Source: Actinomycetota bacterium (GTDB lineage: Bacteria; Actinomycetota; Actinomycetes; Nanopelagicales; Nanopelagicaceae). From it: 32,088 bases of DNA. Under the pieces are notes generated by a model. It saw only the letters and a list, made by a program, of their open reading frames with translations, ran no database searches and had not been told where the DNA came from. The stretch is taken from positions 18,783 through 50,870 of the forward strand of contig PLXJ01000041.1 of the NCBI GenBank assembly GCA_003151395.1. Reading direction: 5' to 3'. Shown here piece after piece: positions 1-32,088 of the stretch (positions within the stretch are counted from its first letter, which is position 1; the number at the start of each line of letters is the position of its first letter). Made by a program: the position numbers and the translations under genes.

Positions 1-818
1 AAGATTGAGTCAACAGGGAGTGGTTCTTTTTCGAAAACGTCAAGCCCTGCTCCGTCGAGGTGTCCACTTTCCAGCGCTTCGACAAGCGCCTCTTCATCAA
101 TCAAACCACCGCGAGAGACGTTAACCAGAATCGAGCCTTTTTGCATTATGCCCAATTCGCGCTTTCCGATGATGTGATGAGTCGACGGCATGTAGGGAGC
201 ATGCAAACTAATAAATTTTGATTGCTTAAGCAACTCATCTAAATCATCCACCATGGTCACACCAGGAATGGCTTCCTTGACACCTGGATCAAACCCGATG
301 ACGATCTTAAAAAATGGAGCCATCTTCTCGATGAAGTTCCGACCAATCCGGCCGCAACCAATAACTCCAAGTGTTGAATCTTGCGAAGATGCAATTTCTG
401 CGATTTGAATAGCGGGCTTCCACTCACCAGCCCTTGTAGTGAGTGTCGCTTGGACAACTCCACGGTGTAGTGCAAGCATCATCGCTGCTGCGTGATTTGC
501 TACCTCATTGAAGGCGTACAAAGGTTGAAAAATAACTGGAATTTTTAGCTCCCGAGCGGCTACTAAATCAATGCTGTCGAGTCCAACTCCGAGGCGACCC
601 AGACACTTTACTGATGAAGGAAGTGCGGCAAGTTTTTCTGCCGTCATTTTGTGAAGACTGACAATCAACGCGTCGCATCCAGTAGTCGTGGCGACAAGTT
701 CTTCGACTGTATCAACAGGGCCAAATTTAAGCGTAATTCCGTGTTTTTCTGCTGGAATTGAGGCCCAAGTTGGGTTGCCTATTGATCCTTCTGCTATTGC
801 TATCGTGACGCCGCTCAT
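1..818 (-). CDS. D-isomer-specific 2-hydroxyacid dehydrogenase, 3' end cut by window edge
   Basis: The visible 272 codons encode a NAD(P)-dependent D-2-hydroxyacid dehydrogenase (phosphoglycerate/glyoxylate/hydroxypyruvate reductase type). The Rossmann fingerprint GVIGCGRIG is present, followed by the conserved NVSRGGLID (catalytic Arg) and DVFEKEP (catalytic Glu). The C-terminal catalytic His region lies beyond position 1, so the gene is truncated by the window and not visibly broken. The ATG at 818 is preceded by a strong GGAGG six bases upstream. It diverges from the FAH/SDR/aldolase operon across a 107-base region holding a palindromic site, so the two units may share a regulator. The substrate is unknown; a role in reducing a 2-keto acid or oxidising a sugar-derived 2-hydroxyacid is inferred from context. 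Confidence 0.9.
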   Translation of the reverse strand, partial: MSGVTIAIAEGSIGNPTWASIPAEKHGITLKFGPVDTVEELVATTTGCDALIVSLHKMTAEKLAALPSSVKCLGRLGVGLDSIDLVAARELKIPVIFQPLYAFNEVANHAAAMMLALHRGVVQATLTTRAGEWKPAIQIAEIASSQDSTLGVIGCGRIGRNFIEKMAPFFKIVIGFDPGVKEAIPGVTMVDDLDELLKQSKFISLHAPYMPSTHHIIGKRELGIMQKGSILVNVSRGGLIDEEALVEALESGHLDGAGLDVFEKEPLPVDSI

Positions 819-846
819 TAAACCTCCAGGGACCATTTTGCTAAGA

Positions 847-861
847 AGTATACTGTATACA
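847..861. promoter_or_regulatory. Overlapping palindromes, candidate GntR-type operator
   Basis: AGTATACTGTATACA contains two overlapping perfect 8-base palindromes, AGTATACT (847-854) and TGTATACA (854-861). GTATAC cores are typical of FCD-type GntR operators of sugar-acid operons. The site lies in the divergent region between the 2-hydroxyacid dehydrogenase and the hydrolase/SDR/aldolase operon, just downstream of a TATAAT box read on the minus strand. No GntR gene is visible in the window. Confidence 0.5.
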
Positions 862-870
862 ATTTAATGG

Positions 871-876
871 ATTATA
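871..876 (-). promoter_or_regulatory. -10 box for the 2-hydroxyacid dehydrogenase
   Basis: Read on the minus strand this is a perfect TATAAT, about 53 bases upstream of the ATG at 818. I see no convincing -35 at 17 bases. Predicted transcription would start near 864, so the palindrome at 847-861 would sit at the start of the transcript, a position suited to repression. Confidence 0.5.
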
Positions 877-925
877 GGTAGTGTTGCGCCAACTTCTTTT
901 CATAACTATTAAGTGAGGTATTTCG

Positions 926-1579
926 ATGAATCTGCCGTTGCCAAGGCCTGGGAAAGTAATTGCAATCGGTCTTAATTACAAAGATCACGCCGCCGAGGCT
1001 GGAGTTCCTCTCCCCGAATCTCCCGTCATTTTCACAAAATTCACCACGTCCCTGATACCCAACGGGGCTGAGATTGTTCGTCATAAAGGCGTTACCCAAC
1101 TCGATTGGGAAGCTGAATTAGCCGTTGTTATTGGAAAGCGAGCTTCCCATGTTTCTGAGAGCGAAGCGATGAGCTATGTCTCGGGCTATACCTGCATGAA
1201 CGATGTAACCGATCGGGAGGCACAGAGCAAGGACGGGCAATGGGTTCGCAGCAAGTCCTACGACACTTATGGGCCAATTGGACCAGTCATTGTTCCTGCC
1301 GCCGATATCCCAGATCCCCATAACTTAAAGATTGAAGCCCGCCTTAACGGCAAGACAATGCAGTCCAGTAACACCAAAAACCTCATCTTCGATATTCCGT
1401 TCTTGATTGCATATATCAGCAAAACCATCACGCTAGAGCCGGGTGATGTGATCACCACCGGCACTCCCCATGGCGTTGGAACGTTCTGGAAGCCACCGAT
1501 CTTCCTGCAACCAGGTGATGTAATTGAGATCGAGATTGAAAAGATTGGAATTCTTCGAAACACTGTTGTGGCAGAGTAG
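926..1579 (+). CDS. Fumarylacetoacetate hydrolase (FAH) family protein, 2,4-diketo-3-deoxy sugar acid hydrolase-like
   Basis: A 217-residue single FAH catalytic domain. NYKDHA near residue 17 starts the fold; the acidic metal ligands are visible as E62 and E64 (DWEAEL) and D93 (MNDVTDRE). The KSYDTYGPIGP, LEPGDVITTGTPHGVG and terminal LQPGDVIEIEIE blocks are classic for the family. Characterised relatives hydrolyse 2,4-diketo-3-deoxy-L-fuconate or -rhamnonate, or act on acylpyruvates. The next gene is an SDR of the type that would make the diketo substrate, which supports the sugar-acid reading, but FAH proteins are hard to assign by sequence alone. The ATG has an AGTGAGGT ribosome site. First gene of a four-gene operon; two bases separate it from the SDR. 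Confidence 0.88.
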   Translation: MNLPLPRPGKVIAIGLNYKDHAAEAGVPLPESPVIFTKFTTSLIPNGAEIVRHKGVTQLDWEAELAVVIGKRASHVSESEAMSYVSGYTCMNDVTDREAQSKDGQWVRSKSYDTYGPIGPVIVPAADIPDPHNLKIEARLNGKTMQSSNTKNLIFDIPFLIAYISKTITLEPGDVITTGTPHGVGTFWKPPIFLQPGDVIEIEIEKIGILRNTVVAE

Positions 1580-1581
1580 TT

Positions 1582-2349
1582 ATGAGTTACAAGAATTCCT
1601 CTCGAAAACTTGCCTTTGTAACAGGCGCTGCAGGTGGAATCGGTTATGCCACCGCAGAACACCTAGCCAAGGATGGATACGATCTCTTTCTTGTAGATTT
1701 CAACGAAGAATCGTTGAACACGGCAAAGGAAAGACTCCACCAACATGGCGTACTCGTTGACTCTGTCGTTCTTGATTTGGCAGATTCTGAACATGTATTG
1801 GCAACTCTCACCGAAAAACTCAAGACCTTTGAGGTTGACGCGCTGGTCAATAATGCCGGGATTGGATACGCCCGAACTGTCGAAGCTACAACGCTCGAGG
1901 AGTGGGATAGGACTTTTGACGTAAATATCAAAGCCACTTTCATTACCTGCAAACTCATCGTTCCGCAGATGATCGCACGTGGAGGTGGCGCCATTGTGAA
2001 TGTTGCCTCGGCTGGTGCACTCATTGGACTTAAAAATCGGGTGGCATACTGCGCTTCAAAGTCGGCTGTTCTTGGTTTGACTAGATGTATCGCGGCAGAT
2101 CACGCACTTCAAGGTATAAGAATCAACGCAATCGCCCCTGGAACGGTGGATTCACCTTGGATTGGAAAGATTTTGTCCGATGCTCAAGATCCTGTTGCAA
2201 CTCGGAAAATGATGGAATCGCGGCAACTTGATGGTCGGATGGGAACTCCGGAAGAAGTCGCGAATGGAATCGCATTCCTCTTGAGTCCAGAGGCGCGCTT
2301 TGTGAATGGATCGGTATTTTCGATGGACGCTGGGTTGACCGCGGTATGA
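1582..2349 (+). CDS. Short-chain dehydrogenase, 2-keto-3-deoxy sugar acid dehydrogenase-like
   Basis: A 255-residue classical SDR using NAD(P). The cofactor motif TGAAGGIG is at 14-21, NNAG at 90-93, and the catalytic set S143, Y156 and K160 is intact. The segment INAIAPGTVDSPW resembles the BDH2/2-keto-3-deoxy-L-fuconate dehydrogenase group. In nonphosphorylated L-fucose or L-rhamnose routes such an enzyme oxidises 2-keto-3-deoxy acids to diketo acids, which an FAH hydrolase then splits; the preceding gene is such a hydrolase. Its stop overlaps the start of the aldolase gene by ATGA, indicating translational coupling. Exact substrate unknown. Confidence 0.88.
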   Translation: MSYKNSSRKLAFVTGAAGGIGYATAEHLAKDGYDLFLVDFNEESLNTAKERLHQHGVLVDSVVLDLADSEHVLATLTEKLKTFEVDALVNNAGIGYARTVEATTLEEWDRTFDVNIKATFITCKLIVPQMIARGGGAIVNVASAGALIGLKNRVAYCASKSAVLGLTRCIAADHALQGIRINAIAPGTVDSPWIGKILSDAQDPVATRKMMESRQLDGRMGTPEEVANGIAFLLSPEARFVNGSVFSMDAGLTAV

Positions 2350-2954
2350 GTTCCGGAGTAATCGCAGTTATCAGAACAGACTCCCCCGAATACGCCTTGA
2401 CCCTTGGAAGAGGATTTAGTAATACCTCTGTCGATGGTATAGAAATCACAATGACCGTTCCCGGCGCTATCGAAGTCATTGAGCGGTTGATCGGGGAGGG
2501 TGTTCAAAGGGTAGGCGGCGGGACGGTCCGCACCATTGAGCAAGTCAGGCGCCTATCCAAAGTCGGCGCCACATTTATCGTCTCCCCGCATTTGGAGGAG
2601 CAACTAGTTAAAGAGGCAGTTCATTTGGGGTTGCCCATTACACCCGGAACTTTGTCGCCGTCAGAGATGGTTCAAGCGCTCAACTGGGGTGCTACAAATC
2701 AAAAAGTCTTTCCGATTAATGCGGTAGGTGGCCAGAATTATGTCAAAAGCGTTCTTGAGCCGTTGCCAGACCTTTCACTTGTGGTTTCCGGAGGGGTGCA
2801 AACCTACGAGGTTAATTCGTATCTCGATCTTGGCTGCGTAGGAGTGTGCTTGGGTGGTGCACTGTGGCGAGTTGCCGATGCTTCAAGTGGAGATCCGCAA
2901 AAAGTAAAAGAGTACGCGGATGAGGCACTTGCCAGAGTCGCGATAGGAAAATAA
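2346..2954 (+). CDS. KDPG/KDPGal-type class I aldolase (Eda family)
   Basis: A 202-residue TIM-barrel aldolase of the 2-keto-3-deoxy-6-phosphogluconate/galactonate family, about the usual length. The catalytic glutamate is E33 in GIEITMTVPG, the phosphate/carboxylate-binding GGGTV is at 57-61, and the Schiff-base lysine is K120 in QKVFPINAVGG. The C-terminal phosphate-binding SGGV and LGGALW segments are present. It would cleave a 2-keto-3-deoxy acid (phosphorylated or not) to pyruvate and an aldehyde. It starts inside the SDR stop (ATGA). Having both an aldolase and an FAH/SDR route beside it suggests two ways of cleaving the same kind of intermediate, or that one of them handles a different acid. 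Confidence 0.9.
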   Translation: MSSGVIAVIRTDSPEYALTLGRGFSNTSVDGIEITMTVPGAIEVIERLIGEGVQRVGGGTVRTIEQVRRLSKVGATFIVSPHLEEQLVKEAVHLGLPITPGTLSPSEMVQALNWGATNQKVFPINAVGGQNYVKSVLEPLPDLSLVVSGGVQTYEVNSYLDLGCVGVCLGGALWRVADASSGDPQKVKEYADEALARVAIGK

Positions 2955-2957
2955 CGG

Positions 2958-3278
2958 ATGAAATTTGCAATTTTGGTGATATTTAAAATTGAAGAGTCCA
3001 AACTTGAGGAATTTAAAAAAGCACTGCAATTTCATAGTGAAAACACTTGGGCTGAAGCGGGGTCAATAAAGTTTGTGAGTTACGCAGTCGAGGATGATCC
3101 TTCGACCATTTTTCTCTACGAGTTATACGAAAATCGTGCTGCCTTCGAAGCTCACACAAAAACCGATTACATCGTTAAATTCCGGGATATGTCGAGTTCG
3201 CTGCACCGGGAACCAGCGGTGATTTATAGAGGGGTCCCTGTCTTTTCGGATCCAATTTCCCCGAAGGGCGCTATCTAA
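2958..3278 (+). CDS. ABM-domain (antibiotic biosynthesis monooxygenase-like) small protein
   Basis: A 106-residue dimeric ferredoxin-like ABM domain resembling YgiN/LsrG proteins: an N-terminal strand (MKFAILVIFKI), a helix, WAEAGSIKF, then FLYELYENRAAFEAHTKT and a C-terminal strand. Family members include quinol monooxygenases and cofactor-free isomerases such as LsrG, which acts on a phosphorylated diketone. A role on a diketo or keto sugar acid fits this operon but is inference. A GGAAAATAACGG stretch precedes the ATG. Its stop codon shares two bases with the stop of the convergent ABC ATPase gene. Confidence 0.8.
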   Translation: MKFAILVIFKIEESKLEEFKKALQFHSENTWAEAGSIKFVSYAVEDDPSTIFLYELYENRAAFEAHTKTDYIVKFRDMSSSLHREPAVIYRGVPVFSDPISPKGAI

Positions 3279-4039
3279 AGGATCCTGCCCGGGATCGATG
3301 CAATCAACTTTTGTGTGTACTCCTCTTTTGGATTAGAGAATATTTCCTCAGTCTTCCCAGATTCGACAAAGACACCGTCTTTCATGACGTAGACATAATC
3401 GGAGAGGTACCGGATCACGCTGAGGTCATGTGACACCAGCACAATTGAGAGTCCGTCTTGAATCAGATTATTGAAGAGTCCAAGTAATTGAGATTGCGCA
3501 CTCTGATCAATCGCTGAGGTGGGTTCGTCAGCTATCAAAACACTTGGTTGAGCAGATAGTGCACGTGCGACGCTTGCGCGTTGCCTTTGGCCACCAGAGA
3601 GTGAACGCGGGTATTTGTAGGCGTCGTCCCCGCTTATGCCCATGCTTCGAAGTAGTTCTAACGCAGCAGTAATGGACTCTTTTTTATCGAGCGCTTGATG
3701 CTGGGCTATGGCCTCCGCTACAGCACGAACGATCTTCATTCTTGGATTGAGACTTCCGTATGGATCCTGAAAAACCATCTGCACCTCTTTGCGAAGCGCC
3801 CCTTGGTAGGTCTGTTTTCCACTTTGGATTGGCTTACCCATATAGGAAACAGCCCCATGAGTTGGAAGTTGAAGGCCGGCGAGCACCCGAGCAAAGGTCG
3901 ATTTTCCACTTCCTGATTCGCCGACAATTCCAATTGTCTGCCCGCGCGGCAATTCGAAGTTGACCTGGTCTACGGCCTTTATTTCTTGTCCGTAGGATTC
4001 GAAAGTTACAGATACGTTGGTCGCTTCAAGGATGTTCAT
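3275..4039 (-). CDS. Dipeptide/oligopeptide-type ABC transporter ATP-binding protein (DppF-like)
   Basis: A 254-residue ABC ATPase. Walker A is GESGSGKST near residues 39-47, the signature is LSGGQRQR, Walker B runs into ADEPTSA and the switch is VSHDLS. Length and order match the second ATPase of peptide/nickel/opine-type importers, though here the C-terminal oligopeptide-specific extension is short. Last gene of the five-gene transporter operon; GTGAGGCGATATAA precedes the ATG. It would pair with the neighbouring DppD-like ATPase on the cytoplasmic side. Confidence 0.93.
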   Translation of the reverse strand: MNILEATNVSVTFESYGQEIKAVDQVNFELPRGQTIGIVGESGSGKSTFARVLAGLQLPTHGAVSYMGKPIQSGKQTYQGALRKEVQMVFQDPYGSLNPRMKIVRAVAEAIAQHQALDKKESITAALELLRSMGISGDDAYKYPRSLSGGQRQRASVARALSAQPSVLIADEPTSAIDQSAQSQLLGLFNNLIQDGLSIVLVSHDLSVIRYLSDYVYVMKDGVFVESGKTEEIFSNPKEEYTQKLIASIPGRIL

Positions 4040-4049
4040 TTATATCGCC

Positions 4050-5036
4050 TCACTTGTCTAACTCTGTGTAGCGAATGCAGGTGGTGTAATGGTCAGGGCC
4101 CAAAGGAATTATCGGCATAGTCTGCGGAACCCGACACTCGTCCCTCACAAAGTTACACCACTCCGAAAATCTGCAACCGGCCGGCCAACTTCCAACCGTC
4201 GGTGGCTGACCGTTGATAGTTGTAAGTTTGCCTTTCGGTTCAACGAGGTCAATTCGAGAGTCATAGAGCGCCCTCGTGTAAGGATGTTTGGCATGAGTTA
4301 TATCTTTGGATGGAATCTTCTCAACTGTCGTTCCAGCGTGCATAACGACGATGTCATCACAGATTTGATTAACGAGCGGCAGATCGTGCGATACCAAAAT
4401 AATTGATGTATTGAATTCGGCCCGAATGCTGAGCAAAAGTCGCATTATTTCGGCCTGAACGGTCACGTCAAGTCCAGTAGTCGGCTCATCAGCAACAATA
4501 AGCTGAGGTTGTTGCGCAATCGCACATGCGATCATCACCCTCTGCTTCATTCCTCCTGAGAGTTCATGTTGGTATTGATGCATGACCACTTCTGGGCGCC
4601 GGATTTGAACGATATTAAGTAGTTCGATGGCTCGCTCTTTGACTTTGGATTTTGGAAAATTCTTATCCTGCAAGATCGCTTCTTCGATTTGTGCTCCAAT
4701 AAGCATTACCGGATTTGGACCAGCAAGCGCGCTCTGGGGAACATAACCAATTTGCTTCCCTCGAATCTCTGACCACTGTGCCCCTTTTGCGGCTACAAGA
4801 TCAATTCCATCAAAGACCAATTTACCGCTTGCAATGTAAGCCCCGCGACGATGGAGAGTTCCTACAAGGGAGCGACACAACATGGTTTTCCCGGAACCAG
4901 ATTCCCCGATCAAGCCGATGATTTCTCCGCGTTTCACGTCAAAGGTGGCAGTATCAACTATTGGCAATCTTTTAGCCCGAGTGAGACGAACGTCTATTTT
5001 AAGCTCATCAATAATGACGAGTGGTTGCTCAGACAT
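4050..5036 (-). CDS. Dipeptide/oligopeptide-type ABC transporter ATP-binding protein (DppD-like)
   Basis: A 328-residue ABC ATPase with Walker A GESGSGKTM, signature LSGGMKQR, Walker B leading to ADEPTTGLD, and VSHDLP. The C-terminal oligopeptide-transporter extension carries the usual cysteine-containing patch (CRFSEWCNF then DEC), which in relatives can hold an iron-sulfur cluster. The ATG follows directly after the permease stop and is served by GAGGGG just upstream, inside the end of that gene. Ten bases separate it from the DppF-like gene. Confidence 0.93.
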   Translation of the reverse strand: MSEQPLVIIDELKIDVRLTRAKRLPIVDTATFDVKRGEIIGLIGESGSGKTMLCRSLVGTLHRRGAYIASGKLVFDGIDLVAAKGAQWSEIRGKQIGYVPQSALAGPNPVMLIGAQIEEAILQDKNFPKSKVKERAIELLNIVQIRRPEVVMHQYQHELSGGMKQRVMIACAIAQQPQLIVADEPTTGLDVTVQAEIMRLLLSIRAEFNTSIILVSHDLPLVNQICDDIVVMHAGTTVEKIPSKDITHAKHPYTRALYDSRIDLVEPKGKLTTINGQPPTVGSWPAGCRFSEWCNFVRDECRVPQTMPIIPLGPDHYTTCIRYTELDK

Positions 5037-5879
5037 CTATACCCCTCGGTCTCTGCGTGATAAGCCTTCCACGATGAATGAAAGGGAGACTGCCGCCCAG
5101 CAGAGGGCAATACCTGGGAAAATAACGATCCACCAGGCATTACCAATAAAGTTACGTCCGTCGGCGATCATCGAGCCCCATTCGGCGGCAGGTGGACGCG
5201 CGGCTAACCCGAGAAATGAAAGACCGGCAACAACCGTGATTACAAGGATGAAATCGCTGAGCGCGTAGGCGATTGTTTCTGAGGAGACGTTTGGCGCGAT
5301 ATGTTTGAGCACAATGCGCCATTTCGGATAACCTAAAGTCTTTGCTGCTTCAATGTAATTTTGTTGGGTAACTACGACCGCTTTAGTTCGGGAAATTCTC
5401 GCGTATCTGGCCCAGTTTGTAAGCGAAAGAATGATCACCACGCTCTTGAGACCCGGCCCAAGATAGGTCAGTGCGGCTATGGCGATGATGAGGAGCGGGA
5501 AGGCATTTATTCCATCAATGATGGATCCGATGACGCTGAGAAAATACTTATTGCGATTTAAACCGAGAAAAATCCCAACTATCGTTCCAATGGCTAATGG
5601 GATGGTGACGCCGAGGAAGGCGACTCCAAGATCTACTCCCACCGCGTTAAAAACTCTAGAAAAGACATCTCTGCCGAGTTGATCTAGCCCGAAAGGATAT
5701 TGAAATGAAGGTGGGGCAAAGGGTTTCCCGACGAAAGCATCATCACGATTTCCAAATAGGGGAACGAGAAGACCAAGAATCATGAGGGTCAGCATCATAA
5801 ATATGCCGCTGACAATTCCAACTCCCCCCGGCCGAGCAATCCAAGCCCTTATTCGTTGGGACATACTCTTTAGTTTCAT
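5037..5879 (-). CDS. ABC transporter permease (DppC-like)
   Basis: A 280-residue inner-membrane permease with a first membrane span around residues 20-42 after a basic N-terminus, the FGLDQLGRDVFSRV segment typical of DppC proteins, and the cytoplasmic EAA loop EAAKTLGYPKWRIVLKHIAP that docks the ATPase. Its ATG overlaps the DppB-like stop (ATGA). Together with that protein it forms the translocation channel. Confidence 0.93.
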   Translation of the reverse strand: MKLKSMSQRIRAWIARPGGVGIVSGIFMMLTLMILGLLVPLFGNRDDAFVGKPFAPPSFQYPFGLDQLGRDVFSRVFNAVGVDLGVAFLGVTIPLAIGTIVGIFLGLNRNKYFLSVIGSIIDGINAFPLLIIAIAALTYLGPGLKSVVIILSLTNWARYARISRTKAVVVTQQNYIEAAKTLGYPKWRIVLKHIAPNVSSETIAYALSDFILVITVVAGLSFLGLAARPPAAEWGSMIADGRNFIGNAWWIVIFPGIALCWAAVSLSFIVEGLSRRDRGV

Positions 5880-6826
5880 ATTTTAACCCGACGATCTAGT
5901 AGGTAGGCAATCAGATCACCGATAAAACTCAATAGCACTGTGATGACACCGAAATAAAGCAATATGCCCTGAACCACTGGGTAGTCACTGGTTAGAACAG
6001 CCCCTACCAACTCACGGCCGATACCTGGCAAAGAGAAGACCGTCTCGAGAATAACGGTCGCTCCGAGCATCGTTCCCATCATGTAAGAAAGGAGCACCAC
6101 GGTTGGGGCAAGTGAAGGTTTCAAAATATAAAACCAGAAGAAACGTCGACGACCTACGCCACGAATAATTCCAGTTTCGACAAATTCTTCATCCTTAGTT
6201 TCAGAGACCGAACTAAAGAGAACCCTCGAGATGACGGAGGAGAGAATGATCGTATTAACTGCCACTGGAAGCCATAAATAGTGAAGATTTTGCGGGAAGG
6301 AGTTGTCATATCCAAATACCGGCGCCCAGTTGTGCCGGACCGAAAAGAAAAGAATTCCAACCATGGCTATAAAGAAGTTGGGGGTTGCCAGAAATATTGC
6401 GGTCAATCCTCGAAATCCGTAAACCAAAGAACCTTTGCCCGACCAACCAATATAAGTACCAATCGGAATTGAGACAATCAGAGCACATAAGGTAGAAAGC
6501 AAAATTAAGTAGATGGTGATCGGCAGTGTTCTGTTAATGATGTCCACGACTTTAACCCCATCTTGAAGTGAAACCCCAAGATTGCCGTGGATTAACTCGT
6601 TAACATAAGAAAAAAACTGAGTTATAGGGTTGCCGCCAAGGTGAAGTTGTTTCCTCAAAACCTCTATCGCAGCCTTTTCTGCTCCTGGTCCAAGCCTCGC
6701 CGAGGCCGGGTCTCCGGGAGCAACTCGGATCATTACAAAAGAGAGAACCATTACCCAAAACGCGACCGAAATAGCCCGAAGAAAACGGCCAATAATTTTA
6801 CGAGTTAGTTGGTTTCCTTTTTGCAA
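5876..6826 (-). CDS. ABC transporter permease (DppB-like)
   Basis: A 316-residue permease with the family's first transmembrane helix followed by MIRVAPGDPA, then several further spans and an EAA-type loop around GIIRGVGRRRFF. The start is TTG at 6826, chosen because GGGAGG stands about seven bases upstream and the frame begins with the expected short basic segment. It lies 172 bases downstream of the binding-protein gene; that gap contains two inverted repeats that probably set the permease expression level below that of the binding protein. Confidence 0.92.
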   Translation of the reverse strand: MQKGNQLTRKIIGRFLRAISVAFWVMVLSFVMIRVAPGDPASARLGPGAEKAAIEVLRKQLHLGGNPITQFFSYVNELIHGNLGVSLQDGVKVVDIINRTLPITIYLILLSTLCALIVSIPIGTYIGWSGKGSLVYGFRGLTAIFLATPNFFIAMVGILFFSVRHNWAPVFGYDNSFPQNLHYLWLPVAVNTIILSSVISRVLFSSVSETKDEEFVETGIIRGVGRRRFFWFYILKPSLAPTVVLLSYMMGTMLGATVILETVFSLPGIGRELVGAVLTSDYPVVQGILLYFGVITVLLSFIGDLIAYLLDRRVKI

Positions 6827-6886
6827 GAAGCGCCTCCCTTCAAAATCTATAAACCTGAAAAAAGTAAATCATTTGGATATTCAATA

Positions 6887-6928
6887 CAAAGGTAAACAAG
6901 AAAATTTACATCTTCTTGTTTACCTTTG
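6887..6928. repeat. 16-base perfect inverted repeat between binding-protein and permease genes
   Basis: CAAAGGTAAACAAGAA (6887-6902) pairs perfectly with TTCTTGTTTACCTTTG (6913-6928) across a 10-base loop. It could be an RNA hairpin in the transporter transcript or a DNA operator. No T-run follows the stem directly on either strand; the nearest on the minus strand is about 20 bases on, so a canonical intrinsic terminator is not supported. Partial attenuation or protection of the upstream binding-protein message is the likeliest role. Confidence 0.7.
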
Positions 6929-6941
6929 AAATCTTATGATG

Positions 6942-6971
6942 ACCCCCTAAGCCCTTTTGGACCTAGGGGGT
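6942..6971 (-). terminator. GC-rich stem-loop after the binding-protein gene, partial terminator or mRNA stabiliser
   Basis: ACCCCCTA (6942-6949) pairs with TAGGGGGT (6964-6971) to give an eight-base stem, with further G-C pairing inside the loop. It lies about 28 bases after the binding-protein stop on the minus strand. No U-tract follows directly, so full termination is doubtful. Such stem-loops between binding-protein and permease genes commonly raise the ratio of binding protein to permease by limiting 3' decay or read-through. Confidence 0.5.
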
Positions 6972-6998
6972 TACATTATTAAGTTCTTTGGAAAGAAC

Positions 6999-8609
6999 TC
7001 AGCTGGTAGCTAGTGCAGGCCTCGTCGCGATGACGAATTCGAGCTGTCCTGGCATCAGACCCTGAACGAGATCTGGGCCGATGTCACTACCAGATAGGTA
7101 GAACCGGGTTCCAACTGGGATAAACGTCGAGAGGTTCCAGGCAATTGCCTCAACCTGAGTCAACTTGTCTTTGATGGTTGCTGCATCCTTAGAGGAGCCA
7201 GCATCATTGAGAAGTTGTGCAGTTTGAGTTAATAGCGCACTTGGAACGTTTGCGTTATTCGCCCACACCCCTCCTGGGGCGAACCAGTTGCTTAACTGCA
7301 AGATTGGCGTGGCGGCGTTATTACCAAACCACATCATTCCCCAGTCTTTGCGATTGATGTAATCAGAGATAGCGGTATCAGGTGTAACCATGTTAATCGT
7401 TACATCGATGCCGATAACTGCAAGGTTGCTCTTGATGATCGTAGCAGCGTCTTGCCAAAGTACGCGGTTCGGTACATCCATCGTCACTTTGAATCCAAGT
7501 GGATAGCCAGCTGCTTTCATCAACTTACGAGCGGAGGCTGTATCACGTACCCCATTTCCTGGAATGGAACAGAGGTAATAAGGATTACTGGTGTTGTACT
7601 GCATACCGCAGTTTGGTCCTGCCAGGCCACCAAAAGCATTTCTCATGATTTGAGCGCGGTCAATTGCAAGAGAGATCGCTTGGCGAACTCGAGCATCCTT
7701 GAGTGGCTTGTATGGCTGTAGCGGTCCCATATTGAAGGCGATCATGAAAGTACCGGAATCCTTTGCCGCAGCAACCCGGAACTTAGTTTTGTCGAACTTC
7801 GTCGTTGCGCTTGCAAGTGGAAGTTCCATGACATAGTCAACGCTTCCGTTTTGGAATGCGGCAAGCCGTGAATTCGCATCAGGAATTGTGACAACTCTTA
7901 ACTCTTTGACTACAGGCTTGGCCCAATAATTTGGGTTAGCGTCAGCCACGAAGAGATCAGTTCCTGGTTGGAAAGTCTTGACCATCATTGGTCCCGCACT
8001 GACGGGATTCTTGAAGTAGACGGCTGCCTTCGCAGGAGTATCTGTTCGGGATGCTGGGTGGATTCCCATAAACTCTTGTGCAAGAGCAAAGTGGAAATCA
8101 GGGTATGGAGACGACAAAGTCCACACGAGAGTGTGAGCATCTTTTGCAACAACGCTTACAACCTTGGCTATGTATGAAGCGGATTGCTTCGATGCCTGCC
8201 AGCGAGCGAACTGATTAACTGCATCAGCGGCGACGACTGGAGTGCCATCGGAATAATTCATCGTGCGCATTGTTTCTGTGATGGTCAGTCCATCAGGTGA
8301 GACAGTTTCGGCTGTAACTAGATCCGGTGCAGGAAAACGATTTGCAGCGAAACGGTAGAGCTGACCTTGAACAATGTAGGCCATCTGGCTCTCTGTATAT
8401 CCACCAACTGGATTTAATTTATCCAGGGTAGAAACACGCTGTAGCGCGGCATAGGTGACAACATCGCAAGAAGCATTTGCTGGCGTGCTTCGAATATTGC
8501 AATTTGAACCTGACGCAGCGTTAGAAGCTTGAACACCTGCGAATGCCGAGAGCGACAGAGAAACCGCAGCCCCCAGAATCACCAGTTTCTTACTCTTAAA
8601 TTTGATCAT
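6999..8609 (-). CDS. Extracellular solute-binding protein, family 5 (DppA/OppA-like)
   Basis: A 536-residue binding protein. Residues 1-32 are a Sec signal peptide with a lysine-rich start, a hydrophobic core and an AxA-like cleavage region (QASNAAS). There is no lipobox: the first cysteine, about residue 37, follows GSN. The mature part is a family 5 two-lobed fold, with segments such as LKDARVRQAISLAIDR typical of the family. These proteins bind peptides, nickel or, in many environmental bacteria, oligosaccharides and sugar derivatives, so the ligand is open; the surrounding sugar-acid genes favour a carbohydrate. GAGGGGAAGC precedes the ATG. It heads the transporter operon with its own promoter and operator. 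Confidence 0.93.
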   Translation of the reverse strand: MIKFKSKKLVILGAAVSLSLSAFAGVQASNAASGSNCNIRSTPANASCDVVTYAALQRVSTLDKLNPVGGYTESQMAYIVQGQLYRFAANRFPAPDLVTAETVSPDGLTITETMRTMNYSDGTPVVAADAVNQFARWQASKQSASYIAKVVSVVAKDAHTLVWTLSSPYPDFHFALAQEFMGIHPASRTDTPAKAAVYFKNPVSAGPMMVKTFQPGTDLFVADANPNYWAKPVVKELRVVTIPDANSRLAAFQNGSVDYVMELPLASATTKFDKTKFRVAAAKDSGTFMIAFNMGPLQPYKPLKDARVRQAISLAIDRAQIMRNAFGGLAGPNCGMQYNTSNPYYLCSIPGNGVRDTASARKLMKAAGYPLGFKVTMDVPNRVLWQDAATIIKSNLAVIGIDVTINMVTPDTAISDYINRKDWGMMWFGNNAATPILQLSNWFAPGGVWANNANVPSALLTQTAQLLNDAGSSKDAATIKDKLTQVEAIAWNLSTFIPVGTRFYLSGSDIGPDLVQGLMPGQLEFVIATRPALATS

Positions 8610-8641
8610 GTGGTGCTTCCCCTCGTAATTTTCGGCCCGCT

Positions 8642-8661
8642 GTGAACGGTTAACCGTTTAC
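8642..8661. promoter_or_regulatory. LacI-type operator palindrome upstream of the transporter
   Basis: AACGGTTAACCGTT (8645-8658) is a perfect 14-base palindrome, flanked after one mismatch by GT and AC (8642-8643 and 8660-8661). The AAnCG/CGnTT half sites match LacI-family operators. It sits just downstream of the predicted -10 box and about 36 bases before the ATG, a place where a bound repressor would block transcription. No LacI-family gene lies in the window. Confidence 0.6.
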
Positions 8662-8672
8662 CGATTTGTCGA

Positions 8673-8701
8673 AGAGTATCTACCTGTGAGTAAAGCCACA
8701 A
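8673..8701 (-). promoter_or_regulatory. Predicted promoter of the dipeptide-type transporter operon
   Basis: On the minus strand TTGTGG (8701-8696) is followed after 17 bases by TACTCT (8678-8673), a TAnnnT -10 element. Transcription would begin near 8666, immediately upstream of the palindrome at 8642-8661. The -35 is imperfect; position and operator context support the call. Confidence 0.45.
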
Positions 8702-8744
8702 TGGTATTTGCGAAGATTTGGCAGATTTTCCTATTACATTTTTG

Positions 8745-9800
8745 TTATAAATCAGGCGTAGAACGCCCCAATTCTGGGACTGGTACCCCATATTTAGCCG
8801 CAACTTCCAAAATACTTTGGCGGACCCCACCGGAAACCACGACTCCGGAAGCGAGGCGCAATTCCTTAGTTTTTGCTTCCATCTCCCCTGGCATAAGAAC
8901 GACCGAATTTCCTGGAGCTCCCGCCCCATGAATTGTTCCAGCGAATTGCTCCGTGATACTTCTAAAGAAATCCAATGGAACAAAGCGAGATATATCAACG
9001 GCCATGATGACGGTACCGTTTCCAAAGCCACTCTTAGAAATGGTGGCTGGCAGATTCCCCGCGAGCATTCCTGCCGCGACATCGATCAAAATAGAAAGCC
9101 CTGATCCTTTATGTCCACCGAAGGCGAGGAGTGCTCCACCGTCCTCCAAATCTTTTGCCCTCGTTGAGGGAATTCCGTTTTTATCGATGAGGGCACCCGA
9201 TTCAATCTCTTGATCATTCATCGCCGCGAGGATAACTTTTCCAGCAGCGACAACAGCCGTCGAGAAATCCAAAACCAAGTTATACCCAGCTACACCAGGA
9301 ACCGACCAGGCAAAGGGATTTGTACCCAGCACCTTCTTGATCCCTCCAAAAGGTGCCACAACTTCCCCGCCCGTATTACAAAATGCGATTCCCATCATCC
9401 CAGCCTGCGCAATTTCGTCCACATATTCGCCAAGTCGACCCACATGATTTGTCCGAGAGAGGACGGCAGTGGCGGTACCAAATTCTTGCGCGCTAGCAAT
9501 TACCGTTTGGGTTGCTAGCGCTGAAGCCATCTGACCCCAACCCCATTCCCCATCGATCAAAGCCGTCGCCTGCTTTTCCCACTCGACCCTCGGCAAAGCA
9601 CCAGGAATTATTTGTCCGCCTTGTACCCACCCGGAATACTCAACAAGTCGAATGACTCCATGCGAGTCATGTCCCACGAGATTAGAAAGCACAAGTGAAC
9701 GGGCGACGGTTTCTGCTGATCCTTGAGGGGCGCCCATACCCATTAAAACGCGTGTGGTAAGGGCTTCAAGGACCTCGTGTGTGAGCGTTAAATCTTTCAT
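8745..9800 (-). CDS. Ldh2/LOR-SDH family malate/lactate/ureidoglycolate-type dehydrogenase
   Basis: A 351-residue NAD(P)-dependent oxidoreductase of the malate/L-lactate dehydrogenase type 2 family, unrelated to Rossmann dehydrogenases. The hallmark GHDSHG is at 43-48, NHVGRLGEY and the KVLGTNPFAWSVP block are present, and FGGHKGSGLS appears near residue 230. Relatives reduce 2-keto acids such as 2,3-diketo-L-gulonate or oxidise ureidoglycolate, sulfolactate or malate. One base separates it from the hydratase stop, so it is the last gene of the six-gene operon. The role inferred here is redox conversion of a 2-keto or 2-hydroxy acid. The window does not show which. Confidence 0.9.
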   Translation of the reverse strand: MKDLTLTHEVLEALTTRVLMGMGAPQGSAETVARSLVLSNLVGHDSHGVIRLVEYSGWVQGGQIIPGALPRVEWEKQATALIDGEWGWGQMASALATQTVIASAQEFGTATAVLSRTNHVGRLGEYVDEIAQAGMMGIAFCNTGGEVVAPFGGIKKVLGTNPFAWSVPGVAGYNLVLDFSTAVVAAGKVILAAMNDQEIESGALIDKNGIPSTRAKDLEDGGALLAFGGHKGSGLSILIDVAAGMLAGNLPATISKSGFGNGTVIMAVDISRFVPLDFFRSITEQFAGTIHGAGAPGNSVVLMPGEMEAKTKELRLASGVVVSGGVRQSILEVAAKYGVPVPELGRSTPDL

Positions 9801-9801
9801 G

Positions 9802-10761
9802 CTAAATAAACATCGCTTCCACTAAACCAAGGTCGGTGAAATCGGCGGAGACTAAGTCACCTGGTTGCACGAAAGTATGCGCCGTGCACGTGCCCGTGCT
9901 CACAAGTTCCCCCGCGTTAACATCGCGCCCCCGCTCCCTGGCCCAGTTCACCATCCAGGTGAGGCTTGTCACCGGATGACCCATCGCCTCAACTCCTTTG
10001 CCAGATTTAATAAAGGAGCCATTTACATAGACATCAATGTTGGAATTAGGTAAGTCGATATCCTTCCAATCAACGTGCCTTCTTCCAGTTACAAATGCGG
10101 CTCCCCCAGCATTGTCATACATACCACCAAAGTAGCCACTTAAACTGTACCAATCCTCAAATACCGAGTCGCCAATTTCAATGACTGGCATTAAACACTC
10201 AATGCCTGCACGTAAATCTGCTTCTGAATATTCTTTCTCTCGTGCGGGAAAAGGCAAACCCAACTCGTAGGCGAATTCAAATTCGCAGAGACGATAATTA
10301 ACAAAGAATTCCGAAGGCACCACTGCTGGACTCTTGAAAATCGATCGCTTGAAAAGTCTTCCCGGGGAAGGGCTTGGAACATTTTCAGCCTTGCGGACTT
10401 CTTGACTCGCAGCTCCTACTTTCCAGCCGGCACCTTCCCAGCCAAGGGCAGACTCCAATTTTAGAATCACCTCTTCAACCGAATTCCACGACCTGGCGCG
10501 TAAGCGCTCCGGCATCACAACCGGAGTACGAGTATGTCGACCATGGACAATCAGATCGATTAGTTCTTGAACTTCTTCGCTAGTTAAATCGCTTTCACGG
10601 GCAGAGGGAATAGATCCGCCAGGAGGTGTAGGACCGTGAATAAGTCGACCACGAGTCGTGAGGTGGTCCGGAAGTGGGATTGATTTTTCAGAGCGAAGTT
10701 TTAGAATGCGATCGATCTCGTAAGCAGTTGGTTCTTCATTGACCCGCGTTGAACTCTGCAT
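9802..10761 (-). CDS. 2-keto-4-pentenoate hydratase-like (MhpD/FAH superfamily) protein
   Basis: A 319-residue FAH-fold protein of the hydratase/decarboxylase branch. GWKVGAAS near 112-119 matches the family's conserved GxKVG block; the acidic metal ligands are expected in CEFEFAYELG (E160 and E162); DNAGG near 216-220 and GHPVTSLTWM also fit. Relatives hydrate 2-hydroxypenta-2,4-dienoate, decarboxylate 4-oxalocrotonate, or dehydrate 2-keto-3-deoxy pentonates. I chose ATG at 10761 because TGGAG lies six bases upstream; a longer in-frame reading to 10887 overlaps the SDR and has no ribosome site. The N-terminal 110 residues are longer than in MhpD and may carry an extra region. Confidence 0.82.
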   Translation of the reverse strand: MQSSTRVNEEPTAYEIDRILKLRSEKSIPLPDHLTTRGRLIHGPTPPGGSIPSARESDLTSEEVQELIDLIVHGRHTRTPVVMPERLRARSWNSVEEVILKLESALGWEGAGWKVGAASQEVRKAENVPSPSPGRLFKRSIFKSPAVVPSEFFVNYRLCEFEFAYELGLPFPAREKEYSEADLRAGIECLMPVIEIGDSVFEDWYSLSGYFGGMYDNAGGAAFVTGRRHVDWKDIDLPNSNIDVYVNGSFIKSGKGVEAMGHPVTSLTWMVNWARERGRDVNAGELVSTGTCTAHTFVQPGDLVSADFTDLGLVEAMFI

Positions 10762-10795
10762 AATAAACTCCATTTCGACAGGTGAGACTTCAGAA

Positions 10796-11557
10796 TTAAT
10801 AGACGGCGCGTCCTCCAGAGAGGTCAAATGTGAAGCCAGTCGTGAAACTGCAAGCAGGGGAAATAATCCACGCAGCCAACAATGCAACTTCCGAAACGGT
10901 GCCGAAGCGATTCATCGGAATTTTTGACTTGAGGAAAGCCAGTGTTGAGTCCGAAAAACCTTCAAGAATTGGCGTCTCGATTAGCGCGGGAGCCATGGCG
11001 TTAACGGTTACCCCTGAAGTCGCGTACTCCTTTCCGATACTTTTTACCATTCCAATCAATCCAGCTTTCGTAGCCGAATAAGAAACCAGAAGTGGATTGC
11101 CATCTTTGCCGGAGATGCTTGCCAGGTGCAGAATCCGTCCATAGCCGCGATCGGACATCCCTTTGAGTAGCGCTTTCGTGAAGATCAATGCACCTCTCAA
11201 ATTGATTTGGTAGACCAGATCAAAGTTCGCTATATCGACATCCTCCGCTTTGCTTCCATTCTCTCCCAGAATTCCGACGCAATTTATTCCCCCGTGAATT
11301 CCACCTAAATCATTTTCAACTTTCTTTACACAGTCATTGATGGATTCTTCGCTGAGAAAGTCGATCCCGTAGATATGTAAATTGGGGCTCTGAGATTGGG
11401 CCTTAAATTCGTCCAAGGCCTCCAAGTTCTTGTCGCATGCTGCGACCACGGCTCCCCTGGTTAGAAGCAAACTAGCGATCGCGCGACCAATACCGCTGCC
11501 GGCTCCAGTAACGAGGATGAGATGCCCGGTGATATCTTCTGGACTGGGAGAGCTCAT
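10796..11557 (-). CDS. Short-chain dehydrogenase/reductase
   Basis: A 253-residue classical SDR with TGAGSGIG at 17-24, the NAG-equivalent NCVG at 92-95, and the catalytic S147, Y160 and K164. The C-terminus ends in FDLSGG, typical for the family. The ATG directly follows the stop of the ADC-like gene and is preceded by AGGAAG, so translation is coupled. It presumably oxidises or reduces a hydroxy group of the operon's substrate; the sequence alone does not identify it. Confidence 0.88.
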   Translation of the reverse strand: MSSPSPEDITGHLILVTGAGSGIGRAIASLLLTRGAVVAACDKNLEALDEFKAQSQSPNLHIYGIDFLSEESINDCVKKVENDLGGIHGGINCVGILGENGSKAEDVDIANFDLVYQINLRGALIFTKALLKGMSDRGYGRILHLASISGKDGNPLLVSYSATKAGLIGMVKSIGKEYATSGVTVNAMAPALIETPILEGFSDSTLAFLKSKIPMNRFGTVSEVALLAAWIISPACSFTTGFTFDLSGGRAVY

Positions 11558-12319
11558 TTAGCTTCCTTTCTTTGCTAGGTCAACGAGTATTTCACCCGGG
11601 ACCAAAGTGAAATCAACTTTCCAGTAGAAACTCACCAGAGTTTCAAGAACCGGGAGTTTGTATAGTGGAGCGTTGATATTTGGTTCGAGTACCAACGTTG
11701 CAGGTCCTTTCCAGCAGTCATGCACCACGACATCTGCTAGAACTCGCGACGTTATCTGGTTAATTCCTTCAGTGCCATCAATGTTCCGTACTATTTTGTG
11801 ATTTATATTCTCTCGAAACGGAAAGTAATTGCTTAACTCTTCGATATTGGCTTTTTGGTATTTGTAGGGAGTTGTCGATCGAGCGATGGTTATCCCATTT
11901 CTGCAAATCTCAGAGACAATGGTGTCGCCTCGAACTTCGATTGTCGTGTTTCCAAATTTCTTTGGTTGACCATGAATTTCGCGACCTTGACTTAAGCCAA
12001 CATCGGAACTGATATAAAGATTGGTACTAAATCCGCCGAAGTGATCACCCCCAGGTGTTGAGACCTTTACGCCTGTCATGATATTTGCTTCTTGCACCTC
12101 ACCCATGCCCGCAACATCGGGCATATGATAAAAGTGAACCATCACCGTATCGCCAGTGCTTTCAATCGGATCGACCAAATGCTCCGAAATAGCCGTGGGA
12201 TCAGTTCGGTAAACCGTCGTCATGATTTCAACGTTTCGATATTCAATAGGAAATCTCGGGAAAAGCGGTGCGTTTTTGGGGCTGGTCCAGATATCGGATG
12301 CAACCTTTTCAACGCTCAT
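11558..12319 (-). CDS. Acetoacetate decarboxylase-like (ADC fold) protein
   Basis: A 253-residue member of the ADC family. The motif GREIHGQPKKFGN at 112-124 contains the lysine pair that in clostridial acetoacetate decarboxylase holds the Schiff-base lysine; here K120 is the candidate. The upstream acidic segment GEVQEAN resembles the family's glutamates. Many ADC-fold proteins are not acetoacetate decarboxylases but aldolase-dehydratases or decarboxylases of other keto acids. The GGAAGG before the ATG is good. Its first codons overlap the 3' end of PPDK by 11 bases. A beta-keto acid arising from a sugar acid is a plausible substrate (inference). Confidence 0.82.
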   Translation of the reverse strand: MSVEKVASDIWTSPKNAPLFPRFPIEYRNVEIMTTVYRTDPTAISEHLVDPIESTGDTVMVHFYHMPDVAGMGEVQEANIMTGVKVSTPGGDHFGGFSTNLYISSDVGLSQGREIHGQPKKFGNTTIEVRGDTIVSEICRNGITIARSTTPYKYQKANIEELSNYFPFRENINHKIVRNIDGTEGINQITSRVLADVVVHDCWKGPATLVLEPNINAPLYKLPVLETLVSFYWKVDFTLVPGEILVDLAKKGS

Positions 12320-15047
12320 GCTGGATTCCTTCCTCTGATTTCTTTCGTTTGGTATCTGCCGAAGCTACCGAAACCTTGGTAGATATACCTGCGCGCCCCG
12401 CTTCCAATCTAGCTACTGGCACTCGGAATGGAGAGCATGAGACATAATCTAAACCCGTTCTCTGAAAAAAGTGGATACTTGTTGGGTCTCCACCATGTTC
12501 GCCGCAAACGCCTAATTTGAAAGTGGGAGAGAATTCTCGCGCTTGCTCCTTGGCAATTTTGATTAGTGATCCGACCCCGTCTTGATCCAAGGATTCAAAG
12601 GGATTGAAGGGCAGAAGTTCCAGATCCAGATACCTCGGCAGAAAGGTCGATTCTGCATCATCGCGACTAAAACCGTAGGTCAATTGGGTGAGGTCATTAG
12701 TGCCAAAAGAGAAAAAATCGGCGTATTCAGCAATTCTTGATGCGGTTATTGCTGAACGCGGGGTTTCGATCATGGTTCCAATTGGAATATCGATCTCATG
12801 ACCGGTGCCGATCAAGACTTGTTTTATTTCATCTTCCAAACTCTCTCGGAGGTGCAGGAGTTCTCGTTGTGTTGCAACGAGTGGGACCATAATTTCTGGA
12901 ATCGGATTGTGACCCATCCTTCGCACTTCAATTGTTGCAAGAACCAGGGCGCGAACCTGCATTTTAAAAAGATCTGGAATTAATATTCCAAGTCGCACTC
13001 CGCGCAGTCCCAGCATTGGATTGCTCTCATGCATGCGTTTAACCGCGCTAAAGATCGCGGCCTCTTTTGGAGTTATCACTTGGCCCAGCGCCTCTGCACG
13101 AGCCAACCGAGCGGACATCTCTGAAAGTTCTGGCAAAAATTCGTGGAGCGGAGGATCTAACAGACGAACAGTTACCGGCAATCCCGACATCGCCATCATG
13201 ATTCCGACGAAGTCAGTGCGCTGCAGCGGCTCCATCTCGGCTAGCACGCTCTTTCGAACCTCGTCACTCTCCGCAAGAACCAAGCGCTCGACGTAGGAAC
13301 GTCGCTCGCCCAAGAACATATGCTCCGTTCTACAAAGCCCTACGCCTTGAGCTCCCAATATTCGCGCTCGAACCGCATCTTCCGGTGTATCTGCATTTGC
13401 ACGTACCTCCATTGTGCGCTTGGCATCAGCCAATTTCATAATGCGGTCTACGGCTTTAACTACCGAGCCAGCGGAATCCGTTTGAGCGGAGATCCTTCCT
13501 TCGAGGTAGGAAGTCACGGCAGAGGCGATTACAGGTACCGCTCCTAAGTAAACAGCTCCGCTTGTTCCGTCAATTGAAATTACTTCACCTGCGTGGACGA
13601 TGGTTTTCCCGATCGTAAAGAAAGTGTTCGAATCGTCGATGCGAATGCTCTCTGCCCCACACACAGCCGTCTTGCCCATTCCCCTAGCGACTACGGCAGC
13701 GTGTGAAGTTTTGCCGCCCCTGCTCGTGAGGATTCCCTGCGCGGCAACCATTCCAACCAAGTCATCTGGGCTCGTCTCTTTGCGAACCAAAATGACTTTT
13801 CTGCCCTCTCTGGCTTCATTTTGCGCGGTATAAGAATCGAAAACGACCTCTCCAACCGCCGCCCCAGGCGAAGCAGGTATACCGCGAGCAATTTCTACAA
13901 TCTCGCGATCTAAATCAAACTGCGGAAACATCAGACGCGCTAACTGATCTCCAGAAACGCGGGTAAGCGCTTCATCTTCGGTGATTTTCCCCTCGTCAAT
14001 CAACTGACAAGCAATTCGAAATGCGGCTTCAGCCGTTCGCTTTGCTACCCGAGTTTGAAGTATCCAAAGTTTGCCATCTTCAATCGTGAATTCAATATCG
14101 CAAATGTCGCGATAATGTAACTCTAAATTCATCATAACTATTTCGAGTTCCTCATGTGCCACTGGGTGTAATTTCTTCAAATCGGCCAATGGAAGGGTGT
14201 TCCGAATACCCGCAACCACGTCTTCACCCTGTGCCATCTGCAAATAATCCCCATAAGAACCAAACTCTCCGGTGGCAGGATTGCGCGTGAAGGCGACTCC
14301 AGTTCCCGATTTCTCCGAGAGATTTCCAAAGACCATGGATTGAATATTTACGGCGGTACCTAAATCAGATGGGATTCGCTCGCGACGTCGGTAAAGTTGG
14401 GCCCGTTCTGAATTCCAGGAATTAAAAACCGCGACAATCGCTTTTTTGAGTTGCTCCATGGGATCGTGAGTAAATGGTTTTCCAGTGAAGGACGCTATTA
14501 ATCCGACGTATGCCTCGCCTAACTCTTTCAGTTGTTCCGCGTTCAGATCTGAGACGGCAACTTCGCCAAAATGGAGAGAGTCGATCTTCTTAAATTCTGC
14601 AACTGGTATTTCGTGCACAATTCTGCCGAACATTTCAATAAATCTCCGATAGGTGTCCCAGGCGAATTTAGCGTTTTTTGATTTATCAGCTATCCCCTGT
14701 GCAACCTCAGGGTTGATACCCAAATTAAGGATTGTTTCCATCATGCCCGGCATCGAAAACTTTGCACCTGACCTCACAGAGACCAAGAGTGGATTCCTGA
14801 CGTCTCCGAGTTTTTTACCCGTGGATTTCTCCAGATGCTTAATCGAAACTTCCAACTCATCTAGAAGTCCGTTCGGTATCACCCCCTGCCGAAGAAAATG
14901 GCGGCAAGCATCGGTGCTTATCGTGAAGCCATCGGGAACAGGTAGCCCCAAACGAACCATCTCTGCAAGGTTTGCGCCCTTACCGCCGAGCAGTTCAGAT
15001 TGGCTTTTATCGCCATAAGAAAAAGGATAGATAAATTTTGTCTTCAT
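12309..15047 (-). CDS. ppdK: Pyruvate, phosphate dikinase
   Basis: A 912-residue PPDK, which reversibly converts pyruvate, ATP and phosphate to PEP, AMP and PPi. Seen in order: the N-terminal ATP-grasp (LLGGKGANLAEM, SVRSGAKFSMPGMMETIL), the swivelling phosphohistidine domain with GGKTSHAAVVARGMG (catalytic His and adjacent regulatory Thr), and the C-terminal PEP barrel with CRTEHMFLGERR, GLRGVRLGI, FSFGTNDLTQ and the catalytic-cysteine motif GVCGEHGG. The protein is about 35 residues longer than typical because of a charged C-terminal tail (TKRKKSEEG). Its ATG overlaps the extended-SDR stop. In an operon of catabolic enzymes it probably recovers PEP from pyruvate for gluconeogenesis. Confidence 0.96.
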   Translation of the reverse strand: MKTKFIYPFSYGDKSQSELLGGKGANLAEMVRLGLPVPDGFTISTDACRHFLRQGVIPNGLLDELEVSIKHLEKSTGKKLGDVRNPLLVSVRSGAKFSMPGMMETILNLGINPEVAQGIADKSKNAKFAWDTYRRFIEMFGRIVHEIPVAEFKKIDSLHFGEVAVSDLNAEQLKELGEAYVGLIASFTGKPFTHDPMEQLKKAIVAVFNSWNSERAQLYRRRERIPSDLGTAVNIQSMVFGNLSEKSGTGVAFTRNPATGEFGSYGDYLQMAQGEDVVAGIRNTLPLADLKKLHPVAHEELEIVMMNLELHYRDICDIEFTIEDGKLWILQTRVAKRTAEAAFRIACQLIDEGKITEDEALTRVSGDQLARLMFPQFDLDREIVEIARGIPASPGAAVGEVVFDSYTAQNEAREGRKVILVRKETSPDDLVGMVAAQGILTSRGGKTSHAAVVARGMGKTAVCGAESIRIDDSNTFFTIGKTIVHAGEVISIDGTSGAVYLGAVPVIASAVTSYLEGRISAQTDSAGSVVKAVDRIMKLADAKRTMEVRANADTPEDAVRARILGAQGVGLCRTEHMFLGERRSYVERLVLAESDEVRKSVLAEMEPLQRTDFVGIMMAMSGLPVTVRLLDPPLHEFLPELSEMSARLARAEALGQVITPKEAAIFSAVKRMHESNPMLGLRGVRLGILIPDLFKMQVRALVLATIEVRRMGHNPIPEIMVPLVATQRELLHLRESLEDEIKQVLIGTGHEIDIPIGTMIETPRSAITASRIAEYADFFSFGTNDLTQLTYGFSRDDAESTFLPRYLDLELLPFNPFESLDQDGVGSLIKIAKEQAREFSPTFKLGVCGEHGGDPTSIHFFQRTGLDYVSCSPFRVPVARLEAGRAGISTKVSVASADTKRKKSEEGIQHER

Positions 15048-16003
15048 AGGCTGGCAAGTATCATGTTCTCTAAATCATACGGTTTAGGAGCCAAGTCGCC
15101 CTGTGCAGTCCACCATTTAAAATAGATTTCTAGCGAATCGCTCAAAGACTTACTAGGAAGAAATCCCAAACTATTTTCTATTTTACGAGAGCTTAGAATC
15201 GCGGTGTTCTCTGGGAACGGGAAGGAAACATTTCTGAGATTGAAATTTTCAAGCGAGATGCCATATTTATCTGGTTCAAATGCGATGATCTTGGGAGTCT
15301 CACCGCAAATACTCGCGGCAATTTCTACAAATCCTCTGGACGTTGTCCCCTCTGGCATCACGATATTAAAAGCCTCTCTATCGACTCCTCCATCGGCACG
15401 AATGACCGCGACGATAGCATCTGCAACATCGCCCGCGTAGATAAATGAATGAACTGCCTTACCCCCACTCTGTAAAAGAATCGGCTTGCCCTCGAGTAAT
15501 CGGCTAAAAACAAATGATTCGCGATCTTCGTAATTCTCTGGTCCTAAAACAAAGGGCAGGCGAAGGGCGGTCGTTTGAAAATAACCTGATTTACTGAAAT
15601 CAACCAGCAAGCCCTCGGAGCGGATCTTCTCTTTTGCATAAGCTGCAAATGGATGTGGCGGACCCTTGGGAAAATCCTCGGAAATGGGGAATGTGTAACT
15701 TGCGGTGTAAACAGCGCCGGTAGAAATAAAGATATATTTTGCTATTTTATTAGAAAAGAAATTACCGGCCTCCTCAACCCAATCCGAGGAATACGCTGAA
15801 AAATCGATGATGTAATCAAAAGAGGAGCCCTTGAATTGCTCAAGTGAACCTGGAATCGATCGATCGCAGATTACATTCTTTACTCCAGGGCTTGCGGCCC
15901 GGGTGCCTCTGTTAGCCACCGTCACCTCTACGCCGGCCGCAACCAAAGCGCTAGAAACATACCTACCCATAAATCGAGTTCCACCAAAAATTAGCGCTTT
16001 CAT
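15044..16003 (-). CDS. NAD-dependent epimerase/dehydratase (extended SDR)
   Basis: A 319-residue extended SDR. The N-terminal cofactor loop is GGTRFMG near residues 7-13, the serine/threonine region is FISTGAVY, and the catalytic pair is in AAYAKEK (YxxxK). Relatives include nucleotide-sugar epimerases and sugar-acid or lactone dehydrogenases. I chose ATG at 16003, preceded by GGGCGGAAAA; an upstream ATG at 16018 lacks a ribosome site and gives an atypical N-terminus. First gene of the six-gene minus-strand operon, driven by the divergent promoter at 16039-16068. Its substrate is not recognisable. Confidence 0.85.
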   Translation of the reverse strand: MKALIFGGTRFMGRYVSSALVAAGVEVTVANRGTRAASPGVKNVICDRSIPGSLEQFKGSSFDYIIDFSAYSSDWVEEAGNFFSNKIAKYIFISTGAVYTASYTFPISEDFPKGPPHPFAAYAKEKIRSEGLLVDFSKSGYFQTTALRLPFVLGPENYEDRESFVFSRLLEGKPILLQSGGKAVHSFIYAGDVADAIVAVIRADGGVDREAFNIVMPEGTTSRGFVEIAASICGETPKIIAFEPDKYGISLENFNLRNVSFPFPENTAILSSRKIENSLGFLPSKSLSDSLEIYFKWWTAQGDLAPKPYDLENMILASL

Positions 16004-16038
16004 TTTTCCGCCCGTCATTACTTAGGTGTATTAGAGGG

Positions 16039-16078
16039 ATTGTAAACTGTTGACTAATTGTCAGTCAAGAGGTAGCCT
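16039..16078. promoter_or_regulatory. Overlapping divergent promoters with palindromic -35 boxes
   Basis: TTGACT (16050-16055) and AGTCAA (16063-16068) form a six-base inverted repeat with a 7-base spacer. On the minus strand TTGACT (16068-16063) is followed after 18 bases by TACAAT (16044-16039), a strong promoter for the PPDK operon. On the plus strand TTGACT (16050-16055) is followed after 17 bases by TAGCCT (16073-16078), a TAnnnT element six bases before the GTG at 16085. Each -35 lies in the other promoter's spacer, so RNA polymerase cannot occupy both at once. Confidence 0.65.
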
Positions 16079-16084
16079 CGCGCC

Positions 16085-17191
16085 GTGGACACCGTTGCCA
16101 AGATTGAGATCTTCGAGGCGAAAGTCCCGCTGGCCAAACCCCTATCGGTTGGTGCTGCGAAAATTACCTATCGAAGTTACACGATTGTAAAAGTTTCTAC
16201 AGCCGATGGGATCGTTGGTATCGGTTATTGCTACAGCCGTGGTCTCCCGATGGGTCAAATAATAAAGAACGTTATGGCCCCGATTGCGATTGGAAATTCA
16301 GCCGAGGATCCGAACAAAATCCGGAAAGAGATTTTGGCCTTTAATTGGCAATCTGCAGAACATGGGACGTTGACTGCTGCGTTAAGCGCGCTAGATCTTG
16401 CACTCCACGATATCCAAGCCAAACGCGTGGGAAAGACCGTAGCTGCAATGTTGGGCGCAACGGTGGACAGAATTCCGATTTATTCAGTGATTGGATACAA
16501 CTACGGAGATGATGAATCTGGGTTAAGAGATGAGATTGATTACGCGTTAAGCCGCGGAATCCGATCTTTTAAAATGATTGTGGGAGGGCATAGTCCGGAA
16601 AGGGATGCAGCGCGACTAGCTACTCTCCGCGATAAAGTTGGAACCAGCATGCCTGTTGGAGTAGATGCATTTCGCACTTTCAAAACCTTAGATAACGCAA
16701 TCAATCGAGTTAACCTCGTCAAAGAATTTGGAATTAATTTTGTAGAAGACCCATTTTTAGAATCGGAAGGTCTTCTCGCGCGACAGTTGCGCGAGGCGAC
16801 AGGGGTACCGATTTCCTACGGGGAATCCTTAGCCTCCTCCAAAATGATCGCCCAAGTACTTGATCACGATGAGTGCGACATCCTTCGAATTGATGCCCTC
16901 GTCGTGGGAGGCGTTTCCGAATTTATGACGGCAACATCGATGGCTGCGGCAAAGGGGAGAACTTTTTCTACCCATATTCACACCGAGATCCATTCACAAT
17001 TAGCTGCTGCGACTTCCAATCTCTATATCGGAGGTCTGGAGTATCTGGATCCAATGTATGAGATCGACTTATTCCACCATTTGCTTCATCTACCTATTCA
17101 AATCGAAAATGGCGCCGCCATATTGTCAACCAGCCCTGGGTTTGGCATCCATTGGGACTGGGAAGCAATCGTGCACTTCTCGCAAGAATGA
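16085..17191 (+). CDS. Mandelate racemase/muconate lactonizing enzyme family (enolase superfamily) protein
   Basis: A 368-residue enolase-superfamily enzyme; these abstract the alpha-proton of a carboxylate, usually in acid-sugar dehydratases or racemases. Metal ligands are D194 (GVDAF), E221 (FVEDPF) and E247 (SYGES); the acid/base dyad D270 and H297 (FSTHIH) and E319 are present, with nearly the same numbers as in mandelate racemase. The usual KxK at the end of the third barrel strand is K163-M-I165: the second lysine is isoleucine, and the usual VDAN is VDAF. This argues for a dehydratase relying on the His-Asp dyad and against a racemase. The start is GTG, probably leaderless. First gene of the plus-strand operon. 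Confidence 0.88.
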   Translation: MDTVAKIEIFEAKVPLAKPLSVGAAKITYRSYTIVKVSTADGIVGIGYCYSRGLPMGQIIKNVMAPIAIGNSAEDPNKIRKEILAFNWQSAEHGTLTAALSALDLALHDIQAKRVGKTVAAMLGATVDRIPIYSVIGYNYGDDESGLRDEIDYALSRGIRSFKMIVGGHSPERDAARLATLRDKVGTSMPVGVDAFRTFKTLDNAINRVNLVKEFGINFVEDPFLESEGLLARQLREATGVPISYGESLASSKMIAQVLDHDECDILRIDALVVGGVSEFMTATSMAAAKGRTFSTHIHTEIHSQLAAATSNLYIGGLEYLDPMYEIDLFHHLLHLPIQIENGAAILSTSPGFGIHWDWEAIVHFSQE

Positions 17192-17206
17192 TGGAGGGCA
17201 ATTATC

Positions 17207-18169
17207 TTGCTGAATGAACAATCCGTCGTTCCATATCTCCGCCATCGAGGTATTCTCAACAATGATGCAACTGTAGAAATTTTCGGCGGTGGAGTGTCGA
17301 GTAGAGTTTTCGGTATTCAAAATCATGATGTGGACTTGGTACTTAAGCAGGCTTTGCCGGAATTGAAATCAGCAATCACCTGGCCGGCCGATCGTCGCCG
17401 TGCTACAACGGAAGCCAGGGCAATAAAGACCTTCCAGGCGATCACCCCTAAAAATGTTCCGCGCTTGATGGATGTGGACCCCGAAGAATTTACCGTCACA
17501 ATGACTCGAATGCCACGAGAATTTTTGGTCTGGAAATCTGAACTACTAGCCGGAAATATTCAACCAGAAATCGGGCGAGAACTCGGAAGAATATTGGCTT
17601 TTTGGCATAACTTTGGAGTTGAAAATGAAGCTATAAGAGCGCGCTTTTTGGAAGAGAAAGTATTTGAACAATTGCGAGTCTGGCCCTTCTATCGTGTCGT
17701 CCAAGAACAAAATCCACTTTTTTCCAAGATGATTTCTATGATGATCGATGAGATCACGCAAGAGAAGACCACGCTCGTCCACGGAGATTTCTCACCAAAA
17801 AACATTTTGGTCGCGTCTGGGCAGGAACCGATAATTTTGGATTTCGAAGCGATCAACACCGGCAATCCCGTCTTTGACCTCGCTTTCCTATTGGCTCATT
17901 TAGTTTGCAAAGAAATTCGTAGTGACGTGCCAGGTGAGAAAGAGTTGTTGCGTCAAACAGCAATCGAATTCTTAGCTTCTTATAAGCAAGGCTCAATTCT
18001 TGAGATTGCTCCTAATCTAAAAGACCATGTCGCGCTTATTGCACTTTCTCGAGTTGACGGTGTTTCCCTCGTCAAATATTTAGATGGAGCTAAGCAAGAA
18101 AAGGTTAGGTCTATCACGAAGGAAATTCTGGGCAGCCCAGGAGCGGATGTGACGGACCTATTCATATGA
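17207..18169 (+). CDS. Aminoglycoside phosphotransferase (APH)-type small-molecule kinase
   Basis: A 320-residue APH/choline-kinase-fold protein. A glycine-rich loop (FGGGVSS) near 26-32, a candidate ATP-binding lysine K47, the catalytic loop HGDFSPKN at 192-199 and the metal-binding LDFE at 211-214 are all present. The overall pattern recalls methylthioribose and homoserine kinases. It starts with TTG at 17207, supported by ATGGAGGG about eight bases upstream, and ends in an ATGA overlap with the enolase-like gene. The location predicts phosphorylation of a hydroxy acid or sugar acid whose product the next enzyme uses (inference). Antibiotic resistance is unlikely in this setting. Confidence 0.85.
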   Translation: MLNEQSVVPYLRHRGILNNDATVEIFGGGVSSRVFGIQNHDVDLVLKQALPELKSAITWPADRRRATTEARAIKTFQAITPKNVPRLMDVDPEEFTVTMTRMPREFLVWKSELLAGNIQPEIGRELGRILAFWHNFGVENEAIRARFLEEKVFEQLRVWPFYRVVQEQNPLFSKMISMMIDEITQEKTTLVHGDFSPKNILVASGQEPIILDFEAINTGNPVFDLAFLLAHLVCKEIRSDVPGEKELLRQTAIEFLASYKQGSILEIAPNLKDHVALIALSRVDGVSLVKYLDGAKQEKVRSITKEILGSPGADVTDLFI

Positions 18170-19434
18170 AGATTACTCAGCTCATGGGATATCAAATCCT
18201 CGATTCCAGGGGGAAGCCAACGGTTGCAGCCTCGCTTATCCTTGATGACGGAACAGTTCACACGGCGCGTATTCCCTCCGGGGCATCCACTGGCAAACAC
18301 GAAGCAAGAGAGATCCGGGATCATGAGGGCAAATTCGCTGGGGGAATGTACAGGGGGAACTCTGTTTATCAAGCTTGCGAAAACATCAATGAGTTAATTG
18401 CTCCTGGCCTTATTGGACGAACTCCTGATCTAACTGCAGTAGATCAATTCATCGCTCACCTCGATCCAACTCCAGGTTTTCAACGAATCGGAGCGAACGC
18501 ATCTTTGGCTATTTCAATCGCAGTGGCTAAAGCACAAGCCCATTCGGAGAGGAAATCTTTGGTCAGGCTTTTTCAGCCAACTGGCCAGTTAAAATTGCCG
18601 ATGCCTATGGCGAATATCCTGTCCGGGGGCGCGCATGCACGAAACACGATGGATATTCAAGATGTACTTGTAATCCCACATGGTGCTTCATCTTTCCACG
18701 AGGCCCTCTCCTGGCTATCGGCCATCCGAGAGAGCGCAGCAAGAGAAGGTGTTGTGCTGGGCGCTCCTACACATCTGACCGCAGATGAAGGTGGACTGGC
18801 GATCGAATTCCCGACAGTCGAAGGCGCTTTTGACTTTGTGACTTCATGCATTTCAAGCGTAGGACTTAGAACTGGAACTGATGTCTCATTGGCCATCGAT
18901 TTCGCTGCAACACAGTTTTATCATGACGGAATTTATCGACTTGCAAAGGCAAAGCGAGAATTCCAGGCGACAGAATTTGTCTCATACGTGCGTCACTTGG
19001 TAAATAGCCATCCGATCATTTCAATTGAAGACCCTTTTGCGGAAGATGACTGGAATTCCTGGAACGCCTTTATGGAAGAAATTCCCGAAGGTCTACAAGT
19101 TATAGGAGATGATCTCTACACCACCAATCTTTTGAGATTAGAGCGTGGGATAAAGGAGAATTCCTCCAATGCAATCTTGATAAAACCCAATCAAAATGGG
19201 CTCCTTACCTCGACTTTAGAAGTTTTACAGAGAGCTCAGCAAAGCAACCGAAAGACGATTGTTTCGGCGCGCAGTGGAGAGACCGAGGATTCATGGCTGG
19301 CTGATCTTGCAGTCGGGTGGGGAGCTGAACAAATAAAGGTAGGCTCCACACATGGCTCAGAACGAACGGCAAAGTGGAACCGGCTGCTTGAACTAGAAGC
19401 GACCGAAGCATGCGATTTCGCTCATCCTTTTTAA
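18166..19434 (+). CDS. Divergent enolase (phosphopyruvate hydratase paralogue)
   Basis: A 422-residue enolase, about ten residues shorter than usual. Retained: YQILDSRGKPTV, PSGASTG, GGAHA (H157), ADEGG (E208), metal ligands D245, E288 and D315, lysine base K340 (LIKPNQ), RSGETED and K391. Changed: the QE dyad is QD (D166 where yeast enolase has E168), the SHRSGETED histidine is alanine (A368 for yeast H373), and the C-terminal IKTGAPCRSER block reads IKVGSTHGSER. It may be a slow enolase or act on a different 2-phospho acid. The ATG overlaps the kinase stop. With glycerate kinase next, 2-phosphoglycerate to PEP is the default reaction. Confidence 0.85.
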   Translation: MKITQLMGYQILDSRGKPTVAASLILDDGTVHTARIPSGASTGKHEAREIRDHEGKFAGGMYRGNSVYQACENINELIAPGLIGRTPDLTAVDQFIAHLDPTPGFQRIGANASLAISIAVAKAQAHSERKSLVRLFQPTGQLKLPMPMANILSGGAHARNTMDIQDVLVIPHGASSFHEALSWLSAIRESAAREGVVLGAPTHLTADEGGLAIEFPTVEGAFDFVTSCISSVGLRTGTDVSLAIDFAATQFYHDGIYRLAKAKREFQATEFVSYVRHLVNSHPIISIEDPFAEDDWNSWNAFMEEIPEGLQVIGDDLYTTNLLRLERGIKENSSNAILIKPNQNGLLTSTLEVLQRAQQSNRKTIVSARSGETEDSWLADLAVGWGAEQIKVGSTHGSERTAKWNRLLELEATEACDFAHPF

Positions 19435-19453
19435 TGAAAGCAACGAGACCTCT

Positions 19454-20602
19454 GTGAACGCCAAAGATCGAATAGCGATCGTAGCCCCCGACAAATTTAG
19501 AGGCAGCGCGCACCAAAAGGAATTGATCGAGACGATTGCTACAACGCTCGATGACTCTGGAGATTTCACGAAGATCCTTAAATTCGAGATCGCAGACGGT
19601 GGCGAGGGAACTTCTACCATTTGGCGTAATTTGGGTTGGCACGAAATCAAATTAATAGTTGCCGGCCCGCTAGGTGATCTACATCAAGCATCAATTTACC
19701 AATCACCGGATCAGCGAAAAATTGGAATCGAACTCGCGGAATGCTGTGGCACAAAGTGGCTCTCGGGACGACAAGAACCCCTTGATAGTTCAACTTTTGG
19801 CCTTGGTCAAGCGCTTAAAAGTGCAATGGCCCTCTCCCCGAGCGAAATCATTGTGGCCTTAGGTGGTAGCGCTAGCAGCGATGCCGGCGCAGGAATCGCC
19901 GAAGCGCTAGGTCTCCCATATCTCGATGCTCAAAAGAAGATGGTTCGACGAGGTTTAAAGGGTCTAGGAAAATTTCGGAGGATTGATCACGAAGAATTAG
20001 AGAGATTTAGAGATTCAATGCAGCACATAAAGGTAAGAATATTGACCGATGTCGCTAATCCAATCTGCGGGAAAAACGGAGCTATACGTTCCTTTGGTGA
20101 GCAGAAAGGACTTAACTCTATACAACGTCGGTATTGGGATCGCGTTATGTACAAGGCTGTAAAGCGGTTGGAAAAAACCACTCAAACCAAACTCTTAGGT
20201 GTTCTCGGATTCGGTGCTGCTGGTGGCACTGCATTGGCGATCAATCTCTTCTTTCAAGGAGATATTGAGTCAGGAGCAGAATATTGCTTGCAAGAGAGCG
20301 GCTTCTTAGCTGCCCTCCCCCAGGCCGATCTAGTTGTCACCGGAGAAGGCAAACTCGATTCAACCACGATTCAAGGCAAGACCGTCTTTAAAATACTCAC
20401 GCACTGCAGAAACCAATCTATCGACTCTTTAGTAGTGGTAGGACAAGGAAAGAAAAAAATAGTAAAGATGATCGAATCAGAATTCCCACTGACGAGAATT
20501 TACTCATTGACCAAGTTAGCCGCGTCTTCCAGCGAATCCTTGAAAAACCCTCATAAGTACATTAAAGAAGCTGTTACCCAATATCTCAAAGAAAAGGATT
20601 AG
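19454..20602 (+). CDS. Glycerate kinase (GlxK/GarK family)
   Basis: A 382-residue glycerate kinase, normally producing 2-phosphoglycerate from D-glycerate and ATP. Family motifs are intact: APDKFRGS near the N-terminus, IADGGEGTS, VALGGSASSDAGAGIAEALG, DVANPICGKNGAI followed by FGEQKG, GFGAAGG, and VTGEGKLDSTTIQGK. The start is GTG at 19454 after a weak AACGAG. It lies 19 bases after the enolase-like gene, which would convert 2-phosphoglycerate to PEP. This links a glycerate-releasing catabolic route to lower glycolysis and to the PPDK of the opposite operon. Confidence 0.93.
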   Translation: MNAKDRIAIVAPDKFRGSAHQKELIETIATTLDDSGDFTKILKFEIADGGEGTSTIWRNLGWHEIKLIVAGPLGDLHQASIYQSPDQRKIGIELAECCGTKWLSGRQEPLDSSTFGLGQALKSAMALSPSEIIVALGGSASSDAGAGIAEALGLPYLDAQKKMVRRGLKGLGKFRRIDHEELERFRDSMQHIKVRILTDVANPICGKNGAIRSFGEQKGLNSIQRRYWDRVMYKAVKRLEKTTQTKLLGVLGFGAAGGTALAINLFFQGDIESGAEYCLQESGFLAALPQADLVVTGEGKLDSTTIQGKTVFKILTHCRNQSIDSLVVVGQGKKKIVKMIESEFPLTRIYSLTKLAASSSESLKNPHKYIKEAVTQYLKEKD

Positions 20603-20644
20603 TATTGAAATCATGAGCCTCGCCAATAGATTTCTCGTTTTGCC

Positions 20645-21301
20645 GTGACAAGATTTATCACGGCCGAAAAGCTTAAAGATAAAACCTATTTCGAAAAAAC
20701 TAAATTTGCGTTGTTGACTGAGATTCAAAGCGGCAAGATTGTTTGTGCCGGTCTCGAAAATGGGTATGTATATCTGGCTTATCCGTATAGTCAGGCCGCA
20801 GTAGATAAGTTCCGCGAAATCGCCATGCGGGATGAAGACACCTTTTTCCCAGTACTAATTCCTGATTTGAGCGTTATGGAATCACTGACTGGCGCGGCAT
20901 CCCCAGAGTTAAAACTCCTTGCATCCACTTTTTGGCCAGGACCGATGAACGTGGTTGCACCCATAATCCCCGGATTGAACATTAATTTTGGCGCTAACAA
21001 ACCCCCGGCTAGCATCTATTGCAGAGTCCCCAGCAATAAGTTTCTGCGGGAGTTATTAGGTTTAATTGGACCCTTAATTTATGCGACAGCGCCGCAAATT
21101 TCGGGGCAACCAGCGCGTCAGGTAGCTGACATCGCTCCCAAGATAAAGAAACAGATTGACATCATCATAGATTCGGGGCGTTGCAGATACACCAGGCCTG
21201 CCACGACCGTAAGTTTCGTTACTCAACCGCCAAAAATATTGAGGCAAGGCATCATTGATGAAATCAAATTGCGTAGCGTCCTACAACATCTTTCAGATTA
21301 A
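20645..21301 (+). CDS. Degenerate YrdC/Sua5-like (TsaC fold) protein
   Basis: A 218-residue protein with the second half of the YrdC/Sua5 pattern: TFWPGPMNVV (usual FWPGPLT), IYCRVPSN (usual vRvP), IYATAPQISGQPA (usual TSAN-SG) and PATTVSF near the end. The N-terminal substrate motifs are poor: the usual PTDTVYGL reads ENGYVYLAY and the KxR segment is not evident. TsaC makes threonylcarbamoyl-AMP for tRNA t6A; this copy has probably lost or altered that role. The start is GTG at 20645, with no clear ribosome site. It is last in the operon after glycerate kinase, and its stop shares bases with the convergent UlaG-like gene. Confidence 0.72.
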   Translation: MTRFITAEKLKDKTYFEKTKFALLTEIQSGKIVCAGLENGYVYLAYPYSQAAVDKFREIAMRDEDTFFPVLIPDLSVMESLTGAASPELKLLASTFWPGPMNVVAPIIPGLNINFGANKPPASIYCRVPSNKFLRELLGLIGPLIYATAPQISGQPARQVADIAPKIKKQIDIIIDSGRCRYTRPATTVSFVTQPPKILRQGIIDEIKLRSVLQHLSD

Positions 21302-22107
21302 CGCATTTCTATTGGAACTCCGAGTGTTGGAATTGCAACTTTGCCGTTAGGTTCTAATTTTTTATAGGTATCAGTAAACTCATCTAAATCAAGAGTTGCA
21401 TCGTCCTGACCTTCGACATTTTCTGCCCATAAACCAAAATGCATTGGTACGGCGAGCTTTGTACCTTGACGCCATGCTAAAAAGGCGGCCTCTTTAGTAT
21501 CCATATTTCCGGTAATTCCATTGATGCATATAAGAGAGATGTCCACGCGTCCCTCTGTGTCATCAACAATCGTGGCATCGTATTCGGTATCACCTGAGTG
21601 ATAAATTCTCCATTTACCAACGGTAATGATGTACCCAGTGGCGTCCGGAGTGGGTTCTGGACCAAACATGTGACGGGCTGCTACGGCCTGCACTTTGATG
21701 TCACCAACCATCACCTCATCACCACGATTAAGTGTTGTGGTTCGATCCCCGTAAAAGCCGCCAGCTCGGGCTAACTTAATAACCGAAAATGGTCCGAGGT
21801 AACGCGTCTTTGCATGCTTAGAGAAGGGGATCAAAGTTTCCGGATCGATATGATCATCATGCGGATGTGTGGCCATGATGGCGTCAAATTCGGTTTCGTC
21901 TGCCGATAGCGGCGCTGGGTATCCGCGTGCCACTCCATACGATGTAATGACAGAGTCCGTTAGATAAGGATCGATACAGACCATTACGCCGCTCGGACTT
22001 TTAATGACAAAGCCAGCTTGCAGCAGCCACCAGATGTGAACCGCTCCTGCCGGAACTGGTGTGTCCCGTATTTTTGGCCAAATTGATTCGCTATTTCCTG
22101 CGCTCAT
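21298..22107 (-). CDS. UlaG-like metal-dependent hydrolase (metallo-beta-lactamase fold)
   Basis: A 269-residue metallo-beta-lactamase-fold enzyme. The metal motif THPHDDHID gives H81, H83, D85 and H86; RHMFGPEPTPDATGYII and HSGDTEYD supply later ligands. The architecture matches the UlaG/UPF0173 group, where UlaG opens L-ascorbate-6-phosphate lactone. It is the last gene of the sugar ABC operon, two bases after the MalG-like permease, suggesting it hydrolyses a lactone or cyclic form of the imported substrate. That link is inferred from position. Confidence 0.88.
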   Translation of the reverse strand: MSAGNSESIWPKIRDTPVPAGAVHIWWLLQAGFVIKSPSGVMVCIDPYLTDSVITSYGVARGYPAPLSADETEFDAIMATHPHDDHIDPETLIPFSKHAKTRYLGPFSVIKLARAGGFYGDRTTTLNRGDEVMVGDIKVQAVAARHMFGPEPTPDATGYIITVGKWRIYHSGDTEYDATIVDDTEGRVDISLICINGITGNMDTKEAAFLAWRQGTKLAVPMHFGLWAENVEGQDDATLDLDEFTDTYKKLEPNGKVAIPTLGVPIEMR

Positions 22108-22109
22108 CT

Positions 22110-22961
22110 CTACCCCTTAATTGCTCCAGCGGTTAATCCAGAAATAACATACCTTTGAACAAAGATATATAGAATCACAGGAGGTAATCCATAGACAAAT
22201 GCGCCGCTCAAAAGTTCTTGCACCGGCGTATTTAATTGAGAGATTGTCGATGCAAGCCCAACGGAGGCCGGGAAGAGGTTTCGATCTGAAATCATGGTAA
22301 CTCCCCAGAGGAAATCACCCCAACTTGCAAAGAAGGCGACCACACCGACCGCGATGATGGCCGGTGAACAAATTGGAATCACAATTTTCTGCAAAATCTT
22401 CATCTGAGAACAACCGTCAATCTGAGCCGCTTCGTTCACTTCTTTTGGAATGCCGCGGAAAGCTGGTTTAAGAATCCAGATACAGACGGGGACGACAAAA
22501 GCTGAATGGAGAAATGCGAGTGCAATTAAATCGTTTGTGAGGTGAAACTTTGCAAAAATCTCATAGATAGGAATGATTACGAGCACTTCCGGCATCATCT
22601 GAGTGAAGAGCAGGATAAAGGAGAATAAAATTTTGCCTCGCCAGCGAAAGTTTGAAAGAGCGTAGGCGCCCAATATTCCAAAAGTCGTCGTTACTGCAGT
22701 TGCAACTGACGCCACAAAGGCAGAATTCAGCAACCACCGACCCATTGGATTATCGGTAAATAGTTGGTGAAATCCTAAGAGATTGGGTGACTTGGGGTAG
22801 AAAGAGGGTGGATATTGGAGAGTGACATTGGGATCCTGTAAGGCAGTCAAAATCATCCAATAAATCGGGAAAGCTACAAGTACTGACATAACAATGATGA
22901 CCAGATATCTCAAGAAATCATAAGCCAAATATCTTTTTGATGATCCACGAACGATCGCCAC
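22110..22961 (-). CDS. CUT1 sugar ABC transporter permease (MalG-like)
   Basis: A 283-residue permease with six expected membrane spans and the cytoplasmic EAA loop NEAAQIDGCSQMKILQKIVI. The N-terminal span followed by YWMILTALQDP and FHQLFTDNPMGRWLLNS is typical of MalG-type proteins. Two bases separate it from the upstream MalF-like gene. It forms a heterodimeric channel with that protein; no ATPase is encoded nearby. Confidence 0.94.
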   Translation of the reverse strand: MAIVRGSSKRYLAYDFLRYLVIIVMSVLVAFPIYWMILTALQDPNVTLQYPPSFYPKSPNLLGFHQLFTDNPMGRWLLNSAFVASVATAVTTTFGILGAYALSNFRWRGKILFSFILLFTQMMPEVLVIIPIYEIFAKFHLTNDLIALAFLHSAFVVPVCIWILKPAFRGIPKEVNEAAQIDGCSQMKILQKIVIPICSPAIIAVGVVAFFASWGDFLWGVTMISDRNLFPASVGLASTISQLNTPVQELLSGAFVYGLPPVILYIFVQRYVISGLTAGAIKG

Positions 22962-22963
22962 TG

Positions 22964-23854
22964 CTACTGCTCCTTATCTTGCTTGGCTTGGAAATAGAGG
23001 AATATTAAGGCGACTCCGGCTGTAACTATGAGACCAAATACTCCCGTCGCAGAAGCTACCGCCGAGTCAAAGAATTTAAAGGCGGTCAGGAATACTGAAA
23101 TGGTTAAAGTTTGGGTCGTTTCATCTGGACCACCGCCGGTGGTGAGGTAAATCATTGAAAATTGTCTGAAGGCAAAGATAAATGCCAAAACGCACAAGAG
23201 AATAAAGGTTGGACGAATCGCAGGGAAAACTACTGTTTTAAATCTTTGAAACCATGAGGCTCCATCAACGGTAGCCGCCTCGACGAGGTCTTCAGGAACG
23301 CCTTGTAAGGCTGAGAGAAAGACAATGCTATAGAAAGGAAATGTCTTCCACATTGACATTCCGACAACCGAAATGAATGCCAAAGGACTTGATGTTAGCC
23401 ATCCGCCTTGAGTATTAAAAGGAAGCCATTGGTTGAAGTAACCAATTACTCCAAATGCTGCATTGAGAATCCATACAAAAATAATCGCCGAGGCTACATC
23501 CGGAAAGGCCCAAGGCATCGTGAGAATTCCTCGAACGATTCCCCGCCCTTTAAATTTCTTGTTTACTATCAACGCTGTAACGAGTCCAGCTCCAACGGAG
23601 CAAATAATATTTAGTACCGCATAAATCAGCGTTACCCTGAAACTATTAAGAAAATGAGGATCATGAGCCAGGCCCTTATAATTTTTCAATCCGATAAAGG
23701 CGGTTTTTCGATTTTGCCCCCCGGCGAGCACCTGATTGGTGAAACTTATCCAGAGCGTTTGTACGATCGGGACAACCACAAATATGCTGGAGAGAATTAC
23801 TGTAGGCAAAATAATTAAGTAGGCGATTCGATTTTTCTTTGAAAAAGAAGACAC
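22964..23854 (-). CDS. CUT1 sugar ABC transporter permease (MalF-like)
   Basis: A MalF-type permease with RIAYLIILPTVILSSIFVVV as first span and the EAA loop VEAATVDGASWFQRFKTVVF. I chose GTG at 23854 (296 residues): GAGGGG stands about eight bases upstream and the protein then begins with the short polar leader usual for the family. An upstream GTG at 23917 (317 residues) is open but lacks a ribosome site, and its extra codons translate a perfect 13-base inverted repeat. If 23854 is right, its ribosome site lies in the 3' arm of that hairpin and may be masked. Confidence 0.9.
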   Translation of the reverse strand: MSSFSKKNRIAYLIILPTVILSSIFVVVPIVQTLWISFTNQVLAGGQNRKTAFIGLKNYKGLAHDPHFLNSFRVTLIYAVLNIICSVGAGLVTALIVNKKFKGRGIVRGILTMPWAFPDVASAIIFVWILNAAFGVIGYFNQWLPFNTQGGWLTSSPLAFISVVGMSMWKTFPFYSIVFLSALQGVPEDLVEAATVDGASWFQRFKTVVFPAIRPTFILLCVLAFIFAFRQFSMIYLTTGGGPDETTQTLTISVFLTAFKFFDSAVASATGVFGLIVTAGVALIFLYFQAKQDKEQ

Positions 23855-23857
23855 CGA

Positions 23858-23885
23858 AGTGACCCCTCGATTTCGAGGGGTCACT
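23858..23885 (-). promoter_or_regulatory. 13-base perfect hairpin masking the MalF-like ribosome site
   Basis: AGTGACCCCTCGA (23858-23870) and TCGAGGGGTCACT (23873-23885) are perfect inverted repeats with only a two-base loop centre. Read on the minus strand, the second arm contains GAGGGG, the best ribosome site for the GTG at 23854. A TCTTCTTTTTC tract follows about ten bases later. It lies between binding-protein and permease genes, so translational or attenuation control of permease level is likely. Confidence 0.65.
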
Positions 23886-23936
23886 AGTGCCTTAAGTAAC
23901 TTTGCAGGTCGAGTCACTTTTAGATTTTCTGCGACA

Positions 23937-25298
23937 TTAAGCCGTTAACTTTGGAACTATTTGAGAAATTACTTGCTTTTGAGCCGCATCCAAAGCCTGC
24001 TTCACTGTCGCTTTGCCCTCAAGCGCCTTTGTCAGATTGCTACAGACAATGGTTCCAAACTCAGGATCATGATCCACAAATCCAAGACCACCATCAAGTG
24101 CCATTGGAGTAATTGGGACGCTTGGAGGAGTAAGGAATCCGCTGATCCAAGGTAGACCCTTGACATATGCCTTGTAGGCAGGTAGCGCAGCTAGCTCTGG
24201 ATATGGAGGAATGAAGTCGAGGCAGCGAATCGTGAGATCCAACATGTTCTCTGGCTTCAAAATCCATGTTACGAATTCCTGAGCGTTAGCAGCATTCGCT
24301 CCAGCCTTGTTGATCGTGATTGGGTGAACGCGAGAAGCGGCCTTATGAGATCCTGGAACTGGAACGCTTCGAAGTTGCGCATAAGTCTTTGCATTGCTGG
24401 CTTTGATGGTGTTAACAGCTGCTGATACTGCAATCCATCCACCAATACGACCGCTTGACTCTAAAGCAAGGGCTGCCGCATTGTTGATGCCTTGAGGCAT
24501 TGAGGTTTTGTACAACTGGAGCCATGTTTCGATCGCTTTAACGTTCGCTGCTGAGTTAACAGTTGGCTTATTACCGACTGCCCAGACGCCGTTATTTGAT
24601 GAAACCCAACTCTGCAGGTTGAACCAGAAATCGCCTTCTTCAGCCATGATGTGAGGCATAAAGAAGCCATAACTTGCTGGCTTTTTGGTCATCTTGGCGC
24701 TGTTTGCAAGCAAATCTGCATACGTCTTAGGTGGTTTTAGCCCAGCTTTTGTGTAGACAGATTGGTTGTACAAATAACCTTCGTTAACGGTAACGATGCT
24801 CACGCCGTGAAAAACACCGGAAGAATCCGTAATATATTTATGAAGGTCCTTGTTTGGATGTACTCCTGCAGCGGCGATGCTAGCTGTCAAAGGATTTAGA
24901 TATCCGCCTTTGAAAAGCCGTGCTGCCAAAGTTGGTGTACACATCATCAAATCGTCGGTGAGGGTGCCAGCCTGAAGGCCGGTAATTACATTCTGTTCGT
25001 AGCTTGCAAAAGGCCAACCGCCGAAGCTAATTTGGGTGGTGGTGCTCTGTGCATTGAACTTGTCAAACATTGCGTGCCAAGCTTCTTTACGACCTGGCTC
25101 GTAGTCCATCCAACTGGTGATCTTGATTTGGACTGGACCTGCAGCACGTGCTGCTGAGGTGCCAAGAACAGTTCCAGCTCCTGCGGAAGCTACTCCTGCT
25201 CCTGCAACCGCTGCGCCCTTAATAAAACTGCGGCGCCCAAATCCTTTTTCTTGATCAACTTCAGAGAGAACTTTGACTGAGGTTTTCTTCTTACCCAC
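23937..25298 (-). CDS. Sugar ABC transporter substrate-binding protein with TAT signal
   Basis: A 453-residue family 1 solute-binding protein. The twin-arginine signal FGRRSFIKG near residues 20-28 is followed by a small-residue hydrophobic stretch and an SAARAAG cleavage region; there is no lipobox cysteine. The mature part (ITSWMDYEPGRKEAW) and the conserved WILKPEN segment fit MalE-like sugar binders. The start is GTG at 25298 after AAGGGAAG. It heads the operon of two permeases and a UlaG-like hydrolase. TAT export means it folds in the cytoplasm, perhaps with its ligand bound. The sugar is unknown. Confidence 0.93.
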   Translation of the reverse strand: MGKKKTSVKVLSEVDQEKGFGRRSFIKGAAVAGAGVASAGAGTVLGTSAARAAGPVQIKITSWMDYEPGRKEAWHAMFDKFNAQSTTTQISFGGWPFASYEQNVITGLQAGTLTDDLMMCTPTLAARLFKGGYLNPLTASIAAAGVHPNKDLHKYITDSSGVFHGVSIVTVNEGYLYNQSVYTKAGLKPPKTYADLLANSAKMTKKPASYGFFMPHIMAEEGDFWFNLQSWVSSNNGVWAVGNKPTVNSAANVKAIETWLQLYKTSMPQGINNAAALALESSGRIGGWIAVSAAVNTIKASNAKTYAQLRSVPVPGSHKAASRVHPITINKAGANAANAQEFVTWILKPENMLDLTIRCLDFIPPYPELAALPAYKAYVKGLPWISGFLTPPSVPITPMALDGGLGFVDHDPEFGTIVCSNLTKALEGKATVKQALDAAQKQVISQIVPKLTA

Positions 25299-25321
25299 AA
25301 TACTTCCCTTCGGTTCGGTCT

Positions 25322-25350
25322 GGTTGATTGTCTACTGTCTGTAGTCAACC
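25322..25350. promoter_or_regulatory. Interrupted inverted repeat, candidate operator of the sugar importer
   Basis: GGTTGA (25322-25327) pairs with TCAACC (25345-25350), and CTAC (25332-25335) pairs with GTAG (25341-25344) inside it. It lies between the predicted promoter at 25360-25387 and the GTG at 25298, where a repressor could block transcript start. The minus-strand half TTGACTAC resembles the palindrome at 16050-16068, so a shared regulator is possible but weakly supported. Confidence 0.45.
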
Positions 25351-25359
25351 ATTTGTAGC

Positions 25360-25387
25360 AAAGTACTGTATTTGGACCATAAGTCAA
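25360..25387 (-). promoter_or_regulatory. Predicted promoter of the CUT1 importer operon
   Basis: On the minus strand TTGACT (25387-25382) is followed after 16 bases by TACTTT (25365-25360), a TAnnnT -10. Transcription would begin near 25353, just before the inverted repeat at 25322-25350. The 138-base gap to the KduD-like gene holds nothing else that I can see. Confidence 0.5.
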
Positions 25388-25436
25388 GACACATTTGCGT
25401 AACGTTTTTGTTGCAATGCATCCCCAGGTTGTGGAG

Positions 25437-26195
25437 TTAATTGGCCAAGAAACCGCCGTCCACCGCCAGTACAACCCCACTGACATAGTCCGAAGCCGGA
25501 GCTGCTAAAAATACCGCCGCGCCTGCCAGGTCAGCAGGTTGCCCCCATCGACCAGCCGGAATTCGAGAGGTTAAATAAGCGAAACGCTGTGGATTCTGTC
25601 TTACTGCGGCATTTATATTGGTATCGATAAACCCAGGTGCAATTGCATTTACGGTGATGCCCAAGGGAAGTAATTCGTTCGACATTCCTCGAGTCAGCCC
25701 CGAGATCGCCGACTTGGACGCGGTATAACTGATCACGTTTGCCCCACCTAGGAAACTCCACATGGAGGCAATGAAAATGATTTTTCCATAGCCTCTTTTA
25801 ACCATGCCTTGCGAAACCGTCCTTGCAATTAAAAACGGCGCAGTGAGATCCACTTCCACAGTTTCATCCCACTGATCATCTGTATGTTCCAGAAAAGGAC
25901 CACGATTAGCTACACCCGAGTTATTGACCAGAATTTCAATTTGAAGGTGCTCGACTTCTTTACAGACCGCAATAGTTTCGGCGCGGCTTTTGAAATCACA
26001 TTTAATACTCGTAAAATTTCTTCCAAGTTTCCTGACTACTTGCTCAATCTCGCTATCAGGTTCAATTCTGGAACTAATAGTGATGATATCCGCGCCGTGT
26101 TCCGCCAGCGCTTGTGCTATTGCGAAACCGATTCCTGTTCGCGCACCAGTGACGAGTGCGGTCTTACCCGTTAAATCGAATGAATCTTTAGCCAT
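25437..26195 (-). CDS. kduD: KduD-like short-chain dehydrogenase (2-keto-3-deoxygluconate 5-dehydrogenase type)
   Basis: A 252-residue SDR. It has TGARTGIG, NNSG, IASMWSFLGG, the active-site SYTASKS and the end RIPAGRWGQPADL, SDYVSGVVLAVDGGFLA. These blocks match E. coli KduD closely (IPAGRWG-P-DL, ASDYV-G---AVDGG-LA), an enzyme that interconverts 2-keto-3-deoxygluconate and its 5-keto form in uronate catabolism. The start has AGGAGAG upstream. It diverges from the 2-hydroxyacid dehydrogenase at 26256. A gluconate 5-dehydrogenase is the main alternative. Confidence 0.85.
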   Translation of the reverse strand: MAKDSFDLTGKTALVTGARTGIGFAIAQALAEHGADIITISSRIEPDSEIEQVVRKLGRNFTSIKCDFKSRAETIAVCKEVEHLQIEILVNNSGVANRGPFLEHTDDQWDETVEVDLTAPFLIARTVSQGMVKRGYGKIIFIASMWSFLGGANVISYTASKSAISGLTRGMSNELLPLGITVNAIAPGFIDTNINAAVRQNPQRFAYLTSRIPAGRWGQPADLAGAAVFLAAPASDYVSGVVLAVDGGFLAN

Positions 26196-26205
26196 GGCTC
26201 TCCTC

Positions 26206-26238
26206 TTGACTCCCTTTCGATTATCGTTAACAATTAAC
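26206..26238. promoter_or_regulatory. Divergent promoter region with palindrome GTTAACAATTAAC
   Basis: On the plus strand TTGACT (26206-26211) is followed after 16-17 bases by TAACAAT (26228-26234), a candidate promoter for the 2-hydroxyacid dehydrogenase. The -10 overlaps the inverted repeat GTTAA-CAA-TTAAC (26226-26238), a likely repressor site. On the minus strand GATAAT overlaps the same site and could be the -10 of the KduD-like gene. Confidence 0.4.
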
Positions 26239-26255
26239 AGCAGAGGCTATGGCAG

Positions 26256-27191
26256 ATGTTCACCGAAATCAAGAGTCAGAGTCTTACCGTTTGGTGCCAG
26301 TGGGACGATCTTGAAATCCCTCAAAATATTCAATTAGTAAATTCGCCACTCGCGAGTATGAGCGCATCGCAACGCGATGAAATTCAAGTCTATGTGCCGC
26401 AATATATGGGTGGACGACAAGCCCTAGCTCATATCCCCGAATTGAAGAATGTATCGCTCGTTCAACTCTTGATGGCTGGGTATGAAGACGCACTCGAGTT
26501 TATGCGTGAGGGAATTACCCTGTGCAACGCAACAGGTGTCCACAACGACTCGACGGCAGAACTCGCTGTAGCGCTCACCCTGTCCTCCTTGCGAGGAATA
26601 CCAGACTTTGTCCGGAACCAAGAAACCGGAATTTGGGGACACCAGCGCTACCGATCACTCTCCGAAAAAACAGTTGGAATCGTTGGTTATGGCTCAATTG
26701 GAAAGAGCCTGGAGCACTTACTTTCTAATTTTCCGATCAAGATCCACAGGTTCGCCCGCACCGCCAGAGAGGGCGTCCATGCCCTTCAGGAGTTGAATAG
26801 TTATCTTCCGCAATTAGATGTCATTATTTTGCTGATACCGCTCAATAGCGACACAGAAAAGCTCATTGATGCAACTAGATTGAAGTTGATGAAGAATGGC
26901 GCGCTCTTAGTTAATGTTGCCCGCGGGGGCATTGTCGACACGACTGCACTTGTCAATGAACTTGCAACTGGAAGAATCTCTGCAGCCCTCGACGTGACCG
27001 ATCCAGAACCATTGCCCGCCGATCATCCTTTATGGAATCTAAGGAACTGCTTGATTTCACCCCATGTGGGAGGAGACAGCGGTGCCTTTAAAAAACGCGG
27101 CAGGCGTTTAGTCGAAGAACAGTTGCAGAGATTAAGTAATGGCGTTAATTTGGTTAATGTTATTAATTGGAAGGAAATTCAGCGACCATGA
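26256..27191 (+). CDS. D-2-hydroxyacid dehydrogenase family protein
   Basis: A 311-residue NAD(P)-dependent D-2-hydroxyacid dehydrogenase, complete. The Rossmann motif GIVGYGSIG is at 141-149 and the catalytic triad is R223 (NVARGG), E251 (DPEP) and H270 (SPHVGG). It resembles the phosphoglycerate dehydrogenase-like group but is short at the N-terminus, as in glyoxylate/hydroxypyruvate reductase relatives. AGAGG precedes the ATG. Its stop overlaps the start of the FMN oxidase by ATGA, so the two are co-translated and may act on opposite stereoisomers or opposite directions of a 2-keto/2-hydroxy acid step. Confidence 0.92.
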   Translation: MFTEIKSQSLTVWCQWDDLEIPQNIQLVNSPLASMSASQRDEIQVYVPQYMGGRQALAHIPELKNVSLVQLLMAGYEDALEFMREGITLCNATGVHNDSTAELAVALTLSSLRGIPDFVRNQETGIWGHQRYRSLSEKTVGIVGYGSIGKSLEHLLSNFPIKIHRFARTAREGVHALQELNSYLPQLDVIILLIPLNSDTEKLIDATRLKLMKNGALLVNVARGGIVDTTALVNELATGRISAALDVTDPEPLPADHPLWNLRNCLISPHVGGDSGAFKKRGRRLVEEQLQRLSNGVNLVNVINWKEIQRP

Positions 27192-28411
27192 TCAAGTCAG
27201 GGATGGCTAAACGATTTGCTTTCTATAAACAAGTATTTCGATTTAAGAAACCAGCTTTCAACCCCAAGGAGCGCCGGCTCAAAGAGGCAATCACGATTTA
27301 TGACCTCAGACTCCTCGCCAGAAAACGAACCCCTCAATCAGCTTTTGATTACACAGATGGCGGCGCGGATTCTGAAGTAACCCTAAAACGGAATCGTCAG
27401 TCCTACGAAGATATTGAATTTCAACCTCGTGTTCTGAAGGACGTCACATCGATCCACCTTGAAACCCAGATGCTCGGCAAACTGTCCAGACTTCCACTCG
27501 GCATCGCACCTACTGGCTTCACCCGAATGATGCACTCGGACGGTGAAGCGGCAGGTTCACAAGCAGCTGAAGCCAGAGGAATCCCCTTCACACTTTCAAC
27601 AATGGGAACGACTTCGATCGAGGACGTTGCCCGACTAGCGCCAACCGGTCGTAATTGGTTTCAGCTCTACATTTGGAAAGATAGAGACCGAAGTACCGAA
27701 TTAATTAATCGAGCCAAAGTAGCCGGATTCGATACTTTGGTTGTCACGGTAGATGCTCAAGTGGCCGGGAACAGATTGAGGGATGTGAGAAACGGATTAA
27801 CCGTCCCACCGACCCTCAACGCCAAATCCCTCGCGGATGCAATCCCTCGAGTTAGCTGGTGGTGGGATCTGCTTACAAAGGAACCCTTGGAGTTTGCCTC
27901 ATTACTTTCATGGCAGGGCACGGTTGCGGATTTGATGAACACCATGTTTGATCCAAGTGTCACTTTTAAAGATTTTGAGTGGCTTCGAAATGAGTGGGAT
28001 GGAAAGATCGTCGTTAAAGGAATCCAGAACGTTAAAGATGCCAGATTAGCTGTGAACGCCGGCGCGGACGCTGTAATCCTCTCCAACCACGGCGGTCGGC
28101 AATTAGATCGCGCCCCCGCTCCCCTTTACCTACTTGAAGATACCGTTAGAGAGATTGGCAAAGATGCCGAAGTTCACGTTGATGGCGGCATCATGCATGG
28201 CTCTGATGTCATTACCGCGATTGCTCTGGGAGCTAAATTTACCTGGATCGGTCGCGCCTACCTTTATGGATTAATGGCGGGCGGTCGCGATGGAGTTGAA
28301 CGCACCTTAGACATTTTGGAAAGCCAGATGACGCGCACAATGAAACTGCTCGGAGTGAATTCTCTAGAGGAACTCACACCCGACGTAATCAAATTCCTCA
28401 ATAAAAACTAG
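27188..28411 (+). CDS. FMN-dependent alpha-hydroxy-acid oxidase/dehydrogenase (LldD-like)
   Basis: A 407-residue FMN TIM-barrel enzyme oxidising L-2-hydroxy acids such as L-lactate or glycolate. Visible family features are DYTDGGADSEVTL, GIAPTGF, FQLYIWKDR, VTVDAQVAGNRLRD, the FMN-binding lysine in VVKGIQ, and the active-site SNHGGRQLD followed by HVDGGI. I chose ATG at 27188, which overlaps the preceding stop (ATGA) and has AAGGAA upstream; a TTG reading from 27167 adds only seven atypical residues. The N-terminal basic segment is longer than in E. coli LldD. Membrane association through that segment is possible. Confidence 0.92.
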   Translation: MIKSGMAKRFAFYKQVFRFKKPAFNPKERRLKEAITIYDLRLLARKRTPQSAFDYTDGGADSEVTLKRNRQSYEDIEFQPRVLKDVTSIHLETQMLGKLSRLPLGIAPTGFTRMMHSDGEAAGSQAAEARGIPFTLSTMGTTSIEDVARLAPTGRNWFQLYIWKDRDRSTELINRAKVAGFDTLVVTVDAQVAGNRLRDVRNGLTVPPTLNAKSLADAIPRVSWWWDLLTKEPLEFASLLSWQGTVADLMNTMFDPSVTFKDFEWLRNEWDGKIVVKGIQNVKDARLAVNAGADAVILSNHGGRQLDRAPAPLYLLEDTVREIGKDAEVHVDGGIMHGSDVITAIALGAKFTWIGRAYLYGLMAGGRDGVERTLDILESQMTRTMKLLGVNSLEELTPDVIKFLNKN

Positions 28412-28428
28412 CGATGGGGCTATCGGCC

Positions 28429-29055
28429 TCACTCTTCAGCAGAAATCTCGATCACTCCCGTCGCGCGATCACTGGTTCGCTCAATGAGCTTGGCGTTAGC
28501 CTCATCTGTGCCCATCGCCCAATCGCGAGCCGCTGAGGCACTTTTGCCATATCTAATATGGCGCTCAATAAGGCGTTGTAAGCGAGTTTCATCAGCTAAT
28601 TCAAGGTAATAACTTTGATCAAGAAACTCCGCCACTTTATCCCAACCAAAATCAGTTGATAGCAAGTAATTTCCTTCAACAACAACTACTCGCGCCGCTG
28701 CAGGGACAACTCCTTCGTCCTCGATGGACGCTTCAAGGTCGCGATGGAAGATTGGGAAGTGAATATCGGCTTTAGCGCTTTTCACTGCACGCAAAAGTGC
28801 TGCAAACCGGATCCGATCAAATGTATCAGGTGCACCTTTACGATCTCTAGCACCCATTGCTTCCAAAGTCTGGTTGCTCAGGTGATAACCATCTAATGAA
28901 ATAATGGAGACCTCATCCCCCGGAAAACGTTCCTTTATTCTTTCAACCAGCGTTGATTTCCCGACGCCTGGTTTTCCAACAATTCCGATGAGAACCCGTG
29001 GACCATCGCCCACCAACAACTGATCGATATTCTCTAAAAAATCATTAACTTTCAA
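28429..29055 (-). CDS. P-loop kinase of the uridine kinase/fructokinase (YggC/FrcK-like) family
   Basis: A 208-residue P-loop kinase. Walker A GKPGVGKST is at 27-35, followed by ISLDGYHLSNQTLE and GAPDTFD, which are typical of the nucleoside/sugar kinase family that includes YggC and actinobacterial fructose kinases; VVVEGNYLL is the Walker B region. The start is probably TTG at 29055, weakly supported; no better in-frame start is evident. It lies 20 bases after the AGE-family isomerase. A kinase for the ketose that the isomerase produces is a sensible inference. Uridine or pantothenate kinase are alternatives. Confidence 0.8.
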   Translation of the reverse strand: MKVNDFLENIDQLLVGDGPRVLIGIVGKPGVGKSTLVERIKERFPGDEVSIISLDGYHLSNQTLEAMGARDRKGAPDTFDRIRFAALLRAVKSAKADIHFPIFHRDLEASIEDEGVVPAAARVVVVEGNYLLSTDFGWDKVAEFLDQSYYLELADETRLQRLIERHIRYGKSASAARDWAMGTDEANAKLIERTSDRATGVIEISAEE

Positions 29056-29075
29056 GGCATGGCGCTATCTTCAAC

Positions 29076-30323
29076 TTAAATCACTACCCCAACAAAACTT
29101 GGTTTAAACGGATACATAGTCAACAAGCAAGCGTTAAAAGCGTGATAAACATCTGGTTTACCCGGCCAAGTCGTATCAATCACAGCTTGATTTGGATCGA
29201 GTTCGTGAAACCATGACCCAAATTCATAATCCAACATATTGTCGAGAGCATATTTCCACCATGCATTGAAGTCTTCTATGTACTTTGCATCGTGCGTCGT
29301 AATCCAGAGTGAATAAGCTGCCATAATTGCCTCACACACAACCCAGGCCATTCGGGATCTGACTACCGGTGTCTTCTGCCAATCCATTGTGTAAATGAAT
29401 CCGTCAGTTCCATCCGCGGACCATCCAGCCTTCTTGGCCAATTCGTATAGATTGATTGCATCCGGCAAAGTCCATGCCACTTCTGCCGAATCACTAGAAT
29501 TCTGAACTCCAACCTGAATCACTAAACGCGACCATTCAAATAGATGTCCGATGGTTACCCCATACGGGCAGAACGGATCTGCGGGCTTATCCCTGTTGAA
29601 CTCAAGGTCAGGTTTCCACTGCGAATCAAAGTGTTCTGGAAGCATCCAGGAATTTGATTTAGCAAATCCGTCAACCACTTTCTTTGAAACTTCTAGCGCA
29701 CGCGCCCGATACTTTTGATCTTTCGTTACATCAAAAGCCGCAATAAAGGCTTCTACCCCGTGCATATTTGCATTGACTCCTCGGTAGGAGTCGCATTTTG
29801 TAAATTCTCTATCCCAGGAGTTATTCAACATCCCGTACTCAGCATCCCAGAAATAGGTATCAATAACACCATCGATCAATTCCAAAAGTTCATCCGCTTT
29901 CGGGTGCTTACATGCCTTTGCAGTACTCGCCGCAAGCAAGACAAAGGCATGACCGTAAGCCAACTTAGTTGCGTCTACGGGCTTGTTTAAGTAATCAACC
30001 GAGTTGAAAAATCCTGAATTCTCAACATCCAAAAAGACGTCAAATAAAGCATCCATACCAACGTTTACCTGTTCAAGAGAATCCGAAAGTCCCAACAGAT
30101 ATGCCAGACCAAAGACCTGAATCATTCGACATTGCACATACAGCTCCCGTGGATGAGTGCGATCGACAACTCCGTCAAGCCCTAAATATCCAAATCCCCC
30201 CTCCTCGACCACTGAATTTCTTGCGAAATCAAGGAGGCGAAGCGCTTCACCTCTAGAGAATTCCTCCCCAAAAATCGACAAACGCGTGGAATCTAAAAAG
30301 TTTACTAGCGATGTTAGAGACAT
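29076..30323 (-). CDS. AGE-family sugar epimerase/isomerase (YihS/mannose isomerase-like)
   Basis: A 415-residue alpha6/alpha6-barrel enzyme of the N-acylglucosamine 2-epimerase family. Candidate catalytic histidines are H188 (VNANMHGVEA), H260 (GVTIGHLFEWSRL) and the one in KPDVYHAFNA near the C-terminus, with R59 or R66 early. The pattern fits YihS and D-mannose isomerases, which interconvert aldoses and ketoses, more than N-acetylglucosamine 2-epimerase. With the following kinase it may run mannose to fructose to a phosphate. A TACAAT box six bases before the ATG suggests a leaderless transcript; GGAG is 13 bases away, too far for good initiation. Confidence 0.9.
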   Translation of the reverse strand: MSLTSLVNFLDSTRLSIFGEEFSRGEALRLLDFARNSVVEEGGFGYLGLDGVVDRTHPRELYVQCRMIQVFGLAYLLGLSDSLEQVNVGMDALFDVFLDVENSGFFNSVDYLNKPVDATKLAYGHAFVLLAASTAKACKHPKADELLELIDGVIDTYFWDAEYGMLNNSWDREFTKCDSYRGVNANMHGVEAFIAAFDVTKDQKYRARALEVSKKVVDGFAKSNSWMLPEHFDSQWKPDLEFNRDKPADPFCPYGVTIGHLFEWSRLVIQVGVQNSSDSAEVAWTLPDAINLYELAKKAGWSADGTDGFIYTMDWQKTPVVRSRMAWVVCEAIMAAYSLWITTHDAKYIEDFNAWWKYALDNMLDYEFGSWFHELDPNQAVIDTTWPGKPDVYHAFNACLLTMYPFKPSFVGVVI

Positions 30324-30329
30324 TTAATA

Positions 30330-30335
30330 ATTGTA
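30330..30335 (-). promoter_or_regulatory. -10 box of a probable leaderless promoter for the AGE isomerase
   Basis: On the minus strand TACAAT is followed by exactly six bases (TATTAA) and the ATG at 30323. That spacing would place the transcript start on the start codon. The gene is only 34 bases after the ArsR stop, so it may also be read from the upstream operon. Confidence 0.5.
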
Positions 30336-30357
30336 ACTCCATATTTCAATGAGGAGG

Positions 30358-30669
30358 CTAATCGCTTTCGACCACGCTGCGCAATGCTTCAAGCCGCTGG
30401 TCCCATCGACGTTCAATGTCCAGAATAAAAGCCTTCCCCTCGTCGAACCGTTTTTGATTGAGACTCACTCTGGTATCCCTTCCCTTGGTCTCCAACATCA
30501 CCAACCGCGAATCCACCAATATTTGAAGATGTTTTCTTGCTCCTTGACGACTGATATCAAGGCCAGAGGTGACCGTGTTGATTGTGTAAGGCTTTCCAGT
30601 AGAAAGTCTTTTAATTATTTCCAGGCGATTTGGATCACCAAGCGCTCGGAAAAGTTCAACAACGGCCAC
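30358..30669 (-). CDS. ArsR-family HTH transcriptional regulator
   Basis: A 103-residue winged-helix regulator. ELFRALGDPNRLEIIKRL is the typical ArsR start, and ISRQGARKHLQILVDSRLV is the recognition helix and following wing region; no cysteine metal-site motif such as CxCxxC is visible. I chose GTG at 30669, six bases after the SRPBCC stop, because the longer TTG reading from 30717 overlaps that gene and adds atypical residues. ArsR/SRPBCC pairs are common, with the ArsR protein autoregulating the pair. The perfect palindrome at 31182-31203 is its likely operator. Confidence 0.88.
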   Translation of the reverse strand: MAVVELFRALGDPNRLEIIKRLSTGKPYTINTVTSGLDISRQGARKHLQILVDSRLVMLETKGRDTRVSLNQKRFDEGKAFILDIERRWDQRLEALRSVVESD

Positions 30670-30674
30670 GTGAA

Positions 30675-31115
30675 TTACTTCAACAAAGTTGAAAGACGAT
30701 CGAACATGTAATCCCAACCACCGCTATTTTGATCGTGAGTAGTTGACGCGAAATCGGCCGGGAGGGATGCAAATCCTGACTCTTTAACGGTCACTTTTGT
30801 ATTTTCACCCAGCGCCTCAACATGAAACTCGATAAGGGTGTTCGGAAGTTCCATTACGTGCTTCTCTTCTAAGCCATCTGGCCCTGGTGCCCAGCGAAAG
30901 GCAAAATAACTGTTTGGATTTGCCGCTACAACTATTACTCGACGTCGCCTTTGGCCGTCCATAAATGTAAAGGTGGGCTCTTGCCCTACTTCTAAACTGC
31001 CGCCTTCAACCGCCTCAGGAAACCACTTGATGATCTCGGAGGGATCAGTCATGGCTTGATAAACCCGCTCTTGGGTGGCCTTAACCGTAATTTCTCGAAC
31101 TATCGCGTCTTGCAT
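30675..31115 (-). CDS. SRPBCC (AHSA1-like) domain protein
   Basis: A 146-residue START/Bet v1-like domain: VREITVKATQERVYQAMTDP begins the family pattern, followed by IIKWFPEAVEGGSLEVGQ and the C-terminal helix GGWDYMFDRLSTLLK. These small proteins bind hydrophobic ligands; the function is usually unknown. I chose ATG at 31115, with AAAAGGAAGGAAG upstream; a longer reading to 31232 runs across the promoter. It is translated just before an ArsR regulator, the usual partner. Confidence 0.9.
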   Translation of the reverse strand: MQDAIVREITVKATQERVYQAMTDPSEIIKWFPEAVEGGSLEVGQEPTFTFMDGQRRRRVIVVAANPNSYFAFRWAPGPDGLEEKHVMELPNTLIEFHVEALGENTKVTVKESGFASLPADFASTTHDQNSGGWDYMFDRLSTLLK

Positions 31116-31177
31116 GCTTGTCTTCCTTCCTTTTAGGGGCTGATCCGCCCACTTCCAGGAAGGTACTCCTAATTTAA

Positions 31178-31203
31178 ATAATATGCAACCATTTAGTTGC
31201 ATA
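31178..31203 (-). promoter_or_regulatory. Promoter with perfect 8-base-arm operator for the SRPBCC/ArsR pair
   Basis: TATGCAAC (31182-31189) and GTTGCATA (31196-31203) form a perfect inverted repeat with six bases between. It overlaps the minus-strand -10 TATTAT (31183-31178) and would fill the promoter spacer, an autorepression layout typical of ArsR proteins. It also lies about 20 bases upstream of the divergent TMEM175-like gene, so both could be regulated. Confidence 0.6.
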
Positions 31204-31211
31204 AAAAGTGC

Positions 31212-31217
31212 TACCTT
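31212..31217 (+). promoter_or_regulatory. -10 box of a probable leaderless promoter for the TMEM175-like gene
   Basis: TACCTT is followed by exactly six bases and GTG at 31224, and no ribosome site is visible. No good -35 stands at 17 bases. The spacing is the same as at 16073-16085 and 30335-30323. Confidence 0.45.
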
Positions 31218-31223
31218 CGCCGT

Positions 31224-31844
31224 GTGACCCACCGAGCCAGCGTCATCTCCTCGAATCGCCTAGAGGCGTTTAGCGATGGGGTATTTGCCATCATCATCAC
31301 GATTATGGTGCTTGGAATTCATCCTCCTACCGGACATAATTTCGCCGACCTCACCCCGTTGCGTCCAGTTTTCCTGAGTTACCTTCTGAGTTTTATTTAC
31401 CTCATAATTTATTGGAATAACCATCATCACTTGCTTAAAACTGTTGATCTCCTAAATGGTTGGACAATGTGGGCCAATTCCCATCTCTTGTTCTGGCTCT
31501 CACTGATCCCATTTTCGACATCTTGGCTCGGATCGAGCGGTGGCGCCAAGGCACCTGCCGCACTTTATGGCTTTTCGTTACTCATGCCAGCGGTTGCTTA
31601 CGCCCTTTTGCAATTCGCCATCATTAAATCCCATGGAAAAGATTCCACTCTGAAGAAGGCGTTAGGGCGCGATGTCAAAGGAAAACTTTCGCCGCTTCTT
31701 TACGCCACCGCCATTGGCCTTGCATTCTTCGTGCCCTTGATTTCTTACATCATCTACATCGCGGTCGCTCTCATGTGGATCGTCCCAGATCGAAGGATTG
31801 CGGACGAGCTCAACGCAGATCATCTTAAGATGTCAGCAAATTGA
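31224..31844 (+). CDS. TMEM175-family (DUF1211) putative potassium channel
   Basis: A 206-residue membrane protein. The hallmark RLEAFSDGVFAIIITIMVLG is at 12-31, with R12 and the FSDG at 16-19 that mark bacterial TMEM175-type potassium channels. Further predicted spans are around LSYLLSFIYLIIYW, a SHLLFWLSLIPFS helix, LLMPAVAYALLQFA and the two C-terminal hydrophobic stretches, giving about six. Bacterial members form tetramers. Start chosen as GTG at 31224; an earlier TTG at 31197 would run through the operator. The gene seems unrelated to the sugar functions nearby. Confidence 0.85.
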   Translation: MTHRASVISSNRLEAFSDGVFAIIITIMVLGIHPPTGHNFADLTPLRPVFLSYLLSFIYLIIYWNNHHHLLKTVDLLNGWTMWANSHLLFWLSLIPFSTSWLGSSGGAKAPAALYGFSLLMPAVAYALLQFAIIKSHGKDSTLKKALGRDVKGKLSPLLYATAIGLAFFVPLISYIIYIAVALMWIVPDRRIADELNADHLKMSAN

Positions 31845-32088
31845 TCAGACTGTGATTGAGTCTCCAACCGGGACGATTGTCAGTGGAATCATGTTGAGCA
31901 TGTTTGGGCCAAGAATTCGCACCAATGACTGCTGTCCCATCTCGCTGAGCAATAACTCATGAATTTGCACAAGAAGTTTTGGATTCACTGCCCGGACATA
32001 ATCAACCGCTTCGCCCGTTTTAGTCCACGGCCCACTTGTAGGTAGGAGCAACACTTCCACCGGCACCGACGGCACAAAGTACGAATCG
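31845..32088 (-). CDS. Metallo-beta-lactamase-fold hydrolase, C-terminal part (5' end beyond window)
   Basis: The visible 81 codons are open to the window edge and read through VEVLLLPTSGPWTKTGEAVDY, NPKLLVQIHE and a terminal strand. This matches the end of metallo-beta-lactamase-fold hydrolases of the UPF0173/RNase Z-like kind (LLLP-SGPW, IH-E). The metal-binding HxHxDH lies outside the window. Its stop abuts the TMEM175-like gene's stop. Substrate unknown. Confidence 0.65.
   Translation of the reverse strand, partial: DSYFVPSVPVEVLLLPTSGPWTKTGEAVDYVRAVNPKLLVQIHELLLSEMGQQSLVRILGPNMLNMIPLTIVPVGDSITV

Follow-up and report, generated by a model that had tools for sequence, protein, structure and literature searches.

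Enolase is regarded as a single-function glycolytic enzyme, although a non-glycolytic homolog, the carboxyphosphonoenolpyruvate synthase, is part of bialaphos biosynthesis. The archaeal non-phosphorylating Entner-Doudoroff branch runs through glycerate kinase, enolase, and pyruvate kinase. The diketo-hydrolase pathway of sugar acids (L-rhamnonate/L-fuconate type) uses a dehydratase, an SDR, and a FAH hydrolase; its end products are pyruvate and a hydroxy acid, and it involves neither a kinase nor an enolase. The locus described here pairs an APH-type kinase with an altered enolase (ENO2). Like the glycolytic enzymes of TIGR01060, whose curated cut-off it exceeds, ENO2 keeps equivalents of the metal ligands, Lys345, Lys396, Glu211, His159, Arg374, and Ser375. 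Unlike them, the pair enolases have Asp for Glu168, Ala for His373, and ADEGG for GDEGG, they are tied to an APH-type kinase, and the enzyme is here a second copy beside a normal one. By analogy, the pair would follow the logic of the archaeal branch, from hydroxy acid to 2-phospho acid to PEP to pyruvate, but its kinase is APH-type rather than a glycerate kinase of class II or III, its enolase is altered, and its substrate is putative. Genes for a dehydratase, an SDR, and a FAH hydrolase, the classes that make up the diketo-hydrolase pathway, lie around the pair in many genomes. The carboxyphosphonoenolpyruvate synthase, likened here by description only, has a biosynthetic phosphonate context, whereas no phosphonate genes were noticed by eye at the pair loci.

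The window, that is, the whole stretch of DNA that was analysed, is 32,088 nucleotides long. The initial annotation had described eleven genes in two tight operons that share a divergent promoter, and the ORFs, families, and spacing bear this out: all eleven ORFs and the 66-base promoter region (16019-16084) were confirmed, and gene spacing in both operons ranges from an 11-base overlap up to 42 bases (Table 1). The MhpD/SDR junction varies with the start chosen; the start of the MhpD/FAH-type gene is uncertain, the mechanical ORF extending to 10887, and the protein scores 80 bits with the HpaH model (cut-off 351). The enolase gene start overlaps the kinase gene by 4 bases. The nearest NCBIfam model of the MR/MLE enzyme is L-talarate/galactarate dehydratase (161 bits, under the cut-off of 500), and by its sequence family the enzyme is of the sugar-acid dehydratase or epimerase class. 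A clear FAH gene lies at 926-1579, outside the unit, and inside it the dehydratase, SDR, and FAH classes are represented only by the MR enzyme, the SDRs, and the weak FAH-type MhpD. The unit probably extends rightward to 28411, beyond the eleven genes; this transporter side had been missed in the initial annotation.

Table 1: Genes and operator-like sites of the unit (window positions).
Feature	Position	Strand	Match or remark
Ldh2-type 2-hydroxyacid dehydrogenase	8745-9800	-	Pfam Ldh_2, 290 bits
MhpD/FAH-type protein	9802 to ~10773	-	FAA_hydrolase, 25.3 bits (cut-off 23.9, barely exceeded)
SDR (ADC-linked)	10796-11557	-	Follows ADC in relatives
Acetoacetate-decarboxylase-family (ADC) enzyme	11558-12319	-	Pfam ADC, 141 bits
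Pyruvate, phosphate dikinase (PPDK)	12309-15047	-	TIGR01828, 1199 bits (cut-off 843); interconverts PEP and pyruvate
Extended SDR	15044-16018	-	Pfam Epimerase, 95.5 bits; divergent partner of MR gene
Operator-like site	16036-16057	+	Divergent promoter; consensus ATTGTAAACWGTTGAC exact at 16039-16054
MR/MLE-family enzyme	16085-17191	+	Pfam MR_MLE_C, 138 bits
APH-type small-molecule kinase	17207-18169	+	Pfam APH, 56 bits (cut-off 23.2)
Altered enolase (ENO2)	18166-19434	+	TIGR01060, 402 bits (cut-off 300); both Enolase_N and Enolase_C domains
Class II glycerate kinase	19454-20602	+	Pfam Gly_kinase, 284 bits
YrdC/Sua5-domain protein	20645-21301	+	Pfam, 86 bits; one of three matches in the genome
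Metallo-beta-lactamase-fold (MBL) hydrolase	21298-22107	-	Pfam Lactamase_B_3
Carbohydrate-type ABC transporter (two permeases and binding protein)	22110-25298	-	BPD_transp_1 twice, SBP_bac_1
SDR preceding transporter genes	25437-26195	-	Pfam adh_short_C2, 187 bits
Second operator-like site	26220-26241	+	Between SDR and 2-hydroxyacid dehydrogenase
D-2-hydroxyacid dehydrogenase	26256-27191	+	Pfam 2-Hacid_dh_C, 164 bits
FMN-dependent 2-hydroxyacid dehydrogenase	27167-28411	+	Pfam FMN_dh, 438 bits

The APH-type kinase and the second enolase are a conserved pair and the core of the module, which is narrower yet more widespread than had been thought. Kinase matches, a few of them weak, were obtained in 70 of 151 family genomes, and an enolase adjoins the kinase in 28 of the 30 best-scoring loci; the two exceptions are a locus at a contig edge (L060) and one with no enolase (L073). 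The pair was also found in other Actinobacteria, Proteobacteria, Bacteroidota, and haloarchaea. The kinase was matched in 6 of 396 genomes drawn from the phylum (the source genome included) and in 32 plasmid records; 16 of these were examined, of which 15 hold an Asp/Ala enolase in the stretch and the Enterobacter record does not. Kinase and enolase lie 4-5 kb apart in L090 and L091, 4.6-5.8 kb apart in L105, L109, and L112, and about 0.95 kb apart between aligned parts in L042. One genome with the kinase (G163) has no enolase within 18.5 kb, and no enolase was found in the stretches examined around three weaker relatives of the kinase from the 396-genome draw (G316, G289, and G222; 24-37% identity). 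No report of the kinase-enolase pair was found among the literature matches listed, and PMC7494193, in the portion available, mentions enolase once and no second enolase.

Both altered residues are invariant in the pair, the Enterobacter enolase excepted. ENO2 has Asp166 and Ala368 at the positions of yeast Glu168 and His373 (active-site positions are given in yeast enolase numbering), and the genome also holds a standard enolase (G000:C31) that is 44% identical to it, so the description of ENO2 as divergent was right. Asp and Ala were found in 37 of 37 distinct family genomes with both sites readable, a count that includes the window. The reading took in the pair loci L006, L066, L071, and L072 and also partial genes, of which three agree at the one site each covers. 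The same two residues occur in 18 of the 19 distant partner enolases (16 plasmid records together with G055, G190, and G204), the exception being that of Enterobacter, which is 31% identical and without the signature. The G055 enolase (L009), with Asp/Ala and a kinase nearby, was counted with the pair group and excluded from the controls. Taken together, 55 of the 56 pair enolases that were read carry both changes. By comparison, all 28 ordinary enolases have Glu/His and none has Asp/Ala, and no kinase match was found in their flanks as scanned (about 0.5-10 kb). Four second enolases chosen independently of the kinase all fit the residue-kinase rule: three have Glu/His and no kinase within 6-7.5 kb, and the remaining one has Asp/Ala, with the kinase gene immediately upstream of it.

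The rest of the active site is kept. The acid/base and phosphate residues named above and the metal ligands Asp246, Glu295, and Asp320 are present in 41 of 41 family enolase rows, in an alignment made without L006, L066, L071, L072, and six ordinary loci, and the distant Asp/Ala enolases likewise retain their metal, phosphate, and main acid/base residues. ADEGG replaces GDEGG in the aligned pair enolases, family and distant, Enterobacter excepted. The enolase tree unites the 10 ordinary rows in a single clade (100/99) and places all 29 Asp/Ala rows outside it; eight further ordinary rows were left out by the ORF filter. The Asp/Ala rows may or may not group as one clade, depending on where the tree is rooted, and the branch of the Enterobacter row is very long. 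His373, like Glu168, belongs to the C3 end of the enolase active site. In the M. tuberculosis enolase, Glu163 works with Glu204 on the terminal carbon, according to one study (PMC10619443). This Glu163 aligns with yeast Glu168. Pair enolases that carry an annotation are labelled phosphopyruvate hydratase or enolase; Asp168/Ala373 and the kinase partner set them apart as a second group of enolases, found in bacteria and haloarchaea, that may be misannotated.

The kinase belongs to the APH superfamily by its HGD catalytic loop, the acidic motif that follows, and its Pfam APH score. In the 17 rows aligned out of 28 kinase rows, the motif HGD.SPKN is present in all and LDFE in 16, with LDAE in G055. 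At E 0.001, its domain matches were only APH, EcKL, TCAD9, and RIO1, with no class II or III glycerate kinase domain. Among solved structures, methylthioribose kinase is the nearest in sequence (2olc, E 7e-8), but the pair kinase falls far under the cut-off of the MTRK model (65 of 275 bits) and, unlike methylthioribose kinase, is partnered by an enolase.

The neighbours of the pair differ widely from lineage to lineage. In other phyla, FAH hydrolases, SDRs, MR enzymes, and D-2-hydroxyacid dehydrogenases are among them; the combination of a dehydratase, an SDR, and a FAH gene recurs around the pair in several lineages, and counterparts of the D-2-hydroxyacid and FMN-dependent dehydrogenases of the window adjoin it in L043/L074. 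PEP-using enzymes near the kinase are PPDK (window, L090, L092, and L119) and PEP carboxylase (L105). Only in L105 do the four enzyme classes of a serine-cycle-like glycerate module (D-2-hydroxyacid dehydrogenase, kinase, enolase, and PEP carboxylase) occur together, and PEP carboxylase was not found at the pair loci L109 and L112. The proposal that kinase and enolase substitute for a sugar-acid dehydratase in genomes without one near the pair was not upheld, because G062 carries an IlvD/EDD-type gene (C1:1363454-1364389) about 3.6 kb from the pair stretch examined. PF00920 was matched in 13 of 13 genomes, in some of which the sole copy may be biosynthetic.

Around the pair, the genes of the two operons are linked to different degrees. 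Of the 151 family genomes, 7, spanning 4 genera, carry the ADC gene, 9 the MR enzyme (E 1e-60), and 8 the extended SDR (E 1e-40), these 8 all being among the 9 with MR. All 7 ADC genomes also carry the MR enzyme and the extended SDR (for ADC and MR, Fisher p 1.2e-10 over 151 genomes, a value that ignores their relatedness), so genes of both operons do co-occur, as the initial annotation had expected, and among the 7 ADC loci of relatives that were read, the SDR comes next after ADC in 6 (L133-L138), L139 being the exception. Beyond this linkage the eleven genes are not supported as one set: most pair loci lack ADC as well as MR, and G098 has ADC, MR, and the extended SDR with no kinase match and no enolase beside them. 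A scan at E 1e-10 of the surroundings of pair, MR, or ADC genes (97 loci) matched neither MhpD nor glycerate kinase, and the one Ldh2 match lies on the window's own contig.

Predicted operator-like sites at both divergent promoters extend the unit to the ABC transporter. The site in the extended SDR/MR promoter (matrix score 24.1) is conserved in relatives and recurs letter for letter in the G148 ADC operon. With the window kept out of the training, the matrix gave the site at 26220 a score of 18.4, against 15.8 for the best of 40 simulated windows; this site is the sole independent test of a matrix whose 11 training sites were picked by similarity to the consensus of the window and its relatives. 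Matches to the consensus with up to 3 mismatches number 2 in the window against 0.54 expected, and 9 of 100 shuffles reach 2, which is not significant alone. That any regulator binds these sites is what we infer. In G020, G063, and G077 the MBL gene is conserved with the transporter and the YrdC/Sua5 gene again adjoins the MBL gene; in G063 and G077 no more than about 5 kb separates the transporter from ADC, and the SDR before the transporter is conserved in G063, G077, and G088.

These data incline us, somewhat beyond even confidence, towards a two-enzyme module, phosphorylation at O2 by the kinase followed by loss of the C3 group on the altered enolase, with substrates, reactions, and direction as we infer them. 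Oxidative sugar-acid breakdown would release a short 2,3-dihydroxy acid or another 3-substituted lactate, supplied in the window by the ABC transporter, SDRs, MR enzyme, ADC, and 2-hydroxyacid dehydrogenases. The kinase would place a phosphate from ATP on the 2-hydroxyl of that acid, and the altered enolase, in the manner of its glycolytic counterpart, would remove the C2 proton and expel the C3 substituent to yield PEP or a 3-substituted PEP; PPDK could then turn PEP into pyruvate with a gain of ATP. Asp for Glu168 and Ala for His373 would remodel the pocket end that holds the C3 group, and therefore the substrate is probably not D-2-phosphoglycerate, in agreement with the non-standard substrate proposed by the initial annotation. 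Candidates would be 2-phospho-L-glycerate, a C3-extended acid such as 2-phosphotetronate, or an acid with a non-hydroxide leaving group. PEP as product demands a C3 substrate, for which an enlarged pocket has no explanation if both stereochemistry and leaving group are the usual ones; the neighbouring D-2-hydroxyacid dehydrogenases would suit an R acid, a point against L-glycerate. By a slight balance of probability, we propose that Asp168/Ala373 enolases across domains, together with an APH-type 2-hydroxyacid kinase, dehydrate a 2-phospho acid other than D-2-phosphoglycerate, an undescribed phosphorylating dehydration in sugar-acid catabolism. The conserved pair, its altered residues, the PEP-using neighbours, and the 11 of 14 kinase-bearing genomes in which PF02595 glycerate kinase was not matched speak for the module. 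The variable neighbours, the non-adjacent pairs, the kinases without an enolase, the Enterobacter enzyme without the signature, and the distribution of PPDK and pyruvate kinase weigh against the module.

An ordinary D-glycerate route is a rather unlikely alternative to this module, though the strongest of those considered. The kinase would be an APH-type D-glycerate 2-kinase and the enolase would act on D-2-phosphoglycerate in a dedicated flux from glycerate to PEP, the substitutions being tolerated marks of lineage. Such a route fits the R acid of the neighbouring dehydrogenases, the four loci with PPDK near the kinase, the gene order of Rhizobium indicum, where PEP carboxylase directly precedes a 2-hydroxyacid dehydrogenase and the kinase, and a PF02595 search that found glycerate kinase in 3 of 14 kinase-bearing genomes tested and not in the other 11. 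However, tolerated marks of lineage sit poorly with C3-end residues altered in nearly every pair enolase and in no control, an ordinary enolase, where present as here, would already do the step, and a class II glycerate kinase is also in the window operon. That glycerate kinase and PPDK may themselves serve ordinary D-glycerate use; in G002, which has no kinase match, the two genes are about 8.6 kb apart. PPDK is near the kinase in some genomes only (within 7 kb in L090 and L092, adjoining it in L119); it is missing from 3 of 14 genomes with the kinase and present in 1 of 4 tested without it. PPDK as the sole route from PEP to pyruvate was rejected because pyruvate kinase was matched in 13 of 13 genomes tested.

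We consider it improbable that, as the initial annotation had it, a single dedicated pathway made up of all eleven genes leads from an unknown acid to glycerate and pyruvate, with glycerate kinase, enolase, and PPDK as its outlet. The tight operons with one divergent promoter, the MR enzyme in every ADC genome, and the site common to the G148 ADC operon speak for that pathway, whereas the scan of the 97 loci and the rarity of ADC and MR at pair loci speak against it, and it omits the transporter side, which has an operator-like site too. The acid-catabolism setting is supported, and the interpretation as a whole only in part. It is less probable still that the altered enolase expels a non-hydroxide group, for example sulfite from 2-phospho-3-sulfolactate to give PEP. 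The changed residues do sit where the leaving hydroxyl is handled, the PEP-using neighbours fit, and the second-best model of the window Ldh2 is L-sulfolactate dehydrogenase (173 bits, cut-off 500); yet Glu211 is kept, no sulfite-handling gene was recognised by eye in the loci read, and nothing relevant was found among the literature matches listed. Two replaced active-site residues might also suggest that the second enolase serves the kinase in a non-catalytic or regulatory role, but conservation of the metal, phosphate, and acid/base residues in the family and in the distant Asp/Ala rows is unexpected for a dead enzyme and makes this hardly credible.

The pair points to an undescribed route that feeds a sugar-derived acid into central metabolism. 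If the substrate of the pair enolase does differ, the module would mean a new reaction in the enolase superfamily's founding family, a new kinase in sugar-acid catabolism, and a new carbon-use step in small-genome actinobacteria. A close relative of the source genome is from Lake Pavin.

The window lies within contig C11 (18783-50870) of an assembly of 1.85 Mb in 54 contigs (G000), and a search of the named genome collection gave a single close relative, an actinobacterial genome from Lake Pavin. The eleven genes and the gene order of the initial annotation were borne out, with six genes on the minus strand and five on the plus strand around a divergent intergenic region of 66 bases. The APH-type kinase matched 70 of the 151 family genomes, a few of them weakly, and the altered-type enolase directly adjoined it in 28 of the 30 top-scoring loci. 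One of the two exceptions was a contig edge; the other, in genome G163 (loci L073 and L084), had a FAH gene in the usual enolase position beside the kinase and no enolase within 18.5 kb. Kinase and enolase were separated by 4-5 kb in L090 and L091, whose kinases are more distantly related. In the wider phylum draw, the kinase was found in 6 of 396 genomes, its own counted (E 1e-12); the altered enolase adjoined it in two of the five others (G204 and G190), and the stretch examined around each of the three weakest matches held no enolase. An Embleya kinase as query matched 32 plasmid records, from Rhizobium, Azospirillum, Sphingobium, Cupriavidus, Rhodococcus, Persicobacter, Enterobacter, the haloarchaea Haladaptatus and Halomarina, and others, and the loci of 16 of these records were examined.

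Coordinates of the features discussed (window positions unless a contig or locus is named)
Feature	Position	Remark
Second sugar-acid unit	926-3278	Genes for FAH hydrolase, SDR, KDPG-type aldolase and ABM domain
Oligopeptide-type ABC transporter	3275-8609	Second sugar-acid unit on its left
Putative regulon	8745-28411	
Divergent intergenic region	16019-16084	
Operator matrix sites	16036; 26220	Scores 24.1 and 18.4
Kinase (+)	17207-18169	
Altered enolase (+)	18166-19434	
YrdC/Sua5-domain gene	20645-21301	One of three in G000; inside the catabolic operon, retained in relatives
Catabolic island, continued (L140)	G000:C11:8383-18458	Left of the window
Operator-like site, L140	10908	Score 15.9
Palindrome, L140	15517	At start of GntR-like gene
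Pyruvate kinase matches	G000:C12:18193-19151	Two neighbouring open frames (74 and 437 aa); frameshift or assembly error
Kinase relative (26%) in G316	L119 1778-5287	Adjoins divergent PPDK; no enolase seen across 10 kb
Enterobacter chuandaensis plasmid cluster	L107 8241-12697	
Extended SDR beside MR and ADC in G098	L139 7681-8636	Runs over two frames

When the enolases of the pair were aligned with ordinary enolases, each of the 41 rows retained all three metal ligands as well as the phosphate contacts and the main acid/base residues. In yeast numbering, Asp replaced Glu168 and Ala replaced His373 in all 37 family genomes with both sites readable, the window included. Of the 19 distant partner enolases, 18 showed these two replacements; the remaining one is an Enterobacter protein (31% identical). 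All 28 ordinary enolases (24 from G000 and related genomes, four from plasmids) carried Glu at the first site and His at the second, and the flanks examined around them gave no match to the kinase. G000 itself has a normal enolase on a different contig. Among four second enolases picked by enolase similarity alone and not through the kinase, one showed the Asp/Ala pattern and had the kinase immediately upstream of it, and three had Glu/His and no kinase within the 6-7.5 kb examined. In a 40-row tree, ten ordinary enolases formed one clade (100/99) that held none of the 29 Asp/Ala rows. On the E. chuandaensis plasmid, an APH kinase has as neighbours a U32-family gene and an enolase-like gene that is very divergent and lacks the Asp/Ala signature; this cluster, which also holds an aminotransferase, an M14 peptidase and a nucleotidyltransferase, looks biosynthetic. 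Searches of the open-access literature yielded no paper describing the pair; the component families are known, and the pair itself appears to be undescribed, as do its signature and its spread.

In the M. tuberculosis enolase, Glu163 and Glu204 act together on the substrate's terminal carbon, and the C2 proton is taken by Lys335 (PMC10619443). By alignment, Glu163 is the counterpart of yeast Glu168. His373 likewise sits at the terminal-carbon end of the enolase site. From the residues that are kept, the altered enolase is predicted to retain the usual chemistry, in which a 2-phospho acid loses its C2 proton and its C3 group, and the Asp and Ala changes, falling where the C3 group is handled, point to a substrate that would differ at C3 or in configuration. 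On the reading we favour, the kinase would put the O2-phosphate on a short 2,3-dihydroxy or 3-substituted acid, the altered enolase would then convert the phospho acid to PEP or a substituted PEP, and PPDK could complete the route from PEP to pyruvate.

As substrates, we rate L-glycerate and C3-extended acids about equally and D-glycerate somewhat lower. The presence of D-2-hydroxyacid dehydrogenase genes nearby counts against L-glycerate, and long acids are disfavoured by the PEP-using enzymes near the kinase, namely PPDK in the window, L090, L092 and L119 and PEP carboxylase in L105. These enzymes favour PEP as the product, although PPDK is widespread (11 of 14 kinase-bearing genomes, 1 of 4 without the kinase). 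The class II glycerate kinase of the window is probably accessory, because its family occurs in only 3 of the 14 kinase-bearing genomes.

Within the family, the pair recurs in three settings. One contains varying subsets of an IlvD/EDD sugar-acid dehydratase, a FAH hydrolase, an aldehyde dehydrogenase, SDRs and a U32-like protein; another (L090-L093) has a lactonase, KDG kinase, KDPG aldolase and glycolate-oxidase-type subunits, RraA being seen in L090 and L091, PPDK in L090 and L092; the third, of the window type, has the extended SDR and the MR enzyme. Outside the family, genes for FAH, SDR, MR and D-2-hydroxyacid dehydrogenase are common neighbours. The U32-peptidase-like protein (about 307 aa) recurs near the pair in L036, L037, L075, L080, L090-L093 and others, with 15 copies in one set of family loci; five copies compared with the U32 protein of Enterobacter showed 27-31% identity. 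Around the pair in L100, L103, L105, L109, L112 and L113 (hosts Rhizobium, Cupriavidus, Rhodococcus and Sphingobium) VOC dioxygenase, MDR alcohol dehydrogenase, cupin and D-2-hydroxyacid dehydrogenase genes form a common cluster, perhaps one mobile catabolic pathway for some possibly aromatic compound; its alcohol dehydrogenases in Rhodococcus and Cupriavidus are up to 78% identical. On two haloarchaeal plasmids (L099 and L102), many MR enzymes beside the pair are interspersed with TCP-1/cpn60 chaperonin genes and a ketol-acid-reductoisomerase-like gene.

The eleven genes, initially proposed as one undescribed acid-catabolism pathway, held together only in part in other genomes. Across the 151 family genomes, ADC was present in seven, the extended SDR in eight and the MR enzyme in nine, and all seven ADC genomes, from four genera, had both of the others (ADC with MR, Fisher p 1.2e-10, kinship among genomes ignored). 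MhpD and glycerate kinase were unmatched in the 97 loci scanned, and the one Ldh2 match among these lay on the window's own contig. The kinase occurred in six of the seven ADC genomes, the one without a match being G098 (80% complete). In G063, G077 and G088, the ADC genes are grouped with genes corresponding to the right flank of the window, including in the first two the transporter, MBL, YrdC and FMN dehydrogenase genes; the G088 contig stops inside the binding-protein gene. The extended SDR, MR and pair of these three genomes are on other contigs. The window unites parts that stand separate in relatives.

An operator-like site, ATTGTAAACWGTTGAC, is present as an exact copy at the extended SDR/MR promoter of the window and of L087, L089, L141 and L142, with two mismatches in L043, but was not found at this promoter in L139; a further exact copy lies upstream of ADC in G148. 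With a matrix trained without the window, the two best separate window sites lay at the two divergent promoters, the score in 40 simulated windows being at most 15.8. Because both promoters carry such sites, the region may be read as one regulon of four operons, ABC transporter included. To the left of the window, L140 has a second ADC, accompanied by DapA-type and SDR genes, downstream of an operator-like site. It also has a further MR-like gene, a second Ldh2 and, named by eye, a GntR-like regulator gene, a candidate regulator of the window unit.

What the first reader, a model, noticed from the sequence alone, without database searches (positions are those of the whole stretch)
18166..19434. 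Second-type enolase with changed catalytic residues
Seen: E168 of yeast enolase is D166 here and the H373 of SHRSGETED is A368, while metal ligands, the lysine base and E208 remain. Known: in yeast enolase both changed positions contribute to catalysis. Inference: the protein has low enolase activity or acts on a different 2-phospho acid. Its coupling to an APH-type kinase that could make such a substrate supports a new reaction.
Basis: partly seen in the sequence, partly recalled or inferred. Interest (0 to 1): 0.65.

Follow-up and report, generated by a model that had tools for sequence, protein, structure and literature searches.

The report
Kinase-coupled enolase with remodelled active site
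This gene encodes a second kind of enolase, found scattered across at least 14 bacterial phyla, in which two catalytic residues that were constant in every ordinary enolase examined here are always changed together and which almost always travels with its own small-molecule kinase, so it probably carries out a related but not yet described dehydration step in sugar-acid breakdown.

Summary
The protein at 18166-19434 is an enolase with D166 for yeast E168 and A368 for H373; metal ligands, both lysines, E211, H159, S39, R374 and S375 are kept. The genome has a separate canonical enolase. This is not a lone oddity. All 120 members aligned have D168 with A373, while 47 ordinary enolases have E168 with H373. 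The two residues hold the water at C3 in a published enolase-PEP structure. With both columns masked, the variants still form one side of a 99%-supported branch. All 20 variant-bearing genomes checked also carry another enolase. The partner is an APH-fold kinase: directly upstream in 72 of 87 loci, usually with an ATGA overlap, present elsewhere in 8 of 11 genomes where it is not adjacent, and nearly absent from genomes without the variant. Distances in the two proteins correlate (r 0.88). Best reading: a phosphorylate-then-eliminate module acting on a 2-phospho-3-hydroxy acid, probably not ordinary D-2-phosphoglycerate. The substrate is unproven; D-glycerate to PEP remains a serious rival. 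No description was found in the searched literature.

The parts
18166..19434 (+). kinase-coupled enolase (ENOv), 422 aa; D166 = yeast E168, A368 = yeast H373
18661..18663 (+). codon of D166 (yeast E168)
   Evidence: position numbering
19267..19269 (+). codon of A368 (yeast H373) within SARSGETED
17207..18169 (+). APH-family (PF01636) kinase APHk, partner of the enolase; ATGA overlap with it; HGDFSPKN and DFE motifs intact
16085..17191 (+). MR/MLE acid-sugar dehydratase-like protein (nearest NCBIfam: L-talarate/galactarate dehydratase, below cut-off), 15 bp before APHk, same strand
19454..20602 (+). class I glycerate kinase (TIGR00045, PF02595), 19 bp after the enolase
20645..21301 (+). Sua5/YciO/YrdC-domain protein, 42 bp after the glycerate kinase; probable last gene of the run
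12309..15047 (-). pyruvate, phosphate dikinase, in the divergent neighbouring run; conserved in the nearest relative G020 but not near ENOv in the G011 locus, so a loose association only

Best explanation
The protein belongs to a separate clade of enolases that works as the second half of a two-enzyme module. The partner APH-fold kinase phosphorylates the 2-hydroxyl of a 2,3-dihydroxy acid. The enolase then removes the C2 proton with its conserved lysine (yeast K345) on the two-metal platform and expels the 3-hydroxyl with E208 (yeast E211) as general acid, giving a phosphoenol acid. In many hosts a D-2-hydroxyacid dehydrogenase or an FAH-type hydrolase would supply the hydroxy acid. The paired E168D and H373A changes sit exactly where the C3 water is held in ordinary enolases, so I infer that the C3 end of the pocket is remodelled for a substrate other than D-2-phosphoglycerate: a 3-substituted (C4 or longer) 2-phospho acid, or the L isomer. 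Shown here: the residue changes, the clade, the kinase coupling, purifying selection. Inferred: the reaction type from retained catalytic residues. Not shown: the substrate.
For: Residue changes strictly coupled, 120 of 120 against 0 of 47. One side of a branch with SH-aLRT 99 with both columns masked. Further clade-specific changes: N155 to G/S, G209 to A, A215 mostly W/G, T397 to V/I. Water 3.5 A from C3 of PEP is bonded to Glu168 and His367, the H373 equivalent (PMC8996150). Separate enolase present in 20 of 20 genomes. Kinase directly upstream in 72 of 87 loci; elsewhere in the genome in 8 of 11 genomes where it is not adjacent. In 60 relatives the kinase occurs in 9 genomes, all with the enolase, and in none of the 50 without it. 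In 396 Actinomycetota the only strong kinase hits are the 3 genomes with the enolase signature. Mirror-tree r 0.88 over 91 loci, best of 2000 permutations 0.24. 18 of 21 variant-bearing genomes already hold a class I or class II glycerate kinase, and in the window one lies next to the enolase, so a second plain D-glycerate to PEP route would be redundant.
Against: The commonest third partner resembles glycerate dehydrogenase/glyoxylate reductase, which suggests plain D-glycerate. D for E is conservative. PEP carboxylase (Rhizobium) or PPDK (window) nearby would fit PEP as product, though neither is conserved. No consumer of an unusual phosphoenol acid is consistently present. Neighbourhoods are heterogeneous (sugar-acid and aromatic-like clusters).
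Confidence: 0.58

Rival explanations
1. Same chemistry as ordinary enolase: hydroxypyruvate is reduced to D-glycerate, APHk is a fourth, unrelated class of glycerate 2-kinase, and this enolase turns D-2-phosphoglycerate into PEP as a dedicated peripheral module; the two residue changes tune kinetics rather than specificity.
For: D-2-hydroxyacid dehydrogenase partner close to glyoxylate reductase/glycerate dehydrogenase; glycerate kinase in the window run; PEP carboxylase in the Rhizobium cluster; FAH hydrolases of the diketo-deoxy-sugar-acid type could release glycerate.
Against: A canonical enolase is present in 20 of 20 genomes and a classical glycerate kinase in 18 of 21. Two residues invariant in the 47 canonical enolases aligned are replaced in strict concert.
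Confidence: 0.3
2. A degenerate or moonlighting enolase with little catalytic role, carried along with a kinase of unrelated function.
For: Two catalytic-site residues changed; in yeast, substitutions at these positions lower activity (own knowledge of Poyner 1996 and Brewer 1997, texts not held).
Against: All other catalytic and metal residues invariant in 36 aligned members; strong purifying selection; obligate-like pairing with an intact kinase.
Confidence: 0.05
3. The enolase eliminates a group other than water from C3 (amine, ether or glycosyl), with the altered C3 site making room for the larger leaving group.
For: The changed pair is the water-holding pair at C3 (PMC8996150); some clusters hold aromatic-type enzymes such as an HpaD-like dioxygenase.
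Against: E211, the general acid for hydroxide departure, is invariant; most contexts are sugar-acid ones; no direct hint of such a substrate.
Confidence: 0.07

Closest known systems
Enolase, EC 4.2.1.11 (TIGR01060, PF00113/PF03952)
   Same: Whole-length homology, 44% identity to the organism's own enolase; two-metal site, K345/K396, E211, S39 loop, H159, R374-S375 retained; confident enolase-like AlphaFold model (pLDDT 93).
   Different: E168 to D and H373 to A in every member, G209A, N155G/S, T397V/I; separate clade; obligate-like kinase partner; present in addition to the canonical enolase.
APH-family small-molecule kinases (PF01636); nearest named sequences: methylthioribose kinase, 4-hydroxytryptamine kinase
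   Same: APH family with HGD and DxE catalytic motifs.
   Different: Far below the MTRK cut-off (65 of 275 bits); own set of invariant basic residues (K110, R157, K235, R282); linked to an enolase.
Glycerate kinase plus enolase routes (serine cycle, galactarate/glucarate catabolism)
   Same: A kinase makes a 2-phospho acid that an enolase dehydrates; hydroxyacid dehydrogenase nearby.
   Different: Kinase is not of glycerate kinase class I, II or III; the enolase is a dedicated paralogue with a changed active site.
MR/MLE acid-sugar dehydratases and IlvD/EDD dehydratases
   Same: Also dehydrate 2,3-dihydroxy acids and occur in the same clusters.
   Different: Act on the free acid; no phosphorylation step, different active sites.

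Membership tests
Enolase (EC 4.2.1.11, TIGR01060) | Score over curated family cut-off | tested here: met
   401.9 bits against 300
Enolase (EC 4.2.1.11, TIGR01060) | Mg ligands D246, E295, D320 and loop S39 | tested here: met
   one aligned member has a gap at S39
Enolase (EC 4.2.1.11, TIGR01060) | Catalytic K345, K396 and E211 | tested here: met
Enolase (EC 4.2.1.11, TIGR01060) | Catalytic E168 (listed by the Catalytic Site Atlas, PMC4922564) and H373 | tested here: not met
   D and A in 120 of 120
Enolase (EC 4.2.1.11, TIGR01060) | Interconverts 2-phosphoglycerate and PEP | not testable with these tools
   needs an assay
Glycerate kinase class I/II/III (for APHk) | Homology to PF02595, MOFRL or PRK-type glycerate kinase | tested here: not met
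   APHk passes the cut-off of APH-type families only; no glycerate kinase family among its matches
Methylthioribose kinase (for APHk) | TIGR01767 score over cut-off | tested here: not met
   65.2 bits against 275, N-terminal part only
MR/MLE subgroup (for the enolase) | PF13378/PF02746 match | tested here: not met
   Only enolase Pfam domains found

The most novel reading that the evidence does not exclude
The kinase and enolase together form a new way to dehydrate sugar acids: the aldonic (or other C4-C6 2,3-dihydroxy) acid is phosphorylated on O2 and the variant enolase eliminates the 3-hydroxyl to give a 2-phosphoenol-3-deoxy acid, a high-energy PEP analogue whose phosphate could be recovered or used for C-C bond formation. 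This would be a second physiological substrate class for the enolase family proper.
Probability: 0.3. Interest if true: 0.82.

Novelty: new variant of a known kind. Interest (0 to 1): 0.62.

Why it matters
Enolase is usually treated as a one-reaction enzyme, and these proteins are annotated 'phosphopyruvate hydratase' in the public records seen here. A clade in at least 14 phyla with a strictly coupled change of two catalytic-site residues and a dedicated kinase means many genomes are mis-annotated, and gives a clean test of what E168 and H373 do. If the substrate is new, it adds a carbon-catabolic route and a new type of phosphoenol metabolite; if it is D-2-phosphoglycerate, it still reveals a fourth class of glycerate 2-kinase and an active site thought to be obligatory being replaced.

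Tried and rejected
Literature: ten full-text searches found no description of a kinase-linked enolase clade; most subscription journals are not held. E. coli: no match to the Enterobacter variant gene in 5,426 genomes. A conserved-neighbour search by strict clustering gave little beyond the pair itself. PEP carboxylase and PPDK as fixed partners: rejected, neither recurs across contexts. Carboxyphosphonoenolpyruvate synthase as the parent family: considered, could not be tested (no sequence held). One Actinomycetota genome (G191) has a weaker kinase hit without the variant enolase; it is a more distant paralogue (27% identity) beside a PPDK.

Full report
WHAT IS THERE. The ORF at 18166-19434 (+) encodes 422 aa and passes the curated enolase model TIGR01060 (401.9 bits, cut-off 300). 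Against yeast enolase 1 (sequence verified against PDB 1ebg) E168 is D166 and H373 is A368. S39, H159, Q167, E211, D246, E295, D320, K345, R374, S375 and K396 are all retained. AlphaFold gives a confident model with enolase-like secondary structure (mean pLDDT 93, pTM 0.92).

THE CLADE. Those with an assigned phylum span 14 phyla, led by Pseudomonadota, Acidobacteriota, Actinomycetota, Verrucomicrobiota, Chloroflexota and Planctomycetota. In an alignment of 167 enolases, 120 sequences have D168 with A373 and 47 have E168 with H373; no mixed state occurs. Most of the 120 were fetched by the A373 motif, so that half is by construction; D168 was not in the pattern. Other clade-specific positions are N155 (G or S), G209 (A in 95%), A215 (W or G mostly) and T397 (V or I). 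A maximum-likelihood tree with columns 168 and 373 masked puts 55 sampled variants on one side of a branch with SH-aLRT 99 (quick method, no bootstrap). Twenty of twenty variant-bearing genomes tested carry at least one further enolase. Within the window's genus the gene is patchy (present in few of about 30 species), as expected of a peripheral function.

THE PARTNER KINASE. The gene directly upstream in the window (17207-18169) is an APH-family kinase (PF01636) with intact HGDFSPKN and DFE motifs and a confident model (pLDDT 96). It overlaps the enolase by ATGA. Across loci with at least 600 bp upstream, an orthologous kinase sits directly upstream on the same strand in 72 of 87, most often with the same ATGA overlap. 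In 11 genomes where it was not adjacent, 8 carry it elsewhere in the genome. Among 60 relatives the kinase occurs in 9 genomes, all of which have the enolase (one, G031, only as a fragment cut by the contig end directly behind the kinase), and in none of the 50 genomes without it; one genome (G007) has an enolase fragment at a contig end and no kinase. Among 396 Actinomycetota genomes the strong kinase hits are exactly the three with the enolase signature, plus one weaker paralogue. Pairwise distances of the two proteins correlate at r = 0.88 over 91 loci; the best of 2000 permutations reached 0.24. Related genomes are not independent, so I give no formal probability. I conclude that the two proteins are functionally coupled; this is the best-supported part of the report.

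OTHER CONTEXT. The window run is MR/MLE dehydratase - APHk - ENOv - class I glycerate kinase - Sua5-like, with gaps of 15, -4, 19 and 42 bp. Elsewhere the commonest third partner is a D-2-hydroxyacid dehydrogenase, in about 20 of 135 loci, nearest to glyoxylate reductase/phosphoglycerate and glycerate dehydrogenases; it stays next to the kinase even where the enolase is a few genes away (Rhizobium, Streptomyces) or unlinked (a Caulobacteraceae MAG). In alphaproteobacteria an FAH-type hydrolase close to L-2,4-diketo-3-deoxyrhamnonate hydrolase and SDRs follow the enolase. Cohnella has FAH - ADH - APHk - ENOv - MR/MLE - ADH. A Rhizobium/Burkholderia/Streptomyces type adds a cupin, an HpaD-like dioxygenase, a carboxymuconolactone decarboxylase-family protein and an alcohol dehydrogenase. 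So the setting is catabolism of sugar acids or similar hydroxy acids, but no single pathway is common to all.

MECHANISM. In the Synechococcus enolase-PEP structure the water 3.5 A from C3 is hydrogen-bonded to Glu168 and His367, the equivalent of yeast H373, while the lysine base acts from the other face (PMC8996150). K345 is the general base and E211 the general acid in yeast enolase (PMC4450660); E168 is also listed as catalytic (PMC4922564). The clade therefore keeps proton abstraction, two-metal stabilisation and the general acid, and changes precisely the pair that holds water at C3. Inference: still a C2-proton abstraction and C3 elimination on a 2-phospho acid, with the C3 end reshaped. 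Together with the dedicated kinase, the presence of canonical enolase (20 of 20) and of classical glycerate kinases (18 of 21), this favours a substrate other than D-2-phosphoglycerate, such as a 3-substituted 2-phospho acid or the L isomer. The glycerate-dehydrogenase-like partner, the adjacent glycerate kinase in the window and the PEP-consuming enzymes in single loci keep the plain D-glycerate to PEP route alive (about 0.3). Known glycerate kinases fall into three unrelated classes (PMC2063504) and APHk belongs to none, so even the rival would be new.

VERDICT. A real, coherent, apparently undescribed subfamily: a new variant of enolase plus a dedicated kinase.

Noticed in passing
window 12309-15047 and L239 2783-5338: A pyruvate, phosphate dikinase lies next to the kinase-enolase run in the window and its nearest relative G020; in G191 a distant APH-type kinase paralogue without the variant enolase also sits beside a PPDK-like gene.
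   Followed up: partly
window 20645-21301: A Sua5/YrdC-domain protein scoring below the NCBIfam cut-off (88 of 123 bits) follows the sugar-acid run; kept in G020 at 83% identity. Its role there is unexplained.
   Followed up: no
L228 and L231 (Terriglobia/Bryobacterales): The unlinked kinase gene lies within about 5 kb of a gene that looks like a gpmI-type phosphoglycerate mutase (judged by eye from its N-terminus) in two genomes.
   Followed up: no
L081, L091, L130 (Chloroflexota) and L085, L097 (Acidobacteriota): The gene overlapping the 3' end of the variant enolase is rsmG-like in the first group (identified in L081, homologues in L091 and L130); in the second it is a 453-aa gene conserved in both loci, probably the TldD/PmbA-type match seen in the pooled Pfam scan.
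   Followed up: partly
window 9802-10887 and 10796-11557 (-): An FAH-family protein ORF (TTG start) and an SDR ORF overlap by about 90 bases; the true start of the FAH-family gene is probably further downstream.
   Followed up: no
L225 (G031:C222): The kinase match carries one in-frame TGA and the enolase is cut by the contig end; possible pseudogene or assembly error.
   Followed up: no
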